Assembly: GCA_014804995.1 (NCBI GenBank)
Contig: JAAUYS010000197.1
Location: forward strand, 22,077-86,076
From: Clostridia bacterium
GTDB taxonomy: Bacteria > Bacillota > Clostridia > Christensenellales > Borkfalkiaceae
Length of the DNA: 64,000 nucleotides
Direction of reading: 5' to 3'
Positions 1 through 64,000 of the stretch are shown piece after piece; the stretch's first letter is position 1, and every line of letters begins with the position of its first letter. The translations under genes and the position numbers were made by a program. The notes under the pieces were generated by a model. That model was not told the origin of the DNA, ran no database searches, and was given only the letters and a program-made list of their open reading frames with translations.

Positions 1-1
1 T

Positions 2-181
2 TTGGAGGAAGCGCAGAATTATACTATAACTTCCGTAACCGAAGTTGACGTTATGGCGGGTAAAATTTCAGTTGACTCGCCCGTAGGTTCGGCGCTTTTA
101 AAGAAAAAAGTCGGCGACAGGGTAACGGTAAAATGCCCCGACGGCACTGAATACGTACTTAAAATTATAACAATCGGGTAA
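2..181 (+). CDS. greA: Transcription elongation factor GreA, C-terminal part (truncated by window start)
   Basis: Frame 2 reads LEEAQNYTITSVTEVDVMAGKISVDSPVGSALLKKKVGDRVTVKCPDGTEYVLKIITIG*, typical GreA C-terminus; located just before lysS. Confidence 0.85.
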   Translation: MEEAQNYTITSVTEVDVMAGKISVDSPVGSALLKKKVGDRVTVKCPDGTEYVLKIITIG

Positions 182-186
182 TTATA

Positions 187-1701
187 ATGGCAGAAAATTT
201 ACAGAATTTATCCCCTGAGGAAGAAGAATTAAAGTTAGCCGAGCAGGCGCGTATACGCCGTGAGAAGCTGCAAAAGCTCTGCGAAGAGGGAAATAACCCT
301 TATGCAAAGGTAAAGTACGCCGTTTCCGCACGCTCGCAGGAAATAAAGGAAAACTATAATAGCCTTGAAGGAAAGGAAGTAAGTATTGCGGGCAGATTAA
401 TGTCCCGCAGGATTATGGGCAAGGCATCTTTTGCGCACGTTCAGGACGACGACGGACTGTTGCAAATTTACGTCAAGCGCGACGACGTGGGTGAAGAGGA
501 CTACGCTTCATTTAAAAAGGACTACGACATAGGCGACATTATCGGCGTAAAGGGCTACGTGTTTATGACGCAGACGGGGGAAGTTTCCGTTCACTGCACG
601 CATATAGAAATGCTGTCAAAGTGCCTTTTGCCCTTGCCTGAAAAACAGCACGGTCTTAAAGATACCGATATCCGCTACCGTCAGAGGGAGCTTGATTTAA
701 TCGTCAACCCCGAGGTTAAAAGCACGTTCGTTAAGCGTTCAAAGATACTTACCGCGCTCAGGGATTACCTTGATAACGCGGGCTTTTTAGAGGTAGATAC
801 GCCCGTTTTGAACACGATTGAAATAGGTGCGTCGGCAAGACCTTTTAAGACGAAGCACAACGCGTTAGATATAGATATGTACCTCAGAATTGAGACCGAA
901 TTATACCTTAAACGGCTCATAGTAGGGGGTCTAGGACGTGTTTACGAGGTTGGACGCATATTCCGCAACGAGGGAATGGACGCCTTCCATAACCCTGAAT
1001 TTACTACGATTGAGTGCTACGCATCTTATCTTGATTACTTCGATATGATGAACCTTGTGGAAGAGATGTACGCAACCGTTGCAAATAAGGTTTGCGGGAC
1101 GACGGATATAACCTATCAGGGTACTGAGATACATCTCGGCGGGAAGTGGGCGCGTCTTACAATGAAGGAAGCCGTTAAAAAATACTCCGGTGCAGATTAC
1201 GAAGATTGGAAGTCCGACGAGGACGCGCGCGCCTGTGCTAAGAAGTTAGGCGTAACCGTGGAAGAGGGCGAAAGCGCGACCAAGGGACACGTTCTTATAG
1301 CGCTTTTTGACGCTTTTGTTGAAGATAAGCTCGTTCAGCCCACCTTTATTTACGATTATCCCGTGGAAAATTCACCCCTTGCAAAGCGCAAGGAGGATGA
1401 GCCTGCGTTCACGCAGAGGTTCGAGTACTTTATTTGCGGACACGAATTCGGCAACGCCTTTTCCGAGTTGAACGACCCCATTGACCAGAAGCAGAGGTTT
1501 GTAAAACAGGTTGAAGCGAAGAGGGCGCAAGACCCCGCTTGCAACGCGCAGGTGGACGAAGAATTTGTAACCGCGCTTGAATACGGCTTGCCCCCTACGG
1601 GCGGTTTGGGCTTCGGCGTGGACAGGCTTGTAATGCTTTTGACGGACAGCGCGACGATTAGGGACGTGTTGTTATTCCCGACAATGAAGCCTAAAAAATA
1701 A
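187..1701 (+). CDS. lysS: Lysine--tRNA ligase
   Basis: 504 aa class II aaRS; motifs RIFRNEGMDAFHNPEFTTIECYASY and GGLGFGVDRLVMLLTDSATIRDVLLFPTMKP. Confidence 0.97.
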   Translation: MAENLQNLSPEEEELKLAEQARIRREKLQKLCEEGNNPYAKVKYAVSARSQEIKENYNSLEGKEVSIAGRLMSRRIMGKASFAHVQDDDGLLQIYVKRDDVGEEDYASFKKDYDIGDIIGVKGYVFMTQTGEVSVHCTHIEMLSKCLLPLPEKQHGLKDTDIRYRQRELDLIVNPEVKSTFVKRSKILTALRDYLDNAGFLEVDTPVLNTIEIGASARPFKTKHNALDIDMYLRIETELYLKRLIVGGLGRVYEVGRIFRNEGMDAFHNPEFTTIECYASYLDYFDMMNLVEEMYATVANKVCGTTDITYQGTEIHLGGKWARLTMKEAVKKYSGADYEDWKSDEDARACAKKLGVTVEEGESATKGHVLIALFDAFVEDKLVQPTFIYDYPVENSPLAKRKEDEPAFTQRFEYFICGHEFGNAFSELNDPIDQKQRFVKQVEAKRAQDPACNAQVDEEFVTALEYGLPPTGGLGFGVDRLVMLLTDSATIRDVLLFPTMKPKK

Positions 1702-1787
1702 CGGCACAAAAGGGGTTTATTTAAGGCATATATGGCACTCTACGGCTAAAATTGACCGTCGGGAACCCGATGGGAGGTTAAACTTTT

Positions 1788-3128
1788 ATGTACAAATATC
1801 TCATATATTCTACGCTGAAAGCGTACGCAAAGACGGATAAATCTTTCCATATGCCCGGGCATAAGGCAAGGGGGGACTTTAAGTCTAAATTCCCCGTAGC
1901 GCCTATGGACATTACCGAGCTTAGCTATTCCGACAATCTTATGTGTCCTACGGGAGTTATCGCCAAAGCGCAAAAAGATTTGGCGGAAATTTTGGGCGCA
2001 AAGCACAGCTTTATTTTAACCGACGGTTCTTCGTCGGGCGTGCTTACTATGATGTACGCGCTTTCAAAGTTCGGCAATAAAGTCATAGTACCCCGTAACA
2101 GTCACATAAGCGTTTGGAACGCCTGCAAGCTGTTTGGAATAGAACCCGTAATAGTACAGGGTGCGCACGACGAGGGTGTTCTTTTGCCCCCCAGCTCGTC
2201 GCTTATTGAAAAGCTTGTTTCCAACGACAGAACTATAGGCGGTATGATTGTAACCTCCCCCGACTACTTCGGAAACGTTGCGCCTTTAAAGCAATATTCC
2301 GTCATTTTGAAGAAGTATTCCCGTTTTCTCTGCGTGGACGGCGCGCACGGAGCGCACCTCGTGTTCGAGGACGCAAAAAAGGGACACGCAGGCGTTTATG
2401 CGGACGCTTGGGTGGACGGAGCGCACAAGACGTTGCCCTCTTTAACGCAGGGCGCGGTTATCTCTTGCAATAACGATAAATTGTTACCGTATGTGGAGGA
2501 GGGAATTTCTTTCTTCCGCACTACTTCGCCGAGCTATCCCATAATGGCTTCGGTAGAATACGCGTTTAAATACATTGCAAACAATAAAAAGCTTTACGAC
2601 TCCGCCAAGGTTTCGGTCGCTTCTTTCAGGGAAAAATGCCCGATAAAGCTCTATCCCTCCGAAGACTGGACTAAAATCGTGGTGGATTTTGAGGAATTGG
2701 GCGTTTCCTCCTACACGGCGCAAAGCATTTTGGAAAAGAAGGGACTTTACCCCGAGCTTGCCGACGGCAAGTACCTTATTTTCTACTTGTCGCCCGTAAC
2801 CGCGGCAAACGATTTAAGCACTCTACTTGCCTACCTTACGGCTATGACAACGGACAAACGCCTTAAAAGGAACTTTACGGGCAGACCGCCTATGCCGATA
2901 ACTGCAAGGACATACAGCTATCAGTACGCGTTAAAACAGAAGAAAGAGCTTATCCCCATTAATCAGTCCGTGGGCAGAATGTGCGCAAAAAACGCGGGTA
3001 CTTCGCCCCCGTGCGTGCCTATCATCTGCGCGGGCGAATTGATAACCGAAGGCGCGGTACGCTACATTATGTATGCAGGCGCAAACTTCGGGCTTGAGGG
3101 CGATAAGATTTGGGTGGTTAAAAACTGA
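1788..3128 (+). CDS. Orn/Lys/Arg decarboxylase family PLP enzyme
   Basis: FHMPGHKARGD, DGSSSGVLTMMYAL, VDGAHGAHL..DAWVDGAHKTLPSLTQGA motifs. Confidence 0.9.
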   Translation: MYKYLIYSTLKAYAKTDKSFHMPGHKARGDFKSKFPVAPMDITELSYSDNLMCPTGVIAKAQKDLAEILGAKHSFILTDGSSSGVLTMMYALSKFGNKVIVPRNSHISVWNACKLFGIEPVIVQGAHDEGVLLPPSSSLIEKLVSNDRTIGGMIVTSPDYFGNVAPLKQYSVILKKYSRFLCVDGAHGAHLVFEDAKKGHAGVYADAWVDGAHKTLPSLTQGAVISCNNDKLLPYVEEGISFFRTTSPSYPIMASVEYAFKYIANNKKLYDSAKVSVASFREKCPIKLYPSEDWTKIVVDFEELGVSSYTAQSILEKKGLYPELADGKYLIFYLSPVTAANDLSTLLAYLTAMTTDKRLKRNFTGRPPMPITARTYSYQYALKQKKELIPINQSVGRMCAKNAGTSPPCVPIICAGELITEGAVRYIMYAGANFGLEGDKIWVVKN

Positions 3129-3748
3129 GGGGTAAGTTCATAACCTTCGAAGGGTGCGAGGGTTCGGGCAAGAGTACCCAGTTAAGGCTTCTTGCGGAAT
3201 ATTTAACTTCCGCGGGCGCAGACTTTATAATGACGAGAGAACCCGGCGGAAGCGGAATTTCCGAAGAGATACGTAAGATTATTTTAAACGGCAAGAACAC
3301 CGAAATGTGCGACGAGTGCGAGGCGCTTTTGTATTCTGCCTCCAGAATACAGCACTTGCGTGAGGTTATTATTCCCGCCTTGGAAGCGGGCAAACTGGTC
3401 GTTTGCGACAGGTACGTGTATTCTTCTCTTGCATATCAGGGCTACGCAAGGGGGCTTGGAGAGGAGTTTATTGAGAGTATAAACAGCGTTGCTTTGAACG
3501 ATTACCCCCCGGATATGACCGTTTTTCTCGATATTTCGCCCGAGGACGCCTTTAAAAGAAAGCACGGTGCGGACGAGGACGACAGAATAGAGCAGTTGGG
3601 GCTTGAATTTCATAAGAAAGTGTACTTAGGTTACAAGGCATTAATTGCGAAACACCCCGACATATGTGCCGTTGACTGCAGTGGAAGCAAGTTTGAAACG
3701 GCTGAAAAAATAAAAAATTTACTAAAAGAAAGAGATATTGTAAAGTAA
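3125..3748 (+). CDS. tmk: Thymidylate kinase
   Basis: ORF track begins at ATG 3230, but the same frame upstream encodes RGKFITFEGCEGSGKSTQLRLLAEYLTSAGADFIMTREPGG (P-loop). The only plausible upstream start in this frame is CTG 3125, overlapping the previous stop. Confidence 0.9.
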   Translation: MRGKFITFEGCEGSGKSTQLRLLAEYLTSAGADFIMTREPGGSGISEEIRKIILNGKNTEMCDECEALLYSASRIQHLREVIIPALEAGKLVVCDRYVYSSLAYQGYARGLGEEFIESINSVALNDYPPDMTVFLDISPEDAFKRKHGADEDDRIEQLGLEFHKKVYLGYKALIAKHPDICAVDCSGSKFETAEKIKNLLKERDIVK

Positions 3749-4666
3749 GTGGAACGGCTTTTAAAGGGAACTACCGCGTATAAAATTCTATCGGGCGACA
3801 GGGCTTTAACCAGACTTTCGCACGCATATATGTTGGACTTTCAGGACGAGAAGAACCTTTTCGGCGCGCTTAAAATTTTTGCGTTGGAGTTCTTCGGGAC
3901 GACTGCGGACACAACCTTGGGCGCAAGAATTTTAAACGGAAGCTTTCCCGATTGCAAGTTCTACCCGCAGGACGGCAAGAAGCTTAACGCCGACGCCGTT
4001 TCCGAAATTTTAGAGGACAGCGTTCTAAGACCCGTTGAGGGAAATAAAAAGCTTTACGTAATAAGCGGGTTTGAAAGCGCTTCTGCCCTTTTACAAAACA
4101 AACTTTTAAAGACGTTGGAAGAACCCGTTGAGGGGATACACTTCCTCTTGGGCGCGTGTTCTTTATCGCCCGTACTCGACACGGTAAAGTCAAGAGTTAA
4201 AATTCTCTCCGTCGCGCCCTTTACCGAAAGGCAGATTTTCGAGGCGTTGGAAAGACAGGGTAAAAACGAGCTGAACGCCGTTGCCGCCCAAAGCTCAGGC
4301 GGGATACTCGGCAATGCCGAAAATATGGTTTCCGGCGGTTGGTTTGAGGAAGTTTTAAAGGCTTCTGAAGAAATTTGCTCCTCCGCCCGTACGGAAGATT
4401 ACGGCGCGATAGCTTTAAAATACGCAGATATTAAATACAAGAACGAGCTTTTGTGCGAGATGCAAAGGTTGTACTTCTCCCTTTTAAAGGACGGGGAGAG
4501 GGCAAAAAAATACAAGCTTTGCACGCATTCTCTCGTGTTCGCCCTTGAAAAGCTGAACGGCGCGTTTGCCGATATGCGGTTCAACGCAAACTTTCAGGGG
4601 CTTTTATACGACTTTATGCTTGAAGTCGCCAAGGAGAATAAAAAATGGCAACGATTACAGCAGTAA
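3749..4666 (+). CDS. holB: DNA polymerase III subunit delta' (GTG start)
   Basis: DnaX/HolB-like sequence (KLYVISGFESASALLQNKLLKTLEEPVEGIHFLLGA); position between tmk and ricT as in B. subtilis. Confidence 0.85.
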   Translation: MERLLKGTTAYKILSGDRALTRLSHAYMLDFQDEKNLFGALKIFALEFFGTTADTTLGARILNGSFPDCKFYPQDGKKLNADAVSEILEDSVLRPVEGNKKLYVISGFESASALLQNKLLKTLEEPVEGIHFLLGACSLSPVLDTVKSRVKILSVAPFTERQIFEALERQGKNELNAVAAQSSGGILGNAENMVSGGWFEEVLKASEEICSSARTEDYGAIALKYADIKYKNELLCEMQRLYFSLLKDGERAKKYKLCTHSLVFALEKLNGAFADMRFNANFQGLLYDFMLEVAKENKKWQRLQQ

Positions 4667-5685
4667 CCTTTAAACCCGGCGGTAAAATTTATTATTTTGC
4701 CCCCGGTAAGGAAGAATATAGCGTGGGCGCGGGGGTAATAGTGGAAACTTCCCGCGGGATAGAGTACGCAACGGTAGTAACTCCGCGCGCGGAGATAGAA
4801 GACGACAAGTTAATTCTCCCTTTGAAGCCCGTAGTAAGGAAAGCTACCCCCAAGGACGAAGAAACTCACCGCAAAAATACCGAAAGGCGCGAAGGCGCAA
4901 TGAAGACCGTCCGCGAAAAGATTGTAAAGCACAACTTGGATATGAAGCTTATCGATTGTGAGTTTGCGTTTGACGGTTCTAAAGCGGTTTTCTATTATTC
5001 GGCTCCCCAAAGGGTAGACTTCAGAGAGCTTGTAAAGGAGCTTTCTTCACACTTCCATATGCGCATAGAGCTAAGGCAGGTGGGCATTCGCGACGAAATT
5101 AAGCTTATTGGCGGTATTTCACCCTGCGGACGGGAATGTTGCTGTTCCAGCTGTATGCCCGACATCAAAAAAGTTTCCATTAAAATGGCTAAAAACCAGG
5201 GGCTTTCGTTAAATCCCCAAAAAATTTCGGGCTTATGCGGTAGACTTATGTGCTGTTTGAGTTATGAAAACGACTATTACGCCGACGCCTGCAAAAAAAT
5301 GCCCAAAATAGGCGCGGAAGTAGGCACGCCCGAGGGTAAAGGCGTGGTAGTCAACGTAAATATGATTAAAATGCTCGTCAGGGTGCGCATAGAGGACAAG
5401 GCAAAAGACCTTGTAACCTACAAGGACTACACCGTGGACGAGTTGAAGTTCAGGCACTCCAAGGGAAAGGAAGAGCCTGTAGAAGAGGAAACCGACGAGG
5501 TTGACGCAATTATTGCGGTTGAAGAGCAACCAGCACCCGTGCCGGTAAAGGCTATTCCCGCCGAAGGCGGAGCTAAAAACGGGCAGGAAAACGCAAATAA
5601 AAAGCACGGAAAGAACAATAACAGGCACAGAAGAAGAAACAAAAAGCCCCAAAACGGCAAGCCTGCCCCCAAACAGAACGCATAA
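4645..5685 (+). CDS. ricT: PSP1-domain protein (RicT/YaaT-like)
   Basis: Cys-rich CGRECCCSSCMPDIKKVSIKMAKNQGLSLNPQKISGLCGRLMCCLSYE; follows holB; Lys/Asn-rich tail. Confidence 0.9.
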   Translation: MATITAVTFKPGGKIYYFAPGKEEYSVGAGVIVETSRGIEYATVVTPRAEIEDDKLILPLKPVVRKATPKDEETHRKNTERREGAMKTVREKIVKHNLDMKLIDCEFAFDGSKAVFYYSAPQRVDFRELVKELSSHFHMRIELRQVGIRDEIKLIGGISPCGRECCCSSCMPDIKKVSIKMAKNQGLSLNPQKISGLCGRLMCCLSYENDYYADACKKMPKIGAEVGTPEGKGVVVNVNMIKMLVRVRIEDKAKDLVTYKDYTVDELKFRHSKGKEEPVEEETDEVDAIIAVEEQPAPVPVKAIPAEGGAKNGQENANKKHGKNNNRHRRRNKKPQNGKPAPKQNA

Positions 5686-5803
5686 AGCGGTAAATTTCAG
5701 CGCGTAAAGTTTTTAAAAAAATTTAAAATTAACTCTTTACAGCTAAAAAAAGTTGTGATATAATACAAATTACAAATTTAAATACAAATTTTGGAGGAAC
5801 ATT

Positions 5804-5974
5804 ATGGCACACTCTATTACAGACGAGTGCGTAAGCTGTGGCGCTTGCGCAGGCACTTGCCCCGTTGAAGCTATTTCGGAAGGCGCAGACAAATACGTCG
5901 TTGACCCTGACGTTTGCATCGACTGCGGTGCTTGCGAGGACGTTTGCCCTACCGGAGCTATCCACGCAGACTAA
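5804..5974 (+). CDS. 2[4Fe-4S] ferredoxin (56 aa, absent from supplied ORF track)
   Basis: MAHSITDECVSCGACAGTCPVEAISEGADKYVVDPDVCIDCGACEDVCPTGAIHAD*; two CxxCxxCxxxCP motifs; GGAGG RBS. Confidence 0.95.
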   Translation: MAHSITDECVSCGACAGTCPVEAISEGADKYVVDPDVCIDCGACEDVCPTGAIHAD

Positions 5975-5989
5975 TCTTTAAAGCAAGAG

Positions 5990-6014
5990 GGCGGGCTTTG
6001 ACCCGCTTTTTTGC
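5990..6014 (+). terminator. Rho-independent terminator after ferredoxin
   Basis: gcgggctttgacccgcttttttgc hairpin plus T-tract. Confidence 0.75.
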
Positions 6015-6031
6015 TGTTTTTTACGGTTTTT

Positions 6032-6709
6032 ATGTGTTTTTTAAAAGAAAACGAAGTTTTAGAAGAATTTTACGAAGATAAAAAGATAATCCAAAACGTC
6101 AATTTATACCGTTTTACGTCGGACAGTATTCTTCTTTCTAAATTTGCGCGGGCAAAGGCGGGCGACGACGTTGCCGATTTTTGTTCGGGAAGCGGGGTCG
6201 TCGGCTTTCACTTTTTGTGCCTTAACCCAAAAATAAGAAGTCTTACCCTGTTCGAGATGCAGGAAGCTCTTGCCGATATGTCCGAAAGGACTGCGAAGCT
6301 GAACGGGTTTAATTCTACTACCGTCTGTACCCGCTTGCAGGATATAGGCAGGGAGTACGATGATAAATTTTCTTTGATACTCTGCAACCCGCCGTACGAA
6401 AAGGCGGGTTTTGAAAACGACGTCTACGAGCGGGCAATTTGCCGTAAAGAGATTACGCTTACTTTGGAAGAGATAGTTGAAGTAGCTTTCCGCAAATTAA
6501 AGTTCGGCGGACGGTTTGCCGTTATAAACCGTGCGGACAGGTGTGCGGAGCTTATATATCTTTTAAAAAAACGCGGGCTTGAACCCAAGAGAATACGCTT
6601 CGTTTCAGGCACGCCGGACGGCAAGCCTTACCTTGTTATGGCGGAGGCGGTCAAGGGCGGAAAAGAGGGAGTGGAAGTTCTTCCTACGCTCGTAAACGAT
6701 AAGAGGTGA
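6032..6709 (+). CDS. tRNA1(Val) (adenine-N6)-methyltransferase-like SAM methyltransferase
   Basis: DFCSGSGVVGFHFL motif I and CNPPYEKAG; adjacency to rsmI region; start codon uncertain (6011 or 6032). Confidence 0.8.
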   Translation: MCFLKENEVLEEFYEDKKIIQNVNLYRFTSDSILLSKFARAKAGDDVADFCSGSGVVGFHFLCLNPKIRSLTLFEMQEALADMSERTAKLNGFNSTTVCTRLQDIGREYDDKFSLILCNPPYEKAGFENDVYERAICRKEITLTLEEIVEVAFRKLKFGGRFAVINRADRCAELIYLLKKRGLEPKRIRFVSGTPDGKPYLVMAEAVKGGKEGVEVLPTLVNDKR

Positions 6710-6716
6710 ATTTAAA

Positions 6717-7778
6717 ATGGACGATATAAAACTCATTGAAAAAATTTGTAATTTACACGGGGCTTCCGGCTTCGAGGACGACGTTGTAGAGGCGGTAAAA
6801 GAGAGCTTAAAAGAGGTTGCAACCTTTAAGGAAGACAGTATGCGCAACCTGTATATTTATCCAAAATACAACAAGGGCAACAGACCTTATATTATGCTTG
6901 ACGCGCACTCCGACGAGGTAGGTTTTATGGTGCAGGCTATAAAGCCCGACGGCACGTTGCGCTTCATTCCGATAGGCGGTTGGAACGAGAAAAGTTTACC
7001 CTCTTCAAAAGTGCAAATATACTCGAAAGTAGGGCATATATCGGGGGTAATTGGTGCAGGGTCGCCTCATTTGATGACTGCAGAACAGAAAAACGCGCCT
7101 TTAAGTTACGGCAATTTGTTCATAGATATCGGCGCAACGAGCGCGCAGGAAGCGCGTGATTTCGGCGTGGAAATAGGCGCGCCGGTAGTGCCTTTAACGC
7201 CGTTTGAATACGACGAAAAACACGGCGTTATGCAGGGCAAAGCTTTTGACGACAGGCTCGGCGTGTGCGCCCTTATAAAGTGTATAAAAGAGCTTAAAGA
7301 CTGCGATTTACCGCTTGATGTAATCGGCGTAATTTCCTCACAGGAGGAAGTGGGTGAAAGGGGCATAACGGCAGTAATGCACAACGTAAAGCCCGTCGCC
7401 TCAATCTGCTTTGAGGGTTGCCCCGCGGACGACACGAGCGCGCCCGAATATATGGTGCAGGACGCACTGCGCGGTGGCGTAATGCTCCGCCATATGGACG
7501 CAACGGTTATATGCACGCCACGTTTTACCAGGTTTGCGCAAAAGGTTGCAAAAGATAAGAACATAAAAGTGCAAATGGCGGTACGCTCCGGCGGTGGCAA
7601 TAACGGCGCGTATATAATTTCTTCCAACGGCGGAACTCCGGTTATCGTTGCGGGCATACCCGTAAGGTACATTCATACCTTTAACGGCATAGCCGTAAAA
7701 GAGGACTTTGACAGCGTAGTATCCTTGGGTAAAGAGCTGTGCAAAGCCTTGACGGAAGATATAATTAAAAACTTTTAA
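6717..7778 (+). CDS. M42 family metallopeptidase
   Basis: MLDAHSDEVGFMV, KAFDDRLGVCALI, SSQEEVGERG motifs. Confidence 0.93.
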   Translation: MDDIKLIEKICNLHGASGFEDDVVEAVKESLKEVATFKEDSMRNLYIYPKYNKGNRPYIMLDAHSDEVGFMVQAIKPDGTLRFIPIGGWNEKSLPSSKVQIYSKVGHISGVIGAGSPHLMTAEQKNAPLSYGNLFIDIGATSAQEARDFGVEIGAPVVPLTPFEYDEKHGVMQGKAFDDRLGVCALIKCIKELKDCDLPLDVIGVISSQEEVGERGITAVMHNVKPVASICFEGCPADDTSAPEYMVQDALRGGVMLRHMDATVICTPRFTRFAQKVAKDKNIKVQMAVRSGGGNNGAYIISSNGGTPVIVAGIPVRYIHTFNGIAVKEDFDSVVSLGKELCKALTEDIIKNF

Positions 7779-7781
7779 CTT

Positions 7782-7815
7782 AAACGCCCGCGCAAATTCT
7801 TTTGCGCGGGTTTAC
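7782..7815 (+). terminator. Rho-independent terminator
   Basis: cccgcgcaaattcttttgcgcgggttt. Confidence 0.7.
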
Positions 7816-7834
7816 TCCCTAAATAAGGTGAAAT

Positions 7835-9583
7835 ATGAAAAAGACGGCTAAAAAAGGCACGTTGAAGAGGTTCGTTAAATACTACAAACCTCACAAAAAG
7901 CTGTTTATAATAGATATGTCGTGCGCGTTTATAATTTCCGTTTTCAACCTCGTGTACCCCTACATAACCAAAGAGATTATAAACAACTACGTTCCTAACA
8001 AGTTACTTTACTATTTACTTGCGGGGGCGGGGCTTTTGCTGGGGCTTTACGCGATAAAGGCTTTTTTGAACTACATATTGCAGTATTGGGGGCATATTGT
8101 GGGGGTAAGAATGCAGGCGGATATGCGTAGCGAGCTGTTTAACCACCTGCAAAAACTGCCTTTTTCCTACTTCGATAACAACAAAACGGGCGTTATAATG
8201 AGCCGTATGACCAACGACCTTTTTGAAATTGCCGAATTAGCCCACCACGGGCCGGAGGACGTATTTTTATCCCTCGTTACGGTAGTAGGCGCGTTTATAA
8301 TGCTTTCCTTTATAAACGTCTATCTTGCGCTAATCGTCTTTGCGTTTATCCCTCTCGGCGTTTTAATCTCCGTACTTTTACGCAGGCGTATGAAGAGAAC
8401 GGCGCGCGCCGTCCGCATAGTTCAGGGTGAAATCAACGCGGATATTGAAAGTGCGGTTTCAGGTATGCGCGTATCGCGCGCGTACAGCGCGCAGGCTCAC
8501 GAGAGCGAAAAATTTGAAGAAGGCAACAAAAACTTCGTACAGGCAAGAAGCAGGCAATTCAAGGTAATGGGCGAATTCCACGGGTCTATGAACTTCTTTA
8601 TGGACTTTTTGTACTTCGCCGTGCTTATATCGGGCGGGCTGTTCTTCTATTACGACATAATCGACGTAGGCGAGTTTACGGCTTTCGTGCTGTACATAAC
8701 CACGCTGATAACCCCCATACGCACGCTTATTAACATATTTGAACAAATTCAGGAGGGAATGACGGGGTTCCACCGCTTCTGCGAGATAATGGACGTTCCG
8801 CCCGAAGAGGAAAGTCCGGACGCCATATCCCCCGAAGATTTAAAGGGCGAGATAGTCTTCGATAACGTTACGTTCGGCTACAAGAAGGAAGAAGGGGCTA
8901 AAAAAGTCATTGAAAACTTTTCAATGAAAATCCCCGCGGGCAAAACCATTGCGCTTGTAGGGCCTTCCGGCGGGGGCAAAACGACAATTTGCCACCTTAT
9001 ACCGCGGTTTTACGAGGTTGACGGCGGTAAAATAACAATAGACGGCTACGATTTAAGGGATTTAAAGCGTTCGGCTTTGAGGAAGAACATCGGCTTAGTC
9101 CAGCAGGACGTATTCCTTTTTAACGGCACTATCCGTGAAAATATAGCTTACGGCAACTTTGAGGCGACCGAAGAGGAAATTATAGAAGCCTCCAAAAAAG
9201 CAAACATATACGACTATATTTGCGGTTTACCGCAGGGCTACGACACGAGCGTGGGCGAAAGGGGCGTAAAGCTCTCCGGTGGGCAAAAACAGCGCGTTTC
9301 TATCGCGCGGGCGTTTTTAAAGAACCCGCCCGTACTCATTCTTGACGAAGCCACCTCCGCGCTGGATAACGCGACGGAGATGCAGATACAGGAAGCTTTA
9401 TTTCGTTTAAGCGAGGGCAGAACGACAATTGTTGTCGCCCACAGGCTTTCAACCGTAAAGAACGCCGACGAAATTATCGTTATGACGGCGGAGGGGATAA
9501 AGGAACGCGGTACTCACGAAGAGCTTTTGGCATTAAACGGCGAGTACAAAAAACTTTACGAATACCAGTTTAAAAATTTATAG
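7835..9583 (+). CDS. ABC transporter, fused permease/ATP-binding (exporter type)
   Basis: N-terminal TM domain; Walker A GPSGGGKTT, signature LSGGQKQR, Walker B VLILDEATSALD. Confidence 0.96.
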   Translation: MKKTAKKGTLKRFVKYYKPHKKLFIIDMSCAFIISVFNLVYPYITKEIINNYVPNKLLYYLLAGAGLLLGLYAIKAFLNYILQYWGHIVGVRMQADMRSELFNHLQKLPFSYFDNNKTGVIMSRMTNDLFEIAELAHHGPEDVFLSLVTVVGAFIMLSFINVYLALIVFAFIPLGVLISVLLRRRMKRTARAVRIVQGEINADIESAVSGMRVSRAYSAQAHESEKFEEGNKNFVQARSRQFKVMGEFHGSMNFFMDFLYFAVLISGGLFFYYDIIDVGEFTAFVLYITTLITPIRTLINIFEQIQEGMTGFHRFCEIMDVPPEEESPDAISPEDLKGEIVFDNVTFGYKKEEGAKKVIENFSMKIPAGKTIALVGPSGGGKTTICHLIPRFYEVDGGKITIDGYDLRDLKRSALRKNIGLVQQDVFLFNGTIRENIAYGNFEATEEEIIEASKKANIYDYICGLPQGYDTSVGERGVKLSGGQKQRVSIARAFLKNPPVLILDEATSALDNATEMQIQEALFRLSEGRTTIVVAHRLSTVKNADEIIVMTAEGIKERGTHEELLALNGEYKKLYEYQFKNL

Positions 9584-9593
9584 GGGAACAAAA

Positions 9594-10394
9594 ATGGTAA
9601 GCTTCGTTGCAACGCCTATCGGAAATTTAAAGGACGTAACCTTACGCGCGCTGGAAGTGCTGAGAAGTGCCGACGTAATTTTTTGCGAGGACACAAGGCA
9701 CTCAATAAAGCTTTTAAACGCGTACGAAATAAAAAAGCCCCTCTTACCTTGCCATAAGTTTAACGAGAGGGAGGCTTCCGAAAAAATTATTAAAGCCGTA
9801 AAAGAGGGGAAGGAGGTCGCCGTTATCTCGGACGCGGGTATGCCCGTTATATCCGACCCCGGCAACGTGGTGTGCAAAGCGCTTAAAGAAGAAGGTATTC
9901 CTTACACCGTTATTCCCGGTGCAAACGCGGGGCTTTCCGCACTTATCCTTTCGGCGTTCAATGCGGAAAAGTTTGCCTTTATAGGCTTTCTTCCCGACAA
10001 GGCGGGGGAGAGGAAAAGGCTGTTGGAAAAGTACAAAAATCTTGATATGACAACCGTATTTCACGTCGCTCCGCAGGACTTAGACCCCCATATATCCTCG
10101 ATTTACGAGGTTTTTGGCGAAAGAAAGGCGTGCGCCGTGCGTGAAATTACAAAAATTCACGAGGAAGCTGTAACGTTCAATTTGTCGCAAGGACTGCCCG
10201 TAGAGAAGCGCGGTGAGTACGTTTTAGTAGTAGAAGGCGCAATGCCGGTAAACCCTTTAAACGAACTTACCGAATTAGAACACTTAAAGCACTATTTAGC
10301 CGAGGGAATGGATAAGAAAGAGGCCATAAAAAAGGTCGCGCAAGACCGCTCCGTACCAAAGTCTGTAATCTACAAAATTTCCTTGGAGTTGTAG
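9594..10394 (+). CDS. rsmI: 16S rRNA (cytidine(1402)-2'-O)-methyltransferase
   Basis: FVATPIGNLKDVTLRALEVLRSADVIFCEDTRHSIKLL; SDAGMPVISDPG. Confidence 0.96.
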   Translation: MVSFVATPIGNLKDVTLRALEVLRSADVIFCEDTRHSIKLLNAYEIKKPLLPCHKFNEREASEKIIKAVKEGKEVAVISDAGMPVISDPGNVVCKALKEEGIPYTVIPGANAGLSALILSAFNAEKFAFIGFLPDKAGERKRLLEKYKNLDMTTVFHVAPQDLDPHISSIYEVFGERKACAVREITKIHEEAVTFNLSQGLPVEKRGEYVLVVEGAMPVNPLNELTELEHLKHYLAEGMDKKEAIKKVAQDRSVPKSVIYKISLEL

Positions 10395-10529
10395 GGCTTC
10401 CCCTTGGGGGAAGCTGTCCCGACAGGGACTGATGAGGGGTAGTCAGATAATGACGGCAATATTTCCCCTCATCCGACTTGCCCTCACAAGTTACGGGCAA
10501 GCCACCTTCCCCTCAGGGGAAGGCTTTTT
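10395..10529. repeat. ~135-bp interspersed palindromic repeat, copy A
   Basis: ggcttccccttgggggaagctgtcccgacagggactgatgagggg...cccctcatccgacttgccctcacaagttacgggcaagccaccttcccctcaggggaaggctttt; near-identical copy at 61076-61209. Confidence 0.9.
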
Positions 10530-10578
10530 GTTGGGTTATCCACAATTCCACCCGTAATATGGTGGAAATAATGAGAAA

Positions 10579-10610
10579 AATAACGCACACGCCCGCGCGT
10601 GTGCGTTATT
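10579..10610 (+). terminator. Perfect 14-bp hairpin, probable terminator
   Basis: AATAACGCACACGC-CCGC-GCGTGTGCGTTATT followed by ttat. Confidence 0.6.
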
Positions 10611-10621
10611 TTATGATAAAG

Positions 10622-10685
10622 AACGGGGGGATTCTTCGCTGTCGCTCAGAATGACAGGGGGAGTTCAGAATGACAGAAGGGGGGA
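10622..10685. repeat. TCAGAATGACA-type short interspersed repeat
   Basis: gattcttcgctgtcgctcagaatgacaggggg...cagaatgaca; same family at 26165, 60119, 60930-61070. Confidence 0.7.
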
Positions 10686-10745
10686 AATAATAAAAAAAAC
10701 GGGGTTGACCCCGTAATATTGCCCGATTAATGAAAGTACATCTAT

Positions 10746-10934
10746 TAGTATATTAGGTGTACTTTTTGGGCATTTTTGGGCATAAAAATGCCCCCAAAAA
10801 CTGCCAAAATTTAGTTAAACAGGCTATATTTGGGGGTGTAGGAATATTAAAATAAGCAAAAAAAAGCAATTTTTAGTTGACTTTTGAATATAATGGTGAT
10901 ATTATGACAGTACAAAAGTACACCTAATATACTA
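10746..10934. repeat. 21-bp perfect inverted-repeat pair bounding ~147 bp
   Basis: 10746-10766 TAGTATATTAGGTGTACTTTT vs 10914-10934 AAAAGTACACCTAATATACTA. Confidence 0.9.
10877..10905 (+). promoter_or_regulatory. Putative sigma-A promoter of surface-protein gene
   Basis: TTGACT-N17-TATTAT. Confidence 0.6.
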
Positions 10935-11070
10935 TTCGGTGGTCTTTTTTCCGCAAATCCCAAGGGCGGATAAACCCCGTAATATAGGCTATTAAAGCGC
11001 TTTTCAATTTTCTTAGACTTTTCTTCCGACGGGAAGAAAACGAACCACAGTTTAAGGAGAACCGAACCAC

Positions 11071-14000
11071 ATGAAAACTTTATTAGGGAAGGCAGGCAAG
11101 TTTAAACTTGTCGTTTTATTCACACTATGCGCAGTCATTTTGGGCTGTGCCGTTTTGCTGTGCTGTACGTTATTAAATAAAGAAAGCGACATACAGACGG
11201 CAGAAGAAACTACTACAACGATAGAAAGACCCGACAATATAGGGCAAACAACGGCTACAAGCATACCGTGCCCGCAGTTTAAAAGCGTATCCGGCGGTGG
11301 TGGTATTTTAACTCAAACTAGCACTATAGTAGTTGTATTATGGACCGGAAGTCCAATAACCGCGGATTTCAGTATAAACTATAATCCTTACTATATGACA
11401 ACCAGTGCTAGTGGTAACACTCCCGTCGTATCAGGAACAAATCCAGGACAGTATACCCTAACTTTTACAGTTAACACCGGCTATGCCTGGAGTGGCACTT
11501 CATCAACAAAATACACTTGCTATTTGGAAATAGTTAAAAGAGTGCCTGTACCGTCTTTTACCAGCGGTACTGCCGGCGTAGTAACCGGTAGCGGACAGTC
11601 GGCAACGGCGCCTTACACCGGAAGCAGTTTAACCGCAATTTTTGACACTAACTATGATTCTTCGATAATGACATCCACCGGTGGTGTTACGGGTGGCGCG
11701 CCGGTATTAGGCAGAACAGAAATCGGTTCGTCAACACTGACTATTAAATTTATAGATAATTCACATTATCAATGGGAAGACACACGGACTAGTGAAACTA
11801 GGACTTGTACGTTTACCGTAACCAAGGGTAATTACGATATGTCAGGCGCAAAGTGGGACTATACTTCGGCATTCACCTACGACGGTAGCTCCCACAGCGT
11901 ATCGGTTACGGGTCTTCCGAGCGGGGTTACGGTAAGTTCGTATTCAGGTACCAGAAGCGCAACCAACGCAGGCACGTATACCGCAGGCGTAACTTTAAGT
12001 TATGACAGCGCCCACTACAACGCGCCCTCTATAGGGAACCTGACCTGGACAATCAATAAGTACAACATTGCCAACGCGTCAATAACGCTGGATACAAGCA
12101 CTTACACATATGACGGCAATGCAAAAACGCCTACGCCAACGCTTAAAATGGGCAGTACCGTAATTTCAAGTTCGTACTATACCATAGCGCGTACCAACAA
12201 TACAAACGTAGGTACCGGAACGGTAACCGTTACGGCAAACGCAAACTCTGCCAACTTTACGGGAACCAAGTCAATAAACTTTACCATAAATAAAGCCAGC
12301 CAAACCGCGCCCACGATTACGGGAAGCGCTTCCGTAGTTTACGGCAGTGCAATAACGCTGTCGAGTTCGGGCAGTCAAACGGGCAATTATACCTGGTCGG
12401 TGTCTTCAACTACCGGCGGGGCTACGGCAACCCTCAGTTCAACCTCCGGCTCCTCCGTAACTCTTACGGGTACTAAGGCGGGCGGAACGGTAACTGTTAC
12501 GGTATACGGCAATTCGGGTGATAACTACAATCAATCAAGCAATACTACAAAAACCATTACCATAAGCGCGAGGAGCATAGTTGCTTACGCCTCGTGGTCG
12601 ATTAGCCCGGTAACTTATAACGGTTATGCTCACTCGCCCAAACCCGCGATAACGGACAGTACTAACCTCGTCAAGACGGCTCTTGTGGAAGATACGGACT
12701 TTACGTACAGCTACGAGAACAATACGAATGCGGGTACCGCAAGCATAACAATAACGGGTAAGGGCAACTACACAGGCTCCAAGACCGGACTGTTTACAAT
12801 TAACCCGCAAGCACTTACGGACGCGGACGTTTCCGCAATATCTAATTATACATATGCAAACGTGGCGATAAAGCCCGAGCCTACGGTGGCGATAGGGTCT
12901 AACTCAACGAGAAAAAACCTTGCAAAAGACAGGGACTTTACTTTCGGCTATACCGACAACGTAAATGCCGGCACTGCAACCTTAACTATTACGTTTAAGG
13001 GCAATTACAGCGGTGAGATAACCCGCAACTTCACCATAGAGGCAAGGGATATTTCAAACGTATCTTTCGGCACTATAAATAACCAGCCCTACACGGGTAG
13101 CGACGTTAGACCCCAACCCGCCATAACGGATACGGGGCTTACGCCCACTAAGGTTCTTACCGAGAACGTTGACTTTGCATTCGATTACACCGACAACGTA
13201 AACGTAGGTACGGCAACCATAAAGATTATAGGTGCAGGCAACTACAAGGGTGAAAAGCAAACCACCTTTACCATTATAAAGGGTACGTACGATATGTCAG
13301 GCGTAGCCTGGAACTACACGGGTGCGTTCCCCTATGACGGCACTACGAAGACCGTAACGGTTACGGGCTTGCCCACCGGGCTTAGCGTAAACGCGTACAC
13401 CGGCAACAGCGCAATCAACGTAGGCAATTATACGGCAAGCGTAACCTTTAATTACGACGCAACCAACTACAACGAACCCACGCTTGCTGACCTTGCTTGG
13501 CAGATTACTAAGGCAAGCTACGATATGACGGGCGTAACCTGGAACTATACAACGCCTTTCACCTACGACGGCACTTTAAAGACGGTGTCGCTTGTAGGCA
13601 CCCTGCCGGACGGCGTTACAATCGACGCGTACACCGGCAACACCGCAACTACCGTAGGTACGTATATTGCAACCGTAACGTTTACGTACGACGCAACGAA
13701 CTACACCGCACCCATCGTACCTACCCTGACCTGGGAGATAAGCAAAGCAACGTACGATATGACGGGCGTCAGCTGGGACTATACAACGCCTTTTATCTAC
13801 GACGGTACGCAAAAGACGGTAACGGTCGTTGGTACGTTCCCCGACGGCGTAACGGTAAAAGCGTACTTAAACAACGCAAAAACCAACGCGGACAGCTATA
13901 CGGCAAGCGTAACGTTCAACTACGATACTACTAACTACAACGAGCCTACCCTTGCAGATTTAAGCTGGGTAATCAATAAAGCTAACTACGATATGACGGG

Positions 14001-16980
14001 CGTAGAGTGGAACTACACGACGCCTTTCACCTACGACGGCAACCAAAAGACGGTAACGGTTACGGGAACTCTTCCTAACGGCGTAACGGTAAACGCGTAT
14101 ACGGGCAACACCGGTACTACCGTTGACAACTACACCGCGACGGTAACGTTCAATTACGATACCGTAAACTACAATATGCCCACCCTTGCGGACTTAGCTT
14201 GGGAAATAATTAAAGCCGACTACGATATGACGAACGCAGAGTGGGATTACACAACGCCTTTCGAATATGACGGCACTTTAAAGACTGTAAGTGTTACAGG
14301 CTTGCCCACGGGCGTAACCGTTGACGCATACACCGGCAACACGGGAACGGACGTAGGCAACTACACGGCGACGGTAACGTTTACTTACGATACCGCAAAC
14401 TACAACACGCCTACCCTTGCGGATTTGGCTTGGGAAATAATTAAGGCAACGCCTAACGTAGACTTAAACGACGTTACCGTTGAGTACGACGGCAACACCC
14501 ACTACTTAACCATAACGGGAACTTTGCCCGCGGACGTAACCGTTGAGTACTACGTAACGGGACTTAACACCAAGTTTGATGGCGCAAAGGACGTTAAATA
14601 CTCGGGCGGAGCAGTAGTGGGATACCAGGTAACGGCTAAGTTTACAAGCACCACCGGCAACTACGAGGTACCTGCGGATATAAGCGCAGTCTTAACCATA
14701 ACCCCCAAAACCATACCCGACGGCGCGGTAAGCGGAATAGACGCAACCTACGTTTACACGGGCGTTGCACAGACCCCCGCACCCACGGTAAAGCTTGCCT
14801 TAACAAACGGCGGAACGGACGTAACGCTCGTATTAGACCACGATTACACGGTTAAGTATTCGGACAGCAACCCGAATGCAGGAACCAAGGTAAAGGTGGA
14901 AATAGAGGGCAAGGGCAACTACCAGGGAACGATAGAGAGAAGCTTTGAGATTACAAAGAAGACTTTAAGCATTAACTGGATAGGCAAGAATACGAACTTC
15001 GTCTACAACGGCACCGCGCAGGGTATAACTGCTACGCTTGACGGCATAGTTGCAAGCGATACGGGCGTGGTCGTACCCACGATAGTTTACACGGGCAGAG
15101 GCGCAACCGAAGCCCCCGAAAATAACGCTATGCCTACCGATGCAGGTTACTACACCGTATCGGTAAGCCTTGACGATACGTTCACCAACTACGTAAGCTT
15201 CGGCGTGCTGACGGAGGACTTCCGTATTGACCAAGCCGAATTAATTGTTACCGCAGAGTTTGACGGTTACGACCCCGCAACAGATACGTTGTATATGGGC
15301 GGTACGTTGCCTAACCTTACGATACTTAGCGCAACGTTTAACGGCAATACCATTGCAGGACAGTGGAGCTGGGTAGACGAATCTTTACACGAGAAAGTGC
15401 AGGACGACTACACCTGGCAGTACGTACCTACCTCTGAGACAGATAAGAGAAACTTCAAAACCTTTACGGCGGTAATCACGCTCAATGCAGAGCGCGCGCC
15501 GATAGTAAGGATAGAGGCAGTATTGAACCCCGACGCACCTGCGTTCTACGTAACGACGAGCTTCGACACTATAAAGAACTACGTAACTGTTACGGGCTAC
15601 TTTGCAAGCCCCGTAAACGGCGAGACGCAGACGGAGATAAAGGGCTACTCCTTAACCAGCGACAAGTTTACCGATTACCCCGACACCCCCAACGTGTACG
15701 TGCTTACGGTAAGCTACAACGGTTTAGATTGCGAGCTGGAAGTTGAGTACTTCGGCTTAGGCATTTTAGGCATAACGGTAACCGCGAAAGACCCCAACAC
15801 CGGAATTAAGACCGAGTACAAGGGTTACGACGTATTTGACAGAACGAGCATTGAAGTTACTGCCGAAAGAAACGACGGCTACAAGTGGGTACTCAAAGAC
15901 GACGAATATACGATTGAGTACGTATCAAAGAAAGACTTCTTGACGGTTGGCGAAACGTACGTAACCATTATCTACGAAAACCGTAAGGAAGAAATAAGCG
16001 TTGACGTCAAGCAGGCGGACTTCGATTTAACGGGAATATCCTTTAAAGACGACAGCGTTGAATACGACGGAAGCTTACATACCGTAAGCATAAACGGCAC
16101 CTTCCTTAAAGGTACTATCGAATACAAGTACTACGACGAAAACGGCGTGGAGATATCGGACGGATTAGTCAATGCGGGCGAGTACGAGGTAAAGGCAATA
16201 TTTACTTTCACCGACGCGACCGATAAGAAGAATTACAAACCCGTAACCCTTACAAAGTCGTTCGTAATAGAGAAAGCCGAGTACGACGTAAGCTTCAAGA
16301 ACGTAACGACTGACTTTAACGGCGAAACGCTTAAAGAGCTTGTAAAGATAGAGGGCTTGCCCGAGGGCGACGAGGTAGCAGTAAGCTATTCAATAACCTA
16401 CAAGCCTTACGGAAGCACCACTGCAACTACTATTTCAAGCCTTGACGATATAAAGAACGCCGGCACTTACGAGATAACTGTAAGCTTCAAGGTGGACAGC
16501 AACCACAAGGCAATAACGGCAAAGAAGTCCACGTTCACCGTAAACAGGATAGCACCCCAGATTAACCCGACGGTAGGAGGAAACTTCACCGAGGGCATAC
16601 AGCTCTCCAAGCTGTTCCTGGTAGCGGGAGACGGGGAAATCGACGGCACCTATCAGTGGAAGGACGTAAGCTACGAGCTTCAAGCAGGCGTGAACAGATG
16701 CTACTACACCTTCGTACCCGAGGACACCGTAAACTACAAGGAAGTAACTTCTTACATTGACTTAACGGCGGTAAGCGCGGGTGGCTTACAGCCCACCCCC
16801 TCAGGCACGGTGGCTACGAACATTCCCGACTGGGCTACTTACATTCTCGTAGGCTTCGTAATCCTCGTACTTATAGTTGCACTCATTGCACTTATAATTG
16901 CGCTTAAAGGACGTAGTAACGCAGATATGGACTCCGACGGCTTCTACGACGAGGTAACGGAAGAGGACTTAGCGTTATAA
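11071..16980 (+). CDS. Giant repeat surface protein (MBG/Ig-like repeats), C-terminal TM anchor, 1969 aa
   Basis: N-terminal hydrophobic signal; many YTYDGxxxxP/NAGTATITITGKGNYTG modules; ~78-aa tandem YDMTGVxWxYTTPFxYDG units; C-terminal YILVGFVILVLIVALIALIIALKG. Confidence 0.85.
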   Translation: MKTLLGKAGKFKLVVLFTLCAVILGCAVLLCCTLLNKESDIQTAEETTTTIERPDNIGQTTATSIPCPQFKSVSGGGGILTQTSTIVVVLWTGSPITADFSINYNPYYMTTSASGNTPVVSGTNPGQYTLTFTVNTGYAWSGTSSTKYTCYLEIVKRVPVPSFTSGTAGVVTGSGQSATAPYTGSSLTAIFDTNYDSSIMTSTGGVTGGAPVLGRTEIGSSTLTIKFIDNSHYQWEDTRTSETRTCTFTVTKGNYDMSGAKWDYTSAFTYDGSSHSVSVTGLPSGVTVSSYSGTRSATNAGTYTAGVTLSYDSAHYNAPSIGNLTWTINKYNIANASITLDTSTYTYDGNAKTPTPTLKMGSTVISSSYYTIARTNNTNVGTGTVTVTANANSANFTGTKSINFTINKASQTAPTITGSASVVYGSAITLSSSGSQTGNYTWSVSSTTGGATATLSSTSGSSVTLTGTKAGGTVTVTVYGNSGDNYNQSSNTTKTITISARSIVAYASWSISPVTYNGYAHSPKPAITDSTNLVKTALVEDTDFTYSYENNTNAGTASITITGKGNYTGSKTGLFTINPQALTDADVSAISNYTYANVAIKPEPTVAIGSNSTRKNLAKDRDFTFGYTDNVNAGTATLTITFKGNYSGEITRNFTIEARDISNVSFGTINNQPYTGSDVRPQPAITDTGLTPTKVLTENVDFAFDYTDNVNVGTATIKIIGAGNYKGEKQTTFTIIKGTYDMSGVAWNYTGAFPYDGTTKTVTVTGLPTGLSVNAYTGNSAINVGNYTASVTFNYDATNYNEPTLADLAWQITKASYDMTGVTWNYTTPFTYDGTLKTVSLVGTLPDGVTIDAYTGNTATTVGTYIATVTFTYDATNYTAPIVPTLTWEISKATYDMTGVSWDYTTPFIYDGTQKTVTVVGTFPDGVTVKAYLNNAKTNADSYTASVTFNYDTTNYNEPTLADLSWVINKANYDMTGVEWNYTTPFTYDGNQKTVTVTGTLPNGVTVNAYTGNTGTTVDNYTATVTFNYDTVNYNMPTLADLAWEIIKADYDMTNAEWDYTTPFEYDGTLKTVSVTGLPTGVTVDAYTGNTGTDVGNYTATVTFTYDTANYNTPTLADLAWEIIKATPNVDLNDVTVEYDGNTHYLTITGTLPADVTVEYYVTGLNTKFDGAKDVKYSGGAVVGYQVTAKFTSTTGNYEVPADISAVLTITPKTIPDGAVSGIDATYVYTGVAQTPAPTVKLALTNGGTDVTLVLDHDYTVKYSDSNPNAGTKVKVEIEGKGNYQGTIERSFEITKKTLSINWIGKNTNFVYNGTAQGITATLDGIVASDTGVVVPTIVYTGRGATEAPENNAMPTDAGYYTVSVSLDDTFTNYVSFGVLTEDFRIDQAELIVTAEFDGYDPATDTLYMGGTLPNLTILSATFNGNTIAGQWSWVDESLHEKVQDDYTWQYVPTSETDKRNFKTFTAVITLNAERAPIVRIEAVLNPDAPAFYVTTSFDTIKNYVTVTGYFASPVNGETQTEIKGYSLTSDKFTDYPDTPNVYVLTVSYNGLDCELEVEYFGLGILGITVTAKDPNTGIKTEYKGYDVFDRTSIEVTAERNDGYKWVLKDDEYTIEYVSKKDFLTVGETYVTIIYENRKEEISVDVKQADFDLTGISFKDDSVEYDGSLHTVSINGTFLKGTIEYKYYDENGVEISDGLVNAGEYEVKAIFTFTDATDKKNYKPVTLTKSFVIEKAEYDVSFKNVTTDFNGETLKELVKIEGLPEGDEVAVSYSITYKPYGSTTATTISSLDDIKNAGTYEITVSFKVDSNHKAITAKKSTFTVNRIAPQINPTVGGNFTEGIQLSKLFLVAGDGEIDGTYQWKDVSYELQAGVNRCYYTFVPEDTVNYKEVTSYIDLTAVSAGGLQPTPSGTVATNIPDWATYILVGFVILVLIVALIALIIALKGRSNADMDSDGFYDEVTEEDLAL
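13291..14453 (+). repeat. Five tandem ~234-bp (78-aa) coding repeats
   Basis: Units begin YDMSGVAWNY, YDMTGVTWNY, YDMTGVSWDY, YDMTGVEWNY, YDMTNAEWDY; a sixth diverged unit lies near 11830-12060. Confidence 0.85.
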
Positions 16981-17148
16981 CCAACCAGACAATTTTTCCG
17001 CGGAAGCGGATGTTGTACCAGTAACTTAATGCGCCCGACGGTTACGCATATTAAAGAAATAATGTGGTAATTGTCTCCGTGATTAGCGTTTCCGCACGGG
17101 CGCACAAGTTATATAAAAATTAATCTTGCCACAAAGGCAAATAAAAAA

Positions 17149-17182
17149 AGCACGTCATTCTCCTGCGTGCTTTTTCTTTTTT
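17149..17182. terminator. Bidirectional terminator between convergent genes
   Basis: aaaaaaagcacgtcattctcctgcgtgctttttcttttttt. Confidence 0.75.
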
Positions 17183-18255
17183 TAATATTTAACTTCTTCT
17201 ATTACGCCACCGCCCAAGCAGTAGTTGTCTTTATAAAATACCGCGTATTGCCCCTCGGTTACGGCGCGTTGCGGTGTGGCAAATTCAACAAACGCACCGC
17301 CCCGTTCAAGCTTGACGGTAACTTCCTGTTCGGGCTGTCTGTACCTGAACTTGGCGTTACAGGTTATTAACTCTTCGGGTTCGTAGCCTATCCAGTTCAG
17401 CCCGCTTACGAAGCAAGCCTTGGAGTAGAGTGGGCTTTCGTCCCCGTGGGATACGTATAAAACGTTTTCTTCCAAGTCCTTTTTAACGACGAACCACCTG
17501 CCGTCTTCGCCCTGCCGTCCGCCGAGGTCAAGCCCCTTGCGTTGCCCCAGCGTGTAGTACATAAGCCCGCAGTGTTCGCCTACGGTCTGCCCGTCAAGCG
17601 TCTTTATTTTGCCGGGTTGTGCAGGCAGATAGGTCTGCAAAAATTTGCGGAAGTTTCTTTCCCCTATAAAGCAAATACCCGTAGAATCCTTTTTGCCGGC
17701 CGTGGCAAGCCCGTTTTCTTCGGCAATCTTTCTTACCTCTGGTTTTGTCAAGCCCGATAGGGGGAAGATTACGTCTTTCAGCTGTTCTTCGCGTACCTGA
17801 TTTAAAAAGTAGGTCTGGTCCTTGCCCGCGTCCGTTGCCTTTACAAGGCGGTGCCTGCCGTCGGCGTGTTCTATACCGCAGTAATGCCCCGTGGCGATAT
17901 AGTCCGCCCCAAAGCTTTTTGCGTATTCGCGGAAGGGTCCGAACTTAATCTCTCTGTTGCAGAGAACGTCGGGGTTGGGGGTTCTGCCCGCCCTGTATTC
18001 TGCAAGGAAGTGTGAGAACACCCTGTCCATATACTGCTTGGAAAAATTGACGGAGTAGTAGGGCATATTGAGCGCGTTGCAGACCCTGCGGACATCGGAA
18101 AAATCACCGTCGGCATTGCAAACGCCTGCGCCGTCGGTTTCTTCCCAGTTCATCATAAAAAGACCTATTACGTTGTAGCCCTGCTCTTTTAAAAGATGGG
18201 CGCATACGGAGGAGTCAACGCCCCCGCTCATTCCTACGACGACAGTCTTTGCCAT
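17182..18255 (-). CDS. mnmA: tRNA-specific 2-thiouridylase MnmA
   Basis: MAKTVVVGMSGGVDSSVCAHLLKEQGYNVIGLFMMNWEE; CNREIKFGPF; KDQTYFL; GICFIGERNFRKFL. Confidence 0.97.
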   Translation of the reverse strand: MAKTVVVGMSGGVDSSVCAHLLKEQGYNVIGLFMMNWEETDGAGVCNADGDFSDVRRVCNALNMPYYSVNFSKQYMDRVFSHFLAEYRAGRTPNPDVLCNREIKFGPFREYAKSFGADYIATGHYCGIEHADGRHRLVKATDAGKDQTYFLNQVREEQLKDVIFPLSGLTKPEVRKIAEENGLATAGKKDSTGICFIGERNFRKFLQTYLPAQPGKIKTLDGQTVGEHCGLMYYTLGQRKGLDLGGRQGEDGRWFVVKKDLEENVLYVSHGDESPLYSKACFVSGLNWIGYEPEELITCNAKFRYRQPEQEVTVKLERGGAFVEFATPQRAVTEGQYAVFYKDNYCLGGGVIEEVKY

Positions 18256-18339
18256 AAGCACTCCTTAAATCGTTAAAATAATTATAACACGCTGTAATTA
18301 AGTTTTGCAATTGAAAAATTTATGTGCTATAATCTTTTT

Positions 18340-18522
18340 ATGAATTTGCCTGCGGACAACTTTATTTTACTGTCAGTCATAAATACGGCGCTGAGGGATA
18401 AATACTCTTGCCTTGAAGATTTGTGCGAGGAAGAAGAGTTGGATTTAAACGGGCTTTGCACTCGTTTAAAAGAGGTGGGCTATACTTACGATAAAGAGCA
18501 GAACGCTTTTAAAAGGGTATAA
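18340..18522 (+). CDS. DUF4250-like small protein
   Basis: MNLPADNFILLSVINTALRDKYSCLEDLCEEEELDLNGLCTRLKEVGYTYDKEQNAFKRV. Confidence 0.7.
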   Translation: MNLPADNFILLSVINTALRDKYSCLEDLCEEEELDLNGLCTRLKEVGYTYDKEQNAFKRV

Positions 18523-18527
18523 TTTAT

Positions 18528-18604
18528 ACACCCGTAGCTCAGTTGGATAGAGCAATAGCCTCCGACGCTATGTGTCGCTGGTTCGACTCCAGTCGGGTGT
18601 ACCA
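18528..18604 (+). tRNA. tRNA-Arg(CCG)
   Basis: acacccg/cgggtgt acceptor stem, anticodon loop ctCCGac, ggTTCGActcc T-arm, encoded CCA. Confidence 0.95.
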
Positions 18605-18658
18605 GAAATTAGACGGGATTTCCGTTTGATATAAAAACAAAAGAGGAGAAAATTTACT

Positions 18659-20170
18659 ATGCAAATGATTTACGGCGTAAAGGACAGACCCAAAGTCGGC
18701 AGACTTATTCTGTTCGCGTTGCAACAACTGTTGGCTATTTTAGCCGCCACGATTGCCGTGCCTATGATAATAGGTAACGGAATGTCGCCTTCTGCGGCGC
18801 TTTTCGGCGCAGGCGTGGGAACTATAGTGTATCTTTTATTCACTAAGTTCAAAAGCCCCGTGTTCTTAGGAAGCTCTTTTGCTTTCTTAGGTTCAATGGC
18901 AACTGCGTTTGCCGGCGGTGTTTCTATGGCGCTCGGTTACCTCGGCCTTATTATCGGTGCGGTTATGGCCGGCCTTGTGTACGTGATAATCGCCGTAATA
19001 ATTAAATTTGCAGGTACTAAATGGATAGATAAAATTATGCCCGCAGTCGTTATCGGACCTACCGTTGCGATTATCGGACTTTCGCTTGCAGGCAACGCTG
19101 TCGGCGACCTTATGAAGGGCAGCGCGTTCTACGACGTTACCGAACAGGTAGCAGTTATAAAGGACGGTGTGGCAGAGATAGCGGAAGCTACTTCAAGCGT
19201 AATGTACTGCTCGCCGTTTATCGCGCTTTTGTGCGGACTTGTAACCCTTGGCGTTACTATCGTTTGCTCGGTTTACGGCAAGAAGTTCCTTAAAATGATA
19301 CCTTTCATTATCGGTATTCTTTCGGGCTACGTTCTCGCGGCAATATTCACCGCGTTCAGCTACATAGAGGGAGCGGAAGTTTTAAGAGTTATAGACTTCT
19401 CTAAATTCAATAATATGCAGTGGTACCCTGACTTTGCGTTCATCTCCGCAATAGGCGATATCAATGCGGGTGAGGTCGGTTCTATCGGCGCATACATCGG
19501 TAAGATTGCCGTAGCGTATATCCCCGTTGCGTTCGTCGTATTTGAAGAACACATTGCAGACCATAAAAACATTTCTTCAATAATCGAAACAGACCTTTTG
19601 AAAGACCCCGGACTTTCTAGGACCCTTCTCGGCGACGGCGTAGGCTCAATGGTCGGCGCAGTGTTCGGGGGTTGCCCCAACACCACTTACGGCGAGTCCG
19701 TAGGTTGCGTAGCTATATCGGGTAACGCTTCCGTTATAACCATTCTCGTAACCGCAGGGCTTGCTATCGTCTGCGCGTTCATAGCTCCGTTTACGACCTT
19801 CCTTGCAACTATTCCCAGTTGCGTAATGGGCGGTGTGTGCATAGCGCTTTACGGCTTCATTGCAGTGTCCGGTCTTAAAATGATACAGCACGTTGACCTC
19901 AACGACAACAAGAACCTGTTCGTCGTATCGGTTATTCTTATTGCCGGCGTCGGCGGTATGGTTCTCAACTTCGGAGAGGTTACCATAACCGAAGTTGCTT
20001 GCGCACTCATTCTCGGAATTCTCGTTTACCTTCTCGTAAACATCAAGTCCAAGAAGAAAGAGGAAGCTGTAGCACAGCCCGCAGAAGAGGTTGCACCCGT
20101 TGCGGAAGCGGTAAACGAAGAACCCGCAAAAGAAGAAGTTAAAGAGGTAAAGGAAGATGAAAAATTATAA
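18659..20170 (+). CDS. uraA: Uracil/xanthine permease (NCS2)
   Basis: QLLAILAATIAVPMIIG; VIGPTVAIIGLSLA; GCPNTTYGESVGCVAISGNASV; followed by upp. Confidence 0.92.
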   Translation: MQMIYGVKDRPKVGRLILFALQQLLAILAATIAVPMIIGNGMSPSAALFGAGVGTIVYLLFTKFKSPVFLGSSFAFLGSMATAFAGGVSMALGYLGLIIGAVMAGLVYVIIAVIIKFAGTKWIDKIMPAVVIGPTVAIIGLSLAGNAVGDLMKGSAFYDVTEQVAVIKDGVAEIAEATSSVMYCSPFIALLCGLVTLGVTIVCSVYGKKFLKMIPFIIGILSGYVLAAIFTAFSYIEGAEVLRVIDFSKFNNMQWYPDFAFISAIGDINAGEVGSIGAYIGKIAVAYIPVAFVVFEEHIADHKNISSIIETDLLKDPGLSRTLLGDGVGSMVGAVFGGCPNTTYGESVGCVAISGNASVITILVTAGLAIVCAFIAPFTTFLATIPSCVMGGVCIALYGFIAVSGLKMIQHVDLNDNKNLFVVSVILIAGVGGMVLNFGEVTITEVACALILGILVYLLVNIKSKKKEEAVAQPAEEVAPVAEAVNEEPAKEEVKEVKEDEKL

Positions 20171-20795
20171 GAACGTATTTATTTTCGACCACCCCCTTAT
20201 CAAGCACAAGATTGCAATTTTAAGAGATAAAAACACCGGAATGAAAGAGTTCCGTGAACTTATTGAAGAGATTACTACGATAATGACCTACGAGAGTATG
20301 CGTGGTGTAAAGCTCGTACCTGTGCAGGTTGAAACTCCTCTTGAAGTTACCACCCAGTACAAAGTACCCGAAGAGAGCGTGGCAATAGTCCCCATTCTCC
20401 GCGCGGGTCTCGGAATGGTAAACGGCGTGCATAAAGTTTTCCCTACGGCAAAGGTTGGGCATATCGGTATGTACCGCAACGAAGAAACGCTTGAACCGCA
20501 GGAGTATTATTGCAAGCTCCCCGACGGAATAGAGAACAAGACGGTATTTTTAGTAGACCCTATGCTTGCAACGGGCGGTTCCGCCTGCGACGCGCTGGAC
20601 GCACTCAAAAAGAGGGGCTGTAAGGACATTAAATTTATGGCGATAATCGGCGCGCCGGAGGGCATTACTAAGGTTGCCGAAGCTCACCCCGACGTACCCG
20701 TTTACGTTTCTACGCTGGACAGAGGACTTAACGAGAACGGTTACATCGTTCCCGGTCTCGGCCACGCCGGCTACAGACTTTACGGCACGAAATAA
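20157..20795 (+). CDS. upp: Uracil phosphoribosyltransferase
   Basis: VPILRAGLGMVNGVHKVFPTAKVGHIGMYRNEET; DPMLATGGSACDAL. Confidence 0.97.
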   Translation: MKNYKNVFIFDHPLIKHKIAILRDKNTGMKEFRELIEEITTIMTYESMRGVKLVPVQVETPLEVTTQYKVPEESVAIVPILRAGLGMVNGVHKVFPTAKVGHIGMYRNEETLEPQEYYCKLPDGIENKTVFLVDPMLATGGSACDALDALKKRGCKDIKFMAIIGAPEGITKVAEAHPDVPVYVSTLDRGLNENGYIVPGLGHAGYRLYGTK

Positions 20796-20810
20796 TCACA
20801 AGAGGATTTT

Positions 20811-22016
20811 ATGATAGAAGTATCAAAGAGAGTATCGGCAATTGCGCCCTCTATGACGCTTGCCATTTCCGCTAAGGCTAACGAGCTTAAAGCGCAGGGT
20901 ATAAAGGTTATCAACTTCGGCGTAGGCGAACCCGATTTCAACACTCCCGAACACATAGTACAGGCAGCAAAGGACGCGCTCGATAAGGGCTATACCAAAT
21001 ACGTCGCGGCGTCGGGCTTGCCCGCTCTTAAAAAGGCGGTTGTAAAAAAGCTTAAAGCTGACAATAATCTTGACTACGACCCCTCGCAGATAATAATTTC
21101 AAACGGAGCAAAGCACTCAATATTCAACGCTATTTTTGCAACCATTAACGAGGGGGACGAGGTGCTTATCCCCAAGCCCTATTGGCTGACTTATCCGGAA
21201 GTCGTAAAGTCCTGTGGCGGTATCCCGGAGTACATATACGCAACTCCCCGCCACGGCTACAAGATTACGGCGGCGCAGTTGGAGGCGGCGATAACTCCCC
21301 GCACCAAGATGCTCATATTCAACAGCCCCTGCAATCCCACGGGCGCGGTTTATACGGAAAAGGAAATCCGCGCTATTGCGGACGTATGCGTAAAGCATAA
21401 CATAGTAGTTCTCGCAGACGAGATTTACGAAAAGCTTATTTACGGCGGAGAAACGCATTTTTCAATTGCGCAATGCTCGCCTGAAATGAAGGACTTGACG
21501 ATAATTATAAACGGCGTTTCCAAAAGCTACGCAATGACCGGTTGGAGGCTTGGATACCTTGCCTGCCCGCCCAATGTCGCTAAGGCTATTTCTTCATTTC
21601 AAAGCCATTCTACTTCCAACGTAAACACTATGACGCAGTACGCCACGGTTACCGCGCTCGAAGGCGACGACAAGCCTATGCAAGAGATGATTGCGGTATT
21701 TGGCAGAAGACGCGAAAAGATGCTTCAAAAGCTCGACGAAATGAAGGCGCTTGGCTTAGATTACGTTAAGCCCGACGGAGCTTTCTACGTAATGCTTTTA
21801 TGCCACAACCTTTACGGCAAGAAGTATAAGGGCGTAACCTTGAACGGCAGTATGGAGGTAGTAGACCTTTTACTTGCGCACAAGAACGTTGCGATAACCC
21901 CCGGCGTGTGCTTCGGCGACGACGATGCGATAAGGCTTTCATACGCTTTATCTACGGTCGATATGCTTGAAGGCTTGGAGCGCATTGCGGAGTTTGTACG
22001 CGAACTCGAAGATTAA
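20811..22016 (+). CDS. Class I/II pyridoxal aminotransferase (aspartate aminotransferase-like)
   Basis: GEPDFNTPEHI, NSPCNPTGAVYTEKE, NGVSKSYAMTGWRLGYLACP. Confidence 0.93.
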   Translation: MIEVSKRVSAIAPSMTLAISAKANELKAQGIKVINFGVGEPDFNTPEHIVQAAKDALDKGYTKYVAASGLPALKKAVVKKLKADNNLDYDPSQIIISNGAKHSIFNAIFATINEGDEVLIPKPYWLTYPEVVKSCGGIPEYIYATPRHGYKITAAQLEAAITPRTKMLIFNSPCNPTGAVYTEKEIRAIADVCVKHNIVVLADEIYEKLIYGGETHFSIAQCSPEMKDLTIIINGVSKSYAMTGWRLGYLACPPNVAKAISSFQSHSTSNVNTMTQYATVTALEGDDKPMQEMIAVFGRRREKMLQKLDEMKALGLDYVKPDGAFYVMLLCHNLYGKKYKGVTLNGSMEVVDLLLAHKNVAITPGVCFGDDDAIRLSYALSTVDMLEGLERIAEFVRELED

Positions 22017-22136
22017 CGGCGGTTTTTGAAATTTATTAAAAATTTTGATTTTCCTATTGAAATTCCCGCAAATAACTGATAAAATGAAAGAGGAATAAAG
22101 TATAATACTTAAAGACTTTATCAGGAGGGACTTTCA

Positions 22137-22544
22137 ATGATTAAAATTATTTACGGCGCAAAAGGCACGGGCAAGACCAAACAGCTTATCGACCTTGCGA
22201 ACGAAAACGCAAAGGGCGCTAAGGGGTTAAGCGTATTCATCACCGACAACAAAAGGTGTATGTACGACGTTTCCCGCAATATCCGCTTTATAGACGTTTC
22301 AGACTGGGACGTTGCCGGCGAAGAGGCGCTGTGCGGTTTTGTTAAAGGCGTATCAGCCTGCAACAGCGACCACGAATATATCTACATAGACGGCGTTTCC
22401 CGCATAACGGGCAAAGGCGTTGCCGAACTTTCGGGCTTCTTCTATATGCTCGATAAAATCTCTAACGAAAACGACATTACTTTAACCGTTACTTGCAGTT
22501 GCGATTTAGCGGACCTTCCCGATTTCGTCAAGAGATTCGTTTAA
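22137..22544 (+). CDS. Small P-loop ATP-binding protein
   Basis: IIYGAKGTGKTKQLI Walker A; EYIYIDGVSR. Confidence 0.65.
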   Translation: MIKIIYGAKGTGKTKQLIDLANENAKGAKGLSVFITDNKRCMYDVSRNIRFIDVSDWDVAGEEALCGFVKGVSACNSDHEYIYIDGVSRITGKGVAELSGFFYMLDKISNENDITLTVTCSCDLADLPDFVKRFV

Positions 22545-22565
22545 AAATTCATTAGGATTTTGACT

Positions 22566-22600
22566 CACGGCGACGCAATTTATTGTGTCGCCGAAAATTT
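22566..22600 (+). terminator. Hairpin terminator
   Basis: cggcgacgcaatttattgtgtcgccgaaaattt. Confidence 0.6.
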
Positions 22601-22640
22601 ATTTATAAGAATTATCCACACGACCCCTAAGGAGGTTAAA

Positions 22641-24125
22641 ATGAAATTCATAAGTACGCGCGGAGGTGAAACCGTTACGGGCGCACAGGCTATCGTTAAA
22701 GGGCTTTCCGACAACGGCGGGCTTTTCGTTCCCGAAAAATTCCCTCAGGTTACCCGCGGGGAGCTTGAAGCTATGCTTGAAATGAGCTATCCCGAGCGCA
22801 CCGCAGAAGTGCTTAAAAAATACCTTGACGAGTATGACGAAAAGGAGCTTCTTTCCGCCTGCGAAAGCGCGTACGCCAAGTTCGAGGGAGACCCCGCCCC
22901 GCTAGTAAGATTAGACGACGGAGTCTATATGCTTGAACTGTGGCACGGACCCACCTGCGCATTTAAGGATATGGCGCTCACACTTTTACCCTATCTTTTA
23001 AGAAAGGGTTGCGACCTGTGCGGTATTAAGGAAGAAATTTTAATCCTCGTTGCGACTTCGGGCGATACGGGCAAGTCCGCATTAGAGGGCTTTAAGGACG
23101 CAAAGGGAATAAAGATAATGGTATTCTATCCCTCTGACGGAGTTTCCAAAATGCAGAAGTTGCAGATGGGTACGCAGGAGGGGGAGAACGTAAACGTAGT
23201 TGCCGTAAAGGGCAACTTTGACGACTGTCAGACGGCTGTTAAAGAAATCTTTGCTTCCTCACCCGATAACGCCAAGCTTTTGGCAAACGGGGTAAGACTT
23301 TCTTCCGCAAACTCCATTAACTTCGGCAGGCTTGCGCCTCAAATCGCATATTACTTCTCGGCGTACTGCGACCTTGTTTCATCCGAACAGATTGAAATGG
23401 GTGAAGAGATTGACTTCACCGTTCCTACCGGCAACTTCGGCAACGTGCTTGCGGGCTATTACGCAAAGCTTATGGGCTTGCCCGTAAGAAGACTGCACTG
23501 CGCTTCCAACGAAAACAAGGTGGTTGCGGACTTTTTGCAAACGGGCGTTTACGATTTGCAAAGGGAGTTTTACAAGACGACCGCGCCCTCTATGGATATT
23601 CTCGTTTCTTCAAATTTAGAGAGGCTTTTGTTTGAAGCTTCGGGAAGAAACGCCGAGCTTACTGCAAAGAGAATGTCGCAGTTAAAGACGGCCGGCAAGT
23701 ATGAAATTACCCCCGAAGAATTAGAGTATATTAACGGCACTTTCGACGGCGGTTACGCAGACGAAGAGACGAGCGTAGAGGCTATGTACGACGTGTTCGT
23801 AGACGTAGGCTATACTATGGACACGCACACGGGCTGTGCAATGAAGGTCGCCGTGGACTGGTTTGAAAAGCACAAAAAGGACGAAACGAAAATGGTTATC
23901 GTTTCCACCGCAAACCCCTATAAGTTCCCGCAGGACGTTTTATACGCAGTAACGGGCAACGACGTAAAGGACAGCTTCAAGGGCATTAAAAGGTTGCACA
24001 ACGCTACGGCAATGGCAGTGCCTAAGTGCCTTATGGAGTTAAGGGACAAGCCCATACGCTTTTCCAAAACGGTTGAAGGAAAGAAGCTGTTTGACGAAGT
24101 GCTTTCTTTCTTAAATATTAATTAA
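22641..24125 (+). CDS. thrC: Threonine synthase
   Basis: MKFISTRGGETVTGAQAIVKGLSDNGGLFVPEKFP; ELWHGPTCAFKDMALTLLP; TSGDTGKSALEGFK. Start after AAGGAGG RBS rather than ATG 22560. Confidence 0.96.
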   Translation: MKFISTRGGETVTGAQAIVKGLSDNGGLFVPEKFPQVTRGELEAMLEMSYPERTAEVLKKYLDEYDEKELLSACESAYAKFEGDPAPLVRLDDGVYMLELWHGPTCAFKDMALTLLPYLLRKGCDLCGIKEEILILVATSGDTGKSALEGFKDAKGIKIMVFYPSDGVSKMQKLQMGTQEGENVNVVAVKGNFDDCQTAVKEIFASSPDNAKLLANGVRLSSANSINFGRLAPQIAYYFSAYCDLVSSEQIEMGEEIDFTVPTGNFGNVLAGYYAKLMGLPVRRLHCASNENKVVADFLQTGVYDLQREFYKTTAPSMDILVSSNLERLLFEASGRNAELTAKRMSQLKTAGKYEITPEELEYINGTFDGGYADEETSVEAMYDVFVDVGYTMDTHTGCAMKVAVDWFEKHKKDETKMVIVSTANPYKFPQDVLYAVTGNDVKDSFKGIKRLHNATAMAVPKCLMELRDKPIRFSKTVEGKKLFDEVLSFLNIN

Positions 24126-24253
24126 CGATTACCGCCCGCGGGAAGAAGCTTTCATTAGTAAACTAAAAGTAAAGCAAATTCAACCAACGGTTTAGCTTCC
24201 AGGCGTAAATATTATATTTAGATGTGATAAAATATTTACGTAAGGAGCAAGCT

Positions 24254-25084
24254 ATGTGTCATAATTTTAACATTGTCAATTTACATATTACAGAAAAGTG
24301 CAATTACAACTGCGTTTATTGTTTCAGCAAGTTCAAAAAAGAAAGTGAGCTTGATTTGGACGGCTGGAAAAAAGTAGTTGATAATTGCGCTTCTTATTTT
24401 TTAAAAAACGGTTCTGTGAACCCACGAATTAATTTGTCCGGAGGAGAGCCGTTTACTTGCAGTTTCATATTTGAACTTATCGATTATATTGCGGGGAAGG
24501 GAATAGAAGTTTCCGTTATCACTAACGGTTCGCTTTTATCGGAAGAAAAGATACAAAGGCTTAAGGGCAAAGTAAGTATGATAGGGCTGAGTATCGATTC
24601 TTTAAACCACGAGACCAACGTTGAAATAGGCAGGGACACAAACGGGCGCACGCTCGACTTTACGCAATTTCAAAAAATCTTTGCTATTATTAAGGGTTGC
24701 GGGATAAAGCTTAAAGTTAATACGGTTGTTTCTAAGCTGAATATAAACGAAGATTTGTCAACGCTTTATGAAGAAGTAACTTTTGACAGAATTAAGCTAT
24801 TGCAAATGCGTGTAAACAGCGGAGTAAACGAAAGGGCTTCGTCTCTGCAAATCTCGGAGAGAGAGTTTAAGGAGTACTCGCTTAAATACCCAGATTATAA
24901 AAAAGTAGTTGAAAGCGATGGCGATTTGGACGGAACTTATATTATAGTATCTCCGGGCGGTAAACTTATTTCAAACAAGGGCAATAAACATAATTACGTA
25001 GGTAGCCTGCTTGAAGAACCGCTTGAAAAACTTATTGAAACTGTATCCCCGAATTATGAGGGATTTAAAAAGAGATATGCATAG
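24254..25084 (+). CDS. Viperin-like radical SAM protein (prokaryotic viperin candidate)
   Basis: LHITEKCNYNCVYCFSKF (CxxxCxxC), INLSGGEPF, SVITNGSLL, LSIDSLNHETNVEIGR, KVNTVVSKLNINEDL, IKLLQMRVNSGVNERASSLQISEREF, C-terminal GNKHNYVGSLLEE; RBS aaggag before ATG 24254. Confidence 0.75.
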   Translation: MCHNFNIVNLHITEKCNYNCVYCFSKFKKESELDLDGWKKVVDNCASYFLKNGSVNPRINLSGGEPFTCSFIFELIDYIAGKGIEVSVITNGSLLSEEKIQRLKGKVSMIGLSIDSLNHETNVEIGRDTNGRTLDFTQFQKIFAIIKGCGIKLKVNTVVSKLNINEDLSTLYEEVTFDRIKLLQMRVNSGVNERASSLQISEREFKEYSLKYPDYKKVVESDGDLDGTYIIVSPGGKLISNKGNKHNYVGSLLEEPLEKLIETVSPNYEGFKKRYA

Positions 25085-25090
25085 AATTTC

Positions 25091-25127
25091 ACCGCCTGCG
25101 GGTCAGATACCGCGGGCGGTATTTTTT
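25091..25127 (+). terminator. Rho-independent terminator
   Basis: accgcctgcgggtcagataccgcgggcggtatttttt. Confidence 0.8.
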
Positions 25128-25169
25128 AAATTTGCGTGAAAAGTATTCGACAAAAATTTACTTAAAGAG

Positions 25170-25198
25170 TTGATTTTTGCATAAATGAATGATATAAT
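25170..25198 (+). promoter_or_regulatory. Putative promoter of lipoprotein gene
   Basis: TTGATT-N17-TATAAT. Confidence 0.7.
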
Positions 25199-25298
25199 AT
25201 ACATATAGTCAGAGGGACGTCCCTCTGTGCTGTGTTTTTTACACAGCACAGTACGCATTATCCGTTCTTCTGAAAAATAAAAAAGCAGGAGAAATATT

Positions 25299-26105
25299 AT
25301 GCGTAAAAGATTAGTTGCAACTTTACTTGTAGGCGCGGTAGCGACTACGGCTGTCCTCGGCTTAACCGCTTGCGGTGGCGCGGGCATAGACAAGGGTGTT
25401 GAAGTAGACGAACAGGGCTGGAAGGACGCCTTCAAAGCTACCTCGGAAGCTACGAACTACACCGTTGAACTCATTTCCGAAGCTACGAGTTCGGCTTCCG
25501 GCAAAGCTGACGATATAAGCGTCAACGTTAAGTATGAAGAAAAATCAAATACGACCAACTACTACGACGTAGACGGCGGTAAGGCTTATGAAAAAGGTTC
25601 CGCTTCTATGAAAGTAACCGGTATCAAATCCCTTCCCGATGCGCTTAAACAGCTTTTAGGCTTTGATGACGATATAGAAGAAAAGGAAGAATACGAAAGC
25701 TACACCGTTAAAGAGGGCGAAAATTACTACGAAGCTACTTTGGAAGACGGCGAGTGGTATGTTGACGGGGCTTACGGTATTTACCCTTATAGCTATATTG
25801 GAAACGCTTCTTTCGCTACCGAAAAGGGCGGAGAATCGAAGAACATTTCTTTACTTTACAGCGCGTTCACCTATTCCGGCGGTATCTACACCGCAACCCT
25901 TTATGAATATTCCTATGAATATACCGTTTCCGTATCCATCAAGGACGGTTATGTTATAGGCTATTCTGTAGAAAGCAAAATGGAAGGCGAAATGAACGGT
26001 CTTACTTCTAAGAGCGAAAGCAAGGTCGTTTACAAGTTCAGCAACTACGGCAAGACTAACGTTTCCCCTTCAAAGGGCGCACAGGACGCTATTGCTAACA
26101 AGTAA
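25299..26105 (+). CDS. Putative lipoprotein of unknown function
   Basis: Signal MRKRLVATLLVGAVATTAVLGLTACGG (lipobox LTAC); rest Tyr/Ser/Glu-rich. Confidence 0.75.
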   Translation: MRKRLVATLLVGAVATTAVLGLTACGGAGIDKGVEVDEQGWKDAFKATSEATNYTVELISEATSSASGKADDISVNVKYEEKSNTTNYYDVDGGKAYEKGSASMKVTGIKSLPDALKQLLGFDDDIEEKEEYESYTVKEGENYYEATLEDGEWYVDGAYGIYPYSYIGNASFATEKGGESKNISLLYSAFTYSGGIYTATLYEYSYEYTVSVSIKDGYVIGYSVESKMEGEMNGLTSKSESKVVYKFSNYGKTNVSPSKGAQDAIANK

Positions 26106-26121
26106 TTAAATAAAACGAATT

Positions 26122-26150
26122 TCCCGCAGGGCTACCTGCGGGATTTTTTT
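26122..26150 (+). terminator. Rho-independent terminator
   Basis: tcccgcagggctacctgcgggattttttt. Confidence 0.85.
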
Positions 26151-26164
26151 ATAAGGTTATAGTT

Positions 26165-26232
26165 GCGGGATTCTTCGGCAAGCCTCAGAATGACCATAGT
26201 GCTGTCATTCTGAACGCAGTGAAGAATCTCCT
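26165..26232. repeat. GTCATTCTGA-type interspersed repeat (inverted pair)
   Basis: gggattcttcggcaagcctcagaatgacc...gtcattctgaacgcagtgaagaatctcc. Confidence 0.8.
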
Positions 26233-26361
26233 AATAATTTTGGTTTTGTGTCGGTAAAGTGTTAAATTAAGCGAAGTTTGGTGATTAACCTTAGCTTTTA
26301 AAAAAATAACTTTACTTTTGTCGGCGCGGTGTGTTATCATTAAAGCGTATAGGTTTATATT

Positions 26362-27363
26362 ATGGAAGAGACTAAAAAAACTCTTTATTCGGCAATTCAG
26401 CCGACTAACAATCTGACTATAGGCAACCTTATCGGGGCTATAAAGAACTGGACTAATCTTCAAAACGGTTACGACTGCTATTTTGCAATAGCGAATATGC
26501 ACGCCATAACGGTAAGGCAAGTCCCCGCGGAGTTGAGGCAAAAGACGCTTTCAATGCTTGCCTTGTATATCGCCTGCGGTATCGACCCCGAAAAGTGTGT
26601 TCTTTACGTGCAGTCGCACGTGCCTGCGCACGCCGAGCTTTGCTGGGTTCTCAACACCTTCACTTACGTGGGGGAAATGGAAAGAATGACACAGTTCAAG
26701 GACAAGAGCGCACGCCACGCAGAAAATATCAATATGGGGCTTATGGACTACCCCGTGCTTATGGCTTCGGATATTCTTTTATACCAGACGGACGTCGTAC
26801 CCGTGGGGCTTGACCAAAGACAGCACGTTGAAATTGCGCGCGATATTGCGCAACGCTTCAACAACGTGTATACGCCCACGTTTAAAGTGCCGGAGGCGCT
26901 TTATATGAAAGTCGGCGCTAAAATTAACGACTTGCAAGACCCGTTGAAGAAGATGTCAAAATCGGCTGAAAACCCCAACGGTTCAATATTTTTGTCCGAC
27001 GACAGAGATACCGTTATAAGAAAGTTCAAGCGTGCCGTAACGGACAGCGGGGCGGAGATTAAGTTCGACGCGGAGAATAAGCCCGGCGTAAGCAATCTGC
27101 TTACAATCTACTCGGCGTTTACAGATAAGACGATAGCCGAGGCGGAGGCGGACTTTGCAGGCAAGGGTTACGGCGACTTTAAGCTTGCCGTAGGCGAAGC
27201 TGTTGCGGACAAGCTTGCGCCCATTCAGGCGGAGCAGGCTAAGCTTTTAGCCGATAAGGTTTACCTTGACGGGGTGCTTAAAAAGGGCGCTGAGCGCGCT
27301 TCTTATACCGCAAATAAAACTTTAAATAAAGTTTATAAGAAAATAGGTTTCTATCAGATATAA
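26362..27363 (+). CDS. trpS: Tryptophan--tRNA ligase
   Basis: SAIQPTNNLTIGNLIGAIKNW; KMSKSAENPNGSIFLSDD. Confidence 0.96.
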   Translation: MEETKKTLYSAIQPTNNLTIGNLIGAIKNWTNLQNGYDCYFAIANMHAITVRQVPAELRQKTLSMLALYIACGIDPEKCVLYVQSHVPAHAELCWVLNTFTYVGEMERMTQFKDKSARHAENINMGLMDYPVLMASDILLYQTDVVPVGLDQRQHVEIARDIAQRFNNVYTPTFKVPEALYMKVGAKINDLQDPLKKMSKSAENPNGSIFLSDDRDTVIRKFKRAVTDSGAEIKFDAENKPGVSNLLTIYSAFTDKTIAEAEADFAGKGYGDFKLAVGEAVADKLAPIQAEQAKLLADKVYLDGVLKKGAERASYTANKTLNKVYKKIGFYQI

Positions 27364-27561
27364 AGTTCACAAAAATTTTGGCTATTCTGCGCCTGCAATT
27401 TTTCGTGATTTTTAGGGCTACTCGCCCTCTTTGCGCAATTTTAAACGCACACCAACATATAATTGCGCAAATTCACCTCGCTGAGGCGCAAGTATGCCAA
27501 ATTGAGTGCGCAAGCAAAAAATGTGATTTTTACTTGCGCCGTTGATTTAAAAAAGGAAGAT

Positions 27562-28449
27562 ATGTTTGGATACGTTTCACCCGATGCGCCCTATCTTTTC
27601 AAGAAGGACGAAACTTTATATAAGGCGCTGTATTGCGGTCTGTGCAAGGGCATAGGCTCAGGGTGCGGACAAACGGCGCGTAGCGCGCTGACGTACGATA
27701 TGGCTTTTACTTCCGCCCTCGTTCATAATATCTGCGGTGAGGACGTAAAGATAGAAAAAAAGCGGTGTATGCTTCACTGGTTCAAGCGCAGACCAATTGC
27801 AAAAGCCGACGGGTTGACCGTTGCGCTGGGATGCGTGAACACCGCGCTTGCATACTATAAGCTGTGCGACGACAAGGCGGACGGTGATAAAAAAGGCGTT
27901 TTAAGGCACTTATACAGGCGCGGTTTCAAGCGCGCTTTAAAGCGTATGCCGGACGCCGTACAGATAATAGAGAGGGAATTAAAACGGCAGGCGGAGCTTG
28001 AAAAGGCAGGCTGTGCCGTAATAGACGAAGCCTCAGACCCCTCGGCAGTTATGATGCGGGACTTATCGGTAAGCCTTCTTGGCGAATATTCTACCGTTCA
28101 TACGCAAAAACTGTTTTATGCGTTGGGCAAATGGGTCTATCTTATAGACGCGCTTGACGACTACGACAAGGACGTAAAAAAGAAGAGGTACAACGCGCTA
28201 TATAACGCTTGCAAGATAAGCTGTAAAAAAGAGGCGATAGAAAAGTTTGGCGAGGAGTGGAAGTTCATCTTCAACAGCTTGTTCGCCGATATGCGCGAAA
28301 GCCTTCAAAATATAAACTTTCACTTCAATCACGACTTAACAGATAATATAATATTGCGTGGCATACCCCTTAAAACGAGGTCGCTCTTTTACGGGAAGGA
28401 ATGTCAAATCAGTTGCAAAGGAGCGGACAATGAACAAAAAGAATCTTGA
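27562..28449 (+). CDS. DUF5685-like protein
   Basis: MFGYVSPDAPYLFKKDETLYKALYCGLCKGIG..ARSALTYDMAF. Confidence 0.7.
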   Translation: MFGYVSPDAPYLFKKDETLYKALYCGLCKGIGSGCGQTARSALTYDMAFTSALVHNICGEDVKIEKKRCMLHWFKRRPIAKADGLTVALGCVNTALAYYKLCDDKADGDKKGVLRHLYRRGFKRALKRMPDAVQIIERELKRQAELEKAGCAVIDEASDPSAVMMRDLSVSLLGEYSTVHTQKLFYALGKWVYLIDALDDYDKDVKKKRYNALYNACKISCKKEAIEKFGEEWKFIFNSLFADMRESLQNINFHFNHDLTDNIILRGIPLKTRSLFYGKECQISCKGADNEQKES

Positions 28450-29059
28450 AATATTAGGGCTTGAAGAGGGGGCGACCCTTGAAGAAGTAAAGACCGCGTA
28501 CGATAATTTAAGGGCAAAATACCTGGAAGACAGGTTCAAGGACGGTGAAACGGGCAACGAAGCCGCGAGAATGCTCACAAAGATAGAGGTTGCGTATACG
28601 GAGCTTGAAAACGAGCTTAAAGAAAGCACCTCCGCCGACGGCGGGGACCTTTACGAAAAGGTTGAAGAGCTTTTAAAGGACGGAAATATTTCCGAAGCTC
28701 AACGCGTCCTCGATAACTTTAACGAGAGGGGCGGAAGGTGGCACTATCTTCAAAGCGTGGTATTCTATCGCAAGAACTGGATAAACGAGAGCAAGAAACA
28801 GCTTGAAATAGCAATCCAGTTAGAGCCTGAAAACCAGAAGTATAAGGAAACTTACCGCAAGTTAAACGAAAAAATTTCAAGCGACGCGCAAGCCAGTGGG
28901 CAGGCAAGTAGCGGACAGACTAACGGCGCTTATCAGGGGCAGACTATGGATTCGGGGGCTTCCGATAACCAGATGGGCGGAAACTTCTGCGCAAACTGTA
29001 TTGAGTGCTGTTACCTCAATATGTGCCTGAACTGCCTGTGTAACGGCTGTTGCAGATAA
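28430..29059 (+). CDS. J-domain-like protein with Cys-rich C-terminus
   Basis: MNKKNLEILGLEEGATLEEVKTAYDNLRAKYLEDRF; TPR-like middle; C-terminal CANCIECCYLNMCLNCLCNGCC. Confidence 0.65.
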   Translation: MNKKNLEILGLEEGATLEEVKTAYDNLRAKYLEDRFKDGETGNEAARMLTKIEVAYTELENELKESTSADGGDLYEKVEELLKDGNISEAQRVLDNFNERGGRWHYLQSVVFYRKNWINESKKQLEIAIQLEPENQKYKETYRKLNEKISSDAQASGQASSGQTNGAYQGQTMDSGASDNQMGGNFCANCIECCYLNMCLNCLCNGCCR

Positions 29060-29086
29060 AATTTACTTGCGCAGTAAATTATTAAA

Positions 29087-29647
29087 ATGGGTAAAAACAA
29101 AAACAGCAAAAGTTTTGAAATAGCTTTATCGGGCATAGCCTGCGCAGTTGCGTCGGGCGCGCTTGCGCTGGGTATACTCAGCGGGTATTTGGTTGCTACG
29201 GGCTATTTAATAGGCGTTATCGCGCTTATGCTTCCCCTTTCAAAACAGTTCTTTAAGGGGGGAGCGCTCGCCTATGCCGGCACGGTCATTTTAGCCGTAG
29301 TTTTGGGGGCATCAATAAGGTTCTGGGACTTGGTGCCGTTTGCAATGTTCTTCGGGTTGCACCCGCTTGCAAACGCCCTGCAAATCCGATTCAAAGTAAA
29401 CAAGTGGCTGGCGTTTTTTATAAAGGCACTGTGGTTTGACGGCACGCTTATAGCAGGTTATTTTATAATCTTCGGCGGGAACCTTTACGGTACTGTTTTG
29501 CCCCAAGCCGTGTACGACTTTTTGAACAGCGGGTATATTTACCTTGTAATCTTTACCTTAGGAACGGCGCTGTTCTTTTTATACGACTACCTTATTTTCA
29601 AATGTCAGATTATGGTAAACCAAATAGTTTACCGAATTAAAAAATAA
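29087..29647 (+). CDS. Conserved hypothetical membrane protein
   Basis: 186 aa, multiple hydrophobic helices. Confidence 0.6.
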   Translation: MGKNKNSKSFEIALSGIACAVASGALALGILSGYLVATGYLIGVIALMLPLSKQFFKGGALAYAGTVILAVVLGASIRFWDLVPFAMFFGLHPLANALQIRFKVNKWLAFFIKALWFDGTLIAGYFIIFGGNLYGTVLPQAVYDFLNSGYIYLVIFTLGTALFFLYDYLIFKCQIMVNQIVYRIKK

Positions 29648-29649
29648 TT

Positions 29650-31350
29650 ATGGAAAAGAACGGAATTTACGAAGGCATCGTAAGCGCGTTAGGCACTGAC
29701 GGCGAAGGAATAATAAAAATAGAAGGCACGACGGCGTTTGTGCCTTTTTGTCTTGTAGGGGAAAACGTTAAATTTAAGGCGCTTAAAGTAAAGGACAATA
29801 TAGCTTACGGCAAGGTGGAAAGTATCGAAAGTGAGGCATATTCCCGCACCAATCCGCCTTGTAGCGTGTTTTATAAGTGTGGCGGGTGCGATATTCAGCA
29901 TATGGATTACACCGCCCAATTAGCTTTTAAAAAGGAGCAACTTTTCTCTACGCTGTGGAAAATAGGCGGTAACGAAACGAAAGTTGACGACGTAGTACCT
30001 TGCGACAGTCAGTTCAGGTACAGAAACAAGCTTTCACTGCCCATAGGCGTCAATGCAAACGGCGAAACCGTGTGCGGTTTTTACGCAAGACACAGCCACA
30101 GAATAGTTGAAATTGACGATTGCCTCATTCAGGCGGAGTGGGTTAAAAAAGTTATCTCCGCAGTGCTAAAATATGCGAAAGTAAGGCATATTAGGGGGTA
30201 TAACGAGGAAACCCGCACCGGAGAGCTGAGAAGAATAGTTGTAAGAGAGATTAAAAACAAGTACATTTTTGCCTTGGTTACGACAAAAATGCTTGATTTA
30301 GCCCCTCTTTTAGAGGAACTTGATAAAAATTTTGAAAATTACACCTTTTTAATCAATATAAACAAGTCGCAAAATAACGCAATTTTCTCGAAAGAGTGGC
30401 ATATATGCCGTGGTTTAGGCTTTTTTGAGGCGGAAGATAACGGTATTAAGTACAAGGCGGGGGCAAGCACCTTTTTACAGGTGAACGACGATGTTCGCGC
30501 AAAACTTTACGCCCGCGTGTTGGAAGAAGCCGATGAAAACGCCGTTGCAATTGACTTGTACAGCGGTGGCGGAATGCTTACTGCGATGCTTGCAAAGAAG
30601 TGCAAAAAAGCTTACGGCATAGAAATTGTCGAGGAAGCTTCCCGTTGCGCGGACGAGCTTAAAGAGGCAAACGGGCTAACTGTCAAGATGTTCAACGTTT
30701 GCGGAAAGGTTGAGGACAAGATAGACGAAGTCATTTCTAAAACCGACGGGTTGAAAAAAATTATCGTCTGCGACCCGCCGAGAAAGGGTATGGAGCGTTC
30801 CGTTGTAAAGGCGGTTTCTCTATCGGGTGCGGATAAGATTGTCCTTGTAAGTTGTAACCCCGCAACCCTTGCGAGAGATTTGGGGCTTTTAACGGGGGCG
30901 TTGGAAGATTTCAGCGGGGCTTTATACAAGACGTGCCGTAACGAGGGGCTTTACGAAGTAAAGAAGATAATTCCTTTCGATATGTTCCCTCAAACCAAGT
31001 GGTGTGAGACATTGGTTTGTCTTTCCCACAAAAAGCCCGACGGACATATCAACATAAAAGTTGAGTTCGGCGAAGAGGAAGAGCAAGTATCCTTAAAAGA
31101 AGTTGCCAAGCGTGCTGAAGAGCGTAAGCCAAAAGAAAAAGTAACTTATAAGAAAATTCAAGACTACATTGAAAAGACTTACGGCTTCAAAGTCCACACG
31201 GCTTATATTGCCGAAGTCAAGCGCAATTTAGGCTTACCTATGTACGACGCCCCTAACGCAGTCGAAGAACTGAAACATCCGCGTTCACATCCAACCCCGA
31301 AAATGGTGGAAGCGATCAAAGAAACGTTAAAACATTTTGAGATAATTTAA
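29650..31350 (+). CDS. rlmD: 23S rRNA (uracil-5)-methyltransferase RumA/RlmD family with C-terminal extension
   Basis: CGGCDIQHMDY; FLQVNDDVRAKLY; VSCNPATLARDLGLL; ~80-aa extra C-terminal domain. Confidence 0.92.
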   Translation: MEKNGIYEGIVSALGTDGEGIIKIEGTTAFVPFCLVGENVKFKALKVKDNIAYGKVESIESEAYSRTNPPCSVFYKCGGCDIQHMDYTAQLAFKKEQLFSTLWKIGGNETKVDDVVPCDSQFRYRNKLSLPIGVNANGETVCGFYARHSHRIVEIDDCLIQAEWVKKVISAVLKYAKVRHIRGYNEETRTGELRRIVVREIKNKYIFALVTTKMLDLAPLLEELDKNFENYTFLININKSQNNAIFSKEWHICRGLGFFEAEDNGIKYKAGASTFLQVNDDVRAKLYARVLEEADENAVAIDLYSGGGMLTAMLAKKCKKAYGIEIVEEASRCADELKEANGLTVKMFNVCGKVEDKIDEVISKTDGLKKIIVCDPPRKGMERSVVKAVSLSGADKIVLVSCNPATLARDLGLLTGALEDFSGALYKTCRNEGLYEVKKIIPFDMFPQTKWCETLVCLSHKKPDGHINIKVEFGEEEEQVSLKEVAKRAEERKPKEKVTYKKIQDYIEKTYGFKVHTAYIAEVKRNLGLPMYDAPNAVEELKHPRSHPTPKMVEAIKETLKHFEII

Positions 31351-31366
31351 TAAGAATAATAAAAAA

Positions 31367-31401
31367 TACGAACCGTTTTGATAGACGGCTCGTATTTTTT
31401 G
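31367..31401 (+). terminator. Terminator after rlmD
   Basis: aatacgaaccgttttgatagacggctcgtatttttt. Confidence 0.7.
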
Positions 31402-31660
31402 TTGTAGACGACTTTTAATTATTTATTGCGTCACTGCAGAGGGTTTCTCAACCGGAATAAAGCTAAAGCCAAAACTACTTACGGAATATAGGCCTTCTCT
31501 GCGTCAATTTAAATTATTTTCAAATTTTAGCAGATATCATTTTGACTAAAACTCAAATCTTAAATATGTACTATCTAAATTTTGGTATAGTGCTAATTCA
31601 CGGGTGGCTATTAGGTTGTTTTGGACTTTGTACTAAGTTTTCCTACTATAATTTATATTG

Positions 31661-31689
31661 TTGCTATTTTAACAAAATTGTGATACAAT
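31661..31689 (+). promoter_or_regulatory. Putative promoter of island operon
   Basis: TTGCTA-N17-TACAAT. Confidence 0.5.
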
Positions 31690-31767
31690 AAATGAAAAAG
31701 ATTTAATGCCTAATGATTAAAATGATTGTATGACAACTCTAACAAGTGTCTACAGCGTGAGATAGAT

Positions 31768-32472
31768 ATGTTAAATATAAGAATGAGAGCAGAAAAAAGC
31801 GGAAAACATATTTCTGGAGCTGAAAGAATTGTTGAAGATTCACTTCGGGATCAGGTAGTGCTTTCATTGCTTAAACGCGCTGAATCGAAAGATGCAGAGG
31901 CGATAAATATTAAAATCGAAACAATTTGTGAAGATATAAAACACATTCCTTGCATTTCTGGTCCATCTGGGACGGATAAAAGTTTAGAAGAAGCTAGATG
32001 TAAGATGAAGAACATTCTTGTCTCTCTCGGGTATGACGGGGAACAAATTTTAAAATTGTTTTTTGCTTTGTCTCGTTTGAGGGGTGCAACAATTGTAGAC
32101 GTGAATTCACTTGAGCGGTTGGAACCGGATAAGCAGCGCGGTATCCGTGTTAGTGCCTTTGATTCTATAAATCCGGATTTATCAGGGAAAAAAGATCACA
32201 GAAGAGAAGCAAAATTATTAGCAAGCAAAGTAATATCTTGCCCCAATGTGGTCGCTGAAATATGTGTAACAGATGATGTTAATTATACTTTTGGGTATAT
32301 TGCATCAAAAAAGTTAGGATATATAGGCATAACGCATGTTAAAGAACCGCAGCTTGAGTGGGGCGCACGTGTAATCTTGTTTGATGGTACAATTGGAAGC
32401 GGAAGTTATGAGGAAAAACTAAGTAGGACCATAGAATATTTAGAAAAAACGCCAATTCTTATTGATGAATAG
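31768..32472 (+). CDS. bioW: 6-carboxyhexanoate--CoA ligase (pimeloyl-CoA synthetase, BioW-like)
   Basis: MRAEKSGKHISGAERIV, RLEPDKQRGIRVS, LLASKVISCPNVVAEICVTDDVNYTFGYIASKKLGY, IEYLEKTPILI match the BioW family. ORF track starts at TTG 31726; ATG 31768 precedes the conserved start. Confidence 0.85.
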   Translation: MLNIRMRAEKSGKHISGAERIVEDSLRDQVVLSLLKRAESKDAEAINIKIETICEDIKHIPCISGPSGTDKSLEEARCKMKNILVSLGYDGEQILKLFFALSRLRGATIVDVNSLERLEPDKQRGIRVSAFDSINPDLSGKKDHRREAKLLASKVISCPNVVAEICVTDDVNYTFGYIASKKLGYIGITHVKEPQLEWGARVILFDGTIGSGSYEEKLSRTIEYLEKTPILIDE

Positions 32473-32556
32473 ACTTAATTTTTTCAAGTTTTTAATTTGT
32501 TGTTACGCAAGACCAATATAATTGCAGATTTAGGTGGCAGACTATGGGAGAAGGTT

Positions 32557-33327
32557 ATGGTATTTTTAAATTGGTTAAAAAATGCATTTATTGACGACTT
32601 GTTCGTAGGAATGGATTTGGGACAATTTATTCCAAGTTTGGTGGCAACAATTGTCGGTATCTTTGTACCATTTCTAATACAGAGACGTGTTGACAAGAAT
32701 CATAGAATTAATGACGCATTGCAACATCTTTGTGTTATCAGAGATGAGCTGCTATCCGTTAAAGACCAAATTGCTGAAATAGCACGTGAAAACTTTGATG
32801 GTTTACATTTGGCCCCCATCAAGACTCCCATATGGGATGGCTTGCGAAATTCTAATGGGCTAATACTTATCTCGGAATTGCACAATGAGTTGTTAAAGAA
32901 AGAAAAGGGGAAAAAGGCACAAGCGGAAAACACAATTGCAAAAAAAGATTGGTATGAGAGGATCTTTTCCGTCTATAGTGGGATTGATGAATATAATCGT
33001 TGGTGGAATTTATATTCGGATAAGGTATTTGAACAAGGCACAAAGGATGTTTTATATTCCATTGAGAAAAAATTGAGATCTATGGATGGCGCTTCCAAAA
33101 TAATAGATGGTGAGGCACAGACGAAAAAAAATGCTTTGACGAATATAGAAAAGGGTATAACTGACTTGGGCGATAAGCTTTGTGAAGAAATTAATAAAAC
33201 ACAGGAGCTCACCTCTCAGGTACAGCAAGAAAAAATCCCGCCGGAAAACATCACTTATTTAATTATGCTGATAAATGAAATAATCAATTCGCTATCCAAA
33301 CCATCAAAGGAAAAGAAGAAGAAATAA
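32557..33327 (+). CDS. Single-pass membrane protein with cytosolic helical domain, unknown
   Basis: FIPSLVATIVGIFVPFLIQRR TM segment; coiled-coil-like C-terminus; RBS gggagaagg before ATG 32557. Confidence 0.65.
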   Translation: MVFLNWLKNAFIDDLFVGMDLGQFIPSLVATIVGIFVPFLIQRRVDKNHRINDALQHLCVIRDELLSVKDQIAEIARENFDGLHLAPIKTPIWDGLRNSNGLILISELHNELLKKEKGKKAQAENTIAKKDWYERIFSVYSGIDEYNRWWNLYSDKVFEQGTKDVLYSIEKKLRSMDGASKIIDGEAQTKKNALTNIEKGITDLGDKLCEEINKTQELTSQVQQEKIPPENITYLIMLINEIINSLSKPSKEKKKK

Positions 33328-33349
33328 ATTTATCACGTAGGAAAAAAAT

Positions 33350-36196
33350 ATGACATTCTTTAATCCCTTACATCCAGAATTAAACGCAGATAATGAAAAA
33401 GCTCAAGTTGAGGTTCCCGCGCGGAATGAACTTTTGGAGAAGCACTTTGAGATAATTAAAAAATTATCTGGATCCTTAGATTTAAATACTACCTCTATTG
33501 ATTCAACGAACGAGCAGGAGGGTTCTCTGTCTGAAATCGATCAGATCTTTGTGTCAGTTCCAACAAATATCAGTATTGATGTGGTTGTAGAAAACAAGCG
33601 CATCAAAGAAATATCTGATGGTAACGCACACTATTGCGTCGGTGAGGACAGTAATAAATACAAGGATTGCATTGATACATTTAACGAGATTATTTCTCCT
33701 AATACTGAATTGGGGCTGGAAGCATCTTCAAAACGCTCGTTGATTCTTCGTCCATATTGGAAAGATGGAACAATTAAGAACTTTTTATGTTTAAAGCCTA
33801 TTGATATTATCGCCTCAAACCATTATAGTATCGCATTGGGCGGACCTGGATCGGGGAAAAGCACATTGCTAAAATATCTGTCGGTATTATTAGCAAAGCA
33901 ATATTATAGTGATTCCGATTTGCTGAAGCAAGATGCTTATTCCAAGTTCTTCTTCAGACAAAAATATATTCCTGTTTTTGTACAATTGCGTCAGTTGTTT
34001 ACTGTCATAGACATTGTCCAAGATCCAATAACGAATATAACGGAAAATGCATTGCTGCAATTTTTGTTTGATAAACCAGAATATGAAAATAAATGGAGAG
34101 AGTTAGGCAACCTACTTGCCCAAAATAATGTTATTCTGTTTTTTGATGGCATTGACGAAATATTTGTCGGGAACGTACGTCAAGTTGTGCAGAGGCTTGT
34201 AAGGGTAGCAAAAGAAATCAACCCTGATGTTAAAATTGTTTTTTCAAGCAGAAAAGAAAGCTATTCTACTTGGCAGTTGAACGATTTTATGGCATTTGAA
34301 TTATGTCCTATTGACAAGCCGTGCCAACAACTTTTGGCACGGAAAGTTTTAGAGACATATCTTTTCCCTGATTTTGACGAAAAATATAAAACTCTTATCG
34401 AGCAATTGAACCATTGCGGATTGGATGAACGCATAGTTGGAAATCCGTTATTTCTATCTCTAATGGTTGTTATATACGCCGTAAATGGTGAATTGCCCGA
34501 TCAGAAAAGCGTAATGCTTGATCAAAGTATTAAATTTTTGATAAGGCGTTGGCAAGCAAAGATATCGAGCACGAATACAAATAACAACTACGAAGTGGAT
34601 CAGCTGTATGCTGCTTTAAAGGGTATTGCTTATTTCACTATAAATGATGTCGCTTTAAACGCCAATCCGCTGATTATAAGAAAAGAAACAATTCTCACCG
34701 CATTAGAGGCACTTGTAGCCCGAAATGCTCTTGACGCTTTTATTACAAATAACGACATTATTGCAAAGCGAGAGATGCTTTTGAAATGCTTGCAGGATAG
34801 CGTGGGTGTTATTGTTCCATCTGTGGCAACAGACCAGTTTGAATTTTCTCATAGGCACTTTCAAGAGTATCTTGTAGCCAGTAAAATTGTTGAACAGCCC
34901 GACTTGCAAAAGTTTTTATTGGACATAATCATTTCCAATAAAGGTGTTCATCAAGAGATATATTTTATGGTTATAGAAATACTCTTTGACAAGGCTGAGT
35001 ATTTAAAAATTTGGTCTCTGCTGCAATATTTTATGTGTAGTAAACGTTTTAGTGCAGTAGATGATACTTTAAAAGCCTGGATAACGTGGTTTTGTTGCAG
35101 AGTGGTTGCATTAAGAGATTATACATTGTTAGAAACGGCCGCTGAAAACGACTTTATGACTCAAAGTGTTTTAACAACTCTCAACAAGTACACAAATACT
35201 TTAATTTCTACAACGAATGAACTGTCTCTTAAACAACGAATCGAGTGCGCGAGATTTTTGGGTGAGATTCAGGAAAAAGTAGAATTAAAAACGCAAACGG
35301 ATTTTGCCACTGACATAGCACAAGAATTGGGTGATAAACGCGAGGGAGTAGCATTAAACAAAGACACTTTGCCGGATATCATTTGGTGTAACATACCTGA
35401 GGGTGATTTTACAATGGGTATCACCGACGAAGAGGTAAAAATTATTCAATGCGACCATCCGGATTCGGACTTCAGCCGTGAGCAGCCTTGCGTTGGCTTG
35501 CATATAAAAGAATTTGAAATCAGTAAATATCCTATTACTATAGCGCAGTTTATGGCCTTTGTGGAAGCCGGAGCATATGAGAACCGTGAGTATTGGCAAT
35601 GGTCAGAAGTTAGCAAGGAGTGGTTTGAAAAAGTAGGTTCAAAAAAAATAGATCCGGCAAAGGGTTTCCAAAAGCCCAATGTGATAAACGCTCCAATTGT
35701 GGATATATCATGGATAGAGGCCGTAGGATTTTGCGTGTGGTTAGGCAAGCTTACAAATACAAAAATTCGATTGCCGTATGAATCTGAATGGGAATATGTG
35801 GCAAAAAGACATTATCGTACATATAGCTATTCTGAAGAGTTTGAAGTCGAAAAGTATGTCAGCAGGCGGCTAGGCTTGGAGGCGGCTGCGCCGGTGGGAG
35901 TCCATATGTGCGAATATGAAAATTATCCAAGCGATTTAACTGGTAACATTTGGGAATGGACACAAACTTTGATTCCAATAGATCAGGAGCATCTTAAGGA
36001 CTACATCCGCCTACAATCCAAGAGAGATATAGAGCTTTCATCAAAGGAGCTTAATAAGGATTCCCGCATGGTTGCAAGAGGTGGCTCGTTTTTAAATGTG
36101 GCATTTCAGGACAGAAACAGCTATCGTGGAAGGGATTATATCTGGAACCACATCACTAGGAGACAGGGATTCCGTATAGTAAAGGAGCATACCTAA
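33350..36196 (+). CDS. NACHT (STAND) NTPase fused to C-terminal formylglycine-generating-enzyme/SUMF1-like domain
   Basis: Walker A LGGPGSGKSTLLKYL, Walker B VILFFDGIDEIF, VFSSRKESY; C-terminal IPEGDFTMG..EFEISKYPITIAQFMAFVE..RLPYESEWEYVAK..LTGNIWEWT..VARGGSFLN..GFRIV. Confidence 0.85.
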   Translation: MTFFNPLHPELNADNEKAQVEVPARNELLEKHFEIIKKLSGSLDLNTTSIDSTNEQEGSLSEIDQIFVSVPTNISIDVVVENKRIKEISDGNAHYCVGEDSNKYKDCIDTFNEIISPNTELGLEASSKRSLILRPYWKDGTIKNFLCLKPIDIIASNHYSIALGGPGSGKSTLLKYLSVLLAKQYYSDSDLLKQDAYSKFFFRQKYIPVFVQLRQLFTVIDIVQDPITNITENALLQFLFDKPEYENKWRELGNLLAQNNVILFFDGIDEIFVGNVRQVVQRLVRVAKEINPDVKIVFSSRKESYSTWQLNDFMAFELCPIDKPCQQLLARKVLETYLFPDFDEKYKTLIEQLNHCGLDERIVGNPLFLSLMVVIYAVNGELPDQKSVMLDQSIKFLIRRWQAKISSTNTNNNYEVDQLYAALKGIAYFTINDVALNANPLIIRKETILTALEALVARNALDAFITNNDIIAKREMLLKCLQDSVGVIVPSVATDQFEFSHRHFQEYLVASKIVEQPDLQKFLLDIIISNKGVHQEIYFMVIEILFDKAEYLKIWSLLQYFMCSKRFSAVDDTLKAWITWFCCRVVALRDYTLLETAAENDFMTQSVLTTLNKYTNTLISTTNELSLKQRIECARFLGEIQEKVELKTQTDFATDIAQELGDKREGVALNKDTLPDIIWCNIPEGDFTMGITDEEVKIIQCDHPDSDFSREQPCVGLHIKEFEISKYPITIAQFMAFVEAGAYENREYWQWSEVSKEWFEKVGSKKIDPAKGFQKPNVINAPIVDISWIEAVGFCVWLGKLTNTKIRLPYESEWEYVAKRHYRTYSYSEEFEVEKYVSRRLGLEAAAPVGVHMCEYENYPSDLTGNIWEWTQTLIPIDQEHLKDYIRLQSKRDIELSSKELNKDSRMVARGGSFLNVAFQDRNSYRGRDYIWNHITRRQGFRIVKEHT

Positions 36197-36576
36197 TGAG
36201 TTTTTTTGTAATATCAAAAGAAGGTAATGGCCCGGTTTTCAGAAAAGGAGACTATGCTGAGCTGTGCTATGAGATTCGTATCGCATGCGAAAACCCTCCA
36301 GAAGCCAAATGTAAGGGATGCCATGAGGGAACTCGTCCGAGAGATCCCGCAGAGAAAGGTGTTGCATGCGTTTACATTGGTGATGGGCAGGTGCACAAGT
36401 TTATCGATGATGCCTTATCAAGTGGACAATTTCGGCATGGAAGTGCAATTCTATTTTATTTATCTGCAGAGGATGCCTTTGCAGATGTCGGTGCGGATAA
36501 CCGTGTGGGACCAAATAGTGCACTTTGCGTTCGCATTGAGGAAGTATCGTTTAATTCATATGGTAAGAACAAATAA
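36196..36576 (+). CDS. Unknown 126-aa protein translationally coupled to the NACHT-FGE gene
   Basis: TAATG stop/start overlap at 36194-36198; CKGCHEG motif; no family recognised. Confidence 0.65.
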   Translation: MSFFVISKEGNGPVFRKGDYAELCYEIRIACENPPEAKCKGCHEGTRPRDPAEKGVACVYIGDGQVHKFIDDALSSGQFRHGSAILFYLSAEDAFADVGADNRVGPNSALCVRIEEVSFNSYGKNK

Positions 36577-36602
36577 TCCAATAGGTTTTTAGAATCATTG
36601 AT

Positions 36603-37115
36603 ATGAAAGCGTTATCAAAAAACATGTTTCGTTTAAGAAAAATTTTCCATAAATGTCTTCCTAGAACGGGTGCTTTAGGAAGAATGGTTGAGTTAACGAT
36701 TAAAAAAACATCGCATACTCAGCTTGGAAATAATCTTCGGATTGCTTCATTTGGCACGCTTCGGGTTTATGGAAATGCCACGCTGCACATAGGCGAAAAT
36801 TTTCAATCTAATAATGGCTTGATGCTGATTTGTCGAAATCAAGTAAAAATTGGGCGAGACGTTACAATTGGTCCCAATGTTTGTATCGTGGATTTTAATC
36901 ATGATTTCAACCATGAAAATTTGCGGGATAATTTTATAATGGGCTCTGTAGAAATAGGCGACAATGTTTGGATTGGCGCAAGCGTCATTATCTTTCCGAA
37001 TAGCGTGATAGGCAACAATTGTGTGATTGGCGCAGGTAGTATTGTCACAGGAACAATACAGGATGGGACAATATATTTTAATCAAATACAAAAAGTTCAA
37101 AAAAATAAGAGTTAA
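36603..37115 (+). CDS. Left-handed beta-helix (hexapeptide) acyltransferase
   Basis: IGRDVTIGPNVCIVDFNHDF..VEIGDNVWIGASVIIFPNSVIGNNCVIGAGSIV. Confidence 0.85.
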   Translation: MKALSKNMFRLRKIFHKCLPRTGALGRMVELTIKKTSHTQLGNNLRIASFGTLRVYGNATLHIGENFQSNNGLMLICRNQVKIGRDVTIGPNVCIVDFNHDFNHENLRDNFIMGSVEIGDNVWIGASVIIFPNSVIGNNCVIGAGSIVTGTIQDGTIYFNQIQKVQKNKS

Positions 37116-37161
37116 TAATTCGATGTTTTAATATCAAGAGAAATAAAAAAAGAGGTGTTTT

Positions 37162-38127
37162 ATGAAACAACTTAAAGGCATTGCACTTGGAACCTTCCCA
37201 TTCGCTAATGTATTCGGAAAAATCGATGAACATACGGCTTCGCAGATTTTACGTCAATACATTGAGTATGGCGGTGAATTCATTCATGTTTCACTCGTCT
37301 ATAACAACGGCGCAGTGGAAGAGCTCCTCGGGAAGGAATTGAAGAAGTATCCCCGAGATTCCTATAAGATCATGGCTTGTTGCGGATGGTCGATGAACAA
37401 CGGAGTTACTAAATTAAGTGGTAAGAAAGAAGATGTGGAGGCTTGCTGCAACGGAGCCTTGCAAAGATTGGGATTGGATCATTTGGATGTTTTGATGTCT
37501 CATGCTCCTGATTCGCAGACGCCATTCGAGGAAACGATTGACGCGATGGACCGCCTTAAAAGGGCGGGCAAATGCTCAGAATTGTGTGTATCAAATGTCT
37601 CGCTGGAAATGCTCAAGCGATATAATTATAGCGGCGCGGTTAACTATATCCAAAACAGATTTAGCTTATTAAATCAGTCGCTGAGCAAGGAGCTTATCGA
37701 CTATTGCACGGGAAATGATATAAAAATAACGACGTATCAAACTGTAGAAAGGGGATTATTGTCAGACCGTGTAATTAAAGGATTAGATTTCACGGCCACT
37801 GATTTGCGCGCTAAAAAGCCCGAGTTTGCTGAATCGATTCAATCTGAAATCGGAAAATGGATCAGCAAGGAAATTAAACCCATAGCCAACGACGAGGGTG
37901 TTCCCGTCTTGTCGCTTGTTTTGAGATGGACGTTGCAAAATCAACCTATTAATGCTATATTGTGCGGTATCTCTAAACCCGCGTATTTCTCAGATTATCT
38001 TTCTGTTGCAAAGGATATGCTTTCTACAGAAACAATTGCAAGAATTAATCAGGCTTACGATAAATTCTCGTCTTATATAGAGGAGAAATACCAGAAGAGT
38101 ATTCGTGCCTTCATGGGTTTAGCTTAA
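37162..38127 (+). CDS. Aldo/keto reductase
   Basis: LGLDHLDVLMSHAPDS..AMDRLKRAGKCSELCVSN..VLRWTLQNQPINAILCGISKP. Confidence 0.8.
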   Translation: MKQLKGIALGTFPFANVFGKIDEHTASQILRQYIEYGGEFIHVSLVYNNGAVEELLGKELKKYPRDSYKIMACCGWSMNNGVTKLSGKKEDVEACCNGALQRLGLDHLDVLMSHAPDSQTPFEETIDAMDRLKRAGKCSELCVSNVSLEMLKRYNYSGAVNYIQNRFSLLNQSLSKELIDYCTGNDIKITTYQTVERGLLSDRVIKGLDFTATDLRAKKPEFAESIQSEIGKWISKEIKPIANDEGVPVLSLVLRWTLQNQPINAILCGISKPAYFSDYLSVAKDMLSTETIARINQAYDKFSSYIEEKYQKSIRAFMGLA

Positions 38128-38159
38128 ATCTGTGGACGTGTCTAAAGAAGAGGACAAAC

Positions 38160-39455
38160 ATGCAAAAGAAAATTTTGATTATCGGCGTTGGTCCGGTTGG
38201 ATTGTCTACGGCGATTGGTTTTGCGCACGCAGGACATGAGCTTATATGCTATGATATCGATAAAGAACGTATCGATGCATTGAAAAATGGAATCGCTCCT
38301 TTTTACGAGAGGGATTTACAATATACTTTAAGTATGCACGCAGATAAAATCCTTTTTACTGATAACTTAAAGGAGGCTTTTCAAGATTCGAATATTTTCT
38401 TTATATGCGTTGGAACACCGATTGGACACAATAATAGTGTAGACATGACTGCCATTTGGAACTCGATTGACATTATTGCAAAAAATGTAAAACATGATTC
38501 AACGATTGTTATTAAGTCTACAGTGCCAATTGGAACCAACAAAAAGGTTGTCCATTACATAGATAAATTGGGTCTCAAATACAAGATAGGTGTTGTCTCT
38601 AATCCTGAATTTTTGGCGCAAGGCACATCGATACAGGACACCATTAAGGCGACGCGAATCGTTATAGGTTGCAATACGCCACAGCTACGTGAGCTTATGC
38701 TGAACATTTACGATAAATTCAGTGGAGAGAAAATCGTTACCACACCTGAAAGCGCTGAGCTTATAAAATATGAATCAAATTGCTATTTGGCAATGCGTGT
38801 ATCATTTGTGAATGACCTTGCACATGTTTGCGATTTGGTTGGGGCAGATGTAACGTCCGTTTTGAAAGGTGTTACATTAGACCCGCGTATCGGTACGCGT
38901 TATTTTGAGCCCGGTTTGGGGTATGGCGGTTCATGCTTCCCGAAGGATACGATTTGCTTCCATAATCAAATTCAAAGCGAATACGGTTATGAACAGGAAC
39001 TTATTGAGGCGACCATCGATATAAACAGTAGACATGTGCTGCGCTTGTGCAGAAAAATGATGGACAATTGTGGTGGCAGCATCATGAATAAGAAGGTCAG
39101 TGTTTTGGGAATGTCGTTCAAAAAAGACACGGATGATGTGAGGAACTCGCTAGCTGTCAATATTGTTTCATATCTCATTTCCAACGGTGCAATTGTTTCT
39201 GTATGGGATCTCAAGGCAATGGAAAATGCAAAAAAGATATTCCAAGACAGTGTAATTTATGCCAATTCGCTTGATGAGGCCATTGCTGCAAGTGATATTA
39301 TCTTTATTGCGACAGATTGGAATGAAATTGTGGATGGTCCACTCGATCGGTTTTGTAATAAAAGCGTGTATGACGGCAGAAACTGCTTTTTAAATCGAAA
39401 GGAAGAAATTACTTTCAATTACTACTATGTTGGTGGCACAATCAGTGAAAAATAA
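38160..39455 (+). CDS. UDP-glucose/UDP-ManNAc 6-dehydrogenase family
   Basis: ILIIGVGPVGLSTAIGFA, VSNPEFLAQGTSIQD, GLGYGGSCFPKDT, FKKDTDDVRNS. Confidence 0.92.
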   Translation: MQKKILIIGVGPVGLSTAIGFAHAGHELICYDIDKERIDALKNGIAPFYERDLQYTLSMHADKILFTDNLKEAFQDSNIFFICVGTPIGHNNSVDMTAIWNSIDIIAKNVKHDSTIVIKSTVPIGTNKKVVHYIDKLGLKYKIGVVSNPEFLAQGTSIQDTIKATRIVIGCNTPQLRELMLNIYDKFSGEKIVTTPESAELIKYESNCYLAMRVSFVNDLAHVCDLVGADVTSVLKGVTLDPRIGTRYFEPGLGYGGSCFPKDTICFHNQIQSEYGYEQELIEATIDINSRHVLRLCRKMMDNCGGSIMNKKVSVLGMSFKKDTDDVRNSLAVNIVSYLISNGAIVSVWDLKAMENAKKIFQDSVIYANSLDEAIAASDIIFIATDWNEIVDGPLDRFCNKSVYDGRNCFLNRKEEITFNYYYVGGTISEK

Positions 39456-40587
39456 AGATACAAGCAAAAAAATCCGAGTTGTTGTCGTTGGGGGAATAAG
39501 AACCCATTATATTAAAATTCACGCCATTCAAAAAGTATTTTCAAAGTTCTCTGCAGAGCTTCAAGATCGGTTTGAGATAATTTATGTCAATGTAGGGCAA
39601 CACTATGATTATGCTTTAACTTGCCACATAGAGACCTTACACGTTCATTTTGATTATACGCTTCAACATGAATCAAAGAATTCGTATGATATTCTATCGA
39701 CTATTTTCAACCGTTTTGGAGAATTAATAGATACCATATCTTTGAACGGAAAAATTGATTATGTTGTAGTAATGGGCGATGTTGCCACTACAGCTGTTGC
39801 TGCTATGGTGGCTGTTATAAAATCAATCAAAGTAGTACACATTGAAGGTGGCGGCCGTGTTGGAAGAGGTAACGGCAACGAAGAATATTACAGAACAATT
39901 GCCGACCATTGCTCAACACTCTGTTTTGCAAGTACCCAAGAATCTAATAAAAATCTTTTGTCAGAAGGGTTGGGGGTACGCTCCTGTTTTTCCGGTGATA
40001 TCATGTACGACTATGTGAAGGATTATTTTCAAAACGAATCTTTCACAGAGTTTGACTATGTTCTCGAAAACGAACACAAAAGCTACCAACTGGGAAGGCC
40101 GTATATCTTATCATCTTTGCACCATGTCGAAAATATAGATGAGAATTTGTTGCAGAATTTATTTCTCATTTTGAGCGATTCGAAATATGACAGTATTTTT
40201 ATAGCTCATCCGCGAATTAAAAAGTTCATTGCAGACAAACGTATTGATACACGCAAGACCCTTGTTGTTGACGCAATTCCATATCAAGAAAATTTGAAGG
40301 CGATCAAGAATAGTGTTTTTTGTCTTACCGATTCTGGCGGAATACAGAGAGAGGCATATTATTTCAATAAGCGTTGCATTGTTTGTAGTGATTTAACTGT
40401 TTGGAAAACGATTATTAAAACGGGAAGCAATATCCAAATTGGCAAAACCCTGGAAGAGTTGAAGCGTGGCATCCAGTGGGCCGAAGAAAATGCAACTGTC
40501 GATTATAAGTACAATGGCTGCTTTGGCGATGGGCAAGCAGTTCAAACGATTTTTAAAACTATTGTAAAACATTATGAAACTGTCTGA
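39427..40587 (+). CDS. wecB: UDP-N-acetylglucosamine 2-epimerase-like
   Basis: NVGQHYDYALT, VVMGDVATTAVAAMVA, VVHIEGGGRVG, LTDSGGIQREAYYFNKRCIV. Confidence 0.8.
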   Translation: MLVAQSVKNKDTSKKIRVVVVGGIRTHYIKIHAIQKVFSKFSAELQDRFEIIYVNVGQHYDYALTCHIETLHVHFDYTLQHESKNSYDILSTIFNRFGELIDTISLNGKIDYVVVMGDVATTAVAAMVAVIKSIKVVHIEGGGRVGRGNGNEEYYRTIADHCSTLCFASTQESNKNLLSEGLGVRSCFSGDIMYDYVKDYFQNESFTEFDYVLENEHKSYQLGRPYILSSLHHVENIDENLLQNLFLILSDSKYDSIFIAHPRIKKFIADKRIDTRKTLVVDAIPYQENLKAIKNSVFCLTDSGGIQREAYYFNKRCIVCSDLTVWKTIIKTGSNIQIGKTLEELKRGIQWAEENATVDYKYNGCFGDGQAVQTIFKTIVKHYETV

Positions 40588-41458
40588 TTTTATTTGTTGT
40601 AATTTAGTGATAGAACAAGATTGCGAATTTGATGCATTCATGAAGCTTGGCGACCATTTTGATGGTCGCGCCGTGACGTTCGTCGAAAATGAAAAGTACA
40701 TTGGTCAAGCTCTTGGTAATAAAAATGTTGTTGGAGTGATAATATGCAAAGCTTTAGGATCGAAAATAAAAAAAAGCCATTTGGGGATTGCATATTCTTC
40801 TTCTCCAAAGGCGTCATTTATTCGCATGAACAATATGATGACTCGCAATGACAGCATAACAAGAATCGGTATTAATTGTAATATATCAAGTACAGCCAAA
40901 ATTCATCCTAAGGGGGTTGTAATCGGCGATAATGTTACGATTGAAGACAATGTAATGATTCACGCCGGTACGGTCATAGGATCTAATAGCTTTGTTGGCA
41001 GGTATAGTGATGTTGGCAGTAATTGCTATGAGAGATGTTTAGATGAAAATGGTAATCATGTAATAGCAACTCATAACGGCGGTGTGCTGATTGGAAACGA
41101 TGTCATTATTGAACAGGGCGTGGTGATTGATAGGGCTCTTTTCATTTGGGACAATACTGAAATTGCAGACCAATGTTACATCGGTCGCGATTCTGGTATT
41201 GCCCACGGATGCAAAATAAATGAAGGCGCATATATCTATCCCAGAGCAGTTTTATGCGGTAATGTAACTGTAGGGAGACACAGTAAAATCGGCATTGGCG
41301 CAATTGTTTCTAACAGGATTCAGGTTGGAGAGTACGCGGACATTAAACTGGGTAGCATTGTCACTAAAAATGTTGATAATAACGAAGCCGTGTCTGGTAA
41401 TTTTGCGATTCCGCATTCCATTTTGATTGAAGCGATAAAAAAGTTAGTGAAGCGGTAA
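40574..41458 (+). CDS. LpxD-like left-handed beta-helix acyltransferase
   Basis: Hexapeptide repeats (IHPKGVVIGDNVTIEDNVMIHAGTVIGSNSFVG..VGRHSKIGIGAIV); 14-nt overlap with upstream gene. Confidence 0.75.
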   Translation: MKLSDFICCNLVIEQDCEFDAFMKLGDHFDGRAVTFVENEKYIGQALGNKNVVGVIICKALGSKIKKSHLGIAYSSSPKASFIRMNNMMTRNDSITRIGINCNISSTAKIHPKGVVIGDNVTIEDNVMIHAGTVIGSNSFVGRYSDVGSNCYERCLDENGNHVIATHNGGVLIGNDVIIEQGVVIDRALFIWDNTEIADQCYIGRDSGIAHGCKINEGAYIYPRAVLCGNVTVGRHSKIGIGAIVSNRIQVGEYADIKLGSIVTKNVDNNEAVSGNFAIPHSILIEAIKKLVKR

Positions 41459-41479
41459 TAAACAAGGGATTAACTGGCT

Positions 41480-41677
41480 TTAATTTATGGTAGTGGCACA
41501 TTAAAACAGATTTATGAGTTGATAAATAAACAAAGCGATATTACTATTGATGAATTGATTAAAACTTCGCACAAGGCGCGAAGAACAGTAGCGCGTGCAA
41601 TAAGTGAGCTGAAAGAGAAAGGTTTTATTGAACGTGTCGGCTCAAAGAAAACGGGCTTTTGGAAGATATTAAAATAA
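41480..41677 (+). pseudogene. Fragment of winged-helix DNA-binding protein (RecG/AlbA_2-like C-terminus)
   Basis: Open frame without ATG: LIYGSGTLKQIYELINKQSDITIDELIKTSHKARRTVARAISELKEKGFIERVGSKKTGFWKILK*. Confidence 0.55.
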
Positions 41678-41727
41678 TATAGTGTCAGGCAAATACCTGA
41701 TACAATAAACAAATTAATAAACGGTTA

Positions 41728-41760
41728 AAGGAAGTCGGAACTAGCTGACTTCCTTTTTTG
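41728..41760 (+). terminator. Rho-independent terminator
   Basis: AAGGAAGTC-N10-GACTTCCTTTTTT. Confidence 0.8.
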
Positions 41761-41810
41761 TACCCCCAATGTTAAAGTTTGATGAAATTTTTAGTTGTGC
41801 GGTTGTATTT

Positions 41811-42047
41811 TTGCCTATAAGTGTGCTTGGTTAAGTAGGGGGGGATTTTCTTGAGAAATTTTTGCCTGCGCGTAAATATTTTCGAGAAAAGTGTCCTTGG
41901 ATAAGTGAAGGGAATTTTACGTTAGACCCCGAACTTTTTAAGAAAAGTGTGCTTGGTTATATGGAGGGACGTTCAAATTCTTTCAAGAAATTTCTATTTA
42001 GACCGCCACGTTTTTAAGAAAAGTGTCCTTGGTATAGTAGAGGGATG
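41811..42047 (+). repeat. Four imperfect direct repeats aagaaaAGTGTSCTTGGwtAwrtrgaGGGA
   Basis: gtgtgcttgg/gtgtccttgg cores start at 41821, 41891, 41947, 42023. Confidence 0.85.
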
Positions 42048-42304
42048 TTTTAGGGAGGTGGTGCTTATGCGCTATTAACAAGACTTGCAAGCGGTCTATA
42101 AATACTTGCGCCAAATAAACTAAACGGAGGTATAAACTGCAAATAAAATCAGGGAAGCAAACGGCAATCACAAGAGAGGGGAACCGCACCATTATCCGTA
42201 TGGATTGGAAGCAGGTAAAGCAAAGTACACCATTTTGTACTTTGGGGCTTTTCGCAGAGCGAAAACGAACAAGTGGGAAACCCACTTTTCAGGAGGAGGA
42301 TTAA

Positions 42305-42754
42305 ATGAATAGAAATGCTATATTGAGCGGTAATACAAGGCAGTATATTTCAGTTACGGATTGTTATATGCTAGAAATGATCGAGAAGTTGTTGCCGCAC
42401 TATAAGAGCTTTAATCGGCTTGTAAATGATGCACTACAATACGGGTTGCCGATGTTGATGGAGAGTAAACTCGGCGACCGCGTGCAGTTAGAGGAAGAGA
42501 AACGTCCACAGCCGATAGAAGTAAAAACTGTATCCGATGAAAGCATAGCCGAGATAGTAAAACTACTGCAAGAGATAGTGATGAATACGACGATAAACAA
42601 GTCAGTATTATGCTCATTGTTTAACGCCAAGAGTTCTGAATTAAAAGGTAAGCCTATACCTGCAGAAAAGTTTGATAGCGGTGCAATGCGAGATACGCCG
42701 ACTTGTTTTATGAAATATGAGATTGATATGCTAAACGCAATGGACAACGATTAG
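42305..42754 (+). CDS. Mobile-element accessory protein, unknown
   Basis: 149 aa, strong AGGAGGAGG RBS, next to recombinase module. Confidence 0.55.
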   Translation: MNRNAILSGNTRQYISVTDCYMLEMIEKLLPHYKSFNRLVNDALQYGLPMLMESKLGDRVQLEEEKRPQPIEVKTVSDESIAEIVKLLQEIVMNTTINKSVLCSLFNAKSSELKGKPIPAEKFDSGAMRDTPTCFMKYEIDMLNAMDND

Positions 42755-42865
42755 TATAAGCCCCAGTCGTATTAACATTCGTAAAACGCTTGACTCTACG
42801 AACCTAAGTAAGTATAATATATGTAATCGTATAAATACGACAAGATATTTTCACGGAGGTTTGTT

Positions 42866-43150
42866 ATGGAAAACAACAGAAAGGTAAAGGACAAGCGTTA
42901 CGAGGACAAGCACAAGGCTGAACGCAAAGCCAAGTGTATGGTATGGGGAACGAGTGTACCGAGAGAGAAAGCCGAAGAGATAAATGAGTTTTTGAAAAGA
43001 TATGGCTACACAAAGGTACAGCTGATTGAAGCAGGATATAAAGCGCTCATTGAGCAGGCGGCAGAGCATAATACCGACCTTGCGAAGACAATGGACGGCT
43101 ACGATGATTTTTTCGGTTTTGAAGGAATCGATAAAAAGAAAACCGAGTAG
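42866..43150 (+). CDS. Small mobile-element protein, possibly RHH-type
   Basis: 94 aa charged; VPREKAEEINEFLKRYGYTKVQLIEAGYKALIEQ; GGAGG RBS. Confidence 0.5.
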   Translation: MENNRKVKDKRYEDKHKAERKAKCMVWGTSVPREKAEEINEFLKRYGYTKVQLIEAGYKALIEQAAEHNTDLAKTMDGYDDFFGFEGIDKKKTE

Positions 43151-43255
43151 TTGAAATGTTATCGCAAAAGGAGGAACACGCGATGGAGAGAGAACATAGT
43201 ATTCAAAGCTATAAGGATGCGGAATAATTCCGACAGCACATCCGAATAAGGATAC

Positions 43256-43402
43256 TTGATTACTAACCAAAACACAAATAAAGAAAAAGAGAATTTTAAT
43301 GCGTTTATCGATATGATGGCGCAACTAATTCAGAAGTACGGGCAAAGCGTATTGAACGATACGGCAACCGAAATGGAGGAAGCCAATGAACAGGGAAGGT
43401 AA
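43256..43402 (+). CDS. 48-aa ORF overlapping recombinase start
   Basis: TTG start: MITNQNTNKEKENFNAFIDMMAQLIQKYGQSVLNDTATEMEEANEQGR*; not in supplied track. Confidence 0.35.
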   Translation: MITNQNTNKEKENFNAFIDMMAQLIQKYGQSVLNDTATEMEEANEQGR

Positions 43403-45071
43403 AAAGTGTTTTTTATATTCAAGGGTAAGTACAGAAATGCAAGTGGACGGGTACAGTCTTGAAGCACAAAAAAACTGCTTGAAAAAGTTTGCCGAGCGGG
43501 AAGAAATGCAGATAGTAGAATACTACGAAGATGCAGGTAAATCTGGTAAGTCGATAGAAGGACGCCCTGCTTTCAAGAAAATGCTTTCGGACATAGAGAG
43601 CGGGCAAAGCGTGGATTATATTCTCGTTTATAAACTTTCTCGTTTCGGAAGAAATGCGGCGGATATTCTTAATTCATTGGAGTTAATTCAGACCTACGAT
43701 GTGAACTTGATTTGCATTGAAGAGGGGATTGATTCCTCGCAGACAAGCGGAAAGTTACTTATATCCGTATTGTCTGCCGTTGCAGAAATCGAAAGAGAGA
43801 ACATACTTGAACAAACTATGAACGGCAGACGTGAAAAGGCAAGACAAGGTTTGTGGAACGGCGGTCCTGCACCATACGGTTATACTCAAAAGGATAATAC
43901 CCTTGAAATTAACGAAGAAGAAGCTAATGTGGTACGCCTTATTTTCGATAAGTTCGCTAACAGCAGTATGGGTTACGGCGGTGTTGCTAAATATCTCAAT
44001 TTGCAGGGTATAAGTAAAAACACGCACAAAGAAAGTGATATAACCGTTTGGAGCGGCAGGTGTATTCAAAGCATTTTGGATAATCCCGTCTATATCGGTA
44101 AAATTGCTTACGGCAGACGAACAAAAGAAAAAGTTAAAGGTAGCAGTAATGAATACAGATACGTTAATTCTGATGAGTATCTTTTATATGACGGGAAACA
44201 CGAAGCAATTGTTGATAATGAAACTTGGGAGAAAGTCAGAGCGAAACGGCAATCGACAGGAGTAAAAGCTCCGTCAAAGGTCGGACGTGAAAGAGTACAT
44301 CTATTATCAGGGTTATTGCGTTGCCCTAAATGCGGTAGTCCTATGTACGCTAACCGTCATTACTGGACGAATAAGGACGGCACTTACAATGACATTTATT
44401 ACTACTTTTGCTCACACAGCACAAAGACACGGGGCGGTTCGTGTGATTATAATGCAAAATTGAGAAAGACGGATATAGAGCCGTATGTAATTGAAACATT
44501 AAAAGAGTTGGTGCGTGGAGAAAATTTTGCCGAAGAAATCCAAAGCCGTATAGGCAAAGATGTAAATACCGAACTTATAGACAGAGAATTATCCGGGTAT
44601 AAAAAGAAGTTGTCGGAAGTAAACACAAACAAAGCTAACCTTGAAGACAGTATTAATAATTTACCGCTTGACGTCAAATTCAGAGAGCGCAAGCTAAAGG
44701 ATATGCAAATGCGTTTAGACGCTCTCTATGAAACAATATCCGAGCTTGAAGAAAAAATAGAAGACGCTTCATTGCGTAAGAAGGCTATGGAAGAAGAGGC
44801 AATGACGCTTGATAACATATATAAATTGTTGTTGTCTTTTGATGAGATTTATGATAAAATGACAGAAGACGAGCAAAAGCTAATGCTGACCTATCTCGTT
44901 AAAAACATTCAGATATATGCTAATGACGAAGGCGCAATAATGCCGTTGAAGTCTATAACCTTGAATTTTCCGATATTCAAGGATAACAGAGAGGTAAACC
45001 ATATTTTGTGGAAGAAAGACGGTAGCGTCGAGACGCTTGTCGTTCTTGAAAGAAAGGAGAGTGCAAAATGA
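43386..45071 (+). CDS. Large serine recombinase
   Basis: LYSRVSTEMQVDGYSLEAQ; YKLSRFGRNAADILN; zinc-ribbon LLRCPKCGSPMY..CDYN; C-terminal coiled coil. Confidence 0.97.
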   Translation: MNREGKKCFLYSRVSTEMQVDGYSLEAQKNCLKKFAEREEMQIVEYYEDAGKSGKSIEGRPAFKKMLSDIESGQSVDYILVYKLSRFGRNAADILNSLELIQTYDVNLICIEEGIDSSQTSGKLLISVLSAVAEIERENILEQTMNGRREKARQGLWNGGPAPYGYTQKDNTLEINEEEANVVRLIFDKFANSSMGYGGVAKYLNLQGISKNTHKESDITVWSGRCIQSILDNPVYIGKIAYGRRTKEKVKGSSNEYRYVNSDEYLLYDGKHEAIVDNETWEKVRAKRQSTGVKAPSKVGRERVHLLSGLLRCPKCGSPMYANRHYWTNKDGTYNDIYYYFCSHSTKTRGGSCDYNAKLRKTDIEPYVIETLKELVRGENFAEEIQSRIGKDVNTELIDRELSGYKKKLSEVNTNKANLEDSINNLPLDVKFRERKLKDMQMRLDALYETISELEEKIEDASLRKKAMEEEAMTLDNIYKLLLSFDEIYDKMTEDEQKLMLTYLVKNIQIYANDEGAIMPLKSITLNFPIFKDNREVNHILWKKDGSVETLVVLERKESAK

Positions 45072-45229
45072 CGATACATCACGATAAACTCGCTTACGGC
45101 AGGCTTGCAAGGACAAACGAGGAAGTTTCCGAAGAAAGGCTTCAACAAATGTTAAAGGAGCTTGCAGAAGAAGAAAACGCCGACGAAAAGGACGAAAAGG
45201 CGGAAAATGAAAAAGGGGAAAAGAAATGA
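45068..45229 (+). CDS. 53-aa charged ORF bridging recombinase and glpK
   Basis: [53 protein letters not shown]; 4-nt ATGA overlaps at both ends; not in supplied track. Confidence 0.65.
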
Positions 45230-46704
45230 AGTACATTCTTGCGCTTGACCAAGGCACGACGAGTACCCGCGCGATAGTTTTCGACAAGGGCGGGAACATC
45301 GTTGCCCGCGCCCAGCAGGAGTTCAGGCAGATTTATCCCAAACCGGGCTGGGTAGAGCATTCTCCGCAGGACATTTTAGGCTCTACCGTTGCGGTCGTTA
45401 GCGAGGCGTTGGTGCGGGCGGGCGCTACGGCGCAGGATATTGCAGGCATAGGCATAACCAACCAAAGGGAAACGACTTTAGTTTGGGATAAAAAAACGGG
45501 CAAACCCGTATACAATGCGATAGTTTGGCAGTGCAGAAGAACGGCGGACTATTGCGAACGCCTTAAAAAAGAGGGTTTTGCCGAAAAAATTTACAATAAG
45601 ACGGGGTTAGTACCTGACGCGTACTTTTCCGCAACCAAAATTAAGTGGATTTTGGACAACGTGGACGGCGCAAGGCAAAAAGCCGAACGGGGAGAGCTTG
45701 CTTTCGGCACGATTGACACGTTTTTATTGTGGCAACTTTCTAAGGGCGCAATTTTTGCAACAGATTATACCAACGCAAGCAGAACGATGCTGTTTAACAT
45801 ACACGACTTAAAGTGGGACAGCGAGCTTTTGCGCCTGTTTGACATACCGGCTTCAATGTTACCTAAGGTCTACCCTTCTTGCCATTTGTACGGCTGTACG
45901 GACGCGCGTCTGTTCGGTTCGCCGATACCCGTATGTGGCGTCGTTGGCGACCAGCAGTCCGCATTGTTCGGTCAGTTATGCACTAAGGAGGGCGACGTCA
46001 AGAATACTTACGGTACGGGATGTTTTTTGCTTATGAACACGGGAAGCCGTGCCGTTAAAAGCCAGAACGGCTTAGTTACCACCCTTGGCGCGACTGCGGG
46101 GAATAAGCCCTGTTACGTTTTGGAAGGCTCTGTATTCGTCGGCGGTGCGGTAGTGCAGTGGCTACGCGACGGGTTGAAGATTATCTCTTCAGCAGAGGAC
46201 AGCGAGGCACAGGCAGTAAAAGTTAAGGATAGTGGCGGGGTGTACGTTGTACCTGCGTTTACCGGTTTGGGCGCGCCCTACTGGGACGCACAGGCAAGGG
46301 GAACTATTACGGGCATAACCCGCGGAACCTCGCGCGAGCATATCGTGCGCGCCTCCCTGGAGGGAATAGCTTACGAGGTGTGCGACCTTGTTTCCGCAAT
46401 GGAAAAGGACGCCGGCGTAAAAATATCTAGGCTTGCCGTGGACGGCGGGGCAAGCGCAAACAACTTTTTAATGCAGTTCCAGTCGGACGTACTAAACTGC
46501 GAAGTCGTTCGCCCCAAAGTGGTGGAGACTACGGCCCTCGGCACGGCATACCTTGCGGGACTTAACTGCGGGTACTGGGGAAGCGTTGAAGAGATAAAAA
46601 GAAATTTTAAAGCTGAAAAAACCTTCTTGCCGGATATGGAAGAAGGGGAGAGGCTTCGTCTTTTGGAGGGCTGGCAAACGGCGGTTAAACGGGCAATTAA
46701 ATAA
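45226..46704 (+). CDS. glpK: Glycerol kinase
   Basis: [65 protein letters not shown]. Confidence 0.97.
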
Positions 46705-46708
46705 AATA

Positions 46709-46740
46709 AAGACGGCGGTTTAAAACCGCCGTCTTTTTAG
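46709..46740. terminator. Bidirectional terminator
   Basis: aaagacggcggtttaaaaccgccgtcttttta. Confidence 0.9.
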
Positions 46741-46901
46741 TCTATACTGTCTTTGCCGTCAATTGAATTATACATTTCGTGAAATTTTTTGACCTCTTCA
46801 GGGTCGAGTGAAACTTTTTGGAAAAGCCCCGTACATTCGTTAGCGCTTGCGCACTTGTCAAAGACGTCTTCCATAAGTTTGTTGTGTTTACGCTTGCTCA
46901 T
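46737..46901 (-). CDS. Small unknown protein (~54 aa)
   Basis: MSKRKHNKLMEDVFDKCASANECTGLFQKVSLDPEEVKKFHEMYNSIDGKDSID. Confidence 0.5.
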   Translation of the reverse strand: MSKRKHNKLMEDVFDKCASANECTGLFQKVSLDPEEVKKFHEMYNSIDGKDSID

Positions 46902-46940
46902 ACAATAAGTATCAGCGTTTATCAAAAATATATGCAAAAG

Positions 46941-46968
46941 TGCGTTATTTAAGACATATATGGGGGTC
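46941..46968 (-). repeat. CCCCCATATATG dispersed repeat copy
   Basis: minus strand: gacccccatatatgtcttaaataacgca. Confidence 0.85.
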
Positions 46969-47843
46969 TATTGTATATTTTTAAGCATATATTCAGCGTA
47001 AATACGCGCTATATTTACGCCCGTAACCCTCTCAATACCCCCAAAAAAGGCGTTAGAATTGACTTCGCATACTAAATAACCGTTATCTGAGAGTAAAACG
47101 TCTATTCCACAGTAGTCCAAATTGAGCAATTTTGCCGTTAACTCGCATATATTCCGCAGTCTATCGTCAATTTCGTACGGGATAGCCGTGCCTCCGAGTT
47201 CTAAATTGGAGCGGAAATCACAATCGGATTTTCTCATCATTGCGCATACCGCTTTACCGCCGATGACTATTACGCGCACGTCTTTACCCGCACTTTCTTC
47301 AATAAACTGCTGGAAGATATGCGGGGTCAATTTCAACTTTTCACAGAGGGCAAGAAGCCCCTTTTTATTTTCAGCTTTATACACGCCTTTGCCGAGAGAG
47401 CCGTAGCTCTCTTTTACGATTACGGGAAGACCGAGTTCATTTATTATAAAGTCAACGCTCTCTTCCGTAACCGTTGCGTTTTGGTCGTAACACAAAAGCC
47501 CGGCAACCGTCTTCGGCATAGGCACGCCCTTGCCTGCAAGGGCCAAATGGGTTTCCATTTTGTCGTCGCAAACCCTGATGGCGGAATGCCTGTTAAAAAG
47601 CCTCAGTCCGCATTTTTCAAGCGCGCTTGAAACGTATTTATCCTTATCTAAGTAAACGCAAAAGTCGTACCCTTTTAGCGCATCTTTTAAATTGCCGTCG
47701 TTTTGGGTTACAGCAAAAAAGCCGTTCCTTTTAATATCGGTCTGAACGTTCAAAAGCTCCAGCTCGTATTTAAGGCGTTCGGCTTGGTTTAGCCCCGTTT
47801 TAAGTCGGGAATATGCGTTTGTGATAATAATTGCGTGCTTCAT
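46968..47843 (-). CDS. ATP-grasp ligase (RimK-like)
   Basis: LPVIVKESYGSLGKGVYK; DVRVIVIGGKAVCAMMR; YCGIDVLLSDNGYLVCEVNSNAFFGG. Confidence 0.85.
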   Translation of the reverse strand: MKHAIIITNAYSRLKTGLNQAERLKYELELLNVQTDIKRNGFFAVTQNDGNLKDALKGYDFCVYLDKDKYVSSALEKCGLRLFNRHSAIRVCDDKMETHLALAGKGVPMPKTVAGLLCYDQNATVTEESVDFIINELGLPVIVKESYGSLGKGVYKAENKKGLLALCEKLKLTPHIFQQFIEESAGKDVRVIVIGGKAVCAMMRKSDCDFRSNLELGGTAIPYEIDDRLRNICELTAKLLNLDYCGIDVLLSDNGYLVCEVNSNAFFGGIERVTGVNIARIYAEYMLKNIQ

Positions 47844-48451
47844 TTGGTTTTTAAGTAGTTTTTGTATGCTTTTTTGTCGGGAACGCCGTTTTCTATCAGG
47901 GAAACGGTCTTAGCCTTTCCACCGTTTTTAATTACGCAGTAGGTTACGGAAGAATATTTAGCCCCGCGCTCTGCCAGACGGCAGAAGGTAGCCTCTAAAC
48001 GCTCGATTATCGCTGTGGTTATCCCCGCCCTGCGTACTGCGGACAGCTTGCCCAAGGCGGAAAAGTCGAAAATAATTTTCTCTTTAAAGTTATTAACTTT
48101 AATTTCCGCTAAACAACCGTCGTATGAAAGGGTGTAGGTGAGGGAATCGCGCTCAGGGCGCATAAGTGAAGCGTTTTCAATAAGAACGTCCCGAACGTAG
48201 CTTTTTATAAGTCTGTCCAGCTTTCCGCCGAACTTTACGTTTAAAAATGCCGAAAGCCCCGCCCCTAAAAGAAGCAGTACGGGCGCAATAATTAAGGTGG
48301 TAAGCCTTAAAACGTAATTGTCGTGAACCTGCGCTATCGTAAAACAGATTATAAAATAGGCGCACACCACACCGCAAAATGCAAGGGCTATTGAGCCGTA
48401 AAGCTCTTTACGCTTTAGATTTTTAATTTCTTCCTTATTTAGGTTAGCCAT
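47840..48451 (-). CDS. Hypothetical membrane protein coupled to ATP-grasp gene
   Basis: 203 aa, two TM segments, 4-nt overlap with downstream ATP-grasp ORF. Confidence 0.6.
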   Translation of the reverse strand: MANLNKEEIKNLKRKELYGSIALAFCGVVCAYFIICFTIAQVHDNYVLRLTTLIIAPVLLLLGAGLSAFLNVKFGGKLDRLIKSYVRDVLIENASLMRPERDSLTYTLSYDGCLAEIKVNNFKEKIIFDFSALGKLSAVRRAGITTAIIERLEATFCRLAERGAKYSSVTYCVIKNGGKAKTVSLIENGVPDKKAYKNYLKTK

Positions 48452-48528
48452 AAATATATTTTAAAACACCCCGCGCTTTTCGTCAACGTTTTCTTGAAAA
48501 TTTTTAAAAATTAATGTATTATAGTTGT

Positions 48529-48963
48529 ATGGCTTATAAATTGAACTTTGAACTCGTGCCGGACAGTTGTTGGTACAGCAATTTAAGAAGTATCTTGACC
48601 CCCGCACAGTGGGATACGGTAAGAAAGGAGGCATATGCCCGCGCAGGCGGTAAATGCAGTATATGTGGGGGGCAATCGCCCAGATTAGAGGCACACGAGC
48701 AGTGGGAATACGACGAAAAGAACGCCATACAGCGCCTTAAAAACGTAATTGCCGTGTGCAGAAGTTGCCACGAGGTTATCCACATAGGCAGAACCCAGCT
48801 TATGGGCAGGGAGCGCGAAGCTGAGGAACATTTTAAAAAAGTTAACGGCGCAAGCTACGCCGATTACCGCAAAGCTTTGGGCGACGCCAACGAAGAACAC
48901 AGAAGAAGAAATCTTATCCCCGAGTGGAAATTGGACTTAACTTATCTTAAAAGATTCTGTTAA
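48529..48963 (+). CDS. HNH-like protein
   Basis: GGKCSICGG..LEAHEQWEYDEKNAIQRLKNVIAVCRSCHEVIHIG. Confidence 0.7.
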   Translation: MAYKLNFELVPDSCWYSNLRSILTPAQWDTVRKEAYARAGGKCSICGGQSPRLEAHEQWEYDEKNAIQRLKNVIAVCRSCHEVIHIGRTQLMGREREAEEHFKKVNGASYADYRKALGDANEEHRRRNLIPEWKLDLTYLKRFC

Positions 48964-49009
48964 AATTCCGCTGTTTTTTGCTGAATTGAGAAGTTTTGCG
49001 AGTTTTTCG

Positions 49010-49058
49010 ACACAATATCTTGTAATATTGCAAAAAATTTTCATACAATATGTTGTGT
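49010..49058 (+). promoter_or_regulatory. Tandem NrdR boxes upstream of nrdD
   Basis: acacaatatcttgtaa (49010-49025) and atacaatatgttgtgt (49043-49058), 33 bp start to start. Confidence 0.8.
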
Positions 49059-49066
49059 CCCTTTGC

Positions 49067-49095
49067 TTGACTTTAACATCCCTAAGTAGTATACT
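49067..49095 (+). promoter_or_regulatory. nrdD promoter
   Basis: TTGACT-N17-TATACT. Confidence 0.75.
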
Positions 49096-49151
49096 TGGAC
49101 TTGCGCCGTCAAAAACAGGCGGTGCGCGGACAAGTTATTTTTTTATTATTT

Positions 49152-49167
49152 ACACAATATATTGTAG
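49152..49167 (+). promoter_or_regulatory. Third NrdR-box-like site
   Basis: acacaatatattgtag, downstream of predicted TSS. Confidence 0.6.
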
Positions 49168-49238
49168 AGGCAGGTATTGACAATGCACAAAATATGTGAT
49201 ACCATTGTTAGTACTTGCACTATTCGGAGGAAAATAAG

Positions 49239-51365
49239 ATGAAAGTTATCAAGAGAGACGGTACAACTTGCGATTTCGACAGGCAGAAAATTGCCGTTGC
49301 AATCGGAAAGGCTAACTCCGCAGTGGACTTCGAAGACAGGATTACTGACGCGCAGATTAACGAAATTGTAGACGATATTGCGTCCCGCCACAGAAAGAGA
49401 GTTCTCGTAGAGGACATTCAGGATATGGTGGAAGAAAAGTTGATGGAGCTTCAGAAGTACCAGCTTATGAAGGCGTACATCCTTTACCGTTACGAGCGCG
49501 CGCTCATCCGTAAGGCTAACACCACGGACGAGAGCATACTTTCTCTTATAAGAAACTCCAATAAAGACGTTATGGAGGAAAACTCCAACAAGAACGCGCG
49601 CACGGCTTCCACCCAGCGCGACCTTATCGCGGGAGAGGTTTCTAAGGACCTTACCAAGCGTATTCTTCTCCCTGAACATATTTCCAAGGCGCACGAGGAA
49701 GGTGCTATCCACTTCCACGACGCGGACTACTTTTTACAACCCATTTTCAACTGCTGTCTTATAAATATTAAGGATATGCTTGAAAACGGCACGGTAATGA
49801 ACGGCAAAATGATTGAAAGCCCTAAATCTTTCCAGACGGCTTGCACCATTACAACGCAGATTATAGCTTCCGTCGCTTCGTCGCAGTACGGCGGACAGTC
49901 GGTAAATATCGCTCACCTCGGTAAATACCTCCGTCGCACCAAGGACAAGTACGTCAGCCAGTGCGAGGAAGAGTTTGGCGAAACTTTAAATGCAGAAACG
50001 AAGAAGCACTTCGTAGATATGCGCGTAAAAGAAGCGTTAAAGGCGGGCGTGCAGACTATTCAATACCAAATTAATACCCTTATGACGACCAACGGACAGT
50101 CGCCTTTCGTAACCCTTTTCCTGTATCTTGACGAAAAGGACGAGTATATCGAAGAGAACGCAATGATTATTCAGGAAATTCTTGAACAGCGTTATCAGGG
50201 TATAAAGAACGAAAAGGGCGTTTACGTAACACCCGCGTTCCCCAAGCTTATCTACGTTTTGGACGAAAACAACTGCTTGAAGGGCGGAAAGTACGACTAT
50301 ATTACTAAGCTTGCCGTTAAATGCTCGTCAAAGCGCCTTTACCCCGACTACATTTCGGCAAAAAAGATGCGCGAGTACTATGAGGGCAACGTCTTCTCGC
50401 CTATGGGTTGCCGTTCTTTCCTTTCCCCTTGGAAGGATGAAAACGGAAATTATAAGTTTGAGGGCAGGTTCAACCAAGGCGTTGTCTCAATAAACCTTCC
50501 TCAGTGCGGTATCCTTGCTAAGGGCAACGAAGAGAAGTTCTGGGAAATTTTAGAAGAAAGGCTAAAACTCTGCTATGAAGCGTTGATGTGCCGTCATAAC
50601 GCGCTTATGGGTGTAACCAGCGACGTTTCACCCGTGCATTGGCAGTACGGCGCAATCGCAAGATTGCAGAGCGGAGAAAAGATTGACAAGTACCTTTTGG
50701 ACGGGTATTCAACAATATCTTTGGGATATATCGGTCTTTACGAGGTAACCAAGCTCGTTAAAGGCGTATCCCATACCACGGAAGAGGGCTTGAAGTTCGC
50801 GCTTAAAGTTATGCAGAGCTTAAGGGAACACTGCGAAAAGTGGAAGAAGGAGACGGGGCTTGGCTTCGGACTTTACGGAACCCCCGCAGAGAGCCTTTGC
50901 TACCGCTTTGCAAGAATAGATAAAGAAAAGTACGGCACTATCGCCGACGTAACCGATAAGGGCTACTACACCAACAGCTACCACGTAGACGTTAGGGAGA
51001 ATATTGACGCTTTCACCAAATTCAAGTTTGAAAGCCAGTTCCAAAAGATTTCCTCCGGCGGAGCTATCTCATACGTAGAAATTCCCAATATGCGCCACAA
51101 CTTAACTGCAATGGAGGACGTTGTAAGATTTATCTACGACAACATTCAGTATGCAGAGTTCAACACCAAGTCCGACTATTGCCACGTTTGCGGATTTGAC
51201 GGAGAAATTATGATAAACGACGATAACGAGTGGGAATGCCCCATCTGCCACAATAAGGACCAGCGCAAGATGAATGTTACCCGCCGTACCTGCGGATACT
51301 TGGGCGAGAACTTCTGGAACGTCGGCAAAACCAAGGAAATAAAAGCGCGTGTTTTGCACCTTTAA
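49239..51365 (+). CDS. nrdD: Anaerobic ribonucleoside-triphosphate reductase
   Basis: ATP-cone MKVIKRDGTTCDFDRQKI; glycyl radical RRTCGYLG; Cys4 Zn site. Start after ggagg RBS. Confidence 0.97.
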   Translation: MKVIKRDGTTCDFDRQKIAVAIGKANSAVDFEDRITDAQINEIVDDIASRHRKRVLVEDIQDMVEEKLMELQKYQLMKAYILYRYERALIRKANTTDESILSLIRNSNKDVMEENSNKNARTASTQRDLIAGEVSKDLTKRILLPEHISKAHEEGAIHFHDADYFLQPIFNCCLINIKDMLENGTVMNGKMIESPKSFQTACTITTQIIASVASSQYGGQSVNIAHLGKYLRRTKDKYVSQCEEEFGETLNAETKKHFVDMRVKEALKAGVQTIQYQINTLMTTNGQSPFVTLFLYLDEKDEYIEENAMIIQEILEQRYQGIKNEKGVYVTPAFPKLIYVLDENNCLKGGKYDYITKLAVKCSSKRLYPDYISAKKMREYYEGNVFSPMGCRSFLSPWKDENGNYKFEGRFNQGVVSINLPQCGILAKGNEEKFWEILEERLKLCYEALMCRHNALMGVTSDVSPVHWQYGAIARLQSGEKIDKYLLDGYSTISLGYIGLYEVTKLVKGVSHTTEEGLKFALKVMQSLREHCEKWKKETGLGFGLYGTPAESLCYRFARIDKEKYGTIADVTDKGYYTNSYHVDVRENIDAFTKFKFESQFQKISSGGAISYVEIPNMRHNLTAMEDVVRFIYDNIQYAEFNTKSDYCHVCGFDGEIMINDDNEWECPICHNKDQRKMNVTRRTCGYLGENFWNVGKTKEIKARVLHL

Positions 51366-51374
51366 TTTACGGTT

Positions 51375-51402
51375 GCCCCCGATATATGCTTGATTTAACG
51401 GT
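51375..51402 (+). repeat. CCCCCATATATG dispersed repeat copy (diverged)
   Basis: gcccccgatatatgcttgatttaacggt. Confidence 0.65.
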
Positions 51403-51408
51403 GTTTTT

Positions 51409-51942
51409 ATGAATTTTGCAACTATAAAATACTACGATATATCCAACGGACCGGGGGTAAGGGTTTCACTCTACGTCAGCGGTTGCAGAAACCACTGCAA
51501 GAACTGCTTCAACCCCGAAACTTGGGACTTTAATTACGGTGAACCCTTTACAAAAGAGGTTGAGGATAAGATAATAGAAGGTCTTAAACCCGATTACATA
51601 AAGGGGTTCACACTGTTAGGCGGAGACCCCTTTGAGCCTGAAAATCAGGAAGTTTTAGCTCCTTTTTTGGAAAGATTGAGAAAAATTTACCCGAAAAAGT
51701 CGTTTTGGTGCTTCACAGGTTACGATTACGAAAGACATCTTTTGACGGGTAAGCTCGGCAATCCCGATACGGTTATGCGTATTCTCAACTGTCTTGACGT
51801 TCTGATTGACGGTAAATTCGTTGAAGAATTAAAGGACTTAAACCTCCGTTTCCGCGGTTCTTCAAACCAAAGAATTATACTTGTAAAGCCCTCATTAGAA
51901 GAGGATAAAATAGTGCTGTGGGACGGTGAAAAAGAGCTTTAA
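51409..51942 (+). CDS. nrdG: Anaerobic RNR activating protein
   Basis: GPGVRVSLYVSGCRNHCKNCFNPETWDF; follows nrdD. Confidence 0.96.
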   Translation: MNFATIKYYDISNGPGVRVSLYVSGCRNHCKNCFNPETWDFNYGEPFTKEVEDKIIEGLKPDYIKGFTLLGGDPFEPENQEVLAPFLERLRKIYPKKSFWCFTGYDYERHLLTGKLGNPDTVMRILNCLDVLIDGKFVEELKDLNLRFRGSSNQRIILVKPSLEEDKIVLWDGEKEL

Positions 51943-51968
51943 CCCCCATATATGCCTTAATTAACGCA
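51941..51968 (+). repeat. CCCCCATATATG dispersed repeat copy
   Basis: aacccccatatatgccttaattaacgca. Confidence 0.85.
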
Positions 51969-51986
51969 ATTTTTACAGGAAAACTT

Positions 51987-52427
51987 ATGATGAAAGTCAA
52001 TATAAAGAAGCTTAATGACAAAGCCGTTATACCCTCTTACGGCAGTGAATATTCCGCAGGCGCAGACCTTTACGCCTGCTTAAATAGCGACTTAACGGTA
52101 AACCCGCACGAGACGGTGCTTATCCCTACTGGCATTGCAATTGAACTGCCGTTGGGGTATGCGGGGCTTATCTATGCAAGGAGCGGTCTTGCAACTAAAA
52201 AGGGGCTTGCCCCTGCAAATAAGGTCGGCGTGGTTGACTGCGACTACCGCGGTGAGGTTAAGGTTGCCCTTCATAACCATACGGAAATTCCCCAAACGGT
52301 TTCTTCCGGTGAGAGAGTGGCGCAACTCGTCATAACGCCTTACCTGACGGCACAGTTCGTCGTACGGGACGAGCTTTCCCAAACGGTACGGGGCGAGGGC
52401 GGTTTCGGTTCAACAGGCAGTAAGTAA
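51987..52427 (+). CDS. dut: dUTP diphosphatase
   Basis: YSAGADLYACL; ARSGLATKKGL; GVVDCDYRGEV; GEGGFGSTG. Confidence 0.96.
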   Translation: MMKVNIKKLNDKAVIPSYGSEYSAGADLYACLNSDLTVNPHETVLIPTGIAIELPLGYAGLIYARSGLATKKGLAPANKVGVVDCDYRGEVKVALHNHTEIPQTVSSGERVAQLVITPYLTAQFVVRDELSQTVRGEGGFGSTGSK

Positions 52428-52430
52428 TAA

Positions 52431-52458
52431 AAAGCACGCTTTTTAAGGCGTGCTTTTA
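52431..52458 (+). terminator. Rho-independent terminator
   Basis: aaaagcacgctttttaaggcgtgctttt. Confidence 0.8.
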
Positions 52459-52550
52459 AAATATTTACCAATCGATAAAATTTTTACAATAATCTTGACG
52501 AAGCGCAATCAAAAGTGTATACTTTAATTATAAAATTTAAGAGGTGAACC

Positions 52551-53480
52551 GTGCTTTATATGGGTGTGGACGTCGGCGGGACGACGGTTAAAGGAATGAT
52601 AGTTGACGAAAGCGGAAAAATTATTTCCGAGGGTAGCGTTCCTACCGTATGCGGGGACGGACTTGCCGATTGCGTTGTTTCGCTTGCGGATAACCTCGTA
52701 CAGGCTTCCGGTAAGGTTTATTCCGATTTAAGGGGAATAGGCGTGTGTAGCCCCGGCATCGTTTCAAAAGACGGCGTTGTAGTATTTGCTGGCAATTTAA
52801 AGCTTAAAAACTATCCGCTTAAAAAGCTTTTGGAAGAAAAGCTGGGCTTAGAAGTGCGCGTTGCAAACGACGCTAACGCGGGTGCGCTTGGCGAAGCCAA
52901 GTTCGGCGCAGGCAAAGGGTATAAAGACAGCGTTTTGATAACCCTAGGCACGGGCGTCGGCGGTGGAATTGTAATTGACGGCAAACTTTTTGAAGGCAAT
53001 CTGGGCGCAGGCGCGGAAATAGGCCATATGGTTATAGACCGCGGTGGCGACAAATGCACTTGCGGAAGAAGAGGTTGCTTTGAGGTGTATTGCTCCGCTA
53101 AGGCGCTTACTACAAGAACGAGGCGCGTTATGGAGGACGACACCGCTTCTGAAATGTGGAAGACCTACACGCACGATACGGCTGACGGCAGAACGGCTTT
53201 CGAATATATGGATTGCGACCGTTCCGCGCGCCGTATAGTCGACTGGTACATAAAAAATCTTGCTTGCGGAATAACGAACGTTGCAAACGTGTTCCGTCCG
53301 CAGATAATTTTAATAGGGGGCGGGGTTTGCGCCCAAGGGTCAAGAATGACCGTTCCCCTGCAAAAACTTGTAAACGAAGAACTGTTCGGGGGTACGGATT
53401 ACGCGCCCGTTCGGATAGAATGTGCCTCGCTCGGCAACAGGGCGGGGGGATACGGCGCAGTGGCTTTGTTTATGGATTAA
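52551..53480 (+). CDS. ROK family sugar kinase (glucokinase-like)
   Basis: GVDVGGTTVKGMIVD; TLGTGVGGGIVIDGKL; CTCGRRGCFEVYCS. Confidence 0.93.
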   Translation: MLYMGVDVGGTTVKGMIVDESGKIISEGSVPTVCGDGLADCVVSLADNLVQASGKVYSDLRGIGVCSPGIVSKDGVVVFAGNLKLKNYPLKKLLEEKLGLEVRVANDANAGALGEAKFGAGKGYKDSVLITLGTGVGGGIVIDGKLFEGNLGAGAEIGHMVIDRGGDKCTCGRRGCFEVYCSAKALTTRTRRVMEDDTASEMWKTYTHDTADGRTAFEYMDCDRSARRIVDWYIKNLACGITNVANVFRPQIILIGGGVCAQGSRMTVPLQKLVNEELFGGTDYAPVRIECASLGNRAGGYGAVALFMD

Positions 53481-53525
53481 GCCAACTCGCCCGCGCCTGC
53501 ACTATGCGGGCAAAGGGGAATATAT

Positions 53526-54131
53526 ATGAAAAGCGATATACCTGTAACCAGCCTGCAAAGGCTCCCGGTCTATTTGAACTATTTAAAATCGCTCGATGCC
53601 GAAGGGTACATCTCTTCGGGTGCGATTGCGCGCGCCCTTGGGATGGGTGAAGTTTTAGTCAGAAAGGACCTTGCATACACCTCCGCGCAGGGAAGAACGC
53701 GCGTTGGTTACGTTTTAGAAGAACTTATTTCCGCACTTGAAGATTATTTGGGCTGTAACGATAAAAAGAAGGCCGTAATCGTTGGTGCCGGTGAACTCGG
53801 CAACGCTCTTTTATCCTACGGCGGATTTTCAAACTACGGAATAGAGCTTGTTTGCGCTTTCGATACGGACGAAACTAAGATAGGCAAAACGATAGGCGGA
53901 AAGCCCGTTTATTCTGTAGAAAACGAAAAAGAAGAAATAGAAAAATTAGACGCGCACCTTGCCGTTTTATGCGTTCCCGCAAAGGTTGCGCAGAGCGTTG
54001 CAGACGCCCTTACCGAGTGCGGTGTAAACAAAATTTTAAATTTTGCACCCGTGCTTTTAAGGGTTAAAGAGGGGGTTACCGTAAGAAACATCGACGTGGC
54101 GGCAAACCTTGCAATACTGTCAAGTATGTAA
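53526..54131 (+). CDS. rex: Redox-sensing transcriptional repressor Rex
   Basis: YLNYLKSLDAEGYISSGAIARALGMGEVLVRKDLAY; AVIVGAGELGNALLSY; FAPVLLRVKEGVTVRNIDVAANL. Confidence 0.95.
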   Translation: MKSDIPVTSLQRLPVYLNYLKSLDAEGYISSGAIARALGMGEVLVRKDLAYTSAQGRTRVGYVLEELISALEDYLGCNDKKKAVIVGAGELGNALLSYGGFSNYGIELVCAFDTDETKIGKTIGGKPVYSVENEKEEIEKLDAHLAVLCVPAKVAQSVADALTECGVNKILNFAPVLLRVKEGVTVRNIDVAANLAILSSM

Positions 54132-54156
54132 TCTTTTATGGGTTAAAAACGCGATA

Positions 54157-54184
54157 GACCCCCATATATGCTTTAATTAACGCA
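54157..54184 (+). repeat. CCCCCATATATG dispersed repeat copy
   Basis: gacccccatatatgctttaattaacgca. Confidence 0.85.
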
Positions 54185-54255
54185 TTTTAAGTAAAAAAAT
54201 AATAAACTTTTTATTAAGCCTTTTCCCGACGGAAGAGGCTTAAAAAGCTAAATAT

Positions 54256-57200
54256 ATGAAAAAATTCTTTTCCTTTATAATAAGGCAATCAGTTGCCATA
54301 ATACTTATCGTCATATTCGTTTTGGCTTTCGGGATATACTCCACGCTTAAAATGTCGGTAAATCTTTTGCCGGACATCAACGTGCCTATGGTGTGCGTGC
54401 AGGTAATCTATCCCGGTGCGAATGCGCAGTCCGTTGAAAAAGACGTAACCGTAAAATTAGAGGATGGGCTTTCGTCCATATCGGGTACGACCACCGTTGA
54501 CAGTTACTCCTATGATAACTTGTCCGCAGTAGTTTTGTCATTTGCGTACGGAACCGACACCACAGAAAAGAAGACGGACATACAGGGCAAAATTTCTTCT
54601 TTGGACTTGCCCGACGGCGTAACGACCTCCGTTTACGATATTGATTTGAACGCGGAAGCGCTTGCAGTTCTTTCCGTAACCTCTTCAAACGGAGCTGACG
54701 AGGACGAAAGGCTTAAAAACGCCTACCTTTCCGCCGAAGCTATCGCGAATAAAATTTCTGCAATTGACGGTGTTGAAAGCGTTGAAATCAAGGGCGGGGC
54801 GGAAAGTTCTTACGTTGTGTCGCCTTTTATAGGTATGGAGCTTATTTCACCCCTCATAGTGCAGGCGTTTTCCTACGGGGCGTTGGACATACCCCTCGGT
54901 AATCTGCAGGAAACGCAAAACGGTGATAAAATTTCCGTTCAGATAAGAAATAATTCCGACGTAAAGAGCAAAGCCGATATTGAAAATATGCCGTTGGAGC
55001 TTCCGTCAAGCCTTATCAGTCTGTTTACGTCGGTTAAGCAGGTTATGCGTTATTACGAAAACGCCACTGACGAAGACCTAATTGAACTGCAAAAAGACTT
55101 GGGTTCGGGAGTTATTACGGTTTTAGCTGATTTGGGGAATAAGAGTGCAGACGAAGTTGACGATTTGTCCGACCTCAAGACCTATATGAACATAGCCAAC
55201 ACATACACCGCCCAACAGTTGACGAACATTAAGACCAGCCGTTATTACAGCGAACTTAAAAAGCGGGTTACTAACGACGACGGCACACCCAAAACCGATA
55301 AAGAATTGGAAGACTTGGCTGATGACATAAACAACGCTTCAATCTCGTTGCCGATAACCGTATCGGCAGACCTTTTAAGGGTTGTGCGCGACGATAAAAT
55401 AGACGATATTATCGCATTCCGCGAGTGGCTTGAACAGCAACCCGCATATATTGAAAAGAACGATAACAACGAGTTTTACGAACTTTCAAACGACGACTAT
55501 TTTGTGCTTGAAACGCGGTTCGTTAAGGTATATTCGGGGGTCTACGCCCAAATAGAGGCGGGAGAGCTATCGCAGGAAGATGTCGATAAGCAGATATACG
55601 CTAATATAGATTTTGCAAAACAGACCTCTGCAACCGGGCTTAGAAACATAGCCGAAAAGAAGCGCGACAAGGGTGCAGACTACGACCCGACAGATGCAGA
55701 GTGCGCGCTTTTGTTTGCGGGTACGACGCTTTCGGAAGCTCACCCTATAATAACCTCGCCCACGTTTATTGCGTTCGTAAGAAGTCAAAATTACAAAGTC
55801 AATATGCAAACGCTTATCGACACGCGCGCACAACTACAAACAGATAATACGGACAGTGAAACGGGCGAAGAAAGTTCTATAACACCCGCGCAGTGGTACG
55901 CGCTGTACGGTTCTTTAAATTTGGAGGGAGTGTTTGATTTTACGCTTTCAGAACAGCTTTTCAAATTTATAACAGATACCGATTTTACCGAGTTGAACGC
56001 TAACGGCGCAAAAGTCGTAAAGGTTAGCGAAGTTGCCAACGTGAAAATGGATGAAAGCTTTAATTCATACGTTTACTTTGGTAACGGTAAGGCGCAAGTC
56101 ATAAAAGGTACTATAATTGAAATTTACAAGTCCAACGGTGCAAATTCTTCGGCAGTCGTTAAAGAGGTTAAAAAGGTCTATTCCGACTATTTAAACGCAA
56201 ATCAAAGCGAAGGGGCGCAGGTAGTTCTTCTGGACGACCAGTCGGAATTTATCTCGGACAGTATCTCAAACGTACTCGTAAGTATGCTTATCGGCGGGTT
56301 GCTTGCGGTATTTATAATCTTCGTATTCCTTAAAAAGGTACGCACCTCGCTAATAATCGCTATAACAATGCCACTTTCGGTATTGTCGGCGCTTATCTGT
56401 CTGTACCTAATGGGAATAACGTTAAATATGGTTTCCCTCGGCGGACTTGCGGTAGGAATAGGTATGCTGGTCGATAACAGCATAGTTGTAATAGAAAGCA
56501 TATCCAAGCACCGTGAAATGGATAAAACGGCATTCCGGTCCGCGGTGGACGGTACGGCGGAAGTAGGCGGTGCGCTGTTCGGCTCTACGCTGACTACGGT
56601 GTGCGTATTCATTCCCATTATCTTCTCCGGCGGGCTTACGGCGGAAATCTTTACTGATTTATCCTGGGCGGTCATATTCTCGCTTGCGTTCTCGCTGATA
56701 GTTGCGGTAATCGTTATCCCCGCTCTGTACTCCCTGTTCTGTGGCGGGAACCGTATGTTGAAGGGCGGACGGCTTGCAAAGTCTTTAAACGGTAAAAAAG
56801 CCGAAAAAGAGGCGAAAACGGCACATATTACGGGGGCAATTGAAGAAAGCGCCCAAAACACGCAAAATATTGAAAATATTGAAGAAAATAGCGAAAAGTC
56901 CGATATATGTGGGGGTCAACCGCCTAAAAAGACGTTCAAACAGCGCCTTGCCGTATTAAAACAGTCTAAATTAATGGACGGTATTACAAATTTCTACGGT
57001 AAGATATTGCCTGCGGTTTTAAATAAAAAATTAGTAACTATATTAACGGCGGTTGTAGTGTTCGGCGCAAGCATAGGGCTTTTGTTCTTAACGGGTACGG
57101 AGTTCTTGCCGTCCATAGATAAGGGACAGATTGAAGTAAATATGTCCTACGGCGCAAGCGCGGACTTAGCCGACATACAGAGCGACGTTTTCGCATTTGC

Positions 57201-58560
57201 CACGACTATACAAGAGGAAATAGATAACGTTGACTACGTTTCTGTAAGCGTTGGCAAACACGGGCTTCTTGCCCTTACCGATACGGGTTTAATCAAGGTT
57301 CAGCTTACGACAAACCGCGGTACTTCCAAAGTTGTAGAACGCATACGCGCGCTCTCGGAGGGCGATAAAAAGCCCGTAGGCACCGTCAGCGTAAAAGAAA
57401 TTGACGGCGTAGTCGCCTCATTGATGTCGGGTGCGGACGATTTATCCGTAACGATAGTGGGCGACAGTGGCGATAAGCTTCAGGAAATTGCAGAAAAAAT
57501 CGGTACAGAATTAAAGGCAAACGGCTTTACCGACGTTAAGAACAGCGCAAGCGAAACTTCGGTGCAATACGATTTAAAATTCGACCGAAACAAAATGGCG
57601 GACTTGGGGCTTGACTACCAAACCCTTGTTTTGACTTTAAGAATAGGTCTTTCCTCCTATACCGCCTGCACGGTTACCATAAGCGGTAAAGAGTACAATT
57701 TAAACGTCAAATTTGACGATAATTCCGTAACCGATATTAACGAATTGCTTGACTTGCCTGTCGGTGCTGACGAAGACGGAAAAGCCGTTAAACTAAGGGA
57801 TATATGCGGGGTAACGCGCTCGGAAGAGGAGGCTTGCATACGCCGTACGGACGGAAAACAGATGATTTCCGTCTCCGCAGTACTCCCCGGGCAGGACACC
57901 GGTTCCGCGGGTAAATTAATGCAAAAAATATCTTCAAACGTATTAAAGGATTACGACGGTTACTCGTTTGAATCAAGCGGTATTTCAAGCTACCTTAACG
58001 ACGCGTTTGAGGGGTTAGCCGTAGCGCTTGTAATTTCGTTCTTCTTACTGTTTGCGGTAATGGCGGTGCAGTTCTCTTCCGCAGTCAAGCCGTTAATAGT
58101 TATGGCAAGCATACCGTTCAGCTTTACGGGTGGGTTTATCGCCCTTGTAATTACGGGTACAAGCCTGAACGTGGTTTCCTTCATCGGCTTAATAATGCTT
58201 ATGGGCGTGGTAGTAAACAACGCTATCGTTATGCTTGAAAAGATTAAACAGCTCCACGAGGAAGGCTTACCCCACTTAACCGCCGTGCAAGAAGCCTGCA
58301 AAGTGCGCTTGCGCCCGATACTTATGACAACGCTTACAACCATTCTTGCGCTCATACCGCTTGCAATTGGCGTAGGGCAGGGCAGTGAGCTTATGCAACC
58401 CCTCGGCATAGTGGTAATTGGCGGGCTTTTAATCGGCACGCTGGTAACGCTTCTGCTCGTACCCGCAGTGTACTGCGCGGTACACAAGCTTTCTTCAAAG
58501 TTCCCCGACGGGAAAAAGAAAGTTAAGCTTGAGCAAGAACCCCCTTTCCCGCAGGTTTAA
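54256..58560 (+). CDS. RND-family efflux transporter permease (1434 aa)
   Basis: MKMSVNLLPDINVPMVCVQVIYPGA; GLAVGIGMLVDNSIVVIE; LIMLMGVVVNNAIVMLE. Confidence 0.92.
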   Translation: MKKFFSFIIRQSVAIILIVIFVLAFGIYSTLKMSVNLLPDINVPMVCVQVIYPGANAQSVEKDVTVKLEDGLSSISGTTTVDSYSYDNLSAVVLSFAYGTDTTEKKTDIQGKISSLDLPDGVTTSVYDIDLNAEALAVLSVTSSNGADEDERLKNAYLSAEAIANKISAIDGVESVEIKGGAESSYVVSPFIGMELISPLIVQAFSYGALDIPLGNLQETQNGDKISVQIRNNSDVKSKADIENMPLELPSSLISLFTSVKQVMRYYENATDEDLIELQKDLGSGVITVLADLGNKSADEVDDLSDLKTYMNIANTYTAQQLTNIKTSRYYSELKKRVTNDDGTPKTDKELEDLADDINNASISLPITVSADLLRVVRDDKIDDIIAFREWLEQQPAYIEKNDNNEFYELSNDDYFVLETRFVKVYSGVYAQIEAGELSQEDVDKQIYANIDFAKQTSATGLRNIAEKKRDKGADYDPTDAECALLFAGTTLSEAHPIITSPTFIAFVRSQNYKVNMQTLIDTRAQLQTDNTDSETGEESSITPAQWYALYGSLNLEGVFDFTLSEQLFKFITDTDFTELNANGAKVVKVSEVANVKMDESFNSYVYFGNGKAQVIKGTIIEIYKSNGANSSAVVKEVKKVYSDYLNANQSEGAQVVLLDDQSEFISDSISNVLVSMLIGGLLAVFIIFVFLKKVRTSLIIAITMPLSVLSALICLYLMGITLNMVSLGGLAVGIGMLVDNSIVVIESISKHREMDKTAFRSAVDGTAEVGGALFGSTLTTVCVFIPIIFSGGLTAEIFTDLSWAVIFSLAFSLIVAVIVIPALYSLFCGGNRMLKGGRLAKSLNGKKAEKEAKTAHITGAIEESAQNTQNIENIEENSEKSDICGGQPPKKTFKQRLAVLKQSKLMDGITNFYGKILPAVLNKKLVTILTAVVVFGASIGLLFLTGTEFLPSIDKGQIEVNMSYGASADLADIQSDVFAFATTIQEEIDNVDYVSVSVGKHGLLALTDTGLIKVQLTTNRGTSKVVERIRALSEGDKKPVGTVSVKEIDGVVASLMSGADDLSVTIVGDSGDKLQEIAEKIGTELKANGFTDVKNSASETSVQYDLKFDRNKMADLGLDYQTLVLTLRIGLSSYTACTVTISGKEYNLNVKFDDNSVTDINELLDLPVGADEDGKAVKLRDICGVTRSEEEACIRRTDGKQMISVSAVLPGQDTGSAGKLMQKISSNVLKDYDGYSFESSGISSYLNDAFEGLAVALVISFFLLFAVMAVQFSSAVKPLIVMASIPFSFTGGFIALVITGTSLNVVSFIGLIMLMGVVVNNAIVMLEKIKQLHEEGLPHLTAVQEACKVRLRPILMTTLTTILALIPLAIGVGQGSELMQPLGIVVIGGLLIGTLVTLLLVPAVYCAVHKLSSKFPDGKKKVKLEQEPPFPQV

Positions 58561-58577
58561 AATATTACAAAAACTCA

Positions 58578-58612
58578 AACCCCCGCTTTTCATATAAGGC
58601 GGGGGTTTTTAA
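58578..58612 (+). terminator. Rho-independent terminator
   Basis: acccccgcttttcatataaggcgggggttttt. Confidence 0.85.
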
Positions 58613-58624
58613 TATACATAGAGT

Positions 58625-60178
58625 ATGTCCAATGAAAAATTTTCGTCAAAAGGCGGTTTTATACTCGCAAGCATAGGCGCGTCCGTGGGGCTTGGCAACG
58701 CGTTGCGCTTCCCCGGCCTGTGTGCGCAGTACGGCGGTGGCGCCTTTCTTTTAATTTACGTTATCGCGCTCATAGTATTGGGTGTACCGCTACTGAATGC
58801 GGAAATTGCCCTCGGCAGAAGAACAGGCGGGGGGTCTCCGAAATGCCTTGCAAGCGTTTTAAAAGAACGGCGCAAAAAGCTGGGCAAGGGTTTAGGCTGG
58901 GCTTCCTGCATAAATTCCACCTTTACGGCACTTATTTACGCGGGGCTTGCGGGCTGGATAATCGCAACGGCTATTTTAATAGTTCCGTTAAGCCTTTCCG
59001 CGGGCAACCTATCCAAAGAGGAAATAAGCGGTTATTTCTTCAATAACGTTTTATCCGCCCGCAATGACGGCGTAATAGACGGTTTTTCCCCCATCGTTGC
59101 GGTATGCATAGTGCTTGCCTGGGTTTTAATGTACTTTTGCCTGCGTGGCGGGGCTAAAACCCTGTCAAAATCGGCAAAGTTCACGGTAATTATCCCGTTG
59201 GTGCTTTTAACCTGCCTTGCCGTGCGCGGGCTTATGTATTCTAACGCCCCGCAAGCGCTTTCCGTGCTGTTTATACCCGATTTCACCAAACTTTCAAGTC
59301 CACAGCTTTGGCTTACGGCGCTCGGGCAGGTTTTCTTTTCGCTTTCAATCGTCGTCGGCATTATGCCCGTCTACGGCTCGTATCTGCCAGCCGGTTCAAA
59401 CGTTTTCAAGTGTTCGGCAGTAATTGCGCTTGCAGACCTTTCAGTTTCCGTATTGGCCTCGGTAGTGCTGTTTACCACGCTGTACGGGTGCGGGCTTGAG
59501 GGCAGTATAGGTGCGTCCGGCATAATAACGGCGTTTGCAATTTACCCCGTGGCAATAACAAGGCTGTTCGGCGACTTTGCCGTTTTAAACGGAATAGTGG
59601 GGGTGCTGTTCTATTCGTCGCTTGCAATGATGGCAATTCAGTCCGCAGTATCTATGTTAGAAGCATTTTTAAACCCCCTTTCGGAAGAGTATTCAAAACC
59701 AAAAAAAACAATAGCAAAATGGGTGTGTTTATGCGGTATACCCCTTACTATGCTTTATTCAACGACGTGTGCGCCCGTTGCGGTGGACGTTTCAGACAGG
59801 TTTATAAACTTCTATAACGTGCTTATTTTGGGCGTTGCGGAGTGTTTGATTTTAGGGCGCAATACCACCCCCCAAACCTTGGCGGAAGAAATAAACAAAT
59901 TTTCAAAAAAGCTCAAAATGCCCGCCCGCGGTTTTAAAATTTCAATAAAGTATTTAAGTCCCGCAGTGCTTTCTTCCTTGACTTTGTACGAGTTTTTGCG
60001 CCTGATTTTAAACGGGCTTGACTATCCTTTATGGCTACAACTATTATTCGGCTGGTTTTTGTCGCTTGCGGTGTTCGGTATACCGTTCATTTTGCTGAGA
60101 GAAAGAAGGTTCCGTCCCCGCTGTCATTCTGAACGCCCCCAATGTCATTCTGAACGTAGTGAAGAATCCCCCCGTTAA
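58625..60178 (+). CDS. Sodium-dependent (NSS/SNF family) transporter
   Basis: GFILASIGASVGLGNALRFPGLCAQYGGGAFLLIY; C-terminus encoded by interspersed repeat (CHSERPQCHSERSEESPR*). Confidence 0.9.
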   Translation: MSNEKFSSKGGFILASIGASVGLGNALRFPGLCAQYGGGAFLLIYVIALIVLGVPLLNAEIALGRRTGGGSPKCLASVLKERRKKLGKGLGWASCINSTFTALIYAGLAGWIIATAILIVPLSLSAGNLSKEEISGYFFNNVLSARNDGVIDGFSPIVAVCIVLAWVLMYFCLRGGAKTLSKSAKFTVIIPLVLLTCLAVRGLMYSNAPQALSVLFIPDFTKLSSPQLWLTALGQVFFSLSIVVGIMPVYGSYLPAGSNVFKCSAVIALADLSVSVLASVVLFTTLYGCGLEGSIGASGIITAFAIYPVAITRLFGDFAVLNGIVGVLFYSSLAMMAIQSAVSMLEAFLNPLSEEYSKPKKTIAKWVCLCGIPLTMLYSTTCAPVAVDVSDRFINFYNVLILGVAECLILGRNTTPQTLAEEINKFSKKLKMPARGFKISIKYLSPAVLSSLTLYEFLRLILNGLDYPLWLQLLFGWFLSLAVFGIPFILLRERRFRPRCHSERPQCHSERSEESPR

Positions 60179-60222
60179 AGCGGTGAAAGAATGCGAGATT
60201 CTTCGTTACACTCAGAATGACA
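60119..60222. repeat. GTCATTCTGA interspersed repeat, copy 1
   Basis: tgtcattctgaacgtagtgaagaatccccccgttaaagcggtgaaagaatgcgagattcttcgttacactcagaatgaca. Confidence 0.85.
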
Positions 60223-60358
60223 ATACCCCCCGTAATATGTGGCAAACAAAAAAATTGCCCCCGTAATATGTGGCGGATAATTTTGCAAAAACAGCCCAAA
60301 AAACCGCCAAAAATACGGAAAAAGCATACAAAAAACGGCAAAATCAGCCATTTTTAAC

Positions 60359-60389
60359 GCCCCCTGCGCAAAAGTTAAGCGCAGGGGGC
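60359..60389 (+). terminator. Perfect 11-bp hairpin terminator
   Basis: GCCCCCTGCGC-aaaagttaa-GCGCAGGGGGC then ttatttta. Confidence 0.75.
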
Positions 60390-60546
60390 TTATTTTATCA
60401 TAAAACCGCCAAAATCGGGCTTAAAAATAATGAAAAGTTTGTTAATTTTTTAGTCAAATTGCCAAAACGAACCCAAAAATTTCCTGTTCTGTAAAAAAAA
60501 GACCCCGTAATATGCCCTTTTTTTTAAAATTTTTATAAAAAATTAG

Positions 60547-60575
60547 TTGTAATCTTGATTTTTAAGTGATATACT
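60547..60575 (+). promoter_or_regulatory. Putative promoter
   Basis: TTGTAA-N17-TATACT. Confidence 0.5.
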
Positions 60576-60872
60576 TACAGTACCACATTATTTCTTTTTA
60601 CATAAACTATTGCGGAAGGCGTACTCTTTTTTCCGCCCTATTTCCATATATAAATATAGGGTCAGGGGCAATTCAGGTTAAAGGGCAGGTCCGTCCCGCG
60701 TTTTGCGGTTCGGGCTTTTTAAAATTTAATTTCCGCAATTAGGCTTTTCACGCCCTGCTTGCAGGCGAAGTCTTTTGCGCTTTTTTTTGCGTAAAAACTC
60801 GTCCGCTCGGTTCTGCGTTTTATTTGAAGTAACGTGGTTCCGGCAGAGATTGGCGATATTCTGTTTTTAAGA

Positions 60873-60901
60873 AACGCGTCTCCGTTGGAGGCGCGTTTTT
60901 G
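60873..60901 (+). terminator. Hairpin terminator within leader region
   Basis: AACGCGTCTCC-gtt-GGAGGCGCGTTTTTG. Confidence 0.7.
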
Positions 60902-60929
60902 TTTTGCCTTTTTTTGTGTGTCATTCTGA

Positions 60930-61070
60930 ACCGCCCCCGCTGTCATTCTGAACCGCCCCCCGTGTCATTCTGAACGTAGTGAAGAATCCCCCCGATAAAG
61001 CGGTGAAAGAATGCGAGATTCTTCGGCAAGCCTCAGAATGACAGGAAATGCAAGCCTCAGAATGACAGGA
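60930..61070. repeat. GTCATTCTGA interspersed repeats, copy 2 cluster
   Basis: tgtcattctgaacgtagtgaagaatccccccgataaagcggtgaaagaatgcgagattcttcggcaagcctcagaatgaca plus flanking partial units. Confidence 0.85.
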
Positions 61071-61075
61071 AGTAA

Positions 61076-61209
61076 AGGCTTCCCCGTGGGGGGAAGCTGT
61101 CCCGACAGGGACTGATGAGGGGTATTCAAATAAAAACGGCAATGTTTCCCCTCATCCGTCTTGCCCTCACAAGCTACGGGCAAGCCACCTTCCCCCGAGG
61201 GGAAGGCTT
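61076..61209. repeat. ~135-bp interspersed palindromic repeat, copy B
   Basis: aggcttccccgtggggggaagctgtcccgacagggactgatgagggg...; see copy A. Confidence 0.9.
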
Positions 61210-61247
61210 AAATAATGATAATAAATAACTCTCAGGAGGATGTTTTT

Positions 61248-64000
61248 ATGAATAAACTCAAATTAATAAAAGGAGGAATACTTTTAGCACTTGCAGTTGC
61301 TTTATTAAGCTGTGCAATTGTTGGCTTTGCCTATCTTTTCGGCAAAACGGATAACCTTGCAGAAAGTGAAAATTCGTCAAAAGTCAATGATATATCGGCA
61401 CCAACGCTTGATATCAGCACTACTTCAGTTTCAAGCGATATGCAAAGTGCGTGGGACGCAGTGGCGTCGTACGGCGGTTATATTCAGTTAACCGATAACT
61501 GGAAGCCGGGTAAAACTTTGGTCGTTTCTGCTGGCGCAGAGGTTGACCTTGACTTAAATGGTTATACATTATCCGGTCCCGGTAGTGTAGATGACTCTAT
61601 CATTAGAATAAAGGGCGGTGGAGCCCAGATTTGGCTTTATGACAGTAGAGGCGGTGGCACAATAACCGGCGGTAGCGCTAACGGAGGTGCTATTTTTGTC
61701 GAATCAGGCGGAAGCCTTTATATGGATAATGGTACCATTTCCGGTAACTCCACAGGCGGTCAAGACGACGGTGCCGGAGTTTACGTTAATGGTTGGTTTG
61801 AAATGTACGGAGGCACGATTGAAAATAATGAAGCTTCTGCTTGGGGCGGTGGCGTTTGTGTTGGCAATGGCGGGAGATTCCAAATGTATGGCGGTACAAT
61901 CAGTAATAATACTGCCGATGAAGGCGGTGGCGTTTATGTTGGTGCTGGCGGAGTGTTTGAAATGTTCGGCGGTCAAATTACTGACAACTATAGCGATACA
62001 GGATATGCCGGTGGCGTATATCTTGCAGACCGCTCTTCGTCAATGAATATACAAGGTATCGTCTGCATTGATAATAACAGAGCGTTAGGTGTTGGTAGTT
62101 CGGATGTTCAATTGGTTAGTGGGGTATCGATAAAGGTAACAGGGTCTTTAACAGGTTCCACTGTAGGTATATTGTTAGAGTCAACTACGGGAACATTTAC
62201 AACCGGTTACAACAGCTATAACTCAATAGATGCCGGTGTAATTTTCGAAAGTAACCGTAGCGGTTACAAGGTTATAACAAGTAGCGGGCAGGCGACTGTA
62301 ACTTCCGGAAGTCTTACAAGAGATACTATTCGGTGGCGTTACGGAACAAGTCTTACTTCCGGATATAAAGAAGTGTATACTGGTTTTAGTTCCGGTGCTG
62401 CGTCCGTAACAATAACCTATACGGGTCAAACTTTACAGGTAGGCGCATACAACAGTTCAGGCACCACAAGTTTTACAATAGATGCAAGAGTTTATAAAAA
62501 CGCAAGCGGTAGCGATATTTCAACAAGTACAGCTATTAAAAACGTAGGTACGTATGCCTTTATTTCAACAAGCCAGAGTTCAACGTTTATTTTAAGAATC
62601 CTTCCGGCAAACTTCACTGCTGATGCAAATATAAATTATTCCAGTTCAATGACGTATACAGGAAGTGCATTATCCGCTTTAACAAGCGTAACGTTTAACG
62701 GCACAGCGCTTACAAACAATACAGACTATTCGGTACATTATTATAATAATACTAACGCAGGTACGGCAACGATGACCGTAACGGGAAATGGTAACTTTTA
62801 CGGTTCTGTAACCAAGACCTTTACCATAAACCCTAAGGATATTTCAACCGTAACAACTACCTTGGGTACTACCACGTACACCTATGACGGCAGTGCAAAA
62901 AGCCCCAGTGTAACGGTTAAAAACGGCAGTACGACAGTTTCAAGTACACAGTACACTGTAACTTACAGTAACAATACAAATGCGGGTACGGCAACGGCAG
63001 TCATTACCGGTAAAGGTAACTATACGGGCAGTGTAACAAAGACGTATACGATTAACCCCGTAACGTTAACGGACAGTATGTTAACGCTTGGTACTACAAG
63101 TTATACATATGACGGCAGTGCAAAAAGCCCTACCGTAACTGTTAAAAACGGCAGTACAACAATTGCGTCGTCGCAATACACGTTAACTTATAGCAACAAC
63201 ACTAATGCCGGTACGGCTTATGCGATAGTCGCAGGTAAAGGCAACTATACGGGAACAGCAACTAAAACCTTTACTATTAACCCTCAGGCATTGACCAGCA
63301 GTAACAGTACGATAAATTTAGGTACAAGTACGTACACCTATGACGGCAGTGCAAAGACGCCTGCGGTATCTTCGGTGGTATTCGGCACAAAGACGGTACC
63401 TACAAGCAACTATTCAATAGCATACAGCAACAATATAAACGCCAGCACGACGGCAACTGTAACGTTGACTTTCAGCGGAAACTATTCTGGAACTGTAAAC
63501 AAGACGTTCACGATAGATAAGGCGTCGCTGTCAAGCGCAACGGTAACTTATGCCGTAAGTAATTATACTTATACGGGTAGCGCAATCTCACCCGTACCTA
63601 CGGTAAAGGCAGGCACAAAGACCTTGGCGCAGGACGTAGACTTCACGTTGACCTATGCAGACAATACCAACGCCGGCACGGGTAAAGTAACTATAACCGG
63701 TACCGGTAACTACAAGGATACGGCGTCAGGCACGTTCACCATAGACAAGAGGCAGATATTCGTAGCGGGCATCAAGGTAGCAGACAAGGCGTATGACGGC
63801 ACTACGGACGCAACGGTTGACACGAAGAGCGTGAAGCTCATCGGCGTAGTGGACGCGGACAAAGAGAAGCTGACGCTTGAATTTAAAGCAGGCACCGCAT
63901 TTGACGGAGCAAGCGTAGGGCTTCACAAGGTAGAAATCACGGGCGTAACGCTTAAAGGCGACGTAAAAGACAACTATCTTTTGGAAGCAGACGAAGTAAC
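61248..64000 (+). CDS. Giant surface protein: N-terminal Gly-rich beta-helix repeats then MBG/YDG-type repeats (runs off window)
   Basis: ATG after ctcaggagg; MNKLKLIKGGILLALAVALLSCAIVGFAYLFGK signal; GGAIFVESGGSLYMDNGTISGN repeats; SYTYDGSAKSPTVTVKNGSTT..TNAGTA..GKGNYTG modules; no stop seen to window end; absent from ORF track. Confidence 0.85.
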   Translation, partial: MNKLKLIKGGILLALAVALLSCAIVGFAYLFGKTDNLAESENSSKVNDISAPTLDISTTSVSSDMQSAWDAVASYGGYIQLTDNWKPGKTLVVSAGAEVDLDLNGYTLSGPGSVDDSIIRIKGGGAQIWLYDSRGGGTITGGSANGGAIFVESGGSLYMDNGTISGNSTGGQDDGAGVYVNGWFEMYGGTIENNEASAWGGGVCVGNGGRFQMYGGTISNNTADEGGGVYVGAGGVFEMFGGQITDNYSDTGYAGGVYLADRSSSMNIQGIVCIDNNRALGVGSSDVQLVSGVSIKVTGSLTGSTVGILLESTTGTFTTGYNSYNSIDAGVIFESNRSGYKVITSSGQATVTSGSLTRDTIRWRYGTSLTSGYKEVYTGFSSGAASVTITYTGQTLQVGAYNSSGTTSFTIDARVYKNASGSDISTSTAIKNVGTYAFISTSQSSTFILRILPANFTADANINYSSSMTYTGSALSALTSVTFNGTALTNNTDYSVHYYNNTNAGTATMTVTGNGNFYGSVTKTFTINPKDISTVTTTLGTTTYTYDGSAKSPSVTVKNGSTTVSSTQYTVTYSNNTNAGTATAVITGKGNYTGSVTKTYTINPVTLTDSMLTLGTTSYTYDGSAKSPTVTVKNGSTTIASSQYTLTYSNNTNAGTAYAIVAGKGNYTGTATKTFTINPQALTSSNSTINLGTSTYTYDGSAKTPAVSSVVFGTKTVPTSNYSIAYSNNINASTTATVTLTFSGNYSGTVNKTFTIDKASLSSATVTYAVSNYTYTGSAISPVPTVKAGTKTLAQDVDFTLTYADNTNAGTGKVTITGTGNYKDTASGTFTIDKRQIFVAGIKVADKAYDGTTDATVDTKSVKLIGVVDADKEKLTLEFKAGTAFDGASVGLHKVEITGVTLKGDVKDNYLLEADEV

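What the first reader, a model, noticed from the sequence alone, without database searches (positions are those of the whole stretch)
31661..41458. Candidate new conflict/signalling cassette: BioW-like ligase + membrane protein + NACHT-FGE NTPase + small protein + sugar-nucleotide/acyltransferase genes
Seen: nine co-directional genes with short gaps or overlaps (TAATG at 36196, 28-nt overlap at 39427, 14-nt overlap at 40574), one recognisable upstream promoter, visibly AT-richer than the flanking backbone, and a recombinase module just downstream. Known: NACHT STAND NTPases act in bacterial antiphage defence, and FGE/SUMF1 domains are fused to STAND NTPases in proposed conflict systems. Inference: the BioW-like ligase could supply an acyl-CoA to the two hexapeptide acyltransferases acting on an epimerised/oxidised UDP-sugar, with the NACHT-FGE and membrane protein as sensor/effector. 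I do not recognise this combination. The alternative is two unrelated modules side by side.
Basis: partly seen in the sequence, partly recalled or inferred. Interest (0 to 1): 0.82.

Follow-up and report, generated by a model that had tools for sequence, protein, structure and literature searches.

The report
Mobile island carrying NLR-like defence gene
The nine genes are the cargo of a 14-kb mobile island that has inserted itself into the end of a ribosomal-RNA methyltransferase gene; the cargo includes a probable phage-sensing protein of the NLR (NACHT) type next to what look like separate sugar and acid-activating genes, so the island is a new variant of a known kind and probably not one new nine-part machine.

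Summary
In detail: nine co-directional AT-rich genes with short gaps or overlaps, and a recombinase downstream. All of it, recombinase included, is one 14.0-kb element (31006-45034). The element sits in the 3' end of rlmD (rumA) and has swapped 3' ends between rlmD and its own large serine integrase, the arrangement published for rumA-targeting integrases. A congener keeps the empty site. Other congeners carry different defence-like cargo at the same site: a 2TM effector with a nucleotidyltransferase, a DrmD-like helicase with SieB, and a GIY-YIG protein.

The NACHT-FGE protein has intact Walker motifs. Its FGE domain lacks the catalytic cysteines. Relatives are TIR-NACHT-FGE or nuclease-like-NACHT-FGE proteins, one of them diversified by a retroelement (DGR); this one is not. 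It is translationally coupled to a 126-aa, possibly FKBP-like protein and preceded by a one-TM protein that could be its effector.

BioW is real but orphaned: no bioB was found, and Arg213 of the pimelate pocket is Gly. In about 80 NACHT-FGE-type loci no BioW, TM or 126-aa homologue occurs nearby. The sugar genes resemble polysaccharide clusters.

Best reading: a defence-carrying integrative island with two or three independent cargo modules. Defence function is inferred, not shown.

The parts
31006..45034 (.). Whole integrated element (about 14.0 kb) between attL and attR
   Evidence: rlmD of congeners ends a few codons after ETLVVL and is followed by other genes; in G453 (L056) rlmD, the MTIHHDKL gene, glpK and the 291-aa gene are on one contig without the element
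31006..31010 (.). attL core GAGAC in rlmD codons ..WC-ET-LVCL
   Evidence: alignment with native rlmD 3' ends and with attR
45030..45034 (.). attR core GAGAC in the 3' end of the integrase gene, ..[15 protein letters not shown]
   Evidence: matches the native rlmD terminus HVETLVVLENK
29650..31350 (+). rlmD (rumA) with element-encoded C-terminal extension (about aa 454-566)
   Evidence: 566 aa here and in occupied congeners, about 460 aa in empty ones
31661..31689 (+). Promoter-like site, extended -10
   Evidence: promoter-like sites in the region are near chance number
31768..32472 (+). Orphan BioW-like acyl-adenylate/CoA ligase; Arg213 position is Gly
32557..33327 (+). One-TM protein with long helical cytosolic part; candidate effector
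   Evidence: no family match in Pfam, NCBIfam, PADLOC or PHROGs; hydropathy peak residues 23-42
33350..36196 (+). NACHT-FGE STAND NTPase, candidate sensor
   Evidence: PF24883 4.6e-7, NACHT 1.3e-4 (just under its cut-off), PF03781 4.2e-29; Walker A GGPGSGKST and Walker B VILFFDGIDE
36196..36576 (+). 126-aa protein translationally coupled to NACHT-FGE; possibly degenerate FKBP fold with a CxxC insert
   Evidence: only sub-threshold hits, all FKBP-type: PDB wheat FKBP E 1.3, NCBIfam GldI PPIase E 0.031
36603..37115 (+). Hexapeptide acyltransferase 1 (WbbJ/LacA-like)
37162..38127 (+). Aldo/keto reductase
   Evidence: PF00248 3e-47
38160..39455 (+). UDP-sugar 6-dehydrogenase (TuaD-like subfamily)
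   Evidence: TIGR03026 1.6e-115
39427..40587 (+). UDP-GlcNAc 2-epimerase-like (Epimerase_2)
   Evidence: PF02350 1e-52
40574..41458 (+). Hexapeptide acyltransferase 2 (LpxD/NeuD-like repeats)
41787..42049 (.). Four about 61-nt direct repeats (iteron-like)
42305..42754 (+). 149-aa element protein, unknown
42866..43150 (+). 94-aa element protein, unknown
43386..45071 (+). Large serine integrase (Ccr-like; PHROG integrase)
   Evidence: PF00239, PF07508, PF13408; phrog_95 1e-117

Best explanation
The region is the cargo of a 14-kb integrative element. Its large serine integrase recombined attP, inside the integrase gene, with attB in the 3' end of rlmD (shown by sequence). The site is a hotspot where congeners carry different defence-like cargo (shown). 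Here the defence-type cargo is a membrane protein, a NACHT-FGE STAND NTPase and a 126-aa protein. Proposed mechanism (inferred): the non-catalytic FGE/C-type-lectin domain, perhaps with the 126-aa chaperone-like protein, detects a phage product or a disturbed host protein. The NACHT domain exchanges ADP for ATP and oligomerises, and, having no fused effector, acts through the adjacent one-TM protein to damage or depolarise the membrane and abort infection. The BioW-like ligase and the five sugar-nucleotide and acyl genes are most likely separate passengers: an acid-activating enzyme that probably no longer reads pimelate, and a set modifying a UDP-HexNAc or its uronic acid for surface glycans.
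For: Element: native rlmD ends, the empty site and the swapped 3' ends; the same arrangement is described for rumA-targeting ICEs in PMC4701971. Hotspot cargo: 2TM effector plus NTP_transf_6 and a PDC-S31 homologue in L045, GIY-YIG/UzuA-like in L046, DrmD-like helicase 1e-117 plus SieB 2e-16 in L303; left end conserved 72-90% in four congeners. NACHT-FGE: with relatives TIR-NACHT-FGE (L012) and the long-N-terminus proteins L094 and L096. L096 has a reverse transcriptase, a 120-nt repeat pair and 12 of 13 TR-VR differences at adenines. Bacterial NACHT proteins defend against phage, and bNACHT25 senses through the chaperone DnaJ (PMC12169576). No co-occurrence with BioW; no bioB hit in the genome.
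Against: No phenotype is known. The 126-aa and membrane proteins have no confident homologue, so their roles are guesses. The NACHT Pfam score is just below its cut-off (22.2 against 26.7), though NPHP3_N passes. There is no clear terminator between the NACHT module and the sugar genes, so all nine could be one transcript. The genome is a MAG, 84% complete and 6.5% contaminated.
Confidence: 0.62

Rival explanations
1. One integrated nine-gene conflict/signalling cassette: BioW makes an acyl-CoA, the acyltransferases load it on an epimerised or oxidised UDP-sugar, and the product is either a signal or a protective surface change governed by NACHT-FGE.
For: Co-directional genes with short gaps, 26 nt between the 126-aa gene and acyltransferase 1; no strong internal terminator; BioW is an orphan in a genome with no bioB hit and has an altered pocket, so it probably does something other than make biotin.
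Against: No NACHT-FGE relative has BioW, the TM protein or the 126-aa protein nearby. Epimerase homologues sit in polysaccharide-type clusters. BioW homologues elsewhere mostly sit with bioF or bio genes. No glycosyltransferase or transporter is encoded.
Confidence: 0.1
2. Two linked units: BioW + membrane protein + NACHT-FGE + 126-aa as a defence operon in which BioW makes an adenylate or thioester that arms or gates the system, with the sugar genes unrelated.
For: BioW lies directly upstream in the same orientation and next to the promoter-like site; genome has no bioB hit; R213 to G predicts a different substrate (PMC9544090).
Against: 84-nt gap to the membrane gene, no co-occurrence elsewhere, no precedent found (BioW is not mentioned in PMC7159879).
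Confidence: 0.17
3. Non-defensive cargo: NACHT-FGE acts as a regulator of surface polysaccharide made by the sugar genes, and the island changes the cell surface, which may itself block phage adsorption.
For: Five sugar-nucleotide and acyl genes follow directly; surface change is a known route to phage resistance.
Against: NACHT-FGE relatives carry TIR or nuclease-like N-termini, one is DGR-diversified, and none is tied to this set of sugar genes; cargo at the same site in congeners is defence-like.
Confidence: 0.1

Closest known systems
rumA (rlmD)-targeting serine-integrase ICEs/IMEs of Firmicutes (PMC4701971)
   Same: Same target gene, attR inside the integrase gene, reciprocal exchange of the 3' parts of rumA and integrase genes.
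   Different: Only 14 kb; no relaxase or conjugation gene recognised among its ORFs; very short shared core (5 bp, within the 2-21 bp published).
Bacterial NACHT (bNACHT/STAND) antiphage proteins such as bNACHT25
   Same: Central NACHT NTPase with C-terminal candidate sensor; Walker A/B and the FxHRxFQEYL block present.
   Different: C-terminal FGE/C-type-lectin domain; no fused N-terminal effector recognised; TM protein and 126-aa protein encoded alongside.
DGR-diversified NACHT/STAND-CLec (FGE) proteins (PMC10907252) and L096 found here
   Same: NACHT fused to a non-catalytic FGE-type C-type-lectin domain.
   Different: No template repeat in the own genome assembly and no reverse transcriptase in the element; sensor is fixed.
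BioW, 6-carboxyhexanoate-CoA ligase (PDB 5flg, 5tv5)
   Same: Full-length family match; both pocket tyrosines and the second Arg kept.
   Different: Arg213 is Gly; below both NCBIfam equivalog cut-offs; no bioF neighbour; no bioB hit in the genome.
SCC elements with Ccr recombinases
   Same: Integrase is Ccr-like (CcrB model 253 bits) and inserts at the 3' end of an rRNA methyltransferase gene (SCC uses rlmH; general knowledge).
   Different: Far below the CcrB cut-off (900 bits); rlmD rather than rlmH; a single integrase.

Membership tests
rumA-type serine-integrase element | Single large serine integrase with Resolvase, Recombinase and zinc-ribbon domains | tested here: met
rumA-type serine-integrase element | Insertion in rumA with exchange of the 3' parts of rumA and integrase genes | tested here: met
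   against PMC4701971
ICE/IME (conjugative or mobilizable) | Relaxase or conjugation genes | tested here: not met
   No relaxase or coupling protein among the main ORFs in 31006-45034; small genes or an oriT not excluded
Bacterial NACHT antiphage protein | NACHT NTPase core with Walker A and B | tested here: met
   (NPHP3_N above cut-off, NACHT slightly below); motifs read from sequence; Walker A invariant in A2
Bacterial NACHT antiphage protein | Protection against phage | not testable with these tools
   needs expression and plaque assay
Formylglycine-generating enzyme / EgtB | Catalytic cysteine pair in the C-terminal GGS motif | tested here: not met
   GGSFLNVAFQDRNSYRGR has no Cys; the position of the Cys pair is from general knowledge
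DGR target protein | Template repeat and reverse transcriptase nearby | tested here: not met
   No second DNA copy of the FGE end in the own genome assembly; no RT among the element's annotated ORFs
BioW | Family match over full length | tested here: met
   PF03744 190 bits against cut-off 25
BioW | Pimelate-binding Tyr199, Tyr211 and Arg213 (B. subtilis numbering) | tested here: not met
   Both Tyr kept, Arg213 is Gly (PMC9544090)
BioW | Role in biotin synthesis | tested here: not met
   No bioB hit in the 84%-complete genome; no bioF beside it
FKBP-type peptidyl-prolyl isomerase (126-aa protein) | Significant family match | tested here: inconclusive
   No Pfam hit even at E 10; sub-threshold hits only; single-sequence model pLDDT 34

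The most novel reading that the evidence does not exclude
A four-gene defence system in which a BioW-type ligase, freed from biotin synthesis, activates an unknown acid (as adenylate or CoA ester) that a NACHT-FGE sensor, helped by an FKBP-like partner, uses or guards to trigger a membrane effector: an acyl-adenylate branch of bacterial NLR-type immunity.
Probability: 0.1. Interest if true: 0.8.

Novelty: new variant of a known kind. Interest (0 to 1): 0.42.

Why it matters
It identifies the rlmD 3' end as a hotspot for mobile defence-like cargo in a genus known here mainly from assembled genomes, and gives a compact NACHT-FGE operon without a retroelement and without a fused effector. That makes it testable whether FGE domains sense infection and whether a separate TM protein and a chaperone-like protein complete the system. 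The orphan BioW with an altered pocket is a concrete lead for a new acid-activating activity.

Tried and rejected
Genome-wide scan with the NACHT-FGE protein alone found nothing. Viral-contig scans with the 126-aa, NACHT-FGE, BioW, epimerase and membrane proteins found no relative. The alignment query in viral contigs returned mainly FGE-only matches; those loci were not searched for the partner genes. The membrane protein has no match in 392 genomes of the class, nor in plasmids or phages. The 126-aa protein has no credible match in 321 genomes (one partial hit with three stops) or plasmids. Structure predictions failed for lack of depth (pLDDT 34 and 37), so no fold search was made. DGR control rejected: no template repeat in the own genome. 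Biotin role rejected: no bioB hit. The search of PF02348 in the own genome was a wrong accession choice and carries no weight. No Rfam family in the element.
Full report
Observation. The nine ORFs lie where stated, all on the + strand, with short gaps or overlaps. GC is 0.36-0.41 from 31 to 45 kb against about 0.44-0.50 outside. The ATG of the 126-aa gene overlaps the NACHT-FGE stop (TAATG) and has a good ribosome site, so those two genes are probably translationally coupled. The upstream promoter is plausible, but such matches are near chance in this stretch.

What it is. Next to the genes lies a large serine integrase, and the whole stretch is one integrated element. In congeners rlmD ends a few codons after '..ETLVVL'. 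In G453 the order rlmD, MTIHHDKL gene, glpK, 291-aa gene is kept on one contig without the element, with one unrelated enzyme gene and a small gene between. In the window rlmD continues into an element-encoded tail of about 110 residues, and the integrase ends with '..[15 protein letters not shown]', the native end of rlmD, directly before the MTIHHDKL gene. The shared core is GAGAC at 31006-31010 and 45030-45034, which gives an element of about 14.0 kb. A reciprocal exchange of 3' ends between rumA and a single serine integrase is exactly what PMC4701971 describes for rumA-targeting ICEs. No relaxase or conjugation gene was recognised.

The site is a hotspot. At least five congeners in the set have the same tailed rlmD (G011, G451, G449, G001, G030), and four of them share 72-90% DNA identity with the window's left end. 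Neighbouring cargo, where readable, differs and looks defensive: a protein matching a 2TM effector model fused to a nucleotidyltransferase domain, next to a PDC-S31 homologue (L045); a GIY-YIG/UzuA-like protein (L046); and a DrmD-like SNF2 helicase followed by a SieB superinfection-exclusion protein (L303). This is the best support for a defence role of the window's NACHT gene.

The NACHT-FGE protein. It has Walker A and B, a conserved FSHRHFQEYL block and a C-terminal FGE domain. The FGE C-terminal motif has no cysteine, so it is most likely a binding domain of the C-type-lectin kind. The nearest full-length relatives found are a TIR-NACHT-FGE protein on a Chlorohelix plasmid (25% identity) and Acidobacteriota proteins with a long, nuclease-like N-terminus (my reading; no Pfam match there). 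One of the latter (L096) is followed by a reverse transcriptase and a template repeat; 12 of 13 differences between template and variable repeat are at template adenines, so it is a DGR target. This agrees with published DGR-diversified NACHT/STAND-CLec sensors (PMC10907252). The window's protein has neither a recognised effector domain nor a template repeat in the genome assembly. Its effector is therefore probably separate; the adjacent one-TM protein is the candidate. The 126-aa protein has only sub-threshold matches, but PDB and NCBIfam both point to FKBPs. That is a lead, interesting because bNACHT25 senses phage through the chaperone DnaJ (PMC12169576).

BioW and sugar genes. The BioW match is beyond doubt, but the protein misses both equivalog cut-offs and has Gly where BioW has the pimelate-binding Arg213, keeping both tyrosines (PMC9544090). 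bioB gave no hit in the genome. The enzyme is therefore unlikely to serve biotin synthesis and may activate another acid. The five genes 36603-41458 are typical nucleotide-sugar and acyl-transfer enzymes, without glycosyltransferase or transporter. Several homologues of the epimerase sit with UDP-sugar dehydrogenase in other genomes, and none of the 14 stretches examined has a NACHT or BioW relative.

In the NACHT-FGE and FGE loci recovered from GTDB genomes (80), class genomes and plasmids, no BioW, membrane or 126-aa relative was found within the flanks held (up to about 8 kb). The membrane protein and BioW were searched in 392 genomes of the class and the 126-aa protein in 321: no relative of the membrane protein, no credible relative of the 126-aa protein, and only three other BioW-bearing genomes; in the two opened, BioW is beside or fused to bioF. 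The claim of one nine-gene system is therefore unsupported, with the limit that close relatives of the two unknown proteins were not available at all.

Verdict. The element, its insertion mechanism and its hotspot nature are well supported. The defence role of the NACHT-FGE module is a reasoned inference. The BioW and sugar genes are most likely passengers. Shown: gene content, att sites, empty and occupied sites, cargo of congeners, catalytic and pocket residues, lack of co-occurrence. Inferred: sensing by FGE, effector role of the TM protein, FKBP fold, substrates.

Noticed in passing
L096 7263-12133 (Acidobacteriota MAG, JAJCXR010000046.1): DGR with a long-N-terminus NACHT-FGE target, variable repeat 10137-10256, template repeat 10403-10522 and reverse transcriptase 11021-12133; 12 of 13 differences at template adenines.
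   Followed up: yes
L045, L046, L303 and the window: 3' end of rlmD: rlmD 3' end in this genus is a recurrent insertion hotspot with variable defence-like cargo (2TM-nucleotidyltransferase, PDC-S31-like, GIY-YIG, DrmD-like helicase plus SieB).
   Followed up: partly
window 41787-42049: Four imperfect 61-nt direct repeats with core AAGTGT(G/C)CTTGG upstream of the 149-aa element gene; iteron-like, function unknown.
   Followed up: partly
window 41480-41676: Short open stretch reading as a winged-helix C-terminus (GSGTLKQIYELINKQSDITIDELIKTSHKARRTVARAISELKEKGFIERVGSKKTGFWKILK), perhaps the remnant of a larger regulator.
   Followed up: no
window 36196-36576: The 126-aa protein has an inserted cysteine cluster (CENPPEAKCKGC) that could bind metal.
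   Followed up: no
L219 4001-4729 (Pseudalkalibacillus plasmid NZ_CP156675.1): A bioW followed by a cytochrome P450 gene on a plasmid, with no other bio gene in the listed neighbourhood; the P450 may supply its acid.
   Followed up: no
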